Shown one piece after another: positions 1 to 64,000 of a stretch of DNA of 64,000 bases (positions are counted from its first letter, which is position 1; each line of letters opens with the position of its first letter). Source of the stretch: Burkholderiales bacterium (GTDB taxonomy: Bacteria > Pseudomonadota > Gammaproteobacteria > Burkholderiales > Burkholderiaceae_C); contig JAJUGJ010000005.1 in the NCBI GenBank assembly GCA_029268225.1, forward strand, positions 1 through 64,000, given 5' to 3'. A program made the translations under genes and the position numbers. The notes beneath the pieces were generated by a model. That model had not been told where the DNA came from and searched no databases. It worked only from the letters and a program-made list of their open reading frames with translations.

Positions 1-277
1 CACGCTGGGTCTGCAAGGCAGCCTGGCGCTGGGTCGCCTCAAGGACGCTGGCAAGGCTCCGGTCGAAGTGACCTCGATCATGAAGCGCAACAACTGCGGC
101 AAGTCGCTGGACATCGCCCGCATGGCGCGCGACATGATGGGCGGCAACGGCATCTCCGACGAGTTCGGCGTGGCCCGTCACCTGGTCAACCTCGAAGTGG
201 TCAACACCTACGAAGGCACGCACGACATCCACGCCCTGATCCTGGGCCGTGCGATCACCGGCTCGGCCGCCTTCTGA
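1..277 (+). CDS. gcdH: Glutaryl-CoA dehydrogenase, C-terminal end (partial)
   Basis: Only the last ~91 residues lie in the window; the 5' part is off the left edge. The fragment has the acyl-CoA dehydrogenase C-terminal fold, and the block [16 protein letters not shown] followed by [20 protein letters not shown] is typical of glutaryl-CoA dehydrogenase. The Glu in YEGT is the family's catalytic base. The enzyme oxidises and decarboxylates glutaryl-CoA to crotonyl-CoA in lysine, tryptophan and aromatic catabolism and passes electrons to ETF. The ETF genes start 28 bases downstream, fitting an electron donor and acceptor made together. Confidence 0.9.
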
Positions 278-305
278 TTTCACACACGCCTCGGAGCACA
301 ACAAG

Positions 306-1055
306 ATGAAAGCACTCGTCGCCGTCAAGCGTGTGGTGGACTACAACGTGAAGGTCCGTGTCAAAGCCGACCAGAGCGGCGTGGACATCGCCAACGTCAA
401 GATGAGCATGAACCCCTTTGACGAAATCGCCGTCGAAGAGGCCGTGCGCCTGAAAGAGCAGGGCATCGTCACCGAGGTCGTCGCCGTATCGTGCGGCGTG
501 GCCCAGTGCCAGGAAGTGCTGCGCACCGCCCTGGCCATCGGCGCGGACCGTGCCATCCTGGTCGAAAGCGATGCCGAGTTGCAGCCCCTGGCCGTGGCCA
601 AGCTGCTCAAGGCCCTCGTGGACAAGGAACAGCCCGGCCTGATCATCGTCGGCAAACAGGCCATCGATGACGACAGCAACCAGACCGGCCAGATGCTGGC
701 CGAGCTGGCCAACCTGCCGCAAGCCACCTTCGCGTCCAAAGTGGCCAAGGACGGTGACAAGCTGGTGGTGACCCGCGAGGTGGACGGCGGTGCCGAAACC
801 CTGGCGCTGAGCCTGCCGGCTGTGGTGACGACCGACCTGCGTCTCAACGAGCCGCGCTACGTCACCCTGCCCAACATCATGAAGGCCAAGAAGAAGCCGC
901 TGGACACCTTCAAGCCGGCTGACCTGGGTGTGGACGTGAGCCCGCGTCTGAAGACGCTCAAGGTCAGCGAACCGCCTGCGCGCTCGGCCGGCATCAAGGT
1001 GCCCGATGTGGCCACCCTGGTGAGCAAGCTGAAGAACGACGCCAAGGTCCTGTGA
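306..1055 (+). CDS. etfB: Electron transfer flavoprotein beta subunit
   Basis: 249 residues, the usual EtfB length. It starts [19 protein letters not shown] and contains the adenine-nucleotide-binding stretch [19 protein letters not shown] and the conserved ETF-beta block [21 protein letters not shown]. With EtfA it forms the soluble FAD/AMP heterodimer that carries electrons from acyl-CoA dehydrogenases to ETF:quinone oxidoreductase. ATG 306 is preferred over an in-frame upstream extension because the protein then begins exactly at the conserved N-terminus. It lies between gcdH and etfA in one transcription unit. Confidence 0.97.
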
Positions 1056-1078
1056 GGCCGCTGCAAGGAGACACACAC

Positions 1079-2011
1079 ATGACCGCACTCGTCATTGCCG
1101 AACACGACAACGCCACGCTCAAGGGCGCGACCCTCAACACCGTCACTGCGGCCGCCGCTTGCGGCGCGGAGGTGCACGTGCTGGTGGCAGGCCACAACGC
1201 CGGCGCAGCGGCCGCTGCCGCCGCCCAGATCGCTGGCGTCACGCAGGTGATCCATGCCGACGGCCCCAGCCTGGCGCAGGGCCTGGCCGAGAACGTGAAG
1301 GCGCAGGTCGTGAGCCTGGCCTCGGGCTACAGCCACATCCTGTTCCCGGCCACGGCCGCGGGCAAGAACGTGGCCCCCCGTGTGGCCGCCCGCCTCGACG
1401 TGGCCCAGATCAGCGACGTCACCAAGGTGGTCTCGGCCGACACCTTCGAGCGCCCGATCTACGCAGGCAACGCCATCGCCACCGTGCAGAGCGCCGACGC
1501 GGTGAAGGTGCTGACCGTGCGCACCACTGGCTTTGACGCTGCGGCCGCCACCGGTGGCAGCGCCACGGTGCGCACCGTGGACGCCGTGGCCGACTCGGGG
1601 CTGAGCACCTTCCAGGGCAGCGAGATCGCCCAGAACGACCGTCCCGAGCTGACCGCCGCCAAGATCATCGTCTCCGGTGGCCGTGCACTGGGTTCGGCCG
1701 AGAAGTTCAACGAGGTGCTGACGCCCCTGGCCGACAAGCTGGGTGCCGCCATCGGTGCTTCGCGCGCCGCGGTGGACGCAGGCTATGCCGCCAACGACCT
1801 GCAGGTCGGCCAGACCGGCAAGATCGTGGCGCCGCAGCTCTACATCGCAGCCGGCATCTCGGGCGCCATCCAGCACTTGGCTGGCATGAAGGACTCCAAG
1901 GTGATCGTCGCGATCAACAAGGATCCCGAAGCCCCGATCTTCCAGGTGGCCGACTTCGGTCTGGAAGCCGATCTGTTCGCCGCGGTGCCGGAGCTGACGC
2001 AATCGCTGTGA
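1079..2011 (+). CDS. etfA: Electron transfer flavoprotein alpha subunit
   Basis: 310 residues. The C-terminal FAD domain is clear: [11 protein letters not shown], then SRAAVDAG, then [20 protein letters not shown] and [17 protein letters not shown], all ETF-alpha signatures that contact FAD. The N-terminal half is the Rossmann-like domain shared with EtfB. The start at 1079 has an AAGGAG ribosome-binding site at 1065-1070. It follows etfB by 23 bases and partners with it. Confidence 0.97.
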
Positions 2012-2116
2012 TCCGCTCCGAGTGAGTCCCTCCGGGTGCCCAGACAGGGAACAAGCCTGGCGGGGCCCGCTTCCCCTGTGGCCACCAGCCACACCTCCTG
2101 ACAGGAGACACCCTCT

Positions 2117-2968
2117 ATGTTGACCATCAACCTGTTCAACGGGCTGGTCTATGGCGCCCTGCTCATCGTGATGAGTTCGGGCCTCGCCTTGATCTACGGC
2201 CTGCGCCGCGTCGTGAACTTCGCGCACGGTGCGCTCTACATGCTCGGGGCCTACCTGGGCTACACCGTGGCCCTGCAAACCAATTTCTGGGTCGCGCTGG
2301 TGGCCGCACCGGCCATCATGGCCGTGGTCGGCGTGCTGCTGGACCGCTATGGCTTTCGCCTGCTGCAAGACCGCGAGCCCCTCAACGTGATGCTCGTCAC
2401 CTTCGGTTTGCTGCTGATCCTGGAAGACCTGGTGGTCGCCATCTGGGGCAAGGGCAACTACTCCATCTTCACGCCCGAGCTGCTCAACTTTTCGGTGAAC
2501 CTGTTCGGCCATGACCTGCCGGCCTACTGCATCGCGGTGCTCTTCATGGGCATCGCCGTGGCCGTGGGGCTGACGCTGTGGCTGCGCTTCTCGCGCATCG
2601 GCCTGTTCGTGCGTGCCGCCTCCACCGAGCCGGTCACCACTTCGATGCAGGGCGTCAACACCGACGTGCTGAGCGCCGGTGTGGTGGGCCTGGGCAGTGC
2701 GCTGGCCGGTCTCGCGGGTGTGGTCGCCGGTCCTTTCCTGTCGCTGTCGCCGCACATGAGCTCGGACGTGCTGATCGACTCCTTCGTCGTCGTCGTGATC
2801 GGTGGCCTGGGCTCACTGGCTGGCGCCTTCATCGCCGCCATCCTGCTCGGGATGATGCAGGCCCTGGGCGCCGTCTACCTGCCCGGCGTGTCCGTCCTGT
2901 TGCCCTTCCTCTTCATGATCGCTGTGCTGATCTGGAAGCCGTCGGGCCTGATGGGCAGCCGCACCTGA
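2117..2968 (+). CDS. livH: Branched-chain amino acid-type ABC transporter permease (LivH family)
   Basis: 283 residues, strongly hydrophobic with about eight membrane segments. The N-terminus ([20 protein letters not shown]) and the motif [17 protein letters not shown] are hallmarks of LivH permeases. The end, [20 protein letters not shown], is also typical. An ACAGGAG ribosome-binding site lies upstream at 2101-2107. First gene of a complete livHMGFK set. The substrate cannot be read from sequence: members import branched-chain amino acids, amides, urea or aromatic and dicarboxylic acids, and linkage to gcdH/etf leaves an acyl or aromatic acid possible. Confidence 0.93.
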
Positions 2969-2985
2969 TCGACCGGGAGAACCAC

Positions 2986-3972
2986 ATGAACATGAGTATG
3001 TCTCGCGTCAGCATCCTGTCGGTGCTGACCCTGATCCTGGGCGTGGGCATCATGACCTTCGTGACCTCCAGCTCCTTGCTGGCGATGTTCACGCAGGCCG
3101 TGGTCTATGCCATCTCGGCCCTGGGCGTGGGCTTCTTGCTGCGCCAGAACGGCCTGGTCAGCTTTGGCCACGCGCTGTTCTTTGGCGCCGCCGGCTACGG
3201 CATGGGCGTCATCCTGCAACTGGAATGGATGTCGGCCGAAGCCGCCATCTTCGCGGTGCTCGGTGGCCTGGCCGTGATGGGTTTCCTGATGGGCCTGGTG
3301 ATTGTGCGGGTGCCCGGCATCGCCTTCGGCATGTTGACGCTGGCCATTGGCCAGATGGCTTACCTGCTGGCCACCCGCGCCACCGGCATGACCGGCGGCA
3401 CCGATGGCATGAGCGTGGCCTGGCCCAACGAGGTGTTCGGCTTCTCGCAATCGGTGCTGCTCAAGCCCGCGGTGTTGTTCATGATTGCCTGGGTGCTGAT
3501 GGTGGTTGTCACCTACATCCTGCTGTGGGTCATCCGCACGCGCTTCGGTGCCATCACCGAGGCCATCCGCGACAACGAAGAGCGCGCCCGCTTCATCGGC
3601 ATCACGACCACGGTGCCGCGTGCCCTCATCTTCGCCATCTCCGGCGTGGTCACCGGCATTGCCGGTCTGCTGTCCTCGTTCAACACCGGCTTCGTCTCAC
3701 CCGAGAACCTGCACTGGAGCGTCTCGGCCATCACCCTGCTGATGGTGGTGGTGGGCGGCTTCAAGCGCCCGGTCGGCCCGATCATCGGCGCCATCGTGTA
3801 CTTCCTGTTCAAGGATCTGCTGGGTGAGTACGCCACGCACAGCAACGCCATCTTTGGCGCGGCGCTGATCGCGGTCATCGTGTTCTCGCCCGACGGGATC
3901 ATCGGTGCCATCGAGCGGGCCTTCAAGGGCAAGAAGCCCGCCGGTGCGGCCCACCAGCCCATCAGCCACTGA
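2986..3972 (+). CDS. livM: Branched-chain amino acid-type ABC transporter permease (LivM family)
   Basis: 328 residues from ATG 2986. Hydrophobic, with the LivM signatures NGLVSFGHALFFGAAGYG, GMTGGTDGMS and RFGAITEAIRDNEERARFIG (the cytoplasmic loop contacting the ATPase). It forms the second half of the membrane pore with LivH. The start lies 17 bases after the livH stop; a second Met (codon 3) is also possible. Part of the livHMGFK operon. Confidence 0.93.
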   Translation: MNMSMSRVSILSVLTLILGVGIMTFVTSSSLLAMFTQAVVYAISALGVGFLLRQNGLVSFGHALFFGAAGYGMGVILQLEWMSAEAAIFAVLGGLAVMGFLMGLVIVRVPGIAFGMLTLAIGQMAYLLATRATGMTGGTDGMSVAWPNEVFGFSQSVLLKPAVLFMIAWVLMVVVTYILLWVIRTRFGAITEAIRDNEERARFIGITTTVPRALIFAISGVVTGIAGLLSSFNTGFVSPENLHWSVSAITLLMVVVGGFKRPVGPIIGAIVYFLFKDLLGEYATHSNAIFGAALIAVIVFSPDGIIGAIERAFKGKKPAGAAHQPISH

Positions 3973-3990
3973 CCGCCACAGGAGACACCC

Positions 3991-4710
3991 ATGAGCCAAT
4001 ATGTACTGCAGGCCCAGGATGTGGCCATCCACTACGGCGGCGTCAAGGCGCTGGACGGCGTGGACATGACGCTGGAGAAGGGCCAGATCCGTGGCCTGAT
4101 CGGCCCGAACGGTGCCGGCAAGTCCACCGTGATCGATGCCATCACCGGTCGCCGTCCGCTGACGCGTGGCAAGGTGACCCTGATGGGTCAGGATGTGAGC
4201 CACCTGGGGGCGGTCGAGCGCCGCGCCCGCGGTCTGTCGCGCAGCTTCCAGCGCACCTCCATTTTCCACGGCATGACCGTGCGGGCGCAGGTGGAGCTGG
4301 CGTCCTACAAGATGGGCATGGCGAACTCGGCGGAAGACGCCGAGGCCGTGCTCAAGGAACTCGACCTCGACCGTCTGGGCAACATCGTGGCCGAGGACCT
4401 GGGCTACGGCGAGCAACGCCGCCTGGACCTGGCCCTGGCCCTGGTGGGCCGTCCGCAGGTGCTGATGCTCGACGAGCCGATGGCCGGCCTGTCGGTCAAG
4501 GAATCGCACGACCTGGCCAAGCACCTCAAGGCCTTGACCTCGAAGTGGGACGTGTCTGTGCTGCTGGTCGAGCACGACATGGACGTGGTGTTCGGCATCT
4601 CCGATGTCATCACCGTGTTCGAACTCGGCCGCGTGATCGCCCAGGGCGCCCCCGCCGAAGTCCGCGCCAACCCGCGCGTCCGTGAAGCCTACCTCGGGAG
4701 CACCGCATGA
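3991..4710 (+). CDS. livG: ABC transporter ATP-binding protein (LivG family)
   Basis: 239 residues. Walker A is GPNGAGKST, the signature region reads LGYGEQRRLDLALAL in place of a strict LSGGQ, as is usual for LivG, and Walker B is VLMLDEPMAGL. The switch His is in LLVEHDMDVVF. It energises uptake through LivHM. The CACAGGAG ribosome-binding site is just upstream, and the gene overlaps livF by four bases (ATGA), suggesting translational coupling. Confidence 0.94.
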   Translation: MSQYVLQAQDVAIHYGGVKALDGVDMTLEKGQIRGLIGPNGAGKSTVIDAITGRRPLTRGKVTLMGQDVSHLGAVERRARGLSRSFQRTSIFHGMTVRAQVELASYKMGMANSAEDAEAVLKELDLDRLGNIVAEDLGYGEQRRLDLALALVGRPQVLMLDEPMAGLSVKESHDLAKHLKALTSKWDVSVLLVEHDMDVVFGISDVITVFELGRVIAQGAPAEVRANPRVREAYLGSTA

Positions 4711-5411
4711 CCGCTCTGTTGAACCTGCAAGGCGTCCAGTCCTACTACGGCTCGGCGCACATCCTCCACAGCCTGAGCCTGCACGTGAACGCGGGCGAGC
4801 GCGTGGGCCTGATCGGCCGCAACGGCGTGGGCAAGACCACAGTGGTCAACACCATCCTGGGCCTGGCCCAGATGAAGTCGGGTCACATCCACTTTGGCAG
4901 CAAGCCCATCACCAAGCCGCGCGCCTACATGGCCGCGCAAAACGGCATCGTCGTGGTGCCGCAGGGTCGCCGCATCATCGCCAACCTGACGGTGGAAGAG
5001 AACCTGCTGCTCGGCGCGGCCACCGGCCGCAAGGGCCACTGGAACGTGGCAGAGATCTACAAGCTCTTCCCCATCCTGAAAGAGCGCGCCCACACCTCGG
5101 GCACGGCCTTGTCGGGCGGCCAGCAGCAGATGGTGGCTGTGGGCCGCGCCTTGATGGCCAACCCCGATCTGATCCTGCTGGACGAGCCGACCGAGGGTCT
5201 GGCCCCGGTGATCGTGGACCAGCTGGCCGACATCTTCAACCAGGTGGCCGACCAGGGCACCGCGCTGTTGTTGATCGAACAGAACATGAGCCTGGTGGTG
5301 CGCGTGGCGCACCGCTATCTGGCGATGGCCAAGGGATCCGTGGTGGCCGAAGGCCGTGTCGAGAACACGCGCGAGTGCCTCAAGGACCTGGAAGAACACG
5401 TGATGGTGTGA
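4707..5411 (+). CDS. livF: ABC transporter ATP-binding protein (LivF family)
   Basis: 234 residues. Walker A is GRNGVGKTT, the signature is LSGGQQQM and Walker B is LILLDEPTEGLAP, the last being characteristic of LivF. It pairs with LivG as the ATPase heterodimer. The start codon overlaps the livG stop by four bases. Confidence 0.94.
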   Translation: MTALLNLQGVQSYYGSAHILHSLSLHVNAGERVGLIGRNGVGKTTVVNTILGLAQMKSGHIHFGSKPITKPRAYMAAQNGIVVVPQGRRIIANLTVEENLLLGAATGRKGHWNVAEIYKLFPILKERAHTSGTALSGGQQQMVAVGRALMANPDLILLDEPTEGLAPVIVDQLADIFNQVADQGTALLLIEQNMSLVVRVAHRYLAMAKGSVVAEGRVENTRECLKDLEEHVMV

Positions 5412-5481
5412 GCCTTTTTTCGAATGTGGTGAATCGGCGGCCGGACCGCATCCGGCAGACATTGTTTGATTCGAGGAGACC

Positions 5482-6666
5482 ATGATGAACAAGTACACGA
5501 AGATGACCCAGTTGCTGGCCGGTGTGGTGCTGGTCGCCAGCCTGCCGACCGCCGCCCTGGCCCAAGCCAAGGAACCCCTGAAGATCGCCCTGGTCTCGTC
5601 CAAGTCGGGCGGCTTCTCCACCATGGGGGCTGACGTGATCAACGGCGTCAAGTTCGCCGTGGAAGAAGCCAATGCCAAGGGCGGTGTCGATGGCCGCAAG
5701 ATCGAACTCGCCGAGGGCGACGACGAAAGCACGCCCGACGCCGGTCGCCGCGCCGCGGAGAAGCTGACCCGCGATGGCTACAAGTTCATCCTGGGTCCGA
5801 TCACCTCCTCGATCTCGCTGGCCATCAGCCAGAACCTGACTCGCTGGGACGCCGCCTTCATCGGCACCATGGCCAAGGCCGACAAGCTGACCGCCGACGC
5901 CTGCAACCCCCGTTTCATTCGCACCAACCATTCCGACGCGATGGACCTGGCGATGATCAACCAGTGGGTCAAGGGCTTGAAGGGCAACAACTTCGCCATC
6001 CTGGCCGCCGACTATGTGTGGGGCCAGGACTCGGCCAAGTCTTTCGAAGCCGCCGTGACCTCGCAAGGCAAGAAGGTCAGCCTCAAGCTGTTCGCCCCGC
6101 TGGGCACCAAGGACTACGCGCCCTACATCCAGCAACTCAAGGCCGCCGGTGTGGACGCCATCTGGTTTGCCGACGTCTCGGGCGGTGTCAACTTCGTCAA
6201 GCAGGCCAATGACTTTGGCCTGAAGACCCCGCTGATCGGCCACGCGCTGGTCTCCAACTTCATCATCAACGCCACCGGCAAGCTGCTCGAAGGCACGCCC
6301 GGCAACGTGGGCTACACGCCTGACGTGAACTCGCCTGCCTCCAAGGCCTTTGCCGCGGCCTTCAAGGCCAAGAACGGCCGCCTGCCCACCGACACGGAAG
6401 GCCAGGCCTACAACGGCGCGCTGGTGCTGTTCCAGGGTGTGAAGCTGGCCAAGAGCGTCGAGCCCGAAGCCGTGACCAAGGCCCTGCGTGGTGCCACCGT
6501 GGACACGCTGTACGGCAAGGCCACCGTGCGCGCGGCCGACAACCAGATGGTGATCCCGAACTTCGTGGCCCGCGTGAAGATGGCCGACGGCGTGCTGCGC
6601 CCGGTCATTGAGCAGACCTTCCCCGCCTCGATCACACCGGCCGCCTCGCCGCTGTGCAAGATGTGA
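5482..6666 (+). CDS. livK: ABC transporter substrate-binding protein, LivK/Peripla_BP_6 type
   Basis: 394 residues with a clear signal peptide (hydrophobic stretch ending SLPTAALAQA near residue 27). The mature part begins KEPLKIALVSSKSGGFSTMG, the usual opening of type I periplasmic binding proteins, followed by NGVKFAVEEANAKGG. It captures the ligand in the periplasm for LivHMGF; last gene of the operon and followed by a strong terminator. A second in-frame ATG directly follows the first. Ligand specificity is not readable; livK names the family position, not leucine specificity. Confidence 0.9.
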   Translation: MMNKYTKMTQLLAGVVLVASLPTAALAQAKEPLKIALVSSKSGGFSTMGADVINGVKFAVEEANAKGGVDGRKIELAEGDDESTPDAGRRAAEKLTRDGYKFILGPITSSISLAISQNLTRWDAAFIGTMAKADKLTADACNPRFIRTNHSDAMDLAMINQWVKGLKGNNFAILAADYVWGQDSAKSFEAAVTSQGKKVSLKLFAPLGTKDYAPYIQQLKAAGVDAIWFADVSGGVNFVKQANDFGLKTPLIGHALVSNFIINATGKLLEGTPGNVGYTPDVNSPASKAFAAAFKAKNGRLPTDTEGQAYNGALVLFQGVKLAKSVEPEAVTKALRGATVDTLYGKATVRAADNQMVIPNFVARVKMADGVLRPVIEQTFPASITPAASPLCKM

Positions 6667-6723
6667 TGGCCTGGGGGCGTTGAGCGCGCCCCCTCCTTTT
6701 GAATTCAGGTTTCAGAGCGCTTT

Positions 6724-6750
6724 GGGCAACCTTCGGGTTGCCCTTTTTTT
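6724..6750 (+). terminator. Rho-independent terminator after the liv operon
   Basis: A perfect 8-bp stem, GGGCAACC and GGTTGCCC, encloses a TTCG tetraloop and is followed by seven T residues. It lies 57 bases after the liv substrate-binding protein stop codon and shortly before the converging glpK stop. Confidence 0.95.
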
Positions 6751-6780
6751 GCCTGGACGAGGCCGAGCGCGTGGGGTGTG

Positions 6781-8307
<1,527 letters not shown>

Positions 8308-8309
8308 GG

Positions 8310-9092
8310 TCAGGAGGCAATCGTCAAGGCCACGCCCCATTCCTGCAGCAAGGCAGGGAAGGGCGCCGGGGGCAGGGCTTCGGTGAACACCCGCTTCATG
8401 TCTTTCAGGTGCCCCACCTTGGCCAGCGCAGGCTGGTGGAACTTGCTGGCATCGGCCACCAGCCAGGTCTCGCGGGCCTGGCTCATCATGGCCTGGGCGG
8501 CGGGCAGCTCGCGCAGGTCACGGTCGCGCATCGTGCCATCGGGGTCGATGCCCAGCGCGGTCACGATGCAAATGTCCACCTTGAACTGGCGCAGGTAGGC
8601 CACGGTGCTGTCGCCTTCGAGCGCACTGTCACGGCCCCGCAGCATGCCGCCGGCCACGTGCACCTTGCAGTCAGGGTGCTCGCTGAGCAGGCCCGCCACA
8701 TGCAGGTTGTCGGTGATGACCTGCAGGCCGGTCTTCTTCAACAACTCGCGCGCCACGGCTTCGACCGTGGTGCCCACGCCCATCATCAGGCTGCTGCCGT
8801 CGGGGATGGCGGCGGCCACCGAGCGGGCGATGCGCGCCTTGGCATCGGCCTGCACGGCCTGACGCTCCTTCCAGGCGGCCACGCTGGGGGCTTCGCGCGG
8901 CAGGCTCACCCCGCCGTGAAAGCGCAACAGCAGCCCGGCATCGGCGAGGCGCTGCACATCGCGGCGCACCGTCTGCATCGTCACGTCCAGACGCTGGGCC
9001 AGACGCTCGACGGACACGGCTCCCCGCGCCCGCACTTCATCGAGCAGCGCCTGCTGACGTGGGTTGGGACTCCAGGGGTTGGCAGGGGACAT
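8310..9092 (-). CDS. glpR: DeoR-family glycerol-3-phosphate regulon repressor
   Basis: 260 residues. The N-terminal winged helix shows the DeoR pattern [20 protein letters not shown] followed by RFHGGVSLP. The C-terminal sensor domain (roughly 75-240) has the DeoR sugar-phosphate-binding pattern, including [16 protein letters not shown] and [11 protein letters not shown]. Position directly before glpK, with glpD close by, makes it the probable glycerol 3-phosphate-responsive repressor. No operator could be assigned by eye in the 190 bases between it and the divergent gene at 9283. Confidence 0.9.
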
Positions 9093-9282
9093 GGGAGACT
9101 CTCCGGGGCAAGGGGTGGCACGGCGCGGTGATGCCGTGGCAACGAAGAGATTGCAACATAAAAGCGCCCAAGCGCACCAGTTGTCGCAAGCATGCGATCA
9201 CCGGACATGCGCGACTGTTACCGCTCCCCCCTTCGTGCTAGAGTCAAAACGCACATCTTCTTACAGGAAGGTCCAAGACACG

Positions 9283-10461
9283 ATGAAGCAGTGGAAGCAG
9301 GTTTCCGCCGTGGCCGCTGCGGCCATGGCCCTGGTTTCAGGGGGCGCACAGGCCCTGGGACTGGGGACACCCAACAGTCGGGCCATCCTGGGGGAATCCT
9401 TGCGGATCTCGGTGCCGCTGGAGCTGGAAACTGGCGAAGACACCGACGACGGTTGTCCGCAAGCCGAGGTCTATTACGGTGACGGACGCGTCGATGCCGG
9501 CAAGGTGATCCTGGGTGTGTCGCCGCAAAGCGGGCGCCATCGCGTGCTGACGGTGCGGGCCATCCAGCCCATCAATGAGCCGCTCATCGAGGTGAGCCTC
9601 AGCTACGGTTGCGGCGCCCGCCTTTCGCGCAAGTTCACGATATTTGCCAGCCCTCCCGAGTTCGTGCCCACCGTGGTGCTGCGCCCGGCCACCACCTCCG
9701 AGCCCGCAACCGACGCACGCGTGAGCGAGGGCGGCGCCGCATCGGTCAGCGGCACGCGCGTGGCCACGGCGTCGGCGGTGCGCGCAGAGCCGGCCGCGCC
9801 CCGTGCCGTTCGACCCGTGCCGGTGCGTCGACCCGCCAAGGTGGCCGCGCCAGCTCCCGCGCCCCGTCCCAAGGCTCCGCCGGCGCCCCCCCCGCAGGCT
9901 GCCCCGGCACCGGTGCCGGAGCCCGTGGTCGCCCCCACCCCGGCGCCCACGCCGGCGGCGGTCCCTGCTTCGGCCAACCCGCCTGCCTCGGCGGTGGCTG
10001 CGGCGCCCAAGGCCTCTTCGGTCGTTGTGCGCAAGCCCGCACCGGCCCCCAAGCCGGCCCCCGTGTCGCGTCTGGTACTCGACCCGGTCGTGCCCATGGC
10101 CGCCACGATGCCCGGCGCTGGCGCCAGCAGTGTGGCTTCGGCGGTGCAGCCCAATCTGGTCACTTCGCAAGCGGGCTCTGACCTCGATCGCCTGCAGGCA
10201 CAACTGGCCCAAGACCGTCAGCGTCTCGACGAGATGGAAAAGCTCATCACCCAGTTGCGCCAGGAGGCTGAGCAGGCCAAGGCCGCGGCCTCCGGGGTGG
10301 GTGTGGGCCGACCTGCGGGTCTGTCCGATGCCAGCCATCCGGCCTGGTTGGTGGCCGTCTCGGCCGTGGCGGGCGCATCGCTGCTGCTCAGCGCCTACCT
10401 CCTCCTGCGTCTGCGCCGGCAGGATCAGGCCCGTGCCTGGTGGACCGATGCACCGCGCTGA
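9283..10461 (+). CDS. FimV-like N-terminal-domain protein with a Pro/Ala-rich stalk
   Basis: 392 residues. The signal peptide runs to about residue 24 (ALVSGGAQA). Residues 25-125 match the FimV N-terminal domain: LGLGTPNSRAILGESLRISV, then a beta-rich segment with Cys58 and Cys110 that could form a disulfide. A long Pro/Ala-rich stretch (about 150-290) follows, then a short coiled coil (SDLDRLQAQLAQDRQRLDEM) and one membrane helix near 350-372. FimV proteins act in type IV pilus assembly and polar organisation. This one is much shorter than full FimV and I see no LysM or C-terminal TPR domain. It lies ten bases before glpD, which may be coincidental co-transcription. Confidence 0.72.
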   Translation: MKQWKQVSAVAAAAMALVSGGAQALGLGTPNSRAILGESLRISVPLELETGEDTDDGCPQAEVYYGDGRVDAGKVILGVSPQSGRHRVLTVRAIQPINEPLIEVSLSYGCGARLSRKFTIFASPPEFVPTVVLRPATTSEPATDARVSEGGAASVSGTRVATASAVRAEPAAPRAVRPVPVRRPAKVAAPAPAPRPKAPPAPPPQAAPAPVPEPVVAPTPAPTPAAVPASANPPASAVAAAPKASSVVVRKPAPAPKPAPVSRLVLDPVVPMAATMPGAGASSVASAVQPNLVTSQAGSDLDRLQAQLAQDRQRLDEMEKLITQLRQEAEQAKAAASGVGVGRPAGLSDASHPAWLVAVSAVAGASLLLSAYLLLRLRRQDQARAWWTDAPR

Positions 10462-10470
10462 GCTCGTTCG

Positions 10471-12084
10471 ATGAGCCAGAGCGACCTGTCGCCGCTGCCC
10501 GAGGCCGATCACCACTGTGATGTGCTCGTGGTGGGCGGTGGCATCAACGGGGCGGGTATCGCTCGCGATCTGGCTGGGCGTGGCTGGCGCGTGCTCCTGT
10601 GTGAGCAAGATGACCTGGCCAGCCACACCTCGTCGGCGTCCACCAAGCTGATCCATGGGGGGCTGCGCTACCTGGAGCATGGCGCCTTTGGCCTGGTGCG
10701 CAAGGCCTTGATGGAGCGGGAGCGCCTGTTGCGTTCGGCGCCGCACATCATGCACCCCTTGTCCTTCGTGCTGCCCCACGATCCGCGCACGCGTCCGGCC
10801 TGGATGATCCGCCTGGGCCTGTGGTGCTACGACCACCTGGCGCCGCGCGACTTCCTTTCGGGCAGCCGGGCCGTGGACCTTAGTCAGAGCCCCTGGGGAC
10901 AGCCCTTGCACCGTCAGTGGCGCCAGGGCTTCGTCTACACCGACGGTTGGGTGGACGACGCCCGCCTCGTGTTGCTGTGCGCGCTCGATGCCGCCGAGCA
11001 AGGCGCCCACATCCTGCCGCGGACCCGCTGCACGCAACTGCAACCCTATGGTGGCGGCTGGCGTGCCACCCTCGAGCGGCACCATGCCTTCACCCACCTT
11101 CCCACCCGCACGCTCACCGTGCAGGCGCGGGCCGTGGTCAACGCGGCGGGCCCGTGGGCCGAGCAGCTGTTGCGCGGCACCATGGGTGTGGTGGGCAGCG
11201 CCGCAGGCGGCGCGCGTGCGGCCAGCCGGGGGGCTCATCTGCGTCTGGTCAAGGGCAGCCACATCGTCGTGCCGCGCTTGTTCGAACACGACCACGCCTA
11301 TCTCTTCCAGGGGGAGGACCGGCGTGTGGTGTTTGCCATTCCCTATGAGCGCGCGTTCACCCTCATCGGCACCACCGATGTCGACCACCCTGGGGATCCC
11401 GGCGTGGTGAGCGTGAGCGATGAGGAGGTGCGCTACCTGTGTGCTGCGGTGGGACGCTATCTGCGCCGGCCCGTTTCGCCTGACGAGGTGGTGTGGCGTT
11501 ACGCCGGTGTGCGCCCCTTGCTTGACGATGCCACGGGTGCCGCCGCCGCGGTCACGCGCGACTATCGTCTGGAGACGCACACCCAGCCCGCGCCGTGGCT
11601 GACCGTGTGGGGCGGCAAGCTCACCACCTTCCGGGTGCTGGCCGAACAGGCTGCGGACCGCGTTGGCACCCTGTTGGGCGATCCGCGTGCCCGCTGGACC
11701 ACGGAGGCCTTTCTGCCGGGCGGGCTGCTGCAGGCTGGCAGCGACACCGCCATGATCCCTGCCTCGCCGGTCGCCCAGTTGCGGGCCTTCCAGGCGCGTC
11801 TGCGCCAGCGTCACCCCTGGATGGACCTGGGTCTGGCGCGCCGCTGGAGCCAGGCCTACGGCAGCCGCATCGACCTCCTGCTCGACGGTGTGCGCAGCCG
11901 TGCCGACCTGGGCGCAGAGGTGGCCCCCGACCTGTACGAGGCCGAACTGTTCTACCTGCGCCGTCACGAGTGGGCACAGACGGCTGACGATGTGCTGTGG
12001 CGTCGCAGCAAGCTGGGCCTGCACTACAGCCCCGCCCAACGTCAGGCCGTGGCCGACTGGCTGGCCGCTCAGGGTTCAGGCTGA
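10471..12084 (+). CDS. glpD: Glycerol-3-phosphate dehydrogenase, aerobic FAD type
   Basis: 537 residues. The FAD-binding GGGINGAG motif is at 22-29, followed by the GlpD signatures SASTKLIHGGLRYLEHGAFGLV, GFVYTDGWVDDARLV and VNAAGPWAEQLL, and by WGGKLTTFRVLAEQAAD near the end. It oxidises sn-glycerol 3-phosphate to dihydroxyacetone phosphate and feeds electrons to quinone at the inner membrane. It completes the route begun by GlpK. An insertion around 225-250 (GSAAGGARAASRG) is longer than I expect for the family. Confidence 0.95.
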   Translation: MSQSDLSPLPEADHHCDVLVVGGGINGAGIARDLAGRGWRVLLCEQDDLASHTSSASTKLIHGGLRYLEHGAFGLVRKALMERERLLRSAPHIMHPLSFVLPHDPRTRPAWMIRLGLWCYDHLAPRDFLSGSRAVDLSQSPWGQPLHRQWRQGFVYTDGWVDDARLVLLCALDAAEQGAHILPRTRCTQLQPYGGGWRATLERHHAFTHLPTRTLTVQARAVVNAAGPWAEQLLRGTMGVVGSAAGGARAASRGAHLRLVKGSHIVVPRLFEHDHAYLFQGEDRRVVFAIPYERAFTLIGTTDVDHPGDPGVVSVSDEEVRYLCAAVGRYLRRPVSPDEVVWRYAGVRPLLDDATGAAAAVTRDYRLETHTQPAPWLTVWGGKLTTFRVLAEQAADRVGTLLGDPRARWTTEAFLPGGLLQAGSDTAMIPASPVAQLRAFQARLRQRHPWMDLGLARRWSQAYGSRIDLLLDGVRSRADLGAEVAPDLYEAELFYLRRHEWAQTADDVLWRRSKLGLHYSPAQRQAVADWLAAQGSG

Positions 12085-12130
12085 GTGCCAGGTCGTGTCT
12101 CCCGTCTCAACCCCACCTCCGGAGTTCTGC

Positions 12131-12925
12131 ATGTCCCCAACACCTTCCCCCACCTTGTTCGTGACCGGCGCTGCGGCGGGCATTGGTCGCGCGGTGGCCG
12201 AACGCTTCCTGGCCGCGGGCTGGTTTGTGGGCCTGTACGACGTTGACGAGGCGGGCTTGCAGGCCCTGCAGCAACGCTGGGGGCCGGAGCGCTGCGTGAG
12301 CGCCCGTCTGGATGTGAGTGCGGCCGACGACTGGCGGGCGGCGCTGAGCGGCTTCGCGGCAGCCACCGGAGGCCGACTGGACGTGCTCTTCAACAACGCG
12401 GGCATTGCCGTCACCCGGCCCTTTGAAGAGGCCGATCTGGCGCGCCACCACCGCCTGATCGACATCAATCTCAAGGGCCTGGTCAACGGCTGCCACCTGG
12501 CCTTCCCCTTGCTGCAGCGCACACCCGGCAGCCGCGTCATCAACATGTGCTCGGCCTCGGCCCTGTATGGTCAGCCCGAGCTGGGCACCTACTCGGCCAG
12601 CAAGGCGGCGGTGCGCAGCCTCACCGAGGCGCTGGACATCGAATGGCGCCGCCACGGCATCCGCGTCGTCGATGTGCTGCCGCTGTTCGTCAACACCGCC
12701 ATGGTCACCGACGAGGTCAGCCGCATGAAAACCGTGGCGACGCTGGGCGTGCGTCTGGGGCCAGACGATGTCGCGGCCACCGTCTGGCGCTTGGCCACGG
12801 CACCAGCCAGCAGTCTGCCTGTGCACTCCTGTGTGGGTTGGCAGACGAAGCTGTTTGCGCTGCTCTCCAAGCTCTCACCGGGCTTCATGAACCGGCTGGT
12901 GACGGCCCGCATGGCCGGCTACTGA
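12131..12925 (+). CDS. Short-chain dehydrogenase/reductase family oxidoreductase
   Basis: 264 residues. The cofactor motif TGAAAGIG is at 12-19, NNAG is in VLFNNAGIAVT, the catalytic Ser is in NMCSASALYG and the catalytic Tyr/Lys pair in TYSASKAA. It is therefore a classical SDR with the full tetrad. The C-terminal tail (SPGFMNRLVTARM) is like SDRs associated with lipid or acyl substrates. An Asp after the second strand (LYDVDEAG) suggests NAD(H) preference. The substrate is unknown. It follows glpD by 46 bases and may share its transcript. Confidence 0.88.
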   Translation: MSPTPSPTLFVTGAAAGIGRAVAERFLAAGWFVGLYDVDEAGLQALQQRWGPERCVSARLDVSAADDWRAALSGFAAATGGRLDVLFNNAGIAVTRPFEEADLARHHRLIDINLKGLVNGCHLAFPLLQRTPGSRVINMCSASALYGQPELGTYSASKAAVRSLTEALDIEWRRHGIRVVDVLPLFVNTAMVTDEVSRMKTVATLGVRLGPDDVAATVWRLATAPASSLPVHSCVGWQTKLFALLSKLSPGFMNRLVTARMAGY

Positions 12926-12941
12926 GACACGGACAGCGCGC

Positions 12942-13904
12942 TCAGCCCTCTTCGCGCGGCATCAGGAAGTGACCCCGGGCATTGGCCACCGGTCGCTGCG
13001 GGTCGTCCTGCCAGATCGAGACCTGGGCCAGCGCCACGCGGTTGCCTTGGCGCACCGTCGTGCACTGCGCAAAGGTGTCCACCGGCTTGGCCGAGCGCAG
13101 GTAGGCGATGGCGAAGTCCACGCTGCGCGGGGCATCGGGGATGCCGGGGACCGTGTCCATCAGGTGCAGGATCATGGCGGTTTCCCCAAAACCGGCCAGC
13201 ACACCGCCATGCAGCGCCGGCAGCATGGGGTTGCCGATCAGGTCGTGCTGGAAGGGCAGGCGGAACACCGGGCCGGCGTCCACCTGCGCTTGCTGGTGGA
13301 TCTGCAGGAAGTCCACATAGGGCGAGCGGCCACCGGTGCGTGCCGGGGTTTCCGGCGTTGCGGCGGGGGTGCTGCGGATGTGATGGCTGGTGTCCAGGCT
13401 GGTGGGCGAAACCAGGTGTGAAGCGGCCTCGGCCGGCGTGGGCTGCTGGGCTGGCGGGGCCTTGCGGGTGCTGGCGGTGCCGCGCATGAAGGTCGCGTTG
13501 ACCGTGGCCACGGGCTTGGCCTGCCCCAACTGGAACAGCTCGCCGCGCACGAAGGCCACGCTGCGCGACAGGCGGTGGCACTCGGCGCGGCAGGTCACGT
13601 TCACGTTGGCCACCGGCGGGCGCAGGTAGTCCATGCGCAGGTCCAGTGTGGCGAAGGGCTCCATCTCTTCCATGGCGCTGCCCACGGCCAGGCCGCAGGC
13701 GGTGTCGGCCAGCACGCTCAGGCAGCCGGCGTGGATCAGGTTGCGCTGGGTGTCGCCCGTCCAGGTGGCGCGGGCGGGCAGCAGCAGCGTGACAAAGCCC
13801 TGACCGATGTCCACCACCTGCATGCCCGAAAAGGCGGCATACGGGATGCCCGAGACGAACGCCTGGGCCCAGTTGGTGCGGGAATCGCTGCTGAAGATGC
13901 TCAT
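12942..13904 (-). CDS. Double hot-dog (PaaI-like) acyl-CoA thioesterase family protein
   Basis: 320 residues from ATG 13904. Two hot-dog folds are fused: the first, about residues 20-145, contains NLIHAGCLSVLADTACGLAVG and the second, about 190-315, contains LPALHGGVLAGFGETAMILHL. A Pro/Thr-rich linker joins them. Both repeats keep the HxG...D/E pattern of PaaI-type thioesterases, which hydrolyse acyl-CoA esters. Tandem PaaI domains occur as fusions in betaproteobacteria; the physiological substrate is unknown. An upstream GTG would lengthen the protein by 40 residues but gives a non-conserved leader. Confidence 0.8.
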   Translation of the reverse strand: MSIFSSDSRTNWAQAFVSGIPYAAFSGMQVVDIGQGFVTLLLPARATWTGDTQRNLIHAGCLSVLADTACGLAVGSAMEEMEPFATLDLRMDYLRPPVANVNVTCRAECHRLSRSVAFVRGELFQLGQAKPVATVNATFMRGTASTRKAPPAQQPTPAEAASHLVSPTSLDTSHHIRSTPAATPETPARTGGRSPYVDFLQIHQQAQVDAGPVFRLPFQHDLIGNPMLPALHGGVLAGFGETAMILHLMDTVPGIPDAPRSVDFAIAYLRSAKPVDTFAQCTTVRQGNRVALAQVSIWQDDPQRPVANARGHFLMPREEG

Positions 13905-14045
13905 GGTCACAACCCGTCTGGATGCGAGAAAGGCGAGATTGTCTCTCTGCGCCGGCCCGTGCACACGGCCCACGTCACCCGCGCATCCCGAGATCAATGT
14001 GGCATTGCGGACAACCGTCGTCAAGTTGACAGTTGGCGGCGGCGA

Positions 14046-14755
14046 TCACGCTCGCAGTCGGAACTGACCCACGGTGCTGACCAGGGCGGTGGTTTCCTGG
14101 CGAACCGAGTCCACCGCTGCAGCAGACTCCTCGGCCAGGGCGGCGTTTTGCTGGGTCGTCTGATCCAGTTGGCCCATCGCCTGATCGATCTGGCGAATGC
14201 CCGTGGCCTGCTCGCTCAGCGAGAGGTTGACCTGCGAGATCAGTTGCGACACCTGCTGCACCGACGACACCACCTTGGCCAGACTGTCCTTCATGTCGGA
14301 CAAGGCCTGCATCAGTTGCCCTATCTCATCGCGCGAATGCACCTGCACCGGGCTGGCCAGGTCGCTCGCCGAGATGGTGGCATGGCGGATCAGTAAGAAG
14401 GTCACGCACTGCATCGACAGACCCACGAGGTTCAAGGTGATCACGGTCACCTTGATGAGGCCCACGGCCTCGCTGACCAGCCCCCCAACTTGTTGGAGTT
14501 GTCCATCACGGCGGCCATGTCGGGCCGCAACTGGGTGATCAGCTCCGGTGTGATCGGCCCGCTCCCCGATTGGACGATGTCGCGCATGTGGCGGAGTTCG
14601 CTGATGTCCTTGTGCGGTAGATCGATCACGGCACCGAAGCCGATCAGGCGGAACGTCCACTGTTCAATGGCGAGCAGCTCGGTGTCCACATGGCCTGCGA
14701 TGTCGATGGCCTTGTCGATGTAATGAACTACTCGGCGCGGGGCAGGGTGCCGCGC
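14046..14755 (-). pseudogene. Decayed methyl-accepting chemotaxis protein
   Basis: Two fragments in different frames together resemble a chemoreceptor. The upstream piece (14755-14487) reads HYIDKAIDIAGHVDTELLAI and onward through a four-helix ligand-domain tail but has no start codon and meets an in-frame stop. At a run of six C residues (14481-14486) the frame shifts, and the second piece carries a membrane helix (LIKVTVITLNLVGLSMQCV), a HAMP segment and the C-terminal receptor tail (QATGIRQIDQAMGQLDQTTQ). The methyl-accepting hairpin tip normally found between HAMP and this tail is missing. Truncation, frameshift and internal deletion all indicate a dead gene. The flank 14756-14926 holds no recognisable gene. 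Confidence 0.85.
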
Positions 14756-14926
14756 TCAGGTGCCGCCTAGGCGAGTCACGAAAAGGTCCCGGGTGAGAGG
14801 CTGGTCTTGGAATATCGGACAAGCTTGTTGTTATACCCCCTCCCGTTCACAGGACGCTGTGAGATCGGTCACGTTGTGGCGCTTCGGCATGCAGGGTCTT
14901 CACGCTGCCCCTGCCACAAACCGCGG

Positions 14927-15403
14927 TCAGTCGGCCGCGGGTGTCGCCATCGTTGGCGCGAGGCCTGTCCAGTCCGTCAGGCGCAGCACCTGCACCCCCT
15001 TGAGCCGGAACGCGCGCTTGTTCAGTTTGAGCAGCGCCGCATCCTTGCTGAACAGCCAGCGCGCGCCCACCTGCATGGCCAGGTCGATGAAGACCTGGTC
15101 GTCCGGGTCCTTGCAGCGCAGCCCGCAGGGTGGGGGCTCGTCCACGAAGGTGGCGTGCTGGAACACCGTCAGTGTCAGCATCGGGTCGGGCTGCCAGGGC
15201 TTGAGGTAGCTGCGCGGCCACACCTGGTGCCATTCCTTTTCCATCGACGGGCAGGCCAGCCAGCGCAGGCGGCCGGCCAGGATGGCCTCGGCGATGGGGT
15301 GGGCGGCCGGGTCTTTGAACACCCGCCAGTCCAGCAGGGCGTTGGTGTCGAGGATGACGATGGGGACGTCGCTGGCGGGCGTCGCCGCGTCGGCCTCGCT
15401 CAT
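14927..15403 (-). CDS. PIN-domain protein, putative endoribonuclease (toxin-like)
   Basis: 158 residues. The PIN pattern of acidic residues is visible: [11 protein letters not shown] near residues 16-25, [18 protein letters not shown] around 100 and [11 protein letters not shown]. This matches the family annotated as 'toxin-antitoxin system toxin component, PIN family'. Its ATG overlaps the mnmA stop by four bases, so it is probably made from the mnmA message. No antitoxin-sized partner lies next to it, so a toxin role is doubtful and RNA processing is an alternative. Confidence 0.75.
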
Positions 15404-16533
15404 TCGGCGCGCGCGATCACGCCACCGCCCAGGCAGACCTCGCCCTGGTACAGCACGGCCGACTGGCCCGGCGTGACCGCCCATTGCGCCTCGGGGAAGC
15501 GCAGCGCGATCTCGCTGGCGCTGACCGCCGTCACCTCGCAGGGCGCATCGGCCTGACGATAGCGGGTCTTGGCGCCCACGCCGGCCTGTGCGACCGCTGG
15601 TCCACGGCCATCGACCCAGCTCAGGTCGTCGGCCACCAGGGTGTGCTGCAACAGCCAGGGGTGGTCATGGCCCTGCACCACATACAGGGTGTTGGTCGCC
15701 ATGTCCTTACGGGCCACAAACCAGGGCTCATGCTCGCCACCGCCGCGCGGCGCACCTTTTTCCTTCACGCCGCCAATGCCGATGCCCTTGCGCTGGCCCA
15801 GCGTGTAAAAGCTCAGGCCCACGTGCTCGCCCAGCTTGCGGCCGCGGTCGTCCTTGATCGGGCCGGGCTCGTTGGACAGATAGCGGTTGAGGAACTCGCG
15901 GAACGGCCGCTCGCCGATGAAGCAGATCCCGGTCGAGTCCTTCTTCTTCGCGTTGGGCAGCTGGATCTCGTCGGCAATGCGGCGCACCTCGGTCTTGGGC
16001 AGCTCGCCCACCGGGAACATCGTCTTGCTCAGTTGCGCCTGGTTCAGGCGGTGCAGGAAGTAGCTCTGGTCCTTGAGCGGGTCCAGCCCTTTGAGCAGCT
16101 CAAAGCGCTGGCCGCCTTCGTACCGCGCATCAGCCACCGAGCGCACCCGGGCGTAGTGACCGGTGGCGATCTTCTCGGCGCCCAGGCGCATCGCGTGGTC
16201 CAGGAAGGCCTTGAACTTGATCTCGGCATTGCACAGCACATCCGGGTTGGGTGTGCGCCCGGCCTGGTACTCGCGCAGGAACTCGGCGAACACGCGGTCC
16301 TTGTAGTCGGCCGCGAAGTTCACGTGCTCGATCTCGATGCCGATCACATCGGCTACCGAGGCCGCATCCAGGAAATCCTGACGGCTGGAGCAGTACTCGC
16401 TGTCGTCGTCATCTTCCCAGTTCTTCATGAAAATGCCGATGACCTCGTGGCCCTGTTGCTTGAGCAGCCAGGCGCTGACGGCCGAGTCCACGCCGCCACT
16501 CAGGCCCACGACGACGCGTTGCCTCTGTTGCAT
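15400..16533 (-). CDS. mnmA: tRNA-specific 2-thiouridylase MnmA
   Basis: 377 residues. The PP-loop GLSGGVDS is at 10-17. The catalytic cysteines are Cys101 in [12 protein letters not shown] and Cys204 in [13 protein letters not shown]. The family block [14 protein letters not shown] is present. It installs sulfur at position 2 of the wobble uridine (U34) in tRNA-Lys, Glu and Gln. Located directly downstream of nudJ, the same neighbour pair as in enterobacteria. Confidence 0.98.
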
Positions 16534-16551
16534 GTCAGATCAGAAAAAAGC

Positions 16552-17106
16552 TCAGGAGGCCCGATGGTACGACGGCGCCGAAAACACCGACTCGTGCACG
16601 GTCAGGATCTCAAGCGGATAACGCTGGCCGGCCAGGTAGCTTTCCAGGCATTCCAGCAGCAGCGGGCTGCGGTGGCGCTCAGGGCAGGCGCGGATCTCGT
16701 CCGGCGTCATCCACACGGTGCGCACGATGCCTTCGTCGAGTTGCAGGTTCGGATCGGCCTCGCCCACCGAGCCGCAAAAGGCCAGGCGCAGATAAGTGAT
16801 GTCTTCGCCCGTGCGGGTGCGACGGAAGCGTGACATGTACAGGCCGACAAAGCCTTCCGGCGTGAACGCCCGCGCGGTTTCTTCCAGGGTTTCGCGGATC
16901 ACGCCTTCCAGCGGCGATTCACCCGGATCCAGGTGGCCAGCCGGATTGTTGAGCAGCAGGCCGTCAGAGGTTTCCTCTTCCACCAGCAAAAAGCGTCCGT
17001 CACGCTCGATGAGCGCAGCCACGGTGACGTTGGGTTTCCAGCGTACCTTGGAGGGGGGCGTGATGTCGGACGGCAAATCAGCCTTCAACAAATCGGCGGT
17101 GTTCAT
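16552..17106 (-). CDS. nudJ: Nudix hydrolase, NudJ-like
   Basis: 184 residues from ATG 17106. The Nudix box GHLDPGESPLEGVIRETLEE fits GX5EX7REUXEE, and the preceding LLVEEETSDGLLLNNPAG is typical of NudJ (thiamine and nucleoside pyrophosphate hydrolase). A TTG 21 bases further upstream could also start the frame but is less likely. The stop lies 18 bases before mnmA. The exact substrate is inferred from the nudJ-mnmA synteny. Confidence 0.85.
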   Translation of the reverse strand: MNTADLLKADLPSDITPPSKVRWKPNVTVAALIERDGRFLLVEEETSDGLLLNNPAGHLDPGESPLEGVIRETLEETARAFTPEGFVGLYMSRFRRTRTGEDITYLRLAFCGSVGEADPNLQLDEGIVRTVWMTPDEIRACPERHRSPLLLECLESYLAGQRYPLEILTVHESVFSAPSYHRAS

Positions 17107-17162
17107 GAGCCCGACATTATCCGCCAATCCGTTCTGAACTGTTTGACGTTTCTGTGACGCGC

Positions 17163-17840
17163 TCAGAATTCACTGCTCAGGCGCCAGCGCTCCAGGGTGC
17201 TTTTCAGGTCAGCCAGCACCCAGCTCTTTTGCAGGGCCAGCAATTCCGGCGTGGTCTGGCGCATGCCAATCACGCTGTGCAGGAAACCGAACACGCGGTA
17301 GGTCAGCAAGGCACGGATGCGGAGATAGTCGGCGTCGAACTCGGCCTTGGGGGTGCCCACGGGGGCATGCCATCGCAGCAGGGTGTCCAGATCCTCGTAC
17401 AGCATCTGGGTGCCCGGCATGCTTTGCAGTTGTTGGCGCAGCTGCACCATGTCCACGCTCGGGCTGTCTCCAATGAAGATGAAGCGGAAGTGGTCTCGGT
17501 GCGCCAGCCAGTGGTCGATCATGGCCTCGCAGTACGCGACCGCGCGCTCCGCCATGGGAAAGGGCTGGATGTGGGCCTGACAGGTCCGGGCCGCTTCTTC
17601 GATGATCTCGTCCCAGATGACGATCAGCAGGGCTTCCTTGCAATCGAAGTACCAGTAGAACGCCATGGGCGTGACACCCGCCTCGGCGGTGATGCGGCGG
17701 ATCGTGACCGCTGCATAGCCTTCGCTCAGAAAGATGCGCCGCGCGATGTCCACCAGCTCTTGGCGGAACTGTTCACGCGCGGCCGGGGTGAGGCGCCGTT
17801 TCGGGGTGGGGGCGGTGGAGGGCGGTGCGTCAGCCTGCAT
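17163..17840 (-). CDS. TetR-family transcriptional regulator
   Basis: 225 residues from ATG 17840. The N-terminal helix-turn-helix reads YAAVTIRRITAEAGVTPMAF followed by YWYFDCKEALL, the standard TetR DNA-recognition layout. The C-terminal ligand domain has no recognised specificity. Divergent from the GGDEF-EAL gene at 18087, with a 21-bp inverted repeat between them (17954-17974) that could be its operator. Confidence 0.88.
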   Translation of the reverse strand: MQADAPPSTAPTPKRRLTPAAREQFRQELVDIARRIFLSEGYAAVTIRRITAEAGVTPMAFYWYFDCKEALLIVIWDEIIEEAARTCQAHIQPFPMAERAVAYCEAMIDHWLAHRDHFRFIFIGDSPSVDMVQLRQQLQSMPGTQMLYEDLDTLLRWHAPVGTPKAEFDADYLRIRALLTYRVFGFLHSVIGMRQTTPELLALQKSWVLADLKSTLERWRLSSEF

Positions 17841-17953
17841 GAGGGACCTGCGTGTGTGACCCACATTGGCCCACTTCAAAACACGGGCCTCATCTTAGAT
17901 GGGGCATGGCACAGGGGCCAAATTCGGGGTGTGAATCCCCGCATTTTTCGAGG

Positions 17954-17974
17954 GGTGTTCGTGATGCGAACACC
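17954..17974. promoter_or_regulatory. Inverted repeat, candidate TetR operator
   Basis: GGTGTTCG and CGAACACC form a perfect 8-bp inverted repeat with a 5-base spacer (TGATG). It lies 113 bases upstream of the TetR-family gene and in the divergent region shared with the gene at 18087. Size and symmetry suit a TetR dimer; the assignment is inference. Confidence 0.5.
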
Positions 17975-18086
17975 TTCCGGAATCCGGGTGCTATCCGAAA
18001 TACTGATTCCGCGCAATACGGCGATTGCCTGATCCCGATACATTGAAGCTGTCATCTTGTACGCGTACAGTACAGAGACATTTGTG

Positions 18087-20336
18087 ATGTCATCACGCGG
18101 CGGCGTGCGCGCATCGCGGCATCTCGCGACCGCGCAGCGCGTGCCGGCAAAAAAGGTGGTCAGGGTGGATGCATTACAACCGGCGCGGGGCGCCGAGGTG
18201 GACATGAAGGTGTTCGACGAGTTGCAGCGCTTCCGGCTGATCGTCGAGCACTCCAGCAACATGGTGGTCATCACCGATGCCGAGCGTCGCATCGAGTACG
18301 TCAATCCGTCTTACACGCGCGTGACGGGCTGGACCCTGCCCGAGGTGCGTGGCCTCAAGCCCGGCCGTTTGCTCCACGGCCCCTTGACCGACTCGGAGTC
18401 GGTGCGACGCATCTCGCGTGCCCTGAGCCTGGGCGAGTCGATCGATGGCGTCGAGCTGGTCAATTACCGCCGCGATGGTCAACCCTACTGGGTGCGCCTG
18501 CACATTCGCCCCGTGCATGACGAATCGGGGCGACTCACCCACTTCGTGGCCATCCAGACCGACGTCACCGAGCGCCGTCAGTCGCGTGAAGCCCTGATGG
18601 CCAGTGAGCGCCGCCTGGCAGAAGCGCAGCGCCTGGCGCGCATGGCCAGTTTCGAATGCAACTTCGACACCGACGAGATGTTCTGGTCGCCCGGGGCCGA
18701 GCAGGTCGTGGGCTTGCCCGAGGCACTGCTGCCTTGCTCCTTCCGGGGGCACGTCAGTCTCCTCCATCACGATGACCGCGCGGCGCTGGACGATGCCTAC
18801 TGGGCCCTGGTGTCCGAGCAGCGCCCCTACGAGATCGAGTACCGCCTGCTGTCTGGCGAGGGCAAGGTGCGCTGGATCCGCGAGCGGGGCTACTACCTGC
18901 CCGCCGAAGGCGCGCTGCCCAGTCGCATGTGCGGCCTGGTGTTCGACATCTCGGCGACCAAGGAGGCGCATGACCGCATCCAGTACCTCGCCTGGCACGA
19001 CACCCTGACGGGCCTGGCCAACCGTGAGCAACTGCAGGAGGTGTTGCACCAACGCCTGGAGGTGGCGCGCGACACCGGCCAGCACATGGCCCTGCTGTTC
19101 GTGGACCTGGATCGCTTCAAGACCATCAACGACTCACTCGGGCACCAGGTGGGCGACGAGTTGCTCAAGACCTGCGCGCAACGCCTGCGGGATGCCGTCC
19201 GCGGCACCGATGTGGTGGGGCGTCTGGGGGGCGACGAATTCGTCGTGGTGCTGGCAGGCGTGGATGCCGAAGCCGCCGTGGACCGCATCGCGAGCAAGCT
19301 GCTGAGCCGCATTGCGGCGCCCATGCTGATCCAGGATCGCGAGCTGCACGTCACCGCCAGCCTGGGCATCAGCCTGTATCCCCGCGATGGCGAAACCGCT
19401 TCCGAGCTGATGCGCCATGCCGATGCCGCGATGTACCACGCCAAGGGCAAGGGCCGCAACACGCACAGCTTCTTCAGCGAAGAGTTGAACGCCCGCCTCA
19501 GCGAGCGCTTCGAGCTCGAAAGCCAGCTGCGCCTGGCCCTGGCGCGCGGCGAACTGAGCCTGCACTTTCAGCCGCAGTTCCAGGCCGAGGGCACCCGCTT
19601 GATCGGCTTCGAGGCCCTGCTGCGTTGGCAAACACCCGACGGGCGTTGGATTCCGCCCGACCAGTTCATCCCGGTGGCCGAAGAGTCCGGCCTGATCCAG
19701 CCGATTGGCAACTGGGTGCTGGAGGAGGCCTGTGCGCACTGGCAGCAGTGGCGGGCGCAGTACGGGGGTGACATCCGTGTGGCGGTGAACCTTTCGGCCA
19801 GCCAGTTGCGTGACCGGGGCTTGCTCGCGCGCATCCGCCAGCTCACCGAGCGCTTCGACATGCCCCCCGGTGCGCTGGAGCTGGAACTGACCGAGGCCGT
19901 GGCCATGCACGATCCGGGCGCCAGCATCGAGATGATGAAGGAGCTGCGCGGTCTGCAGGTGTCCCTGGCGGTGGACGACTTTGGCACCGGCTACTCCTCG
20001 CTGGCCTACCTCAAGACCCTGCCCATCCAGCGCATCAAGCTCGATCGCACCTTTGTCAAGGACATGGAGCTCAACCCCGATGACCAGGCCATCTGCAAGG
20101 CGGCCATCCAGATGGCGCATTCCTTGGGGTTGGAGGTCGTGGCCGAGGGCGTTGAAACCGATGCCCAGCGCAGCTTCCTGGTGGGCCACGGCTGCGACCT
20201 GATGCAGGGCTATCACCTGGGGCGTCCCATGCCCGCGTCCGGCGTGATGGCGCTCTTGGCGAACCACACCGAACGGCCTCCGCCAGAGCTGCGCCCTGGC
20301 CGCAGTCGGTTCCGACCGTCGGGCCGTCCCTCTTGA
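18087..20336 (+). CDS. PAS-PAS-GGDEF-EAL protein (diguanylate cyclase/phosphodiesterase)
   Basis: 749 residues from ATG 18087. Domains: PAS 1 at about 45-165, PAS 2 (PAS_3-like) at about 180-295, GGDEF at about 300-460 and EAL at about 478-730. GGDEF (381-385) is intact, and the product-inhibition RxxD (RGTD, 372-375) sits exactly five residues before it. EAL (509-511) is intact with DDFGTGYSSL and EGVET, so both synthesis and breakdown of cyclic di-GMP are possible. No membrane segment is seen, so it is probably cytoplasmic. A perfect 12-bp palindrome (18058-18069) lies just upstream. The start is uncertain: no strong ribosome-binding site and an upstream TTG is in frame. Confidence 0.93.
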   Translation: MSSRGGVRASRHLATAQRVPAKKVVRVDALQPARGAEVDMKVFDELQRFRLIVEHSSNMVVITDAERRIEYVNPSYTRVTGWTLPEVRGLKPGRLLHGPLTDSESVRRISRALSLGESIDGVELVNYRRDGQPYWVRLHIRPVHDESGRLTHFVAIQTDVTERRQSREALMASERRLAEAQRLARMASFECNFDTDEMFWSPGAEQVVGLPEALLPCSFRGHVSLLHHDDRAALDDAYWALVSEQRPYEIEYRLLSGEGKVRWIRERGYYLPAEGALPSRMCGLVFDISATKEAHDRIQYLAWHDTLTGLANREQLQEVLHQRLEVARDTGQHMALLFVDLDRFKTINDSLGHQVGDELLKTCAQRLRDAVRGTDVVGRLGGDEFVVVLAGVDAEAAVDRIASKLLSRIAAPMLIQDRELHVTASLGISLYPRDGETASELMRHADAAMYHAKGKGRNTHSFFSEELNARLSERFELESQLRLALARGELSLHFQPQFQAEGTRLIGFEALLRWQTPDGRWIPPDQFIPVAEESGLIQPIGNWVLEEACAHWQQWRAQYGGDIRVAVNLSASQLRDRGLLARIRQLTERFDMPPGALELELTEAVAMHDPGASIEMMKELRGLQVSLAVDDFGTGYSSLAYLKTLPIQRIKLDRTFVKDMELNPDDQAICKAAIQMAHSLGLEVVAEGVETDAQRSFLVGHGCDLMQGYHLGRPMPASGVMALLANHTERPPPELRPGRSRFRPSGRPS

Positions 20337-20390
20337 TGGCATCCCTGGGGCTCAAGGCCCGGTCTCCGAGAAAAGCAAAGCGCAGTTCGC

Positions 20391-21944
20391 ATGAAAATCA
20401 ATTTGCCTGTCACCCAGCGTGAGTACATGCTGCCCGATGGCGTCACGCTGATGTCCTCCACCGATCTGGACAGTCGCCTGACCTATGCCAACGCCGCCTT
20501 CATCGAGGTCAGCGGCTTTGAACCCGAGGAGCTGATCGGCAGTTTCCACAACCTCGTGCGTCACCCGGACATGCCCCCCGAGGCCTTTGCCGACATGTGG
20601 GCCACGCTGAAGGCGGGTTTGTCGTGGTCCGGGCTGGTGAAAAATCGCCGCAAGAATGGCGATCACTACTGGGTGCGTGCCAACGCCACCCCTGTGCGCG
20701 ATGGCCGGCAGGTGGTGGGCTACATGTCGGTGCGCACCAAGCCTTCGCGCGAGGAGGTGGCCGCCACCGAAGAGCTGTATGCCCGGTTTCGCCGTGGCGA
20801 GATGAAGGGCTGGCGCTTCCACCGCGGGCTCATCGTGCGCAGCGGCTGGCAGGCCTGGCGTTCGCTGCCTCAGGTGATGTCGGTGAACTGGCGCATCCGC
20901 TCGGCCTGCGCCGTCACGACCCTGCCGGCGATTGCCTGCGCGCTCTACATGGTGGACAACAGCGTGGCCTGCGGGGCCATGGTGGCGGCCACACTGCTGT
21001 CGGCCGTCATCGCCAGCGCCTGGCTGGAGTATCAGATTGCCCGTCCGATCCACATCATTTTGGGTCAGGCTCTGGCCGTGGCGTCAGGGCAGCCTGGCAA
21101 GAACCGCCGCCCTGACCGGGCCGATGAACTGGCTCTGTTGATGCGCGCCATCAATCAGGCGGGCCTGAACCTGCGCTCCCTGGTGGACGACGTGAATGTT
21201 CAGGTGGAAGGGCTGCGCCAGGCCAGTGGAGAGATCGCGGACGGCAACAACGATCTGAGCAGTCGCACCGAAGAGGCTGCCGCCAGCCTGGAGCAGACCG
21301 CAGCTGCCATGGACGAGCTCAGTGCCACCGTGGCCAACAACGCCGATTCGGCCCGCCAGGCGGCCGAGCGCTCGGCCGAAGTCAGTGCGCTGGCCCATTC
21401 GGGTGGGCAGGTGGTGGCGCAGGTGGTGGACACCATGGCCGACATCTCGCGCAGCTCCAGCAAGATCGCCGACATCATCGGGGTCATCGACTCGATCGCG
21501 TTCCAGACCAACATCCTGGCGCTCAATGCGGCCGTGGAGGCGGCCCGGGCCGGTGAGCAGGGTCGTGGCTTTGCCGTGGTGGCTGGCGAGGTGCGTGCCT
21601 TGGCCCAGCGCAGCGCCGGTGCGGCGCGTGAGATCAAGTCCTTGATCGGGGACAGCGTGGCGCGCATCGAGGCCGGTGCATCCCTCACTGCAGGGGCGGG
21701 GCAGACCATGACCAGCCTGGTCACCCAGGTACAGCAGGTCACCACCCTGGTCAGCGAGATTCACTCCGCGTCCAACGACCAGTCTGCCGGGATCGGTCAG
21801 ATGAACCAGGCGGTCACGCAACTCGACCAGATGACCCAGCAAAACGCCTCGCTGGTGGAGCAGTCGGCCAATGCCGCGACGCAGTTGTACCAGCGCACGG
21901 GGCGTCTGGTGGAGGCGATCCACGCTTTCCGTCGAACCGGCTGA
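20391..21944 (+). CDS. aer: PAS-containing methyl-accepting chemotaxis protein, Aer type
   Basis: 517 residues. An N-terminal PAS domain (about 10-115) carries the Aer-like stretch [19 protein letters not shown] and [14 protein letters not shown] hydrophobic hairpin with two short membrane helices follows (about 170-215), then HAMP and the signalling domain. The hairpin tip [20 protein letters not shown] is fully conserved. Receptors of this build sense redox or oxygen through PAS-bound FAD and signal to CheA/CheW. No che genes are in the window. Its C-terminal tail resembles that of the pseudogene at 14046. Confidence 0.9.
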
Positions 21945-21965
21945 GCCGCGCGCGACGGGGGACTG

Positions 21966-21987
21966 GGTTGCGGGTTAACCCGCAACC
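21966..21987 (+). terminator. Perfect hairpin after aer, possible terminator
   Basis: A perfect 22-bp palindrome can fold as a 9-bp stem (GGTTGCGGG with CCCGCAACC) around a TTAA loop. It lies 22 bases after the aer stop. Only two T residues follow, so termination would be weak; a protein-binding dyad is the alternative. Confidence 0.5.
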
Positions 21988-22005
21988 TTAGGTGTGGGAT
22001 CCACG

Positions 22006-22064
22006 CCATGCACCCAGTTGGTGCATGGTCTGCCCCCGCAGAAACCCGATCTTGTCAACAAGAT
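22006..22064. promoter_or_regulatory. Two inverted repeats in the pnt promoter region
   Basis: The first is CCATGCACC and GGTGCATGG (9 bp, spacer CAGTT, 22006-22028). The second is ATCTTGT and ACAAGAT (7 bp, spacer CA, 22049-22064). They lie 97-155 bases before pntAA. They could bind a regulator of the operon; no regulator gene is adjacent, so the family is unknown. Confidence 0.4.
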
Positions 22065-22160
22065 TGTGTATGCTGACGGGTTCCATATGTCTTGCGGCGA
22101 CGGTTCTTGCGGGCCGGCGTCCTGTCATTTGTTCCTCATCTGTCCCACTAGGAGATCCGT

Positions 22161-23276
22161 ATGCTCATTGGCATACCCATGGAGACCACCGCTGGCGAAA
22201 GCCGCGTGGCCGTGACCCCGGAGACCGTCAAGAAGCTCAAGGCCCAAGGCCACACGCTTCGTGTGCAGTCCGGAGCCGGCGTGGCCGCCAGCGTGACCGA
22301 CGAGGCCTATGTGGCCGCCGGTGCCGAGATCACCGATGCGGCTGGTGCCTTCGGGGCCGAGATGGTGCTGAAGGTGCGCTCGCCGAATGCCGACGAGCGC
22401 ACGCTGATGAAGCCGGGTGCTGTGCTGGTGGGCATGCTCAACCCCTTCGACAAGGACGGGCTGCAGGCATTGACCGACAGCAAGCTGACCGCCTTCGCGC
22501 TCGAAGCTGCTCCCCGCACCACCCGTGCGCAAAGCATGGACGTGCTGTCTTCGCAGGCCAACTTGGCGGGCTACAAGGCCGTCATGATCGCCGCCGACAA
22601 GTACCAGCGCATCTTCCCGATGCTGATGACCGCCGCCGGCACCGTCAAGGCCGCCCGCGTGGTGATCCTGGGCGTGGGTGTGGCTGGTCTGCAGGCCATC
22701 GCCACGGCCAAGCGCCTGGGCGCGGTCATCGAAGCCTCCGACGTGCGTCCTTCGGTGAAGGAGCAGGTCGAGTCGCTGGGGGCCAAGTTCATCGACGTGC
22801 CGTATGAAACGGCCGAAGAGAAGGAAGCCGCCGAAGGCGTGGGCGGTTACGCCCGTCCGATGCCCCAGTCCTGGCTGGACCGCCAGAAGGCCGAAGTCGC
22901 CAAGCGCGTGGCCCAGGCCGACATCGTCATCACCACCGCCCTGATCCCGGGCCGTGCTGCGCCGGTGCTCGTGTCTGAGGACATGGTCAAGTCCATGAAG
23001 CCCGGCTCGGTCATCGTGGACTTGGCCGCGGCCCAAGGCGGCAACTGCCCCCTGACCGAAGCTGGCCAGACCGTCGTCAAGCACGGCGTGACCCTGGTCG
23101 GTGAAACCAATTTGCCCGCGCTGGTGGCCGCTGACGCCTCCGCGCTCTATGCCCGTAACGTGATCGATTTCTTGAAACTGGTCATCAACAAGGAAGGCCA
23201 GTTCCATGTCGATCTGGAAGACGACATCGTCAAGGCCTGCCTGATGTGTCGTGATGGCCAGTTGCTGCGTGCCTGA
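22161..23276 (+). CDS. pntAA: NAD(P) transhydrogenase subunit alpha part 1 (NAD-binding)
   Basis: 371 residues. It starts MLIGIPMETTAGESRVAVTP and contains the alanine dehydrogenase/PntA fold with the NAD loop ILGVGVAGLQAIATAKRLGA and the block QADIVITTALIPGRAAPVLV. This is the peripheral domain I of proton-translocating transhydrogenase, which uses the proton gradient to reduce NADP+ with NADH. A TAGGAG ribosome-binding site is at about 22149-22154. The three-subunit arrangement with separate PntAB is as in Rhodospirillum-type enzymes, but here panD separates pntAA from pntAB. Confidence 0.95.
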   Translation: MLIGIPMETTAGESRVAVTPETVKKLKAQGHTLRVQSGAGVAASVTDEAYVAAGAEITDAAGAFGAEMVLKVRSPNADERTLMKPGAVLVGMLNPFDKDGLQALTDSKLTAFALEAAPRTTRAQSMDVLSSQANLAGYKAVMIAADKYQRIFPMLMTAAGTVKAARVVILGVGVAGLQAIATAKRLGAVIEASDVRPSVKEQVESLGAKFIDVPYETAEEKEAAEGVGGYARPMPQSWLDRQKAEVAKRVAQADIVITTALIPGRAAPVLVSEDMVKSMKPGSVIVDLAAAQGGNCPLTEAGQTVVKHGVTLVGETNLPALVAADASALYARNVIDFLKLVINKEGQFHVDLEDDIVKACLMCRDGQLLRA

Positions 23277-23310
23277 GCACGTGGCTTTTGTGCCCTGAGG
23301 AGTAAATACC

Positions 23311-23676
23311 ATGCAACGCAACATGCTGCGTGCCAAGCTGCACCGCGCCACCGTCACCGAAGCCATCCTGGACTATGAAGGCTCCTGTGGCATCGATGAA
23401 GACCTGATGGACGCGGCCGACATGAAGGAGTTCGAGTACATCGAGCTCTACAACGTCAACAACGGCGAGCGCTTTGCCACCTACATCATCAAGGCGCCGC
23501 GTGGCTCCGGCACCATCTCCCTCAATGGCGCGGCCGCCCGTCGCGCCCATGTGGGTGACCTGCTCATCATCTGCACCTATGCGCCGATGAACGAGGAGGA
23601 AGTGGCCAGCTACAAGCCCAAGGTCGTGTTGCTGGACGCCGGCAACAAGGTCAAAGAAGTTCGCAAGTTCACCTGA
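23311..23676 (+). CDS. panD: Aspartate 1-decarboxylase proenzyme
   Basis: 121 residues, the usual PanD length. Opening [18 protein letters not shown] aligns with PanD, and the self-cleavage site Gly24-Ser25 lies in YEGSCGID, where Ser25 becomes the pyruvoyl cofactor. The conserved [20 protein letters not shown] and Tyr in IIKAPRG context are also present. It makes beta-alanine from aspartate for pantothenate and CoA. Its place between pntAA and pntAB, 34 and 29 bases away and each with its own ribosome-binding site, indicates one operon. Confidence 0.95.
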
Positions 23677-23705
23677 TCCTCATCTCTTCAATTGGAGACC
23701 ACGCG

Positions 23706-24014
23706 ATGGAAGCTGTTTCACACGTTGTCATCAACCTCTCGATTTTCGTGCTGGCCATTTATGTGGGCTATCACGTGGTCTGGACGGTGACGCCCGCTCT
23801 GCACACCCCCTTGATGGCCGTGACCAACGCGGTGTCGGCCATCGTCATCGTGGGCGCCATGCTGGCGGCGGCCTTGACCGTGACGCCCCTGGGTAAATCC
23901 ATGGGTGTGCTGGCCGTGGCGCTGGCAGCGGTCAACGTGTTCGGGGGCTTCCTCGTGACCCGCCGCATGCTGGAAATGTTCAAGAAGAAGGACAAGAAGG
24001 CGGGGGCCAAGTAA
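23706..24014 (+). CDS. pntAB: NAD(P) transhydrogenase subunit alpha part 2
   Basis: 102 residues, almost entirely three membrane helices, with a basic tail KKKDKKAGAK. The block HTPLMAVTNAVSAIVIVGAM is the signature of the PntA membrane domain, part of the proton channel. The stop codon is followed immediately by the pntB ATG. Confidence 0.95.
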   Translation: MEAVSHVVINLSIFVLAIYVGYHVVWTVTPALHTPLMAVTNAVSAIVIVGAMLAAALTVTPLGKSMGVLAVALAAVNVFGGFLVTRRMLEMFKKKDKKAGAK

Positions 24015-25469
24015 ATGAGCATGAACCTGATTGCATTGCTGTACCTGATCGCCTCGGTGTGTTTCATCCAGGCGCTCAAGGGCTTGAGCCACCCCACCAC
24101 GTCGATCCGGGGCAACCTGTTCGGCATGGTCGGCATGACGATCGCCGTGTTGACCACGGTGGGCCTGATCCATGGTCAGGCGGCGGCACTGGGCGTGAAC
24201 TTCGGTGAAGGCCTGGGCTATGTGCTGGGCGCTCTGGTGGTCGGCGGCGGTGCCGGCGCCATCATGGCCAAGCGCGTCGAGATGACGAAGATGCCCGAAC
24301 TGGTCGCCTTCATGCACAGCATGATCGGCCTGGCCGCGGTGTTCATCGCCATCGCCGTGGTGGCCGAGCCTTATGCCTTCCAGATCGTCGCCAAGCCGGT
24401 GGACGGTTCGGTGGCGCCCATCCCGGTGGGCAACCTGCTGGAGTTGTCGCTGGGGGCGGCCATTGGGGCCATCACCTTCTCGGGCTCGGTCATCGCGTTC
24501 GGCAAGCTGAGCGGCAAGTACAAGTTCCGTCTGTTCCAGGGCGCGCCGGTGATCTTCAAGGGTCAGCACATGCTGAACCTGGTGCTGGGTCTGCTGGCCA
24601 TCGCCTTGATCGGGATCTTCATGGCCACGCAGCGCATGGACGTGTTCCTGGCCCTGGTGGCGCTGAGCTTCATCCTGGGCGTGTTGATCATCATCCCCAT
24701 TGGCGGCGCCGACATGCCCGTCGTGGTCTCGATGCTCAACAGCTACTCGGGCTGGGCCGCGGCCGGCATCGGTTTCTCGCTGAACAACTCCATGCTGATC
24801 ATCGCCGGTTCGCTGGTGGGTTCGTCCGGTGCCATCCTTTCGTACATCATGTGCAAGGCGATGAACCGCTCGTTCTTCAACGTGATCCTGGGTGGCTTCG
24901 GCGGTGACGCCGGTGCCGCGGCCGCCGGTGGCGCGCAGCAGCAGCGCAGCGTCAAGAGCGGCTCGGCCGACGATGCCGCCTTCATCCTGGGCAATGCCGA
25001 GTCGGTCATCATCGTGCCCGGCTACGGTCTGGCCGTGGCCCGTGCCCAGCACGCGGTCAAGGAACTGGCACAGAAGCTCACCGAGAAGGGTGTCAACGTC
25101 AAGTACGCCATTCACCCGGTGGCCGGTCGCATGCCCGGTCACATGAACGTGTTGCTGGCCGAGGCCGAAGTGCCCTACGACCAGGTGCACGAGATGGAAG
25201 ACATCAACGCCGAGTTCGGCCAGGCCGACGTGGCGATCATCCTGGGCGCCAACGACGTGGTGAACCCGGCCGCCCATGTGAAGGGCAGCCCGATCTATGG
25301 CATGCCGATCCTCGAAGCCTACAAGGCCAAGACCGTGATCGTGAACAAGCGCTCCATGGCCAGCGGCTACGCCGGTCTGGACAACGAGCTGTTCTACATG
25401 GACAAGACCATGATGGTGTTCGGCGACGCCAAGAAGGTGGTCGAGGACATGGTCAAGGCGGTCGAGTAA
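24015..25469 (+). CDS. pntB: NAD(P) transhydrogenase subunit beta
   Basis: 484 residues. About nine membrane helices occupy the first ~270 residues, followed by the NADP(H)-binding domain III with IIVPGYGLAVARAQHAVKEL, VAGRMPGHMNVLLAEA and GANDVVNPAA. KRSMASGYAGLDNELF is a further PntB signature. Together with PntAA and PntAB it forms the inner-membrane transhydrogenase that raises NADPH. Confidence 0.97.
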   Translation: MSMNLIALLYLIASVCFIQALKGLSHPTTSIRGNLFGMVGMTIAVLTTVGLIHGQAAALGVNFGEGLGYVLGALVVGGGAGAIMAKRVEMTKMPELVAFMHSMIGLAAVFIAIAVVAEPYAFQIVAKPVDGSVAPIPVGNLLELSLGAAIGAITFSGSVIAFGKLSGKYKFRLFQGAPVIFKGQHMLNLVLGLLAIALIGIFMATQRMDVFLALVALSFILGVLIIIPIGGADMPVVVSMLNSYSGWAAAGIGFSLNNSMLIIAGSLVGSSGAILSYIMCKAMNRSFFNVILGGFGGDAGAAAAGGAQQQRSVKSGSADDAAFILGNAESVIIVPGYGLAVARAQHAVKELAQKLTEKGVNVKYAIHPVAGRMPGHMNVLLAEAEVPYDQVHEMEDINAEFGQADVAIILGANDVVNPAAHVKGSPIYGMPILEAYKAKTVIVNKRSMASGYAGLDNELFYMDKTMMVFGDAKKVVEDMVKAVE

Positions 25470-25501
25470 GCGCCCGCCACGCGTTCACGCGCATGCTTCT
25501 G

Positions 25502-25528
25502 AAGGCCGGTCTGTGGACCGGCCTTTTT
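25502..25528 (+). terminator. Rho-independent terminator after pntB
   Basis: GGCCGGTC and GACCGGCC form an 8-bp perfect stem around TGTG, extended by AA/TT pairs and followed by a run of T residues. It lies 33 bases after the pntB stop. Confidence 0.95.
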
Positions 25529-25619
25529 CATGGGCGTCTACCCCGTTTGCGGGAATGTCGTGGACACCGGTGGTCGCTACCATCGACTGCTTTGGGACGG
25601 CAGCCAGCCTGGGAGGCGT

Positions 25620-27242
25620 ATGCGTTTTGTGCCGGTGGTGTTGCTCGTGGTGTTGATGGTGCTGGGTCTGGCGGGGCAGCGGCACCTCACACGGCAGATC
25701 GATCTGGAAGGGCCACACACCCTGGCGGCCGCGCCCGATGGGGGCTTCTACATGGCCACCAGCACGCGCCTGTACCGCCTGGACCGCCGTGAGCAGGTTG
25801 TGGCGCAGCACGAGGCGGCCACCTTGGGCGTGGGCCGTTTCGATGACTTGCTGGTGGGTTCCGAGGGCCGCTTGTGGGTGTACGACAGCGAGGCGCGGCG
25901 CGTGCTGGCCTGCGACCTGCCGGCGCCGTGCCAGCCCTTCGATGCCGGGCAGACCGCTTTCAGTGCCAATGCGATCCTGGTCGAAAGGCCGGCCGGACAA
26001 GGGTTGCTGCTCAGCGACAACCGTCATCACCGCCTGTGGGCGCTCGATGCGCAGGGGCGGGTGCAATCCCATCCCCTGGACGCGGGCTGGCGCTTTCCCA
26101 ACCAGATCAGGGTCTGGCCGGGCGGCTGGTTGATGGCCGATACCGAGCGGCGGCAACTGGTGAAGGTGGTGGCCGATGCACAGGGGCTGCCCGTGCGGCG
26201 AGAGCTGTTTCTGCAGGCCGAAGGCCGTCCCTATCGCTTTGTGGTGCGGCCCGATGGCATCTGGACGGTCGAGGCCGGGCTGTCGCTCAACGACGGAGGC
26301 CTGTTCCGTTACCGGGAGGGGCGGCGCGAGCGGGTGCGCACGGGGGCGGGCGATGTCGGCGCCCTGATCGCGGTGGGAGACAAGCTGGTGCTGAGCAGTC
26401 GGCAGGACTGGCGCGTGCGGGTGAGCGACGACGGGGGCGCGCGCTGGCGTGATCTGGCCGACGGTGCATTGTCACAGGCTCATGCCGCGCAGCGTGACCG
26501 CAATGCGACCTTGACGCGCTTGTCGCGGGGCTTGCCGGTGGGCATGGGTGTGGTCGCGCTGGCGCTGCTCGGGTGGGCCTGGCACCGAGAGCGCCGTGCC
26601 GGTCGGGTGGCCTTGGCCGCACCGGCGCCGTGGTCCGTGGGCACCGCTGCCTTGCCGATCAACGAGGGGGCACGTCTGCAACCTCGGCCGCAGGCACGGC
26701 GCGTCTTGCGTGGGGCCATGGTGGTGTATGGCCTCCTGCCCGTACCGATCCTGGCCTGGATGGCGTGGCAGTTGTGGCCCTATGGCGTCGATCCACAGGG
26801 TCAACGCCTGCTGTACCTGGTGGGCGCGTTCGCCCTGCTGTGGCCTGTGGCGATCTACCTGGCCTGGCGCTGGGGGCTGGGGCGTCGTTGGGCCAGTCTC
26901 GCCATCGTGCTGGACGAGCGTCTGCTTTTGCTCACCTGGTGGGACGGTCAGACCCGGGCCGCCCCGTATGAACAGGTCTGGCTGGGTCGCAGCACCTTGT
27001 GGGTCGATGGGGTGAGGGTGTCCCTCAGCCTGTGGCCTGGTGTGCCCATGTGGGAGCGTGACGGGTTGGCCGAGGCGCTGCAGCGGCACGGTCATGCGCA
27101 CCATGTCTTCGACAGCGAAGGCGCTTTGTGGCGAGCCCTGTGGCAGGCGCGTCATGCCCCGGCCTTGCGCTGGCTGGCGGGGCGGGCATTGGCCTGCGTG
27201 TGCCTGGTGGTGGCGCTGTGTTGGCGGTTCGGCGTCGGGTGA
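25620..27242 (+). CDS. Membrane-anchored protein of unknown function with propeller-like periplasmic domain
   Basis: 540 residues from ATG 25620, which has a GGGAGG ribosome-binding site four bases upstream. I do not recognise the family. Predicted build: one N-terminal membrane helix (3-18), a large extracytoplasmic region (20-300) with repeats of the type PDGGFYMATSTRLYRLD, GRLWVYDSEARRV, LLLSDNRHHRLWALD and GGWLMADTERRQL, which resemble NHL or strictosidine-synthase-like propeller blades. Then come helices near 305-322, 365-385, 397-416 and 520-538, with a soluble stretch (about 425-510) between the last two. Cys98 and Cys104 could pair. It stands alone after the pnt terminator. Confidence 0.8.
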   Translation: MRFVPVVLLVVLMVLGLAGQRHLTRQIDLEGPHTLAAAPDGGFYMATSTRLYRLDRREQVVAQHEAATLGVGRFDDLLVGSEGRLWVYDSEARRVLACDLPAPCQPFDAGQTAFSANAILVERPAGQGLLLSDNRHHRLWALDAQGRVQSHPLDAGWRFPNQIRVWPGGWLMADTERRQLVKVVADAQGLPVRRELFLQAEGRPYRFVVRPDGIWTVEAGLSLNDGGLFRYREGRRERVRTGAGDVGALIAVGDKLVLSSRQDWRVRVSDDGGARWRDLADGALSQAHAAQRDRNATLTRLSRGLPVGMGVVALALLGWAWHRERRAGRVALAAPAPWSVGTAALPINEGARLQPRPQARRVLRGAMVVYGLLPVPILAWMAWQLWPYGVDPQGQRLLYLVGAFALLWPVAIYLAWRWGLGRRWASLAIVLDERLLLLTWWDGQTRAAPYEQVWLGRSTLWVDGVRVSLSLWPGVPMWERDGLAEALQRHGHAHHVFDSEGALWRALWQARHAPALRWLAGRALACVCLVVALCWRFGVG

Positions 27243-27360
27243 CGCCACTTCGTGACGAGCACTTTGGGTTCCTCCCGCACGCGATACACGGCGTGAGTCG
27301 CGTGCGCCGAGTCGATGGGCGTGCTCGATGCACCTTGTCTGTTGGCATGACAGATGTTCA

Positions 27361-27377
27361 TGCACGTCAGCGGTGCG
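27361..27377. promoter_or_regulatory. NtrC-like enhancer dyad
   Basis: TGCACG-N5-GGTGCG matches the 17-bp NtrC consensus TGCACC-N5-GGTGCA at ten of twelve defined positions. It lies about 50 bases upstream of the sigma-54-like promoter at 27427. Assignment is by pattern only. Confidence 0.5.
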
Positions 27378-27426
27378 CCCCTTCCCTGGATTGGTGTGGC
27401 CAGGCGCGGTTCTGACGCCAAGCGGG

Positions 27427-27442
27427 TGGCACGCTTCATGCA
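27427..27442 (+). promoter_or_regulatory. Sigma-54-type -24/-12 promoter of the nitrogen transporter operon
   Basis: TGGCACG-N4-ATGCA keeps the invariant GG (-24) and GC (-12) at correct spacing and differs from the RpoN consensus TGGCACG-N4-TTGCA at one base. Transcription would start near 27453, about 48 bases before the substrate-binding protein ATG. The same promoter class precedes the convergent arm at 40410-40425. Confidence 0.7.
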
Positions 27443-27500
27443 GATCCTCTTTCGGTATTACCAACGTCTCCAACCGTAATAACCGTGGATGGGTCTCAAC

Positions 27501-28508
27501 ATGTCGTACAAGTCAGTTGCAAAGCGTGTGGTGGTGGGTGTCAAAGCCGTGGCGGTGGCCGCGGCGCTGACCGCGGGCTCCTCGGCCAGCTGGGCCGCTC
27601 AACCCCTGAAGATCGGCTACAGCGATTGGCCGGGCTGGGTGGCCTGGCAGGTGGCCATCGATAAGGGCTGGTTCAAGCAAGCCGGTGTGGACGTCAAGTT
27701 CGAGTGGTTTGACTACTCGGCCTCGATGGAGGCCTTTGCCGCCGGCAAGATCGATGGCGTCACGATGACCAATGGCGATGCCCTGGTGACCGGCGCCGGT
27801 GGTGGTCGCAACGTGATGATCATGCTGACCGACTACTCCAACGGCAACGACATGATCATCGGCAAGCCCGGCATCAAGTCGCTCAAGGACCTCAAGGGCA
27901 AGAAGGTGGCCGTGGAAGCCGGGCTGGTGGAGCACTTGCTGCTGCTCAACGGCCTGAAGAAGGCGGGTCTGAAGGAGTCGGATGTCACCCTGGTCAATGC
28001 CAAAACCAACGAGATGCCGCAGGTGCTGGCCTCCGGTGACGTGGCGGCGGTCGGGGCCTGGCAGCCCATCGCCGGCCAGGCGATCAAGGGCCTGCCCGGC
28101 TCGCGCCCCATCTATAGCTCAGCGGATGAGCCCGGCCTGATCTACGACGTGCTGGCCGTGAGCCCTACCAGCCTGGCCAGCCGCAAGGCCGATTGGCAAA
28201 AGGTGGTGGGCGTGTGGGACAAGGTGGTCACCTACATCGAAGACCCCAAGACCCAACCCGATGCGCTCAAGATCATGGCAGCGCGGGTGGGCATCCCCCC
28301 GGACGCCTACGCCAAGTTCCTCAAGGGCACCAAGCTGCTGTCGCTCAAGGATGGCAAGGCCGTCATGGCCAAGGGTGAGGGCTTCAAGTCGCTGTATGGC
28401 TCCAGCAAGATCGCCGATGCCTTCAACGTGGCCAACGACGTCTACAAGAAGCCGCAGCCGATCGACAGCTACATCGATCCCAGCCTGACCCAGGCCGCCA
28501 CGAAGTAA
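27501..28508 (+). CDS. NitT/TauT-type ABC substrate-binding protein of the guanidine/urea carboxylase cluster
   Basis: 335 residues with a signal peptide cut near SASWA (about 31). The mature part starts [25 protein letters not shown], the form seen in 'urea carboxylase-related' transporter binding proteins, a NitT/TauT (NMT1-like) subfamily. It would bind the imported nitrogen compound in the periplasm; guanidine or a related cation is inferred from the neighbouring riboswitch-controlled pathway, not from residues. An ATG 12 bases upstream (27489) is also possible; neither has a strong ribosome-binding site. Confidence 0.85.
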
Positions 28509-28518
28509 GGATCTCACC

Positions 28519-29484
28519 ATGAGTGCCACCGGCTGGTTTGCCGTGCGGGCGCCGCTGTCTCCGCGGCGCAAGCTCGTCCTCGGCGTCGCCTCGTTCTTGC
28601 TGCCGCTGCTGTTGTGGTCGGCAGTGAGTTACCTGCCGTTTCTATGGCACCCCCAGGTGCTGGTGACGCAGGTGGGCGATGTGGATTACCTCGAGGTGGG
28701 CATGCGCGTGGACCGCAGCGTGTTCGCCGAAGAGGTGGCCACGATGCAGGCCGCCGGACAAACCCCGCCGGTGGGGACGCCGGCCAACCCGGTCTACCTG
28801 CCGGCCCCGCATGAGGTGGCGCGCGCCTTCTACACGGCCTTCACCACCGAGCCGGAGCAGAAGGACGCCCCTTGGCTGCACGAAAGCCTGTGGCACTCGA
28901 TGACGATCATCTTCTGGGGCTTTCTGGTGTCGTCGCTGATCGGGGTGCCGCTGGGCATCGTCTGCGGCACCTACAGTGCGATCGCGCGGGTCCACGAGCC
29001 CTTCATCGAGTTCTTCCGCTACCTGCCGGCGCCCGCTTTCGGGGCCCTGGCGGTGGCCATCCTGGGCATCCATGACGGGCCCAAGATCGCGATCATCGTC
29101 ATCGGCACCTTCTTCCAGCAGGTGCTGGTGATCGCCAACACCACGCGCAAGCTGGACTTCGGTCTGCTGGAGGCGGCCCTGACGCTGGGCACCAAGCGCC
29201 TGCGCCTGATCACCCGGGTGGTCGTGCCTGGCATCTTGCCCGACCTGTACCGCGACCAGCGCGTGCTGCTGGGTTGGGCCTGGACCTACCTGATCGTGGC
29301 CGAGCTGATCGGCACCAGCTCGGGCATCACCTTCTTCATCACCCAGCAGGCGCGCTACCAGCACTTTGACAACGTGTACGCCGCCATCGCGATGATCGGG
29401 ATCATCGGGCTGGGCATCGACCTGCTGCTGGCCTGGCTGGGCCGCCACCTCTTTCCCTGGGATCGCGCCCAGGGCAAGCACTGA
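28519..29484 (+). CDS. NitT/TauT-type ABC transporter permease
   Basis: 321 residues. One N-terminal membrane helix (about 17-38) is followed by a ~100-residue extracytoplasmic stretch and then the BPD_transp_1 core, with the EAA-like loop EAALTLGTKRLRLITRVVVPG and FFRYLPAPAFGALAVAILGI. The extended N-terminal region before the first core helix is typical of the version linked to urea carboxylase genes. Forms the pore for the preceding binding protein and following ATPase; 10 bases after the former. Confidence 0.88.
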   Translation: MSATGWFAVRAPLSPRRKLVLGVASFLLPLLLWSAVSYLPFLWHPQVLVTQVGDVDYLEVGMRVDRSVFAEEVATMQAAGQTPPVGTPANPVYLPAPHEVARAFYTAFTTEPEQKDAPWLHESLWHSMTIIFWGFLVSSLIGVPLGIVCGTYSAIARVHEPFIEFFRYLPAPAFGALAVAILGIHDGPKIAIIVIGTFFQQVLVIANTTRKLDFGLLEAALTLGTKRLRLITRVVVPGILPDLYRDQRVLLGWAWTYLIVAELIGTSSGITFFITQQARYQHFDNVYAAIAMIGIIGLGIDLLLAWLGRHLFPWDRAQGKH

Positions 29485-29502
29485 GCATCCGGAGACTCCA
29501 TC

Positions 29503-30405
29503 ATGAGCGTGTCTTACCTCGATCAATCCGAGGCCGTGCGTGAGCGCTTCGCGCGCCTCCAGCAGCGTGAGGTCATCCTCGAAGTCCAGGGGCTGGGCAA
29601 GACCTATGACTCCCATCAGGGGCCGGTGACCGCACTCAAGGATGTGAACTTCAAGACCCACCGGCGCGAGTTTGTCTGTGTGATCGGGCCTTCGGGCTGT
29701 GGCAAGTCCACGCTGATCCGCATCCTCGCGGGGCTGGAGGCGCACACCTCGGGGCAGGTGCTGCTGGATGGCCAGCCGGTCCATGGGCCGGGCAAGGACC
29801 GCGGCATGGTGTTCCAGGGCTACACCCTGTTTCCCTGGTTGACGGTCAAGAAGAACGTGATGTTCGGCCTGGAGATGGCCAACACGGGCAAGAACGAAGC
29901 CGAAGCCCAGGCCCGTCAGTGGCTGGAGCTGGTGGGGTTGGCCAAGTTTGCCGATGCCTACCCGCACCAGTTGTCAGGCGGCATGAAGCAGCGCGTGGCC
30001 ATTGCCCGCGCGCTGGCCAACCAGCCGCGCATCTTGCTGATGGACGAGCCCTTCGGGGCGCTGGATGCGCAGACCCGCGCCAAGATGCAGGCGCACCTGC
30101 TGGAGATATGGCGCAACATCGACATCACCATCCTGTTCATCACGCACGACCTGGACGAGGCCATCTACCTGGCCGACCGCATCCTGGTGCTCAAGGCCCA
30201 CCCCGGCGAGGTGCAGGAGCTCATCGAGGTGCCGGTGCCCCGGCCACGCGGCCCGCAGCAGTTCGGCAGCCCCGAGTTCCTGGCGACCAAGGCGCGCCTG
30301 GAAGCCCTGATCCATCCGCCCACCGAAGCCACCGCGTCCGCCGAAGACGAGGACGTGGTGCCCCAGGTCATCCGCATGACGGATGTGCACGACAACGTGG
30401 AATGA
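29503..30405 (+). CDS. NitT/TauT-type ABC transporter ATP-binding protein
   Basis: 300 residues. Walker A is GPSGCGKST, the Q-loop region [15 protein letters not shown], the signature LSGGMKQR and Walker [13 protein letters not shown], with the switch His in [13 protein letters not shown]-terminal tail of about 40 residues ([15 protein letters not shown]) extends beyond the NitT/TauT ATPase core. A CCGGAG ribosome-binding site precedes the start. Confidence 0.92.
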
Positions 30406-30416
30406 GAGGCCCTGCG

Positions 30417-31202
30417 ATGTTCTGGTCACACCTCACCTGGGCAGAGTTGCCCGGTCAATTGCAACAGGTGGCTCATTCGGCGATCCTGCCAGTGGGCGCC
30501 ACCGAGCAGCACGGCCCGCACATGGGCTGTGGTATGGACACCGAGATCGCCGACAAGCTCTGCCGCGCAGTGTCGCAGCGCACGGGCGTGCCCATGCTGC
30601 CGCCACTGCCCTATGGCTGCTCGCTGGGCCACAGTCGGCGCTGGCCGGGCACCATCGCCGTGCAGCCCATCACCCTGATCGAGTTGGTCAAGCAAATTGG
30701 TGATGGGGCGTACCACAGCGGGGTGCGTCGCCTGTTCATCGTCAACACGCATGTGACCAATGCCGCGCCGCTGCGCTGTGCACTGGAGATGCTGCGTGCC
30801 GAGCACGACGACCTGATGGTGGCCGTCATCAACTCGCCCGACATCAGCGAACGGGTGCGGCGCTTCCACTTCGCCGATGCCACCGACTGGCATGCCAACG
30901 ATGCGGAGACCTCGCTGATGCTGGCGGTCTCGCCGGAGATCGTGCGCCCCGAGTTGCTGCACGCGGCCGATGACCCCGATCGCACCGAGGGCCAGGTCTT
31001 TGCCCACCCGGTCAACCGCACCAGTGCCAACGGTGTGACGGGGTTCCCGAGCCGCGCCACCGCCGAGAAGGGGCGTGAAGCCTTTGACTGGATGGTGGAA
31101 GACCTCTCGGCCCTGATTGCACGCGGTCAGGCGCAGACGCCGCCGCTGCCGCATTCCTATTTCGATTCCTGTTTCGATTCCCCCCTCGGGCCACAAGCCT
31201 GA
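30417..31202 (+). CDS. Creatininase-family amidohydrolase
   Basis: 261 residues from ATG 30417 (GAGAGG ribosome-binding site seven bases upstream). A further ATG at 30402 overlaps the ATPase stop and is also possible. The metal-binding pattern of the creatininase fold is visible: [20 protein letters not shown] supplies Glu, His and Asp, NTHVTN a His, and [11 protein letters not shown] a Glu. The family hydrolyses cyclic or linear amides and related C-N bonds with two metals. In this cluster it may act on the imported compound or a related guanidino metabolite; this is unproven. Confidence 0.85.
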
Positions 31203-31239
31203 GCCTTCTTTCCCCCGTTCTCACACCCGGAGTTCGTTC

Positions 31240-32601
31240 ATGCATTCCCCCGAACAGATCGCGGCCATCCAGCAGTCCCTCAAGGCCAAGGGCGTGAAGT
31301 ACTGCATCGGTGCCTACGTTGACATCCATGGCATCCAGAAAGCCAAGGTCGTGCCCATCGACCACCTGCCGCAGATGGCGGCGGGCTCGGAGCGCTACAC
31401 CGGCTACGCCCTCGACGGTCTGGGCCAGGCGCCCAACGAGGACGAGCTGACCTCGGTGCCCGACCTCAACCACATCGTGCAGTTGCCCTGGGAGCCCAAG
31501 GTGGCCTGGATGCCTGCCGACAACCATTTCCAGGGCCAGCCCTACCCGCTGAGCACCCGTGTGGCGCTCAAGAACGTGCTGGCGCAGGCCGCCGAAATGG
31601 GCTTTGGCATGAACCTGGGCATCGAGTGCGAGATCTACCTGCTCAAGCAGGGCGCGGACGGCAAGCTCTCCGTGCCCAACCCCGACGACAAGCTCAACAA
31701 GGCCTGCTATGACGTGCAGGGCTTCATGGACAGCTTCAGCTGGCTGGACAAGGTGGGCTCGTGCATCAACGACCTGGGCTGGGACCTCTACTCCTTCGAC
31801 CACGAGGACGCCAACGGCCAGTTCGAGTTCGACTTCAACTACAGCGACGCGCTGACCACCTGCGACCGGCTGACCTTCTTCCGCATGATGGCCAAGCACT
31901 ATGCCAAGGAAGAAGGCCTGATCGCGACGATGATGCCCAAGCCCTTTGCGGACAAGACCGGCACGGGCGCGCACTTCAACATGTCGCTCTATGACCTGAA
32001 GACCGGCAAGAACCTGTTTGCCTGCGATCCCAAGGACGACCCGCGCGGCATCGGCCTGACACCGCTGGGCTACCTGTTCGTGGGCGGCATTCTCAAGCAC
32101 GGTCGCGCGCTGTGTGCGGCCTTTGCGCCCACCGTCAACAGCTACAAGCGTCTGGTGCGCCGCGGCGCGATGAACTACTTCTCGTGGGCCCCGGTGTTCA
32201 ACTCCTATGGCTCGAACAACCGGACCAACTCGGTGCGCATCCCCGCTGGGGGCGGTCGCTGCGAGTCGCGCAATGCCGACGGCGCGGTCAACCCCTACCT
32301 GGCGGCGGCGCTCGCGCTGGCCGCAGGCCTGGAGGGCATCCGCGAGGGCCTGAACCCCGGTGCGCCCAACGAGGACAACCTGTACGAGCTGAGCGATGCA
32401 CAGCGCCGTGAGCGCGGCATCGAGTTCCTGCCGCAAACGCTGCAGGAGGCGGTGCAAGCGTTTGCCGACGACCCGCTGGTGGAGCGCACGCTGGGCAAGG
32501 GCCTGCGTGACGAGTTCATCAAGTACAAGACCCAGGAATGGGAGACCTACCACCTGTCGGTCAGCGAGTGGGAAGTCGAGCGCTACAGCCACATGTTCTG
32601 A
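31240..32601 (+). CDS. glnT: Glutamine synthetase, GlnT type
   Basis: 453 residues from ATG 31240. Catalytic blocks of glutamine synthetase are present: [12 protein letters not shown] (metal Glu residues), [37 protein letters not shown], the ATP-site segment NSYKRLV, and [23 protein letters not shown]. The type is GlnT/'type III' as in rhizobia and methylotrophs, which includes glutamine synthetase and gamma-glutamylmethylamide synthetase, so the amine acceptor is uncertain. NLYEL keeps a Tyr at the position used for adenylylation in GS-I. Most likely it captures ammonia released by the pathway encoded opposite. Confidence 0.9.
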
Positions 32602-32609
32602 GCCCCACC

Positions 32610-33068
32610 ATGGCCCTGCCTGCTGACACCCGCACGGGTCTGGTGACCCGCATCAGCATCTCCATGCCGGAGGAGCTGTTGCAGGAGCTCGACCACATGG
32701 TGACCGGGCAGGGCTATGAAAGCCGATCCCAGGCCATCGGGGCCATGATCCACACCCAGTTGCTGGAGCACAAGCGCCAGCTGGGCAACGAGGTGATGGT
32801 CGGCACCATCACCCTGCTGTATGACCGCTCGGTGCGTGGGCTGCAAAAGCAGCTCGCCGACCTGCAATGCGCCCACATCGACGAGGTGATCAGCTCGCTG
32901 CATGTGCACCTGGTGGGTCAGCAGATGATGGAGGTCATCCTGGTGCAAGGGCCAGCGGCGACGCTGCAGGCCATTGCCAACGCGATGATCACCTTGCGCG
33001 GCGTGGTGAGCGGGCGCCTTCAGTTGATGGCGGCCACGATGCCGCCGTTGCATCCCGGCACACGCTGA
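32610..33068 (+). CDS. NikR-like ribbon-helix-helix regulator with altered metal ligands
   Basis: 152 residues. The N-terminal ribbon-helix-helix (TRISISMPEELLQELDHMV) and the C-terminal ACT-like domain align with NikR along the whole length. Of the four high-affinity nickel ligands of E. coli NikR (His76, His87, His89, Cys95), only the two in LHVH are kept (His98, His100). The others become Cys87 and Met106. It follows glnT by eight bases and ends the operon before a strong terminator, so it likely regulates this nitrogen cluster, perhaps with a different metal. Confidence 0.85.
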   Translation: MALPADTRTGLVTRISISMPEELLQELDHMVTGQGYESRSQAIGAMIHTQLLEHKRQLGNEVMVGTITLLYDRSVRGLQKQLADLQCAHIDEVISSLHVHLVGQQMMEVILVQGPAATLQAIANAMITLRGVVSGRLQLMAATMPPLHPGTR

Positions 33069-33073
33069 AGCAG

Positions 33074-33099
33074 AAAGGCCCCTCATCGAGGGGCCTTTT
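33074..33099. terminator. Bidirectional rho-independent terminator between convergent nitrogen operons
   Basis: GGCCCCT and AGGGGCC form a 7-bp stem with a CATCG loop, flanked by AAA and TTTT so that it can work on both strands. It separates the NikR-like gene (plus) from the allophanate hydrolase stop (minus). Confidence 0.93.
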
Positions 33100-33137
33100 C
33101 TTCGTCCACCAGGCATCACGCCGACCTGGAGCGGTCT

Positions 33138-34976
33138 TTATTGGGCCAGCCAGGCCTTCCAGCCGCCATGCGCGGTGATGTCGATGGCGCCCTCGGTGCC
33201 GAGCTCTTCACAGACGAAGCCCGGCACCACGCGGCCATCAGCCAGGGTGACCTTGCCGATGCCCAGCGGAGAAGGGATGCCGGCGACGAAGCTGCCGAAG
33301 GCGGATGCGGGCAGCTCCCACACCTCCAGCGCAATGGCCGCGCCGCCCTCGGCCACGCGGACCATGCCGGGCCGCGCCACCGGCCCACCCGGCAAGGCAT
33401 AGAGCCGGTACTGGGGCGCCGAGGTCGTACTGGCGACCAGACGGGCGCCCCGCGAGGTGAGTTGGGGATTGAGCGGCAGCCCGCTGAGGTGCGCGCCACA
33501 CACGGCCACCTGCACGGTGCCACTGCGTGCCGCATCGGGCGCGTGCAGTGCGGAGACCGTGTCCTCCAGCGCGGCCCAACCCTGCGCGGTGGCTCCCAGG
33601 GCATAGGCCGCGTCTTCCACGACCAGCTGCCGATGCAAGCGATCGGCCAGACGCAGCAGGCAGAGGTCGCGGTGGGCCGGGGCGGCCAAGGTCACGCCCC
33701 AGGGCAGACCCGCCGCGTCACCCGTCTGCTGAAAGCCCGCGGGCACGGCCACGGCGCTGTAGTCCAGCAGGTTCATGAAGTTCGTGTAGTAGCCCAGGTG
33801 GGAGTTGAGGCGAATCGGGTCCGCCTGCATCTCCGCGATGCGGTAGATAGTGCCGGCGGTGGGCGTGAGCAGGGTGTCGATCTGTGCCCAGACCGCATCA
33901 CAGGTGCGCTGCAGGGCCTTGAGGCGGTACTGGGCGGCAAAGGCCTCGGCCGCGGTGCGCGAGCGCCCGCCTTCGATGATGGTGCGCACAGGCGGGAACA
34001 CGGCCTCGGGCTGCGCGTCGATGAAGGCCTGGATGGCCACATAACGCTCGGCCACCCAGGGGCCTTCGTAGAGCAGGCGTGCGGTTTCCAGGAAGGGGGA
34101 CAGGTCGATCTCCACCGGCGTGCCGCCCAGGGCCTGCAGACGTTGCACCGACACCTGGAACAGGCGCGCGGCTTCGTCGTTGCCGAAGAAGGCCAGGTCC
34201 TGTGCGCGCGGCACCCCAAAGCGGAAGGGGCCAGCCGAGAAGTCCACGCCGGCAGGCTCGGCCGCACGGCTGTAGGGGTCGGCCGGGTCGAAGACAGCGG
34301 CCACCTGCAACACGGCATCGGCGTCCGCCGCGGTCAGCGCAAACACCGTCACCGTGTCCAGCGAACGGCAGGCCGGCACCACGCCGCGCGTCGACAGCAG
34401 GCCACAGGTGGGCTTGAGGCCAATCAGGTTGTGGAAGGCCGCCGGCACGCGACCGGAACCGGCCGTGTCGGTACCCAGCGCGAAGCTGACCCAGCCCGCC
34501 GCCGTCGCCACCGACGAGCCCGAGCTGGAGCCGCCCGAAATGAAGGCCGGATCGAAGCCATTCCGACACGCCCCATACGGTGAGCGCGTGCCATTGAGGC
34601 CGGTGGCGAACTGGTCCAGATTGGTTTTGCCGATCGGCACCGCACCGGCGGCGATCAGCTGGCGCACGACAAAGGCATCCTCCTCGGGCGTGTAGGCGAA
34701 CTCGGGGCAGGCGGCCGTGGTCGGGATGCCGGCCAGGTCGATGTTGTCCTTGATCGCAAAAGGCACGCCATACAGCGGCAGGCTGGCCGGATCCAGGCCT
34801 TCAAGGTGGGCCACATAGGGCTCGATCTCGGCCTCGGTGAGGCGGTGGATGAAGGCGTGGTGGGCGTCACCTGCGGCGCGGCGCATGGCCTCGCCGATGA
34901 GGGCGCGCACGCCCAGCCCTTGCCCATAGGCCGCACGCAGGCTGGTGAGGTCGAAACTGAGGTCCTGAATGCTCAT
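33138..34976 (-). CDS. atzF: Allophanate hydrolase
   Basis: 612 residues from ATG 34976, with a CGGAG ribosome-binding site. The amidase-signature triad is Lys76 (AIKDNID), cis-Ser150 (SGGSSSGSS) and nucleophile Ser174 (DTAGSGR); the spacing between these equals that of the Pseudomonas AtzF triad. A C-terminal domain of about 150 residues follows the amidase core, as in full-length AtzF. It splits allophanate to two CO2 and two NH3. A much longer upstream open frame overlaps the carboxylase gene and is rejected as a start. Last gene of the riboswitch-controlled minus-strand operon. Confidence 0.96.
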   Translation of the reverse strand: MSIQDLSFDLTSLRAAYGQGLGVRALIGEAMRRAAGDAHHAFIHRLTEAEIEPYVAHLEGLDPASLPLYGVPFAIKDNIDLAGIPTTAACPEFAYTPEEDAFVVRQLIAAGAVPIGKTNLDQFATGLNGTRSPYGACRNGFDPAFISGGSSSGSSVATAAGWVSFALGTDTAGSGRVPAAFHNLIGLKPTCGLLSTRGVVPACRSLDTVTVFALTAADADAVLQVAAVFDPADPYSRAAEPAGVDFSAGPFRFGVPRAQDLAFFGNDEAARLFQVSVQRLQALGGTPVEIDLSPFLETARLLYEGPWVAERYVAIQAFIDAQPEAVFPPVRTIIEGGRSRTAAEAFAAQYRLKALQRTCDAVWAQIDTLLTPTAGTIYRIAEMQADPIRLNSHLGYYTNFMNLLDYSAVAVPAGFQQTGDAAGLPWGVTLAAPAHRDLCLLRLADRLHRQLVVEDAAYALGATAQGWAALEDTVSALHAPDAARSGTVQVAVCGAHLSGLPLNPQLTSRGARLVASTTSAPQYRLYALPGGPVARPGMVRVAEGGAAIALEVWELPASAFGSFVAGIPSPLGIGKVTLADGRVVPGFVCEELGTEGAIDITAHGGWKAWLAQ

Positions 34977-35014
34977 GGTGAAGACTCCGTCACTTGATCT
35001 TTTTGCAATGGGGC

Positions 35015-38000
35015 TCACGCGGTGAGCTCGACCAGCACCAGCACGTCCTGGCCGGCCGCCACCGGGGCGCCTTCGCGGCACAGCAGCTTGTGCACGGTGG
35101 CGTCGTGCGGGGCGGTGATGCTGAACTCCATCTTCATGGACTCGACCACGATGAGGGTCTCGCCGGCTTTCACCTGCTGGCCCTCGCGCACCGCCACCTG
35201 CCACACGTTGCCGGGCACGCTGGTGGCCAAGGCGCGGCCGCCTGGGGGCAGGTCCAGTTCGCTGTCCGGGCCCGCGGCCGCCACGTCGGCATCGCTGGCG
35301 TAATCGGCCTGGCCGTTGGCGACCCAGCGCTCGCGCTCGGCTTCGAAGGCCGCCTGCTGGCGCGCCTTGAAGGCGGCGATGCTGTCGGCCTCCTCGGCCA
35401 GGAAGCGTCGGTAGTCCCCGAGGTTGAAGGTGGTGGGCTCGATGCGCAGCGGATAGCCGCCGTGCGGGAAGGTGGCGCGGATGCGCAGCAGCTCGTCGGC
35501 CTCGACCGGATAGAAGCGGATCTGGTCGAAGAAGCGCAGCAGCCAGGGCTGGCTGAAGGTCTCGCGCACGCTGTCGGTCCCGTGGCGCCAGCGGTTCCAC
35601 ATCTGCAAGGTGCGGCCGACGAACTGGTAGCCCCCCGGGCCTTCCATGCCGTAAACACACATGTAGGCCCCGCCAATGCCCACGGCGTTCTCGGGCGTCC
35701 AGGTGCGGGCCGGGTTGTACTTGGTGGTCACCAGGCGGTGACGCGGGTCCACCGGGGTGGCCACGGGGGCGCCCAGGTAGACGTCGCCCAGGCCGAGCAC
35801 CAGGTAGCTGGCGTCGAACACGATCTTGAAGACCTCGTCGATGCTGTCGAGGCCGTTGATGCGGCGGATGAACTCGATGTTGCTCGGACACCAGGGCGCG
35901 TCGGGCCGCACCGACTGCATGTACTTCTCGATGGCCAGGCGGGTCTGGGCGTCGTCCCACGACAGCGGCAGGTGCACGATGCGCGTGGGCACGGTGATGT
36001 CGTCGAGGGGCGGCAGCTTGTCTTCGGTGTCGAGCAGGACGCGCAGCAGGGTGTCGCGCGGCAGGCGACTGGGGTCGAAGTGGATCTGCAGCGAGCGGAT
36101 GCCCGGGGTCATGTCCACGATGCCGTCGAGACCCTGGCCGTCGTTCAGCGTCTTCAAGGCCTCCATCAGTGCGTGGACGCGGAAGCGCAGCTCCAGGTCC
36201 AGCACCAGGGCACCGAACTCCATCAGGATGTAGCGGTCCCCCGCCTGGCGCACCACCACGTGGGGCTTTTCGCCATCGGCCGCGACCTCGGCGAGGATGG
36301 GGCTGAGGCCCGCCTCACGCGCATCGACCGGGGCCGCGGGCAAGGGCGCCGCCCGGGTGCGCAGGCAGGCTTCCATGGCCTGCTCGCGCTCGGCCGCCTG
36401 CGCGGCAGTGAGGCGATGGAAGCGCACCGTGTCGCCCGGCCGCAGCTGGCCCAGCTTCCACAGCTCGGCGCTCACTACCACGGCCGGGCAGACGAAGCCG
36501 CCCAGGCTGGGACCGTCCGGCCCCAGGATCACCGGCATGTCTCCGGTGAAGTCGATGGCGCCAATGGCGTAGGCGTTGTCGTGGATGTTGGAGGGGTGTA
36601 GGCCAGCCTCGCCGCCATCGGTGCGGGCCCACTGCGGACGCGGGCCGATCAGGCGCACCCCGGTGCGGCTGGAGTTGTAGTGGATCTCCCAGTCGGTGTC
36701 GAAGAAGACGGCGATGTCCTCGTCCAGGAAGAAGTCCGGCGCGCCATGCGGGCCGTAGAGCACGCCCACATCCCAATGCCGCCCGAATGTCGGAACGGCT
36801 TCTGGTGCGACGTGCTGACCGGCCGTGCCGGCCCCCGGCTGGGCCAGGTGCAGCACATCGCCCACACGCAGGTTGCGCCCACCGTGGCCGCCGAACTGAC
36901 CCAGCGTGAAGGTGGCGCGGCTGCCCAGATACAGCGGGGTGTCCAGCCCGCCGCCCACCGCCAGGTAGATGCGGCATCCGACCTCGGCGCGGCCCATGGC
37001 CAGGGTGCTGCCCGCTGGCACGGCATGGCTCATCCATTGCGCCAGTGGCTCACCATTGAGCGTCACGCTCACCGGCGCGCCGGTCACGGCGATCACGGCC
37101 GCGGTGTGGAACTTCAGGGTGGGGCCTTGCAGGGTGCATTCCAGGGTGGCGGCATCCAAGGCGTTGCCCACCAGCTGGTTGGCCATGCGGTGCGCATACG
37201 CGTCCATCGGCCCCGAAGGCGGCACGCCAACGTCCCAGTAGCCCTGGCGGCCGGGCCAGTCCTGTACGGCGGTCTGCACGCCAGCGGCCAGCACCTCGAT
37301 GGTGTCAGGCTGGTAGGCCAGCTCGCTCAAGAAGCGGGTCACCTGGCGTCCCTCGCGGAACACCGGGTGGCGCACCACCTGGCGCAGGTAGGCCAGATTG
37401 GTTTCGATGCCGGCCACCCGGGTGTCGGCCAGGGCCGCATCGAGCTTCGACAGCGCCGAATCGCGGTCCTCAGCGGTGACGATGATCTTGGCCAGCATGG
37501 GGTCGTACCAGGCGGGTACCTCGGTGCCACGCTCGACCCAGCTGTCCACGCGCGCGTCGCTGGGGAAGACCACCTCGGTCAGCAGGCCGGCACTGGGCTG
37601 GAAGGCGCGCGCCGGGTCTTCGGCGTACAGGCGCACCTGGATGGACGCGCCCTGCGGCTGGGTGGCCAGCGAGGCCAGATCGGGCAGGTCGCCCGCGGCC
37701 AGGCGCACCATCCACGCGACCAGGTCCACGCCAAACACCTGCTCGGTCACGCCGTGCTCCACCTGCAGGCGGGTGTTGACCTCCAGGAAATAGAACGCGC
37801 CAGTGTCCGCGTCGTAGACGAACTCGACCGTACCGGCCGAGCGGTAGGCCACAGCCTGAGCCAGGCGCACGGCGGTGGCATGCAGGGCGGCGCGCTGCGC
37901 GTCACTCAGGCCGGGCGCAGGCGTCTCTTCGATCACCTTCTGGTTGCGGCGCTGCACCGAGCAGTCGCGCTCACCCAGCGCCAGCACCTGGCCCCGCCCG

Positions 38001-38644
38001 TCGCCGAACACCTGCACCTCGATGTGGCGGGCGCGTTCGACGAACTTCTCCAGGAACAGGCCCGCATCCTTGAAGTTGGCCGAGGCCAGGCGTTGCACCG
38101 AGGCAAAGGCCTCGGCCACATCGGCCTCGCTGCGCAACAGGCGCATGCCGATGCCGCCCCCGCCGGCCGTGCTTTTCAGCATCACGGGGTAGCCAATGCG
38201 GGTAGCTTCGCTCAACGCATGGTCCACGTCGCGCAGCAGGCCCGAGCCGGGCAGCAGCGGCACGTTGTGGGCCAAAGCCAGCTCGCGGGCGGTGTGCTTG
38301 AGGCCAAAGGCGCGCATCTGCGCGGCGGTCGGGCCGATGAAAGCGATGCCCGCGGCCTCGCAGGCGTCGGCAAAGCCGGGGTTCTCCGACAGGAAGCCAT
38401 AGCCGGGATGGATGGCCTGAGCCCCGCACTCGCGGGCAATGCGCAAGATGGTGTCCGCGCGCAGGTAGCTCTCGGCGGCAGGCGCGGGGCCCGCGCAGTA
38501 GGCCTCGTCGGCTTCGCGCACATGGCGGGCGCTGGCGTCGGCCTCGGAGTAGACGGCCACGCTGCGGATGCCCAGGGCCTTGAGCGTGCGGAGAATGCGG
38601 CAGGCGATGGCGCCACGGTTGGCGATGAGTACCTTGTCGAACAT
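35015..38644 (-). CDS. Guanidine/urea carboxylase (biotin-dependent, UCA family)
   Basis: 1209 residues from ATG 38644. Order: biotin carboxylase (1 to about 450, with [20 protein letters not shown] and ATP-grasp [13 protein letters not shown]), KipI/KipA-type carboxyltransferase domains (about 480-1090, with [19 protein letters not shown]), and a biotinyl domain with Lys1171 in [11 protein letters not shown]. The family was named for urea carboxylase, but bacterial members under guanidine-I riboswitches with DUF1989 partners carboxylate guanidine. The riboswitch and both DUF1989 genes are present here, so guanidine is the favoured substrate; urea remains possible. No separate allophanate hydrolase domain is fused, unlike the yeast enzyme. 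Confidence 0.9.
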
Positions 38645-38718
38645 GCGGTCCTGGTGCGGGCCGTCCCGCGTGGGTGTGTCGCGCAGCAGGCCGTCCTGCT
38701 GGCCAAAGGCATCAAGGC

Positions 38719-39378
38719 TCAGACAGGGTCCCACACCAGCAGCTGGATGGGCGTCGGGTTGTAGGCGTTAGAGGGGTTGATGAGCTGCGGACAGTTGGAG
38801 ATCCGCACCCACAGGTCCATCTCGGCCCGCAGCTCGACGTACTTGCCGGGGCCGGAGACACCGTCGTCGAACTTCAGGTCCCCCTCGGCCGTCACCGGCA
38901 CGTTCATGAAGAAGTTGACGTTGGGCACCAGGTCGGCCTTGCCCAGGCCGATGTCGGCGTGCTGCAGCGCCAGCAGGTAGTTGTCACGGCAGCTGTGCAT
39001 GAACTTCTTCTGCAGCGCGTAGCGCACGGTGTTGCTCTCGGCGGCGCAGGCCCCGCCCAGCGTGTCGTGGCGGCCGCAGGTGTCGGCCACGATGGTCAGC
39101 ATCGGGCGGCCCTCGTTGCTCATCAGCACCGAGTCCGTGGTCAGGTAGATGCCGCCTTGCGCCAGCATGGTGTCGGTGGCGCTGTAGTGTTCGGCAACGT
39201 CGTCGCGACGGTAGAAGATCACGTCGGCAGCCTGGTTGCCTTCCAGGTCAACGATGCGCAGGGTCTGGCCCTGGTCCACCGGGAACAGGATGGGCTCGCC
39301 GGCCGGGTGGCGCTGGTTGAGTACGGCGCGAGCGGGGTCCAGGGCACTCTCCTGGAGGCGGATGGCGGTGGCGGTCAT
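38719..39378 (-). CDS. DUF1989 protein UAAP2, probable carboxyguanidine deiminase subunit
   Basis: 219 residues from ATG 39378, with GGAGG eight bases upstream. DUF1989 features: [40 protein letters not shown] and [11 protein letters not shown]. Such proteins were called urea amidolyase-associated protein 2. Work on guanidine metabolism identified the paired DUF1989 proteins as the heteromeric carboxyguanidine deiminase (CgdAB) that turns carboxyguanidine into allophanate and ammonia. The conserved Cys residues ([12 protein letters not shown]) are plausible metal or catalytic ligands. Which subunit name applies was not decided here. Confidence 0.88.
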
Positions 39379-39392
39379 GGCGGGGCCTCCTG

Positions 39393-40199
39393 TCACAGGT
39401 AGAACTGATCGGTGTTGTGGTGGGCGCGGGCGTTCTCGGGCCGGAAGGTGCGGCACACGTCATCGGCCGCCGCCGGGCCACTGCGCCAGGCCACCACGCC
39501 CACCTTGCCGGGGGCATAGGCCTCGGCCGGGTCAAGCGGGTGCGGGGCCGTGGACACGGCCAGGATCAGGTCCATGTCGCAACGCAGTTCAACGAAGTCG
39601 CCCACCTGGCTGTGCCCGCGCGCAAAGTGAAAGCGCCCCTCGGCATCCACTGACACCTTGCTGAACAGGTTGACCGGCGCGATCAGGTCGCGGCGGCTCA
39701 GGCCATGCTTGCCGATCTCGATCAGCAGGCCGTCCTTGCCCGAGCGGTCCATGCCATTGCGGGCCTGCTCGAAGCGGTGCGCGCCGTAGCGGGCTTCCAT
39801 GCGTGGCGTGTCCAGCAAGGCCCCCAGCGGGTCGTGCCAGCCGAGGCTGTCTTGCGTGACGCTGGCGAGGGCCCGGCCCATGTCGCTCATCAGCACATGG
39901 CCACGGGTGTAGTGCGCGGTGTGCTGGGCCTTGAGCGAATCCGGCATGTTGTAGCGCTCCAGCGGGTGGTGCGCCGCATAGAGCACGACGCTGGCATTGA
40001 CCCCGGCATCCAGCGCCACAAAGCGCAAGGCGGTGCCACGACGCAGACGCCACGACCAGTGGGCGCCACCGGGCAAGGTCTCGGACCAGAGGATCGCTTC
40101 GGGCGGCAGACCGGCCAGCGCAACAGACGGATACCGCAGCCAGTGGGCGATGGCATCGACCGGGGCCGAGGCCGGCGGGTTGGGCAAAACAGGCGACAT
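39393..40199 (-). CDS. DUF1989 protein UAAP1, probable carboxyguanidine deiminase subunit
   Basis: 268 residues from ATG 40199; GGAG lies seven bases before the start. The UAAP1 pattern YNMPDSLKAQHTAHYTRGHVL is present, with a DUF1989 core related to the next gene (PVNLFSKVSVDAEG, VELRCDMDLI). First gene of the operon, so it is the gene whose translation start lies closest to the riboswitch. It is expected to pair with UAAP2. Confidence 0.88.
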   Translation of the reverse strand: MSPVLPNPPASAPVDAIAHWLRYPSVALAGLPPEAILWSETLPGGAHWSWRLRRGTALRFVALDAGVNASVVLYAAHHPLERYNMPDSLKAQHTAHYTRGHVLMSDMGRALASVTQDSLGWHDPLGALLDTPRMEARYGAHRFEQARNGMDRSGKDGLLIEIGKHGLSRRDLIAPVNLFSKVSVDAEGRFHFARGHSQVGDFVELRCDMDLILAVSTAPHPLDPAEAYAPGKVGVVAWRSGPAAADDVCRTFRPENARAHHNTDQFYL

Positions 40200-40257
40200 G
40201 GTCAAACTCCGTGGAGGGGCACAAAAGGCGAGAGACACCCGTGCCGTGGCACAAGAA

Positions 40258-40362
40258 TCTCCCGGGCTTTTGTCCCTCCGTGGAGCCACGTCACCGTGGC
40301 CGAGCGCTCTCGGACCAGACCGTCAGGTGGGTGACCACGCCTGACACGGAACCCTAGCGCTC
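40258..40362 (-). promoter_or_regulatory. Guanidine-I (ykkC) riboswitch
   Basis: Read on the minus strand, the leader contains the class signatures in order: CGCTAGGGTTCCG, a hairpin GTCAGG...CCTGAC (40340-40345 with 40322-40327), CTGGTCCGAGAG, a hairpin CCACGGTGACGTGG, and the 3' block CACGGAGGGACAAAAGCCCG ending GGAGA. These are the conserved guanidine-binding elements of the ykkC-yxkD class. It lies about 60 bases before UAAP1 and some 37 bases after the predicted sigma-54 start. Guanidine binding is expected to turn the operon on. Confidence 0.95.
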
Positions 40363-40409
40363 ATTCAGCCAGCCCCCCATGGGGGCCGAACTGCTCTCTC
40401 TTCACCTCA

Positions 40410-40425
40410 TGCAAGACGGGTGCCA
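40410..40425 (-). promoter_or_regulatory. Sigma-54-type -24/-12 promoter of the guanidine operon
   Basis: On the minus strand TGGCACC-N4-TTGCA has the invariant GG and GC at exact RpoN spacing and a full -12 element. Transcription would begin near 40399 and run through the guanidine-I riboswitch. This couples the operon to an enhancer-binding activator, most likely NtrC under nitrogen limitation. Confidence 0.8.
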
Positions 40426-40480
40426 GGCCCCCTCGTCCATCCGGTGCCGTGTGCCCATCCCTTCTGGTCGGTGTGGGCGC

Positions 40481-41317
40481 TCAGTCGGTGCACACGGTGC
40501 GCCGACTTGGTGCGCATCCCTGGGTGCGCCAGAAGCGGCAGGCGGTACCAAAAGCGCGGAGGATCGCCATGGACACCGGGTTCTCGGCGGCCTGCCACTC
40601 CGGGTGCCACTGCACGGCGAGGTTGAAGCCCGGCGCCTCCGGGAACGAGAAGGCCTCCACCAGGCCATCGGGGGCCGTGGCCTCCACGCGGGCCCCCGGC
40701 GCCAACTGGGCCACACCCTGACCATGCAGGCTGTTGACCATCACTTGCTCGGCCTGAAGTATGTCGGCCAAGAGCCTGCCGCTGCTCAGGCTGACGGGGT
40801 GAAAAGGCCCGTACTGCTCTGCCAGGGGCAGGTCTTCTGAAGGGCCACGATGGTCGGCCAAGCCGGGCTGCTCATGCACGGCCTGATGCAGGCTGCCGCC
40901 CATGGCCGTGTTGACCTCCTGAAAGCCACGGCAAATGGCCAGCAGCGGCAACCCTCGGGCCAGCGCGAGGCGAATCAGAGGCAAGGTCCACTGGTCGCGC
41001 AAAGGGTCCAGCGGCAGGCTGGGGTCTCGCACGGCTTGACCAAAATATTTGGGGTCCACATTCGACGGCGACCCGGTGAGGAGCACCCCATCGGCCATCT
41101 CCAGCCAGTCCAGCAACTCCTCGGGATGTGAGGCAGGCACGATCACCGGCAGGCACCCGGCCAGGCGCACCGCCTCCACATACTTGCGGCCCACCATGTG
41201 GAACGGGTGTTCGCCCCGCATGCGGTTGCAGGCGGGCAGCAACACGCGGGGCGCGCGGCGGGGCAAGGGGCTGTTGCTCAGGTTCAAATCGGATGCGAAA
41301 ACAGCGGGATCGGACAT
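40481..41317 (-). CDS. puuD: Gamma-glutamyl-gamma-aminobutyrate hydrolase family (class I glutamine amidotransferase-like)
   Basis: 278 residues from ATG 41317. The nucleophile Cys129 is in LAICRGFQEVNTAMGG and the partner His/Glu in LAVQWHPEWQ, a class I amidotransferase triad. PuuD-like features GEHPFHMVGRKYVEAVRLAG and DGVLLTGSPSNVDPKYF are clear. Such enzymes cleave gamma-glutamyl amides in polyamine catabolism. It is immediately upstream of the riboswitch-controlled operon on the same strand but has its own upstream region; the guanidine operon promoter overlaps its 3' flank. Together with a GlnT-type ligase at 31240 a gamma-glutamylated intermediate is conceivable. Confidence 0.85.
   Translation of the reverse strand: MSDPAVFASDLNLSNSPLPRRAPRVLLPACNRMRGEHPFHMVGRKYVEAVRLAGCLPVIVPASHPEELLDWLEMADGVLLTGSPSNVDPKYFGQAVRDPSLPLDPLRDQWTLPLIRLALARGLPLLAICRGFQEVNTAMGGSLHQAVHEQPGLADHRGPSEDLPLAEQYGPFHPVSLSSGRLLADILQAEQVMVNSLHGQGVAQLAPGARVEATAPDGLVEAFSFPEAPGFNLAVQWHPEWQAAENPVSMAILRAFGTACRFWRTQGCAPSRRTVCTD
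40498..40514. promoter_or_regulatory. NtrC-like dyad inside the 3' end of puuD
   Basis: TGCGCC-N5-GGTGCG matches the NtrC consensus at ten of twelve defined positions. It is about 90 bases upstream of the sigma-54 promoter, a normal enhancer distance, and sits among further GGTGC repeats (40487-40530). Confidence 0.45.
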
Positions 41318-41534
41318 GGGGGGAGCCAGCGAAAGTGAAGACGCTGTGGGCACAAGCAAGAAGCTCACCCACGGTGTCGGCTTGTGTCAATCGGCGGCGG
41401 AATTTGGCGACCTGTGTACGCAGGGCTAACCATAGCCCACACCGCCAACCTGTCGCCTAACATTCCTGCTTGCTCGTCAGGAGCGGCTGGCCGAAGTCAG
41501 TCAGGGACAAGTCAATGCAGTGAGTGGAGGAACG

Positions 41535-42032
41535 ATGGGAGCGTGTTTCACCAAGACCGAGCAGGGCCGCCAGGAGCTCCGTGCCCGGTCTTTGCCCTTG
41601 TCGCGCACGGCGCGCAACCTGCTGTTCGTGATCGACCCTGCGCGGCCGGCGGCCGATTGGCTGGCGATGGTGCAGGGGGCCACGGCCGAGGATTTGCAGG
41701 GTCTGCAAGAGGCCGGGCTGATCGCGCCTCAAGCCGGCCTGAGTGCGTCGTCTGCGGCGCCTGCCGCGTCGACGCCAGCTTCGGTGGTGAGTCCCCCCAC
41801 CGCCGAGCCGGAGGGGGAGCTCAGCTACCGTCAGTTGTACGAGCGGCTGCATGTCCAGATCAAGAACCATCTGGGTCTGATCAAGGGGTATCAGTTCTCG
41901 CTGGACGTTGAAAAGGCCAGCTCCCTGACCGAGTTGCGCGACGTGGCGGAACGGCTGATCAGCGAGGTGCAGCGTGCCAAGGGAGAGGGGGCGGCGCAGT
42001 CGACCCAGCTGGCCCTGGGTCTGGCCGCATGA
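41535..42032 (+). CDS. Conserved hypothetical protein, small winged-helix-like N-terminus
   Basis: 165 residues from ATG 41535, with a strong GTGGAGG just upstream. I do not recognise a named family. The first ~65 residues (FTKTEQGRQELRARSLPLSR and on) look like the short helical domain found at the N-terminus of many uncharacterised Burkholderiales proteins. A Ser/Ala/Pro linker (about 72-98) leads to a helical C-terminal half (LSYRQLYERLHVQIKNHLGL). An in-frame GTG at 41520 could add five residues. Convergent with the GGEEF genes. Confidence 0.75.
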   Translation: MGACFTKTEQGRQELRARSLPLSRTARNLLFVIDPARPAADWLAMVQGATAEDLQGLQEAGLIAPQAGLSASSAAPAASTPASVVSPPTAEPEGELSYRQLYERLHVQIKNHLGLIKGYQFSLDVEKASSLTELRDVAERLISEVQRAKGEGAAQSTQLALGLAA

Positions 42033-42044
42033 GTCAAGGGTCGG

Positions 42045-43160
42045 CTAGTCGGCCTGCACGCAACGATCTCGCCCGGCGTGCTTGGCCGCATACAGGGCGC
42101 GGTCGGCGCGTTGCAGCAGCACGTCCACCCCTTCAGGGGCGCGCCACAGCGCATAGCCTGCCGAGAAGCTGATGCGCAGCGTCGGTACGGTCTCGGAGAC
42201 GAGCGTCGTGCGCAGGCGCGATTGCAGGCGCTCGAGCGCTTGTCGGGCTTTGCTGGCCTCGTGCGTATCTGGCAGCACGATGAGGAACTCTTCCCCACCC
42301 CAGCGGGCGACAAGGTCCGTGTCGCGCAGCACATCGCGCGCGGCCTGGGCAAAGGCCACCAGCACCTCGTCCCCCACCTGGTGACCGTGCAGGTCGTTGA
42401 TCTGCTTGAAGTGGTCCAGGTCCATCAGGACCACGCCAAAGGGCCGCCCGGTGAGCAGGGCGCGCTGATGCTCCTGGTCCAGACGCTCCTGGCCGTAGAG
42501 CCGGCTGAGCAGTCCCGTGAGGGCATCATGGCGGGTGACCCGCTCCAGTGCGAGCTGTGCGCTGGCCAGTTCTCGCCGCTCGGTGTGCACGCGCTCACGC
42601 AAGCGCGCGAACTTGTGCGACTGCACCGTGATCAGGCCCATGATGAAGGCCGCCGACAGCAGCTTGATGGCCTGCGACTCCGGCCGAAACGCCGGCAGGG
42701 GCATGACGAAGCCGCAGGCGAGCAGGATCAGGAGCATGCCGATCAGGATCGCGCCTGTGCGCACGGCCGCTTTGGGCGTCAAGCCCATGAAACCAAACAC
42801 CAGGGCCAGCCCCATGGTTTGCAGCAGGGCGGCCCGTCCGGTCGGTGCGGTGGCGTAGGCCACCACCGCGACCAGACAGCCCCAGAGGATCTGAACGGAC
42901 ATGAGACCGGGGTCGGCGAAGCGCTGTGTCCAGCCGCTGCGAACCAGGGGGTAGAACAGCAGCAAGCCTGGCACCATCAGCACCATGAAGACCAGACCCA
43001 AGCCAGGGCTGATGCGCTGCTGCGGGATGGCGAAGGTCACCAACACCAGAAACCACACGAGGTAGACCAGGCTGCCGAGCAGGCTCAGGAGCGTACGGTC
43101 ACGCAAGCGGGGCTCGGTGCCCAGCAGCTGATCGGACCAGGACAAGCTGCGTGCACTCAT
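42045..43160 (-). CDS. Membrane-bound diguanylate cyclase (GGEEF)
   Basis: 371 residues. Six membrane helices fill residues 22-178, then a linker helix and a GGDEF domain (about 205-371). The active-site GGEEF is at 288-292 and the inhibitory RxxD (RDTD) at 279-282, five residues before it, so the enzyme should make cyclic di-GMP under product control. Its ATG overlaps the stop of the next gene by four bases; the two proteins share architecture and look like an old duplication. Confidence 0.92.
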   Translation of the reverse strand: MSARSLSWSDQLLGTEPRLRDRTLLSLLGSLVYLVWFLVLVTFAIPQQRISPGLGLVFMVLMVPGLLLFYPLVRSGWTQRFADPGLMSVQILWGCLVAVVAYATAPTGRAALLQTMGLALVFGFMGLTPKAAVRTGAILIGMLLILLACGFVMPLPAFRPESQAIKLLSAAFIMGLITVQSHKFARLRERVHTERRELASAQLALERVTRHDALTGLLSRLYGQERLDQEHQRALLTGRPFGVVLMDLDHFKQINDLHGHQVGDEVLVAFAQAARDVLRDTDLVARWGGEEFLIVLPDTHEASKARQALERLQSRLRTTLVSETVPTLRISFSAGYALWRAPEGVDVLLQRADRALYAAKHAGRDRCVQAD

Positions 43161-44305
43161 GTGCGGTCGGCCAGCACCGTGCGGGCACGGCCCTGGGCTT
43201 TGGCTTTGTAGAGGGCGCGGTCGGCCCGTTCCAGATCGCGGTGCAGAGGCACGCGGCCTCCGGGCTCGCACAGGCCGGCTGAGAAGCTCACGCTCAGGCC
43301 GTCAGCGTAGCGCGACCAGTCGTGCGTGCGGATGCATTGCTGCAAGTCCTCCAGACGTTGCTGGGCGGTGGGCAGGCCGGTCTCGGGCATCAGCAGCAGG
43401 AACTCCTCGCCGCCCCAGCGAGCGAGCTGGTCGGTGGCGGCCAGGGCGGTCTGGGCCACTTGGGCGAAGGCCTGCAGTACCGCGTCGCCGATGGCATGAC
43501 CGTGGCGGTCATTGATCTGTTTGAAGTGGTCCAGGTCAATGATGGCCAGGCAGAAGGCCTGCTCGGTGCGGCGCAGGCGGCGCACCTCCTCGTCGAGCAG
43601 GGTCTGCATGTGGCGGCGGTTGATGAGGCCGGTCAGGGCGTCATGGGCCGAGGCCCGCTCCAGGTCGGCGACGGTGCGGGCGAGCTCGGCGCGCTGGCTC
43701 AGCATCTGATGGCGCATCTGGTAGCTTTTGAGGGATACCTGGCGCATCACGGGCATGACGATGGCGCCGGTGCCCAGGCTGATCCACTCGGAGATCAGGT
43801 CGATTTGGGTGTCGTGCAGTTGGTCGTGCAGCAAGGTGGCGCAGACCATCAGCGTGAGCGAGCCGACGGTGGCGAGCACCAGTTGCCGGGTGTCGAGCCG
43901 GTGGATGTCGAACAGCATGAGCAGGCACAGCCACAGCAAGGCCAAGCCACGTGATGCGTCGATCAGGGTGTAGGCCAACACCACGGCGCCACAGCCGAAC
44001 AGCACCTGAGGAAAGATCAGGGCCGGGTCGTGCCAGTGTTCGGTCAGGTCACTGCGCAGCAAGGCCCAGAACAAGAGCAGACCGGTGGCACACCAGGCCG
44101 CCAGCGCATGGGCCGCCCACAAGGGCACCGCATGCAGGGTCGCGCCGATGTAGGCCGACGCCACCCCGATGCAGTAGGGCAGCACCGTGATCTGCAGGCG
44201 ATGCCGCCCCTGGCGGGCAGTGCCCTGCCAGCCCGTCGCCGACACCCGCTCCCGAGGCGCCGGTGTCTTGCTGTGGGAGGAGGGGAGGAGGGGGGTGGAC
44301 ACCAT
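43157..44305 (-). CDS. Membrane-bound diguanylate cyclase (GGEEF), inhibitory site lost
   Basis: 382 residues from ATG 44305. About six membrane helices (residues 40-185) precede the GGDEF domain (about 215-375). GGEEF is intact at 298-302, but the I-site position reads AATD (289-292) in place of RxxD, so feedback inhibition is probably lost. It is translationally coupled to the following paralogue (42045-43160). An upstream GTG would add 24 residues. Confidence 0.9.
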   Translation of the reverse strand: MVSTPLLPSSHSKTPAPRERVSATGWQGTARQGRHRLQITVLPYCIGVASAYIGATLHAVPLWAAHALAAWCATGLLLFWALLRSDLTEHWHDPALIFPQVLFGCGAVVLAYTLIDASRGLALLWLCLLMLFDIHRLDTRQLVLATVGSLTLMVCATLLHDQLHDTQIDLISEWISLGTGAIVMPVMRQVSLKSYQMRHQMLSQRAELARTVADLERASAHDALTGLINRRHMQTLLDEEVRRLRRTEQAFCLAIIDLDHFKQINDRHGHAIGDAVLQAFAQVAQTALAATDQLARWGGEEFLLLMPETGLPTAQQRLEDLQQCIRTHDWSRYADGLSVSFSAGLCEPGGRVPLHRDLERADRALYKAKAQGRARTVLADRT

Positions 44306-44395
44306 GAACCGGTCGACAAAGCGCAGACACGCGTGTCGATGATGCCAGTTTCGGCTGGCGTCGGTGAGGGTGGCCACCCGTTCTGGGGTATGTCC

Positions 44396-45298
44396 TTACG
44401 CGGAGACGAGGGGCGATGAGACGCCATGGGCACTGCGCGGCTTGAGGCCGAGCAGGGCACGGGCTTCGGCGGGGCTGGCGATGGCGCGACCGGCGTTGCG
44501 CGCGCACTGGGCCAGGGCCTCAATCAGCTGACCGTTGCCGGTGGTGCGGGCGCCGCCGGGCAGGTAGAAGGTGTCTTCCACGCCGGTGCGCAGCATGCCG
44601 CCGAGGTCGGCGGTGGCCTGGTGCACGGCCCAGATCTCTTCGCGGCCGATCAGGGTGGTCTGCCAGATCGTGTCGGGTTCGCGGTACTTGACCAGCAGCT
44701 TGAGCAGGTCGGCGTCCACCGGCATGCCCGAGGCCACGCCCATCACGAAGTTGTATTCCAGGTGGTCGGTCATGCCGGCCTTCTTGTACATGCCCACTGA
44801 GCGCACGATGCCCACGTCAAAGCATTCGAACTCGGCGCGGGTGCCGGTCTCGTTCATCACGTCGAGCATGGCCTTGACCTTGTCGACCTGGTTGTCGAAC
44901 AGCATCGGGGGCCAGGCCCACTCGCCGTTGTCCTTGATCTTGAGGTAGTTCAGGCTGCCGGCGTTGCAGGCGGCGATCTCGGGGCGCACCGCGCGGATGC
45001 AAGCCGCCGGACCGGAGATGTCGGTGCCGACCACGCCGGTCGTCAGGTTGATGATGACGTCGGGGCAGGCCTCGCGGATCGCGGTGTCGATTTCGGCGGC
45101 CACAGCCGGGTCCCAGCTGGGGAAGCGCCCCATGCCGGGTGCCTGCTGGCGCAGGTGCACGTGCATGATGGACGCGCCTGCGTTGTAGGCCTCGCGCGCG
45201 GCGGCGGCCATTTCCTGGGCCGTGACAGGCACCGGGTGTTGCTTGGGGTCGGTCAGCACGCCGGTGAGCGCGCAGGTGAGAATGGCCTTGTCCATCAT
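44396..45298 (-). CDS. BKACE family (DUF849) beta-keto acid cleavage enzyme
   Basis: 300 residues. The zinc ligands of the family are in place: His46 and His48 in IMHVHLR and Glu241 in GVEDTFYLPGG. BKACE enzymes condense a beta-keto acid with acetyl-CoA and split it to acetoacetate and a new acyl-CoA. The Glu found near position 14 in the lysine-pathway member Kce, which contacts an amino group, is Leu here (TGVLTDP), suggesting a different, less polar substrate. It overlaps the carboxylase alpha gene by four bases and is the last gene of an atuCDEF-like operon. An alternative ATG is at 45295. Confidence 0.9.
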   Translation of the reverse strand: MMDKAILTCALTGVLTDPKQHPVPVTAQEMAAAAREAYNAGASIMHVHLRQQAPGMGRFPSWDPAVAAEIDTAIREACPDVIINLTTGVVGTDISGPAACIRAVRPEIAACNAGSLNYLKIKDNGEWAWPPMLFDNQVDKVKAMLDVMNETGTRAEFECFDVGIVRSVGMYKKAGMTDHLEYNFVMGVASGMPVDADLLKLLVKYREPDTIWQTTLIGREEIWAVHQATADLGGMLRTGVEDTFYLPGGARTTGNGQLIEALAQCARNAGRAIASPAEARALLGLKPRSAHGVSSPLVSA

Positions 45299-47271
45299 TG
45301 ATCCTTGGTGAGTTCGATGTCGATCAGCAGGGCCTTGGCCTGCACCTGTTCGCCCGGGACCGCATGCACGGCCTTGATCACGCCCGGGGCTTGCGCGGAA
45401 AGCCACATTTCCATCTTCATGGCCTCGATGCTCAGCAGTGGCTGGCCCTCGGTGACGGTGTCACCGGGCTTGACCAGCACCTGGGCCACCGTGCCGGCCA
45501 CCGGCGAGAGGCCGCGGCTGGGGTCTTGGCCGCTGCCCTGGTTGGGCCAGGCCGAGACCTCGGTGAACACGTGGGTGGCGGCCTCGATCACGAGGTGCAG
45601 TTCGTCCCCAACCCACACGGCGCGGACGCGCTTTTGCACGCCGTCCAGTTCGTAGCGGCACCAGCCCGTAGCCTCGTCGTGCGAGAGCAGGCGCAGCGGT
45701 GTGGCGGGCGCCGTGGGCGTGGGGTGGACCAGGTAGGTGTGGCCCGTGCCGTGCTGCACGCGCAGGGCGCGCTTGTCGCTGCCGCAGGCCAGCGGCACGT
45801 CGTAGGCCAGCACGCTGGCGGCACGCAGGCCGGTCGCGTGGCCCTCACGGTGCACGGCGTGCAGGGCCGCAGCCAGCAGCCAGGCGGTGTCGGGGGCAGC
45901 AGGGCGCTGCAGCAGCGGCTCGCCCTCGGTTTGCCACTGGTCGATCAGCGTGGTGGTCATGGTGCCGGCACGGAAGCGCGGGTGGTCCACCAGGTCACGC
46001 AGGAAGCGGGCGTTGTGATTGAGGCCCAGCAGCGGCGCGTCGTCCAGCGTGGCGATCAGGCGGCGGATCGCGTCGTCGCGGTCGCGGCCGTGCACGATGA
46101 GCTTGGCCACCATCGGGTCGTAGTGCGGGCTGACCTCGCCGCCTTCGCGGATGCCGTCGTCGATGCGCACGCCGTCAAACAGGGCCTGCTCGGGGCGCCA
46201 CCACGCGATGCGGCCGGTCTGCGGCGCGAAGTTGGCGTAGGGGTCTTCGGTGTAGAGGCGTGCCTCGATGGCGTGGCCGCTCAGCGTGATCTGCTCTTGC
46301 GTGAGGGGCAGGGGCTGGCCCGAGGCCACACGCAGTTGCCACTCCACCAGGTCCAGGCCCGAGATCATCTCGGTGACCGGGTGTTCCACCTGCAGGCGGG
46401 TGTTCATCTCCAGGAAGTAGTAGTTCAGGTCCTGGTCGACGATGTACTCGATGGTGCCGGCGCCGCAGTAGTGGATGGCCTCGGCGGCCAGCACCGCGTC
46501 GCGGCCCATGGCCTCGCGCATGGCGGGGCTCACCACGGGCGACGGGGACTCTTCGATCACCTTCTGGCGGCGGCGCTGGGCCGTGCAGTCGCGCTCGCCG
46601 ATGTAGACGGCGTTGCCGTGGCTGTCGGCGAAGACCTGGATCTCGATGTGGCGGCCGTCGAGGATCAGGCGCTCGAGCATCAGCGTGCCGTCACCGAACG
46701 CGCTCTGCGCTTCGCGGCGTGCGCTGACGATGGCCTGGGCCAGTTCGCTGTCCTGGTGCACCAGGCGCATGCCGCGCCCGCCACCACCGCTGACGGCTTT
46801 GACCAGCAGCGGGTAGCCCAGGCGCTGGCCTTCGGCGATCAGGGTCTCGTCGTTCTGGTCGGCGCCCAGGTAGCCGGGGGCGGTGGGCACGCCGGCCTTG
46901 ATCATTTCCTGCTTGGCGCCGGCCTTGTCGCCCATCACGCGGATGGCTTCGGGCGAGGGGCCGATGAAGATGACGCCGGCATCACGACAGGCTTGGGCGA
47001 AGGCGGCGTTTTCCGACAGGAAGCCGTAGCCGGGGTGGATGGCGTTGGCGCCGGTCTGGCGGCAGGCCGCCAGCAGCACGTCGGCCTTCAGATAGGACTC
47101 GGCCGCCGGGGCCGGGCCGATGCAGACGGCCTCGTCGGCCAGGTTGACGTGAGGGGCCTGGGCATCGGCTTCGCTGTAGACGGCCACCGTGCGGTAGCCC
47201 AGCTTGCGGGCGGTGCGGATGACACGGCAGGCGATTTCGCCGCGGTTGGCAATCAGGATTTTGTGGATCAT
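45295..47271 (-). CDS. atuF: Acyl-CoA carboxylase alpha (biotin) subunit, geranyl-CoA carboxylase-like
   Basis: 658 residues: biotin carboxylase (1 to about 450, MIHKILIANRGEIACRVIRT, KAVSGGGGRGMRL), a middle BT-type domain, and a biotinyl domain with the modified Lys in SIEAMKMEMWL. It carboxylates biotin and delivers CO2 to the beta subunit encoded at 49356. Length and build fit both methylcrotonyl-CoA (LiuD) and geranyl-CoA (AtuF) carboxylases. AtuF is favoured because the gene order beta-dehydrogenase-hydratase-alpha equals atuC-D-E-F and the partners look Atu-like. Confidence 0.82.
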   Translation of the reverse strand: MIHKILIANRGEIACRVIRTARKLGYRTVAVYSEADAQAPHVNLADEAVCIGPAPAAESYLKADVLLAACRQTGANAIHPGYGFLSENAAFAQACRDAGVIFIGPSPEAIRVMGDKAGAKQEMIKAGVPTAPGYLGADQNDETLIAEGQRLGYPLLVKAVSGGGGRGMRLVHQDSELAQAIVSARREAQSAFGDGTLMLERLILDGRHIEIQVFADSHGNAVYIGERDCTAQRRRQKVIEESPSPVVSPAMREAMGRDAVLAAEAIHYCGAGTIEYIVDQDLNYYFLEMNTRLQVEHPVTEMISGLDLVEWQLRVASGQPLPLTQEQITLSGHAIEARLYTEDPYANFAPQTGRIAWWRPEQALFDGVRIDDGIREGGEVSPHYDPMVAKLIVHGRDRDDAIRRLIATLDDAPLLGLNHNARFLRDLVDHPRFRAGTMTTTLIDQWQTEGEPLLQRPAAPDTAWLLAAALHAVHREGHATGLRAASVLAYDVPLACGSDKRALRVQHGTGHTYLVHPTPTAPATPLRLLSHDEATGWCRYELDGVQKRVRAVWVGDELHLVIEAATHVFTEVSAWPNQGSGQDPSRGLSPVAGTVAQVLVKPGDTVTEGQPLLSIEAMKMEMWLSAQAPGVIKAVHAVPGEQVQAKALLIDIELTKDQ

Positions 47272-47283
47272 GGACTTCGAACC

Positions 47284-48123
47284 TCAGGCCGCAGGGGGTA
47301 CCCAGTTGGGTTGGCGTTTCTGCATGAAGGCGCTGGTGCCTTCCTGGCCTTCTTCGCTGAGCACGGCGCGGGCGAACACCGCCGCGGCGTCGTCGATCAG
47401 GTACTCGGCCGAGGTGTGGCGGGCCCGGGCCAGCAGCAGCTTGGTTTCGGTGATGGCCTTGGGGCCGCAGGCCAGGATGCGAGACAGGGTGCGTTGCAGG
47501 GCGTCGCTCAGGCTGGCCTCGTCGGCATGCACCTCGTGCACCAGGCGGATGGTCAGGGCTTCTTGTGCATCGACCTTGGCGCCGGTCACCGACAGGCGCT
47601 TGGCCTCGGCATAGCCCAGGCGCTCGACCAGGAAAGGTGCGATCTGCGCCGGCACGATGCCCAGCGAGGTCTCGGGCAGGCGGAAGCTCACGTTGTCGCG
47701 CGCCAGGGTGACGTCGGACACGCAGGCCAGGCCGAAGCCGCCGCCCATCACGGTGCCTTCCACCACGGTGACGATGGGCAGGCTGGAGCGCGAGAAAGCC
47801 AGGCACAGTCGCCCGAAGGCCGCGTTGACAGCTTCGATCGGGTTGCGCTCGTTGACCGCCTGCCCGGCACTGAGTGCCGCCTGTTGCTGCGCCAGCTTCA
47901 TGCGTGCCTGGGCCATGTCGCCGATGTCGCCGCCGGCGCAGAAGTGGCCGCCGGCGCCGCGCAGCACCACCACGCGGGCTTGCGGGTTGCTCTCGGCCTC
48001 GGTGAGGGCTGAGAGCAGCTCCTGCACCATGGTCATGGACATCGCGTTGCGCACCTCGGGCCGGTTCAGCGTGAGGGTGCAGACGCCCTGGTCCATCCGG
48101 ACCTGAAGGGTGGTGTGGCTCAT
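47284..48123 (-). CDS. atuE: Enoyl-CoA hydratase family, isohexenylglutaconyl-CoA hydratase-like
   Basis: 279 residues from ATG 48123. Crotonase-fold blocks: the oxyanion-hole segment GGHFCAGGDIGDM and VEGTVMGGGFGLACVSDV. The Glu corresponding to rat crotonase Glu164 is present (Glu151 in LPETSLGIVPAQIAPF), while the Glu144 position is Gly131. The ETSLG..PAQIAPF block and the ending SAFMQKRQPNWVP resemble AtuE. Expected to hydrate the carboxylated product of the AtuCF enzyme. Stop lies 12 bases before atuF. Confidence 0.8.
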   Translation of the reverse strand: MSHTTLQVRMDQGVCTLTLNRPEVRNAMSMTMVQELLSALTEAESNPQARVVVLRGAGGHFCAGGDIGDMAQARMKLAQQQAALSAGQAVNERNPIEAVNAAFGRLCLAFSRSSLPIVTVVEGTVMGGGFGLACVSDVTLARDNVSFRLPETSLGIVPAQIAPFLVERLGYAEAKRLSVTGAKVDAQEALTIRLVHEVHADEASLSDALQRTLSRILACGPKAITETKLLLARARHTSAEYLIDDAAAVFARAVLSEEGQEGTSAFMQKRQPNWVPPAA

Positions 48124-48133
48124 GGTGTGATCC

Positions 48134-49288
48134 TCAGCGGGCCTTCTTGGGCAGGGTGCCTTCGAGCTTGGCGATGATGCCCAGCATGATTTCGTCGGCG
48201 CCACCGCCGATCGAGACCAGGCGGCCGTCGCGGTAGGCGCGGGCCAGCGGGTTGTCCCAGGTGAAGCCCATGCCTCCCCAGTACTGCAGGCAGCTGTCGG
48301 TCACTTCGCGGGTCAGGCGGCCGCACTTGAGCTTGGCCATCGAGGCCAGGCGGGTCACGTCCTTGCCGGCCACATAGTCTTCGACGGCGCGGTAGGTCAG
48401 CGAGCGCAGCAGCTCGACCTCGGTGCGCAGCTCGGCCAGGCGGAAGTGGATGACCTGGTTGTGGATCAGCGGGGTGCCGAAGGTGCTGCGCTCCTTGCAG
48501 TATTCGATGGTCAGGTCGATCAGGCGGTCCATCATCAGCAGCGAGTTGGCCGCACCGTACAGGCGCTCTTCCTGGAACTGCAGCATCTGCATCATGAAGC
48601 CCGTGCCTTCGATGCCGATCAGGTTGCGCTTGGGCACCCGCACGTTGTCGAAGAAGAGCTGCGCCGTGTCGGACGAGCGCATCCCCAGCTTGTCGATCTT
48701 CTGACGCTCGATGCCCTTGGCGTCCATCGGCACGATGATCAGGGACTTGTTCTCGTGGACCTTGCCTTCGGAGGTGTTGGCCAGCAGGCAGCACCAGTCG
48801 GCCTGCATGCCGTTGGTGATCCACATCTTGGAGCCGTTGATGACGTAGTCGTCGCCGTCGGACTTGGCCGTGGTCTTCAAGGCCGCCACGTCCGAGCCAC
48901 CGCCCACTTCGCTCACACCGATGCAGCCGATCATGTCGCCAGCGATCGCCGGGGCCAGGTACTCGCGCTTGAGTTCATCGGAGCCGAAACGGTGCAGGGC
49001 CGGGGTGCACATGTCCGTCTGCACGCCGATGGCCAGTGGCACGCCGCCGCAGTTGGCCACGCCCAGCGCTTCCGAGGCCACCATCGAGTACGAGAAGTCC
49101 AGGCCCATGCCACCGTAGGCGGTGTCGTACTTGATGCCCAGCAGGCCCAGGTTGCCCAGCTTCTTGAAGACGTCGTGGGCGGGGAAGTGCCCGGCCTTTT
49201 CCCATTCGTCGGAATAGGGGTTGATCTCGTTTTCGACGAAGCGCTTGACGGTGTCGCTGAGGGCGAGGTGTTCGGCGGTGAATTGCAT
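48134..49288 (-). CDS. atuD: Acyl-CoA dehydrogenase, citronellyl-CoA dehydrogenase-like
   Basis: 384 residues. Acyl-CoA dehydrogenase blocks include CIGVSEVGGGSDVAALKTTA and MWITNGMQADWCCLLANT. The position of the usual C-terminal catalytic Glu reads IGGGADEIMLG, lacking that Glu. A Glu in FQEERLYGAA sits where isovaleryl-CoA dehydrogenase keeps its base. Overall it is unlike LiuA, whose ending is IGAGTSEIRR, and resembles AtuD. Proposed reaction: citronellyl-CoA to cis-geranyl-CoA, with electrons to ETF. Confidence 0.82.
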   Translation of the reverse strand: MQFTAEHLALSDTVKRFVENEINPYSDEWEKAGHFPAHDVFKKLGNLGLLGIKYDTAYGGMGLDFSYSMVASEALGVANCGGVPLAIGVQTDMCTPALHRFGSDELKREYLAPAIAGDMIGCIGVSEVGGGSDVAALKTTAKSDGDDYVINGSKMWITNGMQADWCCLLANTSEGKVHENKSLIIVPMDAKGIERQKIDKLGMRSSDTAQLFFDNVRVPKRNLIGIEGTGFMMQMLQFQEERLYGAANSLLMMDRLIDLTIEYCKERSTFGTPLIHNQVIHFRLAELRTEVELLRSLTYRAVEDYVAGKDVTRLASMAKLKCGRLTREVTDSCLQYWGGMGFTWDNPLARAYRDGRLVSIGGGADEIMLGIIAKLEGTLPKKAR

Positions 49289-49355
49289 GAGCGGTCCTTG
49301 ATACGGCGGGTGGGGCAGACGGTGCAGAGGGGAGGGCGAGGCTGAACAGCAGGGC

Positions 49356-50969
<1,614 letters not shown>

Positions 50970-51013
50970 CTTGGTGAACCAGTCTGGAGAGGACAGGTTC
51001 ACTGTAGATTTGC

Positions 51014-51029
51014 TTGACGTTAACGTCAA
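51014..51029. promoter_or_regulatory. Palindromic operator of the atu-like operon
   Basis: TTGACGTTAACGTCAA is a perfect 16-bp palindrome, 45 bases before the atuC-like start and 149 bases before the MerR gene. It resembles the palindromes reported for LiuR-type MerR regulators. A second dyad, CTAGGTA and TACCTAG with an AAC spacer, lies at 51041-51057. Confidence 0.7.
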
Positions 51030-51177
51030 CCAAATGCTGACTAGGTAAACTACCTAGCCAGCCTTGGGCGCCGCGTCGCTACCCTTGGGAAACCTCGCTG
51101 GTTCGGCTGTCGAACGGGCGAGAAGTGTCCCGGCCCGTTAACATGGCGTCCGGAAAACGAAGTGGGGTGTTCTTGTC

Positions 51178-51690
51178 GTGGTGGGTTCCGTGAAAGCCAA
51201 AGCTGAAAATGCATCGACGTCCGAGCTCGCGCAGCGCGAGACGGGCCTGCCACCGTCTTGGGCCTTTGACGACGAGGACGACACCAGCGCCGACGCCCTG
51301 ATGGGCATCGCCGAGGTGTGTGAGCTGTACAAGGTCTCGCCCCGTGCCCTGCGTTTTTACGAAACCAAGGGCCTGCTGGCGCCGCGCCGCATCAATGGCA
51401 CCCGGGTCTACAACAAAGTGGATCGCGCCCGGCTGACCCGCATCCTGCGGGCCAAGTCGCTCGGCACCCCGTTGGCCGAGATCAAGCACTACCTGGACAT
51501 GTATGGGCAGCGCGGCGAAGGCCGCATCCAGCAGCTCACCTATGTCATCGAGAAGACCGATGCCGCCATTGCGGAACTCGAAGCCAAGCGCGCCCAGATT
51601 GACACGGCGCTGGCCGAGTTGCGCGTCATCAACGCGCGCAGCCGCCAGACCTTGGCCGAGAAGCAGCAGGAAGACGGCGAGGCGCGCTGA
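51178..51690 (+). CDS. MerR-family regulator, LiuR-like
   Basis: 170 residues from GTG 51178; GTG 51181 and an internal ATG at 51301 are alternatives, so the first ~40 residues are uncertain. The MerR winged helix is clear: MGIAEVCELYKVSPRALRFY followed by ETKGLLAPRRINGTRVY. A long C-terminal coiled coil (YVIEKTDAAIAELEAKRAQI) mediates dimerisation. It lacks the Cys cluster of metal sensors, as expected for the LiuR group that senses CoA-pathway intermediates. Divergent from the five-gene acyl-CoA operon it likely controls. Confidence 0.85.
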   Translation: MVGSVKAKAENASTSELAQRETGLPPSWAFDDEDDTSADALMGIAEVCELYKVSPRALRFYETKGLLAPRRINGTRVYNKVDRARLTRILRAKSLGTPLAEIKHYLDMYGQRGEGRIQQLTYVIEKTDAAIAELEAKRAQIDTALAELRVINARSRQTLAEKQQEDGEAR

Positions 51691-51692
51691 GT

Positions 51693-52736
51693 TCAGCGTG
51701 TCAGCGTGAAGGCCTGCCAGCGTCGCGCTTGCAGGGCCCGGTCGGCTTCCAGTGCCGTGAGCGCGGCTTCCTGTAACTGGTGCAGGGATTCCGTGGCATC
51801 GGTATACGCCGCCACCCCCATGGCCATTCCCACACCCACCTCGTCGCCGCTGGGCAGCACCAGCGGCGCAGCCACGGCGTGGGCGATGCGTCGTTGCAGG
51901 CCTTCGGCCTCGTCGTCGCCACCATGGCGCATCAGCACGCCGAAACGCGTCGGCCCCAGGCAGGCCAGCACATCGCCCAGGCGCACCTGCTGGGCCAGGC
52001 GTTGCACGGTGTCGTGCAGGGCGAGCTCGGCGGCGGCAGCACCGAAGCCGGCTTCAATGGTGTCGATCCCGTCGATGTCCAGGGCCAGCAAGGCAAAGGG
52101 CTCGCCCGTGCGCATGGCGTGGGCCAGCTCGGCTTCCAACTGCTCCTGAAACTGATCGGCTGGACGCAAACCGGGCAGCGCCGGCGCCAGGGTGGTCTGC
52201 GCCCCGTGTGGCACGAGCGCAGCGCTTGCTTGCTCGCGCAGGCGGCGCCGGTCTTGCAAGATGCGGGCGGCCACCAGGGCCAGGTCCTGCAAGCTGCGGC
52301 GCTGCGCATCGGTCCAGGGCGCCGCAGGCTGGGTGTCGAGCAAGACCAGGGTGCCCACAGCCAGGCCTTGGTCGTCGCACAGGGCCGCGCCAGCGTACAG
52401 GCGCACATGCGGCTCGCCTTGCACCAGCGGATGCTGGGCACGCGCCGGGTCGGCGCTCAGGTCTTCGACCACCAGCGGGCTCTGCGGCGAGGTCAGCACC
52501 GGTTCACACAGCGATTCGGTCCGCGCCAGCTCCGACACATCCACGCCCACCCGGGCCACAAACACCTGGTGGTCGGCCTGCATCAGGCTGATCACCGCCG
52601 CCGGCACACCAAAGCTCTGGGCGGCCACCCGCACCAGCGCATCCAGGGCCGGATCGGCCATGTCGGCCGTGCAGGCCAGGGCCGCCACAGCGGCCAGACG
52701 CTGGGCTTCGTGTTCAGGGGCGAGGTGATTCGACAT
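51693..52736 (-). CDS. GAF domain protein with degenerate GGDEF domain
   Basis: 347 residues from ATG 52736. A GAF domain (about 10-165) precedes a GGDEF-like domain (about 190-345). The active-site motif is GPTRF (261-265) in place of GGDEF, so cyclase activity is very unlikely. The I-site RxxD (RLGD, 252-255) still lies exactly five residues upstream, so the protein could bind cyclic di-GMP as an effector. Its stop almost touches the convergent MerR gene stop. Confidence 0.85.
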   Translation of the reverse strand: MSNHLAPEHEAQRLAAVAALACTADMADPALDALVRVAAQSFGVPAAVISLMQADHQVFVARVGVDVSELARTESLCEPVLTSPQSPLVVEDLSADPARAQHPLVQGEPHVRLYAGAALCDDQGLAVGTLVLLDTQPAAPWTDAQRRSLQDLALVAARILQDRRRLREQASAALVPHGAQTTLAPALPGLRPADQFQEQLEAELAHAMRTGEPFALLALDIDGIDTIEAGFGAAAAELALHDTVQRLAQQVRLGDVLACLGPTRFGVLMRHGGDDEAEGLQRRIAHAVAAPLVLPSGDEVGVGMAMGVAAYTDATESLHQLQEAALTALEADRALQARRWQAFTLTR

Positions 52737-52841
52737 GGTGCTTTCGGGCGACGCCCTGCGATGTTCGACAAGGCTTGCTGTCTGTATCGGCACTTTGGGC
52801 GCCAACCCAAGCCCTATATTGCAGGGGGTGCCAGCCCGGGC

Positions 52842-53183
52842 TCAGGCCTTCTTCAGAAACTCGGACTTCAGCGACATGCTGCCGATGCCGTCGATTTTGC
52901 AGTCCACATCGTGGTCGCCGCCCACCAGGCGGATGCTCTTGACCTTGGTGCCCTTTTTCAGCACCAGCGAGGAGCCTTTGACCTTGAGGTCCTTGATCAG
53001 GATGACGCTGTCGCCATCGGCCAACGGCGTGCCGTGCGCGTCTTTGATGACCGCGTCGGCTTCGCCGTCTTCCGCCTGGGCGGCCACGGGCCATTCATGG
53101 CCGCAATCCGGGCAGACGTAGTTGTCCCCATCCTGGTAGGTGTTCTCCATGGCGCAAACGGGGCAGGCGGGGATGGTGGACAT
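52842..53183 (-). CDS. phnA: Zinc-ribbon alkylphosphonate utilisation-like protein PhnA/YjdM
   Basis: 113 residues from ATG 53183; GAAGG precedes it. An N-terminal zinc ribbon has two Cys pairs ([10 protein letters not shown] and CPDCGHEW), followed by the PhnA domain [20 protein letters not shown] and [20 protein letters not shown]. Despite the name the biological role of YjdM/PhnA proteins is unclear, and no phosphonate gene is nearby. Confidence 0.92.
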
Positions 53184-53262
53184 GGGATTTTCCTTCTCAG
53201 AACGGGACAAAACCCCGATTGTCGCAGGGACATGCCCAGGGGCGCGCCTTTACACTGCCGCC

Positions 53263-54534
53263 ATGCCCTTTGCTTCCCTTGGTTTGACCTCTCCCCTGGT
53301 GCGCGTTGCCGCCGATCAGGGCTTCGTGCACCCCACGCCCATCCAGTCGGTCGCCATCCCGGCCATTTTGCAGGGGCGCGATGTGCTCGGTCTGGCGCAG
53401 ACGGGTTCGGGCAAGACCGCCGCCTTCGTCTTGCCGCTGCTGCAACAGGTGCTGGCCACGCGTCGCAGCACGCCACGCCGCCTGCTGGTGCTGATCCTGG
53501 TGCCCACGCGCGAACTGGCCGATCAGGTCGGTGGCGTGACCCGTGAGCTGGCCCAGGGCCTGGGCGCACCCGTCAAGGTCGTCACCGCCTTCGGCGGCGT
53601 GTCCATCAACCCGCAGATGATGGCCCTGCGCGGTGGCGCCGACATCGTCGTGGCCACACCGGGGCGCCTGCTCGACCTGGTTCAGCACAACGCCGTGCAC
53701 CTCGACGACGTGGCCGCCCTGGTGCTCGACGAGGCCGACCGTCTGCTGGACCTGGGTTTTGCCGACGAGCTGGCCGAGATCCTGGCGATGCTGCCAGCGC
53801 GCCGCCAGAGCTTGTTCTTCTCGGCCACCTTTGCCGACGAGGTGCAGGCCCTGGCTTCGGCCTTGCTGCACGACCCGCTGCGCATCGAGGTGCCGGCCGA
53901 GCCCGAGACCCGTCCGGACATCACTCAGCGCGCCATCGAGGTCGATGCCCCCCAGCGCGCCCAGCTGCTCAAGCACCTGATCCAGACCAGTGACTGGGGC
54001 GCCACCTCGCGCGTGCTGGTGTTCGCCGCCACCAAGTACGCCACCGAGCTGGTCGCGCACAAGCTGCACCGCGCGGGCATCCACGCGGCCGCCTTCCATG
54101 GCGACCTGAGCCAGGGCGCCCGCCGCGCCGTGCTCGATGCCTTCAAGGCCAGCGAGCTGCAGGTGGTCGTCGCGACCGATGTGGCCGCGCGCGGCATCGA
54201 CATTGCCGGCCTGCCGGTGGTGGTCAACTTCGACCTGCCCCGCTCGCCCGACGACTACATCCACCGCATCGGCCGCACCGGCCGGGCGGGCGCCAGCGGC
54301 CTGGCCATCAGCTTCATCACGCCCGACGCCGAGTCGCATTTCCGTCTGATCGAAAAGCGCCAGGGTCAACGCGTGCCGCGCGAACGCCTGGCTGGATTCG
54401 AGCCGGCGGCACCGGCGCCGACCGATGGCAGCGTCGTGGACGGCCCCAAGGGGCTGGACCCGAATGGTGGCATCAAGGGCAAGCGCAAGAGCAAGAAGGA
54501 CAAGCTGCGCGAAGCAGCCGCCCGAGGGGGCTGA
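53263..54534 (+). CDS. rhlE: DEAD-box ATP-dependent RNA helicase, RhlE type
   Basis: 423 residues from ATG 53263. All helicase motifs are visible in order: Q motif TPIQSVAIPA, Walker A AQTGSGKT, PTRELADQV, TPGRLLDL, VLDEADRLLD, FFSATF, LVFAATKYATE, DVAARGIDI and HRIGRTGRAG. The C-terminal tail is short and basic (GKRKSKKDKLREAA), as in RhlE. It unwinds short RNA duplexes in ribosome assembly or mRNA decay. Confidence 0.95.
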   Translation: MPFASLGLTSPLVRVAADQGFVHPTPIQSVAIPAILQGRDVLGLAQTGSGKTAAFVLPLLQQVLATRRSTPRRLLVLILVPTRELADQVGGVTRELAQGLGAPVKVVTAFGGVSINPQMMALRGGADIVVATPGRLLDLVQHNAVHLDDVAALVLDEADRLLDLGFADELAEILAMLPARRQSLFFSATFADEVQALASALLHDPLRIEVPAEPETRPDITQRAIEVDAPQRAQLLKHLIQTSDWGATSRVLVFAATKYATELVAHKLHRAGIHAAAFHGDLSQGARRAVLDAFKASELQVVVATDVAARGIDIAGLPVVVNFDLPRSPDDYIHRIGRTGRAGASGLAISFITPDAESHFRLIEKRQGQRVPRERLAGFEPAAPAPTDGSVVDGPKGLDPNGGIKGKRKSKKDKLREAAARGG

Positions 54535-54686
54535 CAGGTCGGCCGAAGTTTTTTCAACTTTTTTTCATCCGCACTGCATCTTTTTCCTGCATCCGTTCGT
54601 AGTCCCAGATGAGCGCCCGCATCGCCTCATATCGAGGCCAGGTCGCCATCCGGATCGCCCACGTTCATTCACGCAAGGAAAAAGTC

Positions 54687-55598
54687 ATGCAACACCGTTT
54701 CTCCCTCTCGCTGGCCGCCACCCTCTTGGCCTTGTCCTTCGGCGCCCAGGCCGACATGCACCGCGACACCCCGCAGCTGAGCTGTGCCAGCGGCACCGCC
54801 GGCACCCTGGCCGGCAAGAAAGCTTCTGCCGACGACAAGCTCGACGTCGTGGCCCTGACCGCCGACAGCCGTCTGGTTTGCTTCAATGAGCACAAGCCCG
54901 CCAAGGCCCGCCTGATCGGTATGGTCAACGGTCTGCAAGGTGACACCCGTCTGGTCGGCATCGACTTCCGCGTGCAAGACGGTCTGCTCTACGGCGTGGG
55001 CGATGCGGGCGGGGTCTATACCCTCAGCACTGTCAACGCGGCAGCTACCTTGGTCAACCGCCTGAGCGTGCCCCTGTCCGGCACCACCTTTGGTGTGGAC
55101 TTCAACCCCGCAGCCGACCGCCTGCGCATCGTCAGCGATGCCGGTCAGAACCTGCGCCACAACGTCAACGCCAACGGTGTGACCCTCGCCGACGGCACGC
55201 TGAACTACACCGCTGGCACCCCGGCCCAGGGCATCGTCGCCGCGGCTTACACCAACAACGACGTGAGCCCGGCCACGCCGGCGACCACCGGCACCACCCT
55301 GTTCGTGCTGGACGCCACCCAGGACCAGGTCGTGCTGCAGTCGCCGCCCAATGCCGGCTCGCTGATGGCCACCGGCAAGCTCACCGTGGACGCGTCCAGC
55401 GCCACCGGCTTCGACATCTACAGTGTGCTGCGTGACGGCATCACCGTCTCCAACCGCGCCTTGGCCACGATTCCCGCGGCCGACGGCTCGGTGGCGCTCT
55501 ACAGCGTGGACGTGCTGACCGGCAAGGCTCAGCCGCGCGGCAAGCTGGCCGCTGGCTTGAGCGTGGTCGACATCGCCGTGCCCCTGAGCCAGCACTGA
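54687..55598 (+). CDS. Secreted DUF4394 protein
   Basis: 303 residues with a signal peptide (SLAATLLALSFGAQA, cut near 22). The mature protein carries beta-propeller-like repeats characteristic of DUF4394: LIGMVNGLQGDTRLVGIDFR, GLLYGVGDAGGVYTLST, and TTFGVDFNPAADRLRIVSD. Function is unknown. An AAGGAA ribosome-binding site precedes ATG 54687. It stands directly before the ECF sigma/anti-sigma pair and may be a target or a co-regulated gene. Confidence 0.88.
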   Translation: MQHRFSLSLAATLLALSFGAQADMHRDTPQLSCASGTAGTLAGKKASADDKLDVVALTADSRLVCFNEHKPAKARLIGMVNGLQGDTRLVGIDFRVQDGLLYGVGDAGGVYTLSTVNAAATLVNRLSVPLSGTTFGVDFNPAADRLRIVSDAGQNLRHNVNANGVTLADGTLNYTAGTPAQGIVAAAYTNNDVSPATPATTGTTLFVLDATQDQVVLQSPPNAGSLMATGKLTVDASSATGFDIYSVLRDGITVSNRALATIPAADGSVALYSVDVLTGKAQPRGKLAAGLSVVDIAVPLSQH

Positions 55599-55679
55599 GT
55601 ACGGGCGCCCTCACGCGCACGCCATAATGAGGCGAGGCTGGGATTTCCGGTCTCGCCTGATTCCCCACGGATCCCGTCG

Positions 55680-56216
55680 ATGAGCCTGGATTTTGACCAT
55701 GACGCCGCCCTGGAGGCCTGTGCCCGCGGTGAGCAGTTCGCCTTGCAGGCGATCTACGAGCGCGAGTCGCGCTGGCTGCTGAGTGTGGCCATGCGCATCG
55801 TGCGAAACCGCGAGCTGGCGCACGATGTGCTGCAAGAGGCTTTTGTGCAAATCTGGCAGCGTGCCGGGACCTTCCAGCGCTCGCTCGGATCGGGCCGCGG
55901 CTGGATCTACACCATCGTGCGCCACCGGGCCTTGGACGAGGCTCGTCGCGCCGAGCGCGAAACGCCCGTGGGCGATGAGCTGACCGAACTCATCGACAGC
56001 ACCGCCTCGCACACGGATACCGCGCCTGATCTGGACGATGCATCCCTCCAGTACTGCTTGTCGCAACTGGACGATGACAAGCGCCAATGCGTGGTGGACG
56101 CCTATCTGGAAGGCTACACCCATGAGCAGATTGCCCAGCGTCGCAACCGGCCTGTGGGCACCATCAAATCCTGGGTGCGCCGCGGTCTGCTGGCCCTCAA
56201 GGAGTGCCTGACATGA
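55680..56216 (+). CDS. ECF-family RNA polymerase sigma factor
   Basis: 178 residues. Region 2 reads YERESRWLLSVAMRIVRNRE then DVLQEAFVQIWQRAG, and region 4 has YTHEQIAQRRNRPVGTIKSW followed by VRRGLLALKE. This is the minimal sigma2-sigma4 architecture. The anti-sigma gene overlaps its stop (ATGA), the usual arrangement, and the RskA-like partner suggests the SigK-like ECF group. The inducing signal is unknown. Confidence 0.93.
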   Translation: MSLDFDHDAALEACARGEQFALQAIYERESRWLLSVAMRIVRNRELAHDVLQEAFVQIWQRAGTFQRSLGSGRGWIYTIVRHRALDEARRAERETPVGDELTELIDSTASHTDTAPDLDDASLQYCLSQLDDDKRQCVVDAYLEGYTHEQIAQRRNRPVGTIKSWVRRGLLALKECLT

Positions 56217-56932
56217 ATTTGCAAGACGCACTGGAACGCACCGCCTCGGCGGGCGAGTACGTGCTCGGCACCCTGACCCCGAGCGAGCGCGACACCTTTG
56301 AAGCCCAGTTGCGCATCGACCGCGAGTTGCAGGCCGAGGTGTACGCCTGGCAGGATCGGTTCCTGAACTTTCACGCCCACACGGCGCCCATGATGGTGCG
56401 TCCCGACCTGTGGTCGCGCATCGCCCGTCGCCTGGGAACAGGGCGTCCGCCGGTGGTGATGGCGCCGGCAGCGAACGATCCGTTCTGGCGCCGCACCCGC
56501 TTTTGGCAAGTCGTCAGCGGCCTGGCCGTGGCGGCCAGCGTGGTGATGGGCACAGTGCTGGTCACCATCCGTCAGCCCGACAGCATAGTGCTCAGCGCCC
56601 GTTACCTGGCCGTGCTGCAGGCGCCCGATCGCACCACAACCTGGGTGGTGGAGGCGGCCGCGGGCGGCGACGTGCGCCTCATCCCCGTGGGCGCGATGCC
56701 CGTGGTGCCGGCCGGCAAGGCGATGGAATTCTGGACCAAGCCCGAAGGCGCTGCCGGTCCCACCTCGCTGGGCCTCGTTCAGGCGGGGCAAACCTATGTG
56801 ATCCCGGCCTCTCGCTTGCCTGCGTTGGGACAGCGACAGCTGTTCGAGCTCACGATGGAGCCGGCCAACGGCTCGCCCATCGGCCGTCCGACCGGTCCCA
56901 TCCTCGCGGTAGGCAAGGCGGTGGCGCTGTGA
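56213..56932 (+). CDS. RskA-like membrane anti-sigma factor
   Basis: 239 residues. The N-terminal cytoplasmic part (ASAGEYVLGTLTPSERDTFE) is the anti-sigma interaction region, a single membrane helix lies at about 98-118 (WQVVSGLAVAASVVMGTVLV), and the extracytoplasmic part is the RskA domain (YLAVLQAPDRTTTWVVEAAA, then FWTKPEGAAGPTSLG). It should hold the sigma factor at the membrane until released by regulated proteolysis. Confidence 0.92.
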   Translation: MNLQDALERTASAGEYVLGTLTPSERDTFEAQLRIDRELQAEVYAWQDRFLNFHAHTAPMMVRPDLWSRIARRLGTGRPPVVMAPAANDPFWRRTRFWQVVSGLAVAASVVMGTVLVTIRQPDSIVLSARYLAVLQAPDRTTTWVVEAAAGGDVRLIPVGAMPVVPAGKAMEFWTKPEGAAGPTSLGLVQAGQTYVIPASRLPALGQRQLFELTMEPANGSPIGRPTGPILAVGKAVAL

Positions 56933-56955
56933 GTGTCGCGTCGTCTGGTGCGCGT

Positions 56956-57597
56956 TCAGTCGTCCGACATCGCCCGCCAGACGATGTGAAACAGCGCGTC
57001 GAACTGGTCCACCAGCGGACGTTGCTCACCACGCACCACATGCATCAGGATGACCCGTCCGATGATGCCCATGAACACGTCCAGCAGTACCTTGGAGGAC
57101 ACGGTGTTGTTGAGCACCCCGCGCGCCTGCCCGTCTTTCAGCACGCCGCGAAACGCTCCCATCAGCTCCGGGCTTTCATAAATGCCGATCTGGTTGTGGC
57201 GTGACACCGGCACCGCCGTGAACAGCAGCAGGATCACGGCCGGGTGCTTGTCCATGTAGTCCAGCGTCACCCAGCAGGTCTTGCGCAGGCGCTCGCGCAC
57301 GTTGTCGATGCCCTGCAGGTGGTCGAGCATGCGCTCGGCCAGGCGGCCTAGCATCACGTCGAGCATCGCGTACACCAGCACCTCCTTGCTGCCGAAGTAC
57401 TTGTAGATCGTCTGCAGGGACACATGGGCCGTGCGCGCCACGTCGATCAGGCTGACCTCATGGAAGTCGCGCTGGGAGAACAGGCTCAACACCGCCTTTT
57501 CGATGCGCTGCAGCGTGTCGGTGCGCATGGTGGCGAGCATGGCGCGGCGCTCCTCGTGGGTGCGCGGCGGCGGGGCGCTGGGGGTGCTGGCGGGCAT
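56956..57597 (-). CDS. TetR-family regulator of the adjacent beta-oxidation operon
   Basis: 213 residues from ATG 57597 (a TTG six codons upstream is less likely). The DNA-binding helices read FHEVSLIDVARTAHVSLQTI followed by YKYFGSKEVLVYAML. The C-terminal ligand domain probably binds an acyl-CoA, judging by context. It is divergent from the acyl-CoA dehydrogenase operon; near-identical operators lie in front of both transcription units. Confidence 0.88.
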   Translation of the reverse strand: MPASTPSAPPPRTHEERRAMLATMRTDTLQRIEKAVLSLFSQRDFHEVSLIDVARTAHVSLQTIYKYFGSKEVLVYAMLDVMLGRLAERMLDHLQGIDNVRERLRKTCWVTLDYMDKHPAVILLLFTAVPVSRHNQIGIYESPELMGAFRGVLKDGQARGVLNNTVSSKVLLDVFMGIIGRVILMHVVRGEQRPLVDQFDALFHIVWRAMSDD

Positions 57598-57616
57598 GGG
57601 AATCCGGCTTTCCAAG

Positions 57617-57636
57617 TTGGTAATTCATCTTACCAA
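57617..57636. promoter_or_regulatory. Operator 1 (autoregulatory) for the TetR regulator
   Basis: TTGGTAA-N6-TTACCAA is a perfect 7-bp inverted repeat, 20 bases before the regulator's start codon. Its core GGTAATTCAnnTTACC recurs at 57796-57815. A further 12-bp palindrome, GAACGATCGTTC, follows at 57639-57650. Confidence 0.7.
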
Positions 57637-57795
57637 ATGAACGATCGTTCGCCGAATCAGGCCCAATCCTCTTGCCTTGCGACGCGGCCTTGATCAACAT
57701 GGATCATCTGCCGCAGACGCGATGCACAAAGGCATTCCATGCGACAGGACGACAAAATCTGTCGTCCAGGATGTCTGTTCTACGGGTTTCCACCA

Positions 57796-57815
57796 ACGGT
57801 AATTCAAATTACCGT
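57796..57815. promoter_or_regulatory. Operator 2 in front of the beta-oxidation operon
   Basis: ACGGTAATT-CA-AATTACCGT is a perfect 9-bp inverted repeat, 63 bases before the acyl-CoA dehydrogenase start. It shares the core GGTAATTCAnnTTACC with operator 1, the strongest in-window evidence that the TetR protein controls this operon. Confidence 0.72.
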
Positions 57816-57877
57816 CAAGGGCCTGAAGGGAAGGCGTCGCGTCAAGCGGTCCACGCAGCTTTTCCTGAGGAGACCTC

Positions 57878-59032
57878 ATGCCCATTCAGAACTTCGAATC
57901 CACCTGGATGACCGACGAGCACAAGATGCTGCTGGAGTCGGCCACACGCTTCTTCAAAGAACAGTGGGGTCCGAAGGACGAAGCCTGGCGCGCCCAGGGC
58001 ATGATGGACCGCGAAGCCTGGCGCGAAGCCGGCGCCAACGGCTTCCTGTGCGCCTCCATGCCTGAAGAGTACGGCGGCGCCGGTGGCGACTTCGGCCACG
58101 AAGCCGCCCTGATCCTGGCCCAGGCCGCAGCCGGTCAGGCCGGCTTCGGTGGCTCGCTGCACTCGGGCATCGTTGCCCCCTACATCCTTCATTACGGCAC
58201 CGAAGAGCAGAAAAAGCGCTGGCTGCCCAAGATGGCCACCGGCGAGCTGATCGGCGCCATCGCCATGACCGAGCCCGGCACCGGCTCCGACCTGCAGGGC
58301 GTGCGCACCTCGGCTGTGCTGGAGGGTGACACCTACAAGATCAACGGCAGCAAGACCTTCATCACCAACGGCCAGCTCGCCAACCTCATCGTCGTCGTCT
58401 GCAAGACCGACAAGACCAAGGGCGCGCAAGGCATCTCGCTGCTGGTGGTCGAGACCGACGAGGTCACCGGCTTCCGCCGCGGCCGCAACCTCGACAAGAT
58501 CGGCATGGACGCGCAGGACACCTCCGAGCTGTTCTTCGATGACGTGGTCGTGCCCAAGGAGAACCTGCTGGGTCTGCAAGAAGGCATGGGCTTCTTCCAG
58601 CTGATGCAGGAGCTGCCGCAAGAGCGCCTGATCGTCGCCGTGGGCGGCGTGGGCGCGATGGAGCTGGCCATGCAGGAAACCCTGGCCTACACCAAGGACC
58701 GTCAGGCCTTCGGCAAGCCCATCTTCAACTTCCAGAACACCCGCTTCACGCTGGCCGAATGCCAGGCCCTCCTGATGGCCTCGCGCGCCATGGTGGACGC
58801 GGCCATGGTGTCTCACCTCAAGGGGGAGCTGGGCGTCGAGCGTGCCGCGCTGCTCAAGTACTGGATCACCGACCAGCAGTGCAAGCTGATCGACGAATGC
58901 TTGCAGCTCTTTGGCGGCTACGGCTACATGAAGGAATACGTGATCGCCCGCCTGTACGCCGACGCCCGCGTGCAGCGCATCTACGGCGGCACCAACGAAA
59001 TCATGAAGGAACTCGCCTCTCGCTTCCTCTGA
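57878..59032 (+). CDS. Acyl-CoA dehydrogenase, long-chain type
   Basis: 384 residues with a GAGGAG ribosome-binding site upstream. Blocks: AIAMTEPGTGSDLQGVRTSA, ITNGQLANLIVVVCKTD, DKIGMDAQDTSELFFDDVVV, LFGGYGYMKEYVIARLYADA and RIYGGTNEIMKELASR. The C-terminal YGGTNEI and the Glu in LPQERLIVAV match long-chain acyl-CoA dehydrogenases. It does the first oxidation of beta-oxidation and passes electrons to ETF (etfBA lie at the left end of the window). Confidence 0.93.
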   Translation: MPIQNFESTWMTDEHKMLLESATRFFKEQWGPKDEAWRAQGMMDREAWREAGANGFLCASMPEEYGGAGGDFGHEAALILAQAAAGQAGFGGSLHSGIVAPYILHYGTEEQKKRWLPKMATGELIGAIAMTEPGTGSDLQGVRTSAVLEGDTYKINGSKTFITNGQLANLIVVVCKTDKTKGAQGISLLVVETDEVTGFRRGRNLDKIGMDAQDTSELFFDDVVVPKENLLGLQEGMGFFQLMQELPQERLIVAVGGVGAMELAMQETLAYTKDRQAFGKPIFNFQNTRFTLAECQALLMASRAMVDAAMVSHLKGELGVERAALLKYWITDQQCKLIDECLQLFGGYGYMKEYVIARLYADARVQRIYGGTNEIMKELASRFL

Positions 59033-59062
59033 ACGGTGCATCCGCGAGCTGCGCGGGGCGAT

Positions 59063-59117
59063 CCTGCGTTGGCGATGCTCGCCGTACGGCTTGTACGGCT
59101 GCGCTTCTCAACGCAGG
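59063..59117. repeat. Nested inverted repeat between acyl-CoA dehydrogenase and thiolase genes
   Basis: CCTGCGTTG (59063-59071) pairs with CAACGCAGG (59109-59117), enclosing a second inverted repeat GCCGTAC (59081-59087) and GTACGGC (59093-59099). The 55 bases could fold into one long hairpin in the operon message. It looks like a REP-type intergenic element; no T run follows, so it is not a standard terminator. The surrounding 163-base gap holds no gene. Confidence 0.55.
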
Positions 59118-59195
59118 CTCACTCCCGCTCGCTGACGCGGCTGCATCCGTTCGAAAGACCGAGCCGAGTCCGAATCCCATTGCGAAGGAATGTTC

Positions 59196-60401
<1,206 letters not shown>

Positions 60402-60418
60402 TCAGGAGGCCACCTAAT

Positions 60419-62566
60419 ATGAGCCAACAAGCCTTCACCCTGGACATCGATGCCGACGGCATCGGCCTGGTCACCATCGACATGCCCGGCCGGGCCATGA
60501 ACGTGCTGAACCCGACGCTGACTGCGCCCTTCGCCGAACTCGTCCAGCGCCTGGAAACCGACGCCGCCCTCAAGGGCCTCGTCATCACGTCGGGCAAGTC
60601 CACCTTCATCGTCGGTGCCGACATCGACCAGCTCACGCAGATCACCTCGGCCGACGAGGCCTACGAACTGTGCGAAAGCCTCAAGGGCATGCTGCGCCGC
60701 ATGGAAAAGTGCGGCAAGCCGGTCGTCGCGGCCCTCAATGGCACCGCCCTCGGCGGCGGCCTGGAGCTGGCCCTGGCCTGCCACGCCCGCATCGCCCTCA
60801 ATGATCCGAAGCTCAAGCTCGGTCTGCCTGAAGTCAAGCTGGGCCTGCTGCCCGGTGGCGGCGGCACTCAGCGCGTGCCACGCCTCATCGGTATCCAGAA
60901 GAGCCTGGAGCTCATCACCCAGGGCAAGGAGCTGACCGCCGCCAAGGCCAAGGACATGGGCCTGGTCACCGACATCGCAGGCTCACGCGATGAGCTCATT
61001 GCCAAGGCCAAGGCCTGGTGCCTGGCCAACCCCAAGGCCGCCGCACCGTGGGACACCAAGGGCTTCCGCATCCCAGGTGGCGACAGCAAGAGCCCGGCCG
61101 TGGTGCAGGTGCTGGCCATTGCCCCGTCCATGGCCAACGCCAAGGCGCACGGCAACTACCCGGCGCTCACCCACATCATGAGCTGCCTGTTCGAGGGCTG
61201 CCTGCTCGACTTCGATGCCGCCTCGCAGGTCGAGTCGCGCTACTTCGCCGCCTGCGTCGTTTCGCAGGTCTCGAAGAACATGATCGGCACGCTGTGGCAC
61301 CAGCTCAACGCCATCAAGAAAGGCCAGTCGCGTCCCAAAGGCATTCCTGAATCCAAGGTGAAGAAGGTGGGCATCCTGGGCGCCGGCATGATGGGCGCGG
61401 GCATCGCCTACGTGTCGGCCAAGGCCGGCATCGACGTTGTGCTGCTCGACACCACGCAAGAGAACGCCGACAAAGGCAAGGCCTATTCGCAAGGCATCCT
61501 GGACAAGGCGATCTCGCGCGGCCGCAGCACGGCCGAGAAGCGCGATGCGCTGCTGGCCCGCATCCAGACCACCACCTCGTACGATGACCTCAAGGGCTGC
61601 GACCTCGTGATCGAAGCGGTGTTCGAAGACCGCGACATCAAGGCCGCCTGCACACAGAAGACCGAAGCCGTCATCGCCGCGGACGCCGTGTTCGCGTCCA
61701 ACACCTCGACGCTGCCCATCACCGGCCTGGCCAAGGCCAGTGTGCGTCCCGCCAACTTCATCGGCCTGCACTTCTTCTCGCCGGTCGACAAGATGCCGCT
61801 GGTCGAGATCATCGTCGGCGCCGAGACCTCGGACGAGACCCTGGCGCGTGGCTTCGACTACGTGCTGCAGATCGGCAAGACCCCCATCGTGGTCAACGAC
61901 AAGCGCGGCTTCTACACCTCGCGCGTGTTCGCCACCTATGTGATGGAAGGCCTGGCCATGGTGGCCGAGGGCGTGCATCCGCGCTCCGTCGAGGTCGCAG
62001 GCCTGAAAGCCGGCATGCCCATGCCGCCGCTGGCCCTGCAAGACGAGGTGTCGCTGAGCCTGTCGCTGCACATCTCGGCCCAGACCCGCAAGGACCTGGC
62101 CGCCGAAGGCATCGCCTACCCGGCGCATCCCGGTGAGGCCGTGCTGCAAGAGGTGTGTGGCTTGCGGGGCCGCGTCGGCAAGAAGAGCGGCCAGGGCCTG
62201 TACGACTACCAGGGCAAGGACAAGACCCTGTGGCCCGGTCTGCTGGAGATCTATCCGCCCAAGGCCGAACAGCCCAGCCAGCAGGAGATCATCGACCGCC
62301 TGATGTTCATCCAAGCCAACGAAGCCGCACGTTGCTATGAAGAGAAGGTCGTGCGTTCGGTGTCCGACACCAACATCGGCTCGATCTTCGGCTGGGGCTT
62401 CGCCCCCCACCAGGGCGGGGCACTGCAGTTCATCAACGCGATGGGCGCGCAGGCCTTCGTTGCCCGTTCGCGTGAACTGGCACAGCGCCATGGCGCCCGC
62501 TTCGAGCCCGCCGCCATCGTGGTGAAGATGGCGCAAGAAGGCGGCCGCTTCGAGGACGTGGCGTGA
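60419..62566 (+). CDS. fadB: Multifunctional enoyl-CoA hydratase/3-hydroxyacyl-CoA dehydrogenase (FadB-like)
   Basis: 715 residues from ATG 60419, with an AGGAGG ribosome-binding site. The N-terminal crotonase domain (1 to about 290) has both catalytic Glu residues, in [15 protein letters not shown] and [12 protein letters not shown]. The NAD-binding domain starts near 315 with [20 protein letters not shown], and the 3-hydroxyacyl-CoA dehydrogenase pair [15 protein letters not shown] is present. It hydrates enoyl-CoA and oxidises the product to 3-ketoacyl-CoA for the preceding thiolase. Confidence 0.95.
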
Positions 62567-63636
62567 CGAATGCCCGCACCGATGCGCCCAGCCTGCCCGT
62601 GGGCACCGGCCTGAACGGGCTGTTGAGCGGCTTGCGCGTGATCGACCTCACGCGCAACCTGCCCGGCCCGTTCAGCACCCGCATGCTGGCCGACCTGGGG
62701 GCCGACATCCACAAGGTCGAGCCGCCGGAGGGTGACCCGGCCCGTGCACTGGGCTCGCTGTTTGAGAGCCTGAACCACGGCAAGAACTGCCAACGCATCG
62801 ACTTTCGGCAGGCCGACGATCTGGCGCAGTTGCGCGACTGGCTGGCCACCGCCGATGTCATGGTCGACAGCTTCCGTCCCGGGGTCCTGGCGGCCATGGG
62901 CCTGGACGCGGCGACCTTGCACGCCCGCAACCCGCGTCTGGTCATGGTGTCCATCACCGGCTACGGCCAGACCGGCCCGTGGGCCAACAAGGCCGGCCAC
63001 GACCTCAACTTCATGGCCCTGTCGGGCGTCCTCGATCAGATGCGTGCGCCCGATGGCAGCCTGGCGCAGTCCAATGTGCAGTGGGGCGATCTGGCCGGCG
63101 GCAGCGCCATGGCCACCATCGCCATCCTGTCGGCCGTGTTCTCTGCCCAGCGGACGGGCGAGGGCCGCCACATCGACGTCAGCATGACGCATGGCCTGCA
63201 CGCGCACCTGGTCATGCCCCGTTCCACGGCAGCCCTGCTGGCCCCCATGCTGGGACACCGCCCCGGCGCTGGGGAAGACATGCTCAACGGCGGACTGCCC
63301 TGCTACAGCCTGTATCGCACGGCCGACGACCGCCACCTGGCCGTGGGGGCGCTGGAACACAAGTTCTGGCGAGCCGCCTGCGAGGTGTTTGGCCGCCCCG
63401 ACTGGATCGATCGCCACTGGCAGCGCGGTGCCTTCCCCGGCACACCGGATGCGCAGGCCTTGCGTGACGAGGTGGCGGCACTGGTGGCTTCCCAGCCCCT
63501 GGCCGTCTGGGCCGAACGTTTCGCAGACGCAGATGCCTGCGTGACGCCTGTGCTGACCCTGGCCGAAGCCGAGGCCCACCCCTTGTTCGCTGGCGATGCC
63601 AGCGTCCAGCCCTGGCACATGGTGCCCAGCGCCTGA
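62563..63636 (+). CDS. CaiB/BaiF family, alpha-methylacyl-CoA racemase-like
   Basis: 357 residues from GTG 62563, which overlaps the preceding stop (GTGA). The fold opens GLRVIDLTRNLPGPFSTRML. The racemase catalytic set can be aligned: His146 in AGHDLNFMALSG, Asp176 in QWGDLAGGSA and Glu265 in AVGALEHKF. His and Glu at these places mark alpha-methylacyl-CoA racemase rather than CoA-transferase members. It would interconvert 2-methyl-branched acyl-CoA epimers so they can enter beta-oxidation. A CoA-transferase role is the alternative. Confidence 0.85.
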   Translation: MTNARTDAPSLPVGTGLNGLLSGLRVIDLTRNLPGPFSTRMLADLGADIHKVEPPEGDPARALGSLFESLNHGKNCQRIDFRQADDLAQLRDWLATADVMVDSFRPGVLAAMGLDAATLHARNPRLVMVSITGYGQTGPWANKAGHDLNFMALSGVLDQMRAPDGSLAQSNVQWGDLAGGSAMATIAILSAVFSAQRTGEGRHIDVSMTHGLHAHLVMPRSTAALLAPMLGHRPGAGEDMLNGGLPCYSLYRTADDRHLAVGALEHKFWRAACEVFGRPDWIDRHWQRGAFPGTPDAQALRDEVAALVASQPLAVWAERFADADACVTPVLTLAEAEAHPLFAGDASVQPWHMVPSA

Positions 63637-63738
63637 GGCCGCGTTACCGGCCGTTGCACATTCACCCCATCAGGGGGGCGTCCCCGCGCAGCCCCCCCTC
63701 CTAGACTCCCTGGCAAACGAATTTCACCCAGGGACACC

Positions 63739-64000
63739 ATGATTCTGTCGGGCCGACCCGGTCAACTGACCGGCATGCCGGAGCTGCCGCCATTGCCATC
63801 CTCCGCTGTGCCGCTGTGGCAGGCGCTGGTGGCGGCTTGGCACACCGACACCCGTCTCTATCACCTGGCCTCGGCCAGCCGCGAGCGTCCGCTGCCCGCC
63901 GACCTTATGGTCGAGAGCTTCGTCCTGCACGATGCGGTCTCCGAGCCCTTTGCGCTCTACCTCAACACCCTGGTGCTCGACGCCCAGGTCGAGCTGAAAC
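63739..64000 (+). CDS. vgrG: Type VI secretion tip protein VgrG, N-terminal part (partial)
   Basis: The frame is open from ATG 63739 to the window end (87 codons). The text TRLYHLASASRERPLPADLM followed by VESFVLHDAVSEPFALYLNT matches the start of VgrG proteins, which form the puncturing spike of the type VI secretion machine. A GGGA ribosome-binding site lies close upstream. The 102-base gap before it holds a G-rich/C-rich inverted repeat (63673-63697) but no clear terminator. Confidence 0.82.
   Translation, partial: MILSGRPGQLTGMPELPPLPSSAVPLWQALVAAWHTDTRLYHLASASRERPLPADLMVESFVLHDAVSEPFALYLNTLVLDAQVELK

Follow-up and report, generated by a model that had tools for sequence, protein, structure and literature searches.

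Which nitrogen compound does this locus serve, and what switches its genes on? The window, the whole stretch of 64,000 nucleotides analysed here, holds a minus-strand operon and a plus-strand block that are convergent, and we consider it very probable that these are the catabolic and the uptake half of one guanidine nitrogen-assimilation locus. From the sequence we identified the genes, two riboswitches, the diagnostic enzyme residues, and promoter and operator motifs, together with their conservation; guanidine would be the substrate in vivo. The enzymes are of a known kind; what is unusual is how many layers their control has, one component being a protein that resembles a nickel sensor and may respond to guanidine.

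Enzymes of the minus-strand operon

The original prediction placed two DUF1989 proteins, a carboxylase and an allophanate hydrolase downstream of the leader, and all four genes score above the cut-offs of their family models. Both cgdA (39393..40199, minus strand; TIGR03425, UAAP1, 333 bits, cut-off 206) and cgdB (38719..39378, minus strand; TIGR03424, UAAP2, 318 bits, cut-off 285) also pass PF09347, and such a pair of DUF1989 proteins, one from each of the UAAP1 and UAAP2 families, is the mark of the carboxyguanidine deiminase subunits CgdA and CgdB. The gca gene (35015..38644, minus strand) matches TIGR02712 at 1892 bits (cut-off 1304), a model that does call its members urea carboxylase, as had been foreseen for name-based annotation. 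The last gene, at 33138..34976 on the minus strand, encodes an allophanate hydrolase (TIGR02713, 797 bits, cut-off 511) that was aligned to 4gyr; its AtzF triad Lys76/Ser150/Ser174 is complete, and the biotinyl Lys1171 of Gca is likewise present, both as claimed.

Positions 1330 and 1584 of the K. lactis enzyme serve, in the accessible part of the published account, as criteria for guanidine carboxylases (PMC11410670). Gca Asp698 aligns with the former, where the yeast urea enzyme has Asn, and Asp954 aligns with Asp1584; all 80 related loci encode Asp at both positions. The comparison of carboxyltransferase residues proposed with the original prediction thus favours guanidine at Asp698, as far as that account defines the criterion (PMC11410670), and the diagnostic Asp residues support a carboxylase of the guanidine rather than the urea type. 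The catabolic half would then proceed from guanidine to carboxyguanidine by the carboxylase, from carboxyguanidine to allophanate by CgdAB, and from allophanate to ammonia by the hydrolase.

Proposed layers of control of the catabolic operon

Three layers of control would act on this half: a sigma-54 promoter and two ON switches, guanidine-I (Gd-I) located in the leader and guanidine-II (Gd-II) ahead of gca, the ON behaviour of both riboswitches at this locus being our reading. The leader had been assigned to the guanidine-I class at 40258-40362, with a covariance-model search named beforehand as a test that could go against it. RF00442 matches above the Rfam gathering threshold at 40368-40257 on the minus strand (88.3 bits against a cut-off of 63, E 1.7e-14), which confirms the class and sets the aptamer at 40257..40368. 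This match, with the Asp residue favouring guanidine, supports the claim that the minus-strand operon serves guanidine assimilation; a Gd-I leader and a guanidine-type carboxylase residue are already known biology.

Downstream, a predicted anti-aptamer hairpin (40206..40287, minus strand) spans the 3' part of the aptamer and the Shine-Dalgarno sequence of cgdA. The predicted fold of 40288-40190 has an energy of -49.1 kcal/mol (z -5.19), and across loci the stability of the leader fold is clearly beyond chance (mean z -3.43). Only this overall stability is so: the Shine-Dalgarno sequence pairs in 40 of 50 loci against 64.8% of 3000 shuffled linkers, a modest enrichment that led us to reject the pairing as special in itself. 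Complementarity of the aptamer tail alone was discarded too, as at most 5 of 100 shuffles were equally good in only 16 of 52 loci. An intrinsic terminator was also considered after Gd-I, but the hairpin lacks a clear U-run on its 3' side; we therefore prefer a translational or Rho-linked platform.

The Gd-II (mini-ykkC) riboswitch lies in the gap between cgdB and gca (38656..38702, minus strand; RF01068, 36.4 bits, cut-off 32). It scores above gathering, has two ACGR-type hairpins and precedes a guanidine gene. Covariation is seen in 22 selected relatives, and 62 of 80 loci have a Gd-II no more than 250 nt ahead of gca; the folding of the region is no better than that of shuffles (z -0.36). 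Two views of its distribution were abandoned. One was that Gd-II is rare in the genus: the first scan, which scored at most 81 candidates per genome, found it in at least 10 of 61 genomes and gca leaders gave further cases. Nor can loci classed as having Gd-II only, many of whose flanks extend no further than 7 kb or the end of the contig, be taken to lack Gd-I, which a whole-genome search found in 6 of 22.

Upstream of Gd-I, the motif TGGCACCCGTCTTGCA (40410..40425, minus strand) agrees at 11 of 11 positions with the sigma-54 -24/-12 consensus, TGGCAC-N5-TTGCW. A motif of at least 10/11 precedes Gd-I in 35 of the 51 leaders compared, against 0.05% in shuffles, and the genome encodes rpoN (451.5 bits). 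An NtrC-like site, GCACCAAGTCGGCGC (40499..40513, minus strand), has one mismatch to the consensus GCACC-N5-GGTGC and is the weakest of the parts. Sigma-54 and NtrC would control the catabolic operon; NtrC is probably the partner of the sigma-54 promoter, and so nitrogen limitation would be the signal. Conservation of the sigma-54 motifs suggests that these bacteria adjust their use of guanidine to nitrogen status as well as to guanidine, which, if true, would agree with guanidine being a genuine source of nitrogen in natural settings. The interval of the original prediction ends at 40425, the first base of the perfect sigma-54 motif; its text mentions neither this motif nor the Gd-II riboswitch nor the probable uptake block.

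The plus-strand block and its NikR-like protein

The convergent block (27427-33068) comprises a substrate-binding protein (27489..28508, PF09084), a permease (28519..29484, PF00528) and an ATPase (29503..30405, PF00005) of an ABC importer, a creatininase-family amidohydrolase (30417..31202, start codon inferred; PF02633, 229 bits, its frame conserved in relatives), a type III glutamine synthetase (31240..32601, start codon inferred; TIGR03105, 651 bits, cut-off 470) and a NikR-like regulator (32538..33068, whose start may lie further in), all on the plus strand. Homologues sit inside guanidine operons elsewhere, five of them directly behind Gd-I; the block is therefore probably the uptake half of the pathway, formed by importer, hydrolase, glutamine synthetase and NikR-like protein, and the importer would carry guanidine or a relative of it.

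No significant riboswitch match precedes the importer in the window (R1 without filters, best E 0.12; with Rfam at E up to 1, one weak Twister-sister match alone). Instead, the uptake half appears to have its own sigma-54-like motif, TGGCACGCTTCATGCA (27427..27442, plus strand, 10/11), and, at the expected transcription start, a putative NikR-type operator recognised by its motif, GTATTA-N16-TAATAA (27455..27482, plus strand). Alone, the sigma-54-like motif is not beyond chance in the window; its spacing to the operator is kept in relatives. Just after such a motif, an operator GTAWTA-N16-TAWTAC occurs in 22 of 30 importer promoters. The eight promoters without it have Gd-I directly upstream in six cases and about 1 kb upstream in one, with neither in the last. 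Since operator and Gd-I are never found together (0 of 30), importer promoters may use either a protein switch or an RNA switch, the one standing in for the other, and the NikR-like protein would repress the importer.

As far as the published description of the nickel regulator goes (PMC7055735), the protein shares with NikR the ribbon-helix-helix and NikR_C domains (PF01402, PF08753), and the two operator half-sites with N16 spacing, but Cys95 is lost and His76 variable, and GTAWTA-N16-TAWTAC, here just after a sigma-54-like motif, replaces GTATGA-N16-TCATAC. In the window the full ligand set His76, His87, His89 and Cys95 is not present, Cys95 being Met, and the operator keeps the classical spacing with changed half-sites. 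One reading, which we hold to be somewhat less likely than not, is that the NikR-like protein is a repressor responsive to guanidine (or a guanidino compound), a protein counterpart of Gd-I: the two sensors would interchange after the same kind of sigma-54 uptake promoter, and the window would use both, one for each half of the pathway.

There are two other possible explanations, each of which we think rather unlikely. The first is that the protein still responds to metal through an altered site, its presence in guanidine loci being incidental. Of 38 loci, all retain His87 and 35 retain His89; the creatininase family uses metals; and the swaps with Gd-I are few as independent events because the genomes are related. 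Yet position 95 is not Cys in any of the 38 loci, the genome also codes for a Cys-bearing NikR at another place, operator and Gd-I do not coincide at any of the 30 importer promoters, and a gca match is found in 11 of the 12 genomes of the order that have the NikR-like gene, the exception being G088.

The second, no less doubtful, is that the block takes up another guanidino compound, for instance one with a creatinine-like ring for the creatininase-family hydrolase to open, and that this compound, not guanidine, is what the NikR-like protein senses. Such a role would suit the hydrolase gene within the block (which scores 113.6 bits against the creatininase model TIGR04448, under its cut-off of 235), a binding protein at about 152 bits (152.4-152.8) under the TIGR03427 cut-off of 333.9, and the separation of block and gca, gca being more than 100 kb distant or on a different contig in 5 of those 12 genomes and without a match in one. 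Against it, the same block stands directly behind Gd-I in five loci, and in five loci (L114, L121, L132, L142 and L150) the importer and the NikR-like gene occur with the hydrolase absent at the threshold used.

Urea assimilation by a urea amidolyase, with guanidine as a side signal only, follows the name given by TIGR02712 and is most improbable: the residue aligned with K. lactis 1330 is Asp where the yeast urea enzyme has Asn, the operon carries riboswitches of two guanidine classes, and it encodes a DUF1989 pair for which, to our knowledge, a urea route has no need.

Relation to known systems

If the NikR-like protein does respond to guanidine, it would bear on a point raised in the accessible text of a 2025 review, where riboswitches are the only known guanidine receptors besides transporters and enzymes, and guanidine-binding regulatory proteins may yet turn up (PMC12186494). 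The locus offers a concrete candidate for such a regulator, and its predicted operator and natural swap with a guanidine riboswitch make the existence of a guanidine-sensing regulatory protein directly testable.

A layout with both Gd-I and Gd-II is published for other genera. The Vreelandella boliviensis operon, in the portion of its description available (PMC12508155), has in common with the window a guanidine carboxylase, CgdAB and an allophanate hydrolase, as well as the placing of Gd-I in the leader and of Gd-II in the gap that separates cgdB from gca. Unlike the window it has mgdH and mgdL; the window differs from that description in its sigma-54 motif before Gd-I and in a creatininase-family gene, glutamine synthetase and NikR-like gene convergent with the operon and grouped with the importer. 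Another published system, as far as its account extends, likewise has Gd-I ahead of the deiminase genes and Gd-II ahead of the carboxylase and hydrolase genes; there the importer genes go with the Gd-I part, whereas in the window the probable importer is convergent and carries a NikR-type operator.

The catabolic operon and its carboxylase

The original prediction read the minus-strand 'urea carboxylase' operon, preceded by a guanidine-I (Gd-I) aptamer, as one for guanidine assimilation. The aptamer is real: the Rfam covariance model RF00442 matches 40368-40257 (-) at 88.3 bits (E 1.7e-14), the only Gd-I found in a search of the whole genome. The gene set claimed for the same strand lies 3' of it, comprising two DUF1989 carboxyguanidine deiminase subunit genes (cgdA and cgdB), a full-length biotin-dependent carboxylase (gca, 38644-35015, -) and an allophanate hydrolase, all scoring above curated NCBIfam cut-offs, with Lys76, Ser150 and Ser174 of the hydrolase and the biotinyl Lys1171 of the carboxylase all in place. 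Among named relatives, the carboxylase is closest to those of an unclassified genome of the Burkholderiales (93%), Aquabacterium parvum (83%) and Hydrogenophaga species.

According to PMC11410670, guanidine and urea carboxylases are told apart by Asp at Kluyveromyces lactis position 1330, with Asp at position 1584 a second requirement for a guanidine carboxylase; a review (PMC12186494) likewise assigns Asp to guanidine and Asn to urea carboxylases. When the window's carboxylase is aligned with its K. lactis counterpart (5i8i), Asp698 falls opposite yeast Asn1330 and Asp954 opposite Asp1584, and Asp occupies both positions in 80 of 80 related loci. Asp698 and Asp954 thereby predict a preference for guanidine over urea. 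We conclude that the guanidine reading is correct, and ordinary by current knowledge.

Just upstream of the operon is a peptidase C26 gene (gamma-glutamyl-gamma-aminobutyrate hydrolase-like, 40481-41368), matched in only one of the 80 named loci (L071). Further along are two adjacent minus-strand diguanylate cyclase (GGDEF) genes with similar best matches (42045-44377), and an acyl-CoA carboxylase-type cluster (44396-51029) of biotin carboxylase, enoyl-CoA hydratase family, acyl-CoA dehydrogenase, carboxyltransferase and 3-keto-acid cleavage family genes.

Predicted promoter and riboswitches of the catabolic operon

Upstream of Gd-I, TGGCACCCGTCTTGCA at 40425-40410 agrees with the sigma-54 consensus at 11 of 11 positions. 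This is the sole perfect match in the window, and allowing one mismatch gives three, equal to chance expectation; the evidence for this putative promoter is its conservation, not the match within the window. A motif of at least 10/11 lies 28-56 nt 5' of Gd-I in 35 of 51 loci, the window included (0.05% in dinucleotide shuffles), and one of at least 9/11 precedes Gd-I in 43 (1.6%), leaving eight leaders without it. NtrC-like sites with no more than a single mismatch are present in the 320 nt upstream at 25 of 50 loci versus 2.7% in simple shuffles, and rpoN is present in the window's genome. No title or abstract among the matches listed combined guanidine, riboswitch, sigma54 and NtrC.

In the window's leader fold, a single long hairpin (-49.1 kcal/mol, z -5.19) takes in the 3' part of the aptamer, the linker and the cgdA Shine-Dalgarno sequence, and no U-run follows it. 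The fold of linker and aptamer tail beats that with shuffled linkers (mean z -3.43, with 45 of 50 loci at -2 or below), but Shine-Dalgarno pairing itself is only modestly enriched (40 of 50 loci versus 64.8% with shuffled linkers). We infer from this folding model that the leader would be an ON switch, in which guanidine binding would release the start region.

A guanidine-II (Gd-II) riboswitch lies in the cgdB-gca gap at 38702-38656 (-), scoring 36.4 bits against an Rfam cut-off of 32 and ending 11 nt 5' of the gca ATG. Across 22 aligned examples, pairing holds in 98.9% of cells and two-sided change occurs in 9 of 12 pairs, a level reached in 0 of 500 shuffles; the aligned rows were chosen for having hairpins, which favours inner pairs, although the outer three pairs of helix 1 covary and were not needed by that filter. 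The fold of 38725-38625 contains both Gd-II hairpins, with a stability no better than shuffles (z -0.36). Using models built in this analysis, and partly trained on the same 80 named loci, we found Gd-II within 250 nt 5' of gca in 62, a same-strand upstream Gd-I in at least 51 and both in at least 37, the Gd-I counts being lower bounds because several flanks end at a contig end or the 7 kb limit. Pairing of the two classes within one guanidine operon is previously published, for Vreelandella boliviensis with measured KD values (PMC12508155) and for three enterobacteria (PMC12186494).

Placement varies in a few loci. L101 carries Gd-I at 3510-3645 and three Gd-II copies (3192-3240, -; 5427-5476, +; 6931-6980, +), one 5' of cgdA, one 5' of gca and one on the opposite strand; L113 has an opposite-strand Gd-II at 3116-3164 (-); and in the Hyphomicrobium loci L143 (5511-5561) and L147 (5507-5558) the match is 5' of cgdA, not gca.

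The probable uptake half and its NikR-like protein

Pointing towards the catabolic operon are plus-strand genes (27489-33068) for an ABC importer (binding protein, permease and ATPase), a creatininase-family hydrolase, a type III glutamine synthetase and a NikR-like protein. With homologues defined by at least 57% identity (NikR-like: E 1e-15 or better), 31 of 80 guanidine loci hold at least one of these genes, 20 hold both hydrolase and synthetase, and 23 the NikR-like gene. The most frequent one-strand order is importer, hydrolase, synthetase, NikR-like, cgdA, cgdB, gca; four loci (L071, L072, L085 and L090) have the convergent, window-like arrangement. Since homologues occur in guanidine loci, and Gd-I stands immediately 5' of the same importer in five (L116, L118, L119, L122 and L126), its cargo is probably guanidine or a close relative. 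The binding protein falls under the TIGR03427 cut-off.

A NikR-like protein is present in 13 of 399 order genomes, the window's own included. Leaving that one out, gca is matched at E 1e-200 or better in 11 of 12 (in G229 across residues 1-745 alone) but not in G088, against a loose baseline of whole-length matches in 3 of 24 order-level relatives. Six of the 12 have this match no further than ~7 kb from the NikR-like gene; in five (G110, G223, G259, G289 and G378) it is more than 100 kb off or on another contig, supporting a shared function less directly. Glutamine synthetase adjoins the NikR-like gene in 12 of the 13.

The protein contains a NikR_C domain. Taking ligand positions and the classical NikR operator from PMC7055735, nickel ligand Cys95 is Met in the window and Cys in 0 of 38 distinct loci (26 including the window, from 28 rows minus three repeats, plus 12 order-sample loci that resemble the earlier ones by 94.2% at best in DNA). 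Of the histidine ligands, His87 is conserved in all 38, His89 in 35 and His76 in 28. The genome also encodes another NikR, outside the window (G000:C5:158510-158740, -; locus L159), in which the Cys is kept. No title or abstract among the matches listed joined NikR or creatininase with guanidine, and none of PMC12508155, PMC11410670 and PMC12186494 uses the word NikR in its main text.

Apparent exchange between operator and riboswitch

The part of this system that we consider worth pursuing is its layered control, chiefly the apparent exchange of the NikR-like protein with a guanidine riboswitch. A predicted NikR-type operator, GTATTA-N16-TAATAA, lies upstream of the importer at 27455-27482, and window shuffles gave no match of this kind. 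All 16 readable loci with a NikR-like gene carry it at 11 or 12 of 12 positions, 3-13 nt 3' of a sigma-54-like motif (at least 9/11), where chance gives 0.7% for at least 11 and 0.08% for 12; the consensus was written after 10 of the 16 had been viewed, the others being L134, L136, L162, L163, L166 and L168. Seven loci without a NikR-like gene (L116, L118, L119, L122, L123, L126 and L130) score 8/12, and a protein query, in a search with no positive control of its own, found no NikR-like protein in their genomes; the same query does give matches among order genomes. In a later set found via the NikR-like protein, six of seven loci have the operator (L184-L189), and the remaining one, L190, encodes a NikR-like protein with other residues in place of His76 and Cys95, its importer immediately following a Gd-I (102.6 bits).

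Altogether, 22 of 30 importer promoters have the operator, six a direct upstream Gd-I and none both; L130/L167, counted as one locus, has Gd-I ~1 kb upstream, and L123 shows neither over the stretch read. Whole-genome searches covered 22 of the 29 loci that lack an upstream Gd-I, and 16 of these genomes have no Gd-I anywhere; the locus contains a NikR-like gene in all 16 of them versus one of the six with Gd-I. The NikR-like protein seems to trade places with the guanidine riboswitch, and the independent swaps are few, because they are mainly confined to Methylophilaceae-like genomes and G453. In the L096 genome, where the operator precedes the importer, a Gd-I (G064:C17:310076-310178, -) is present as well, on the opposite strand ~1.3 kb past the end of the locus.
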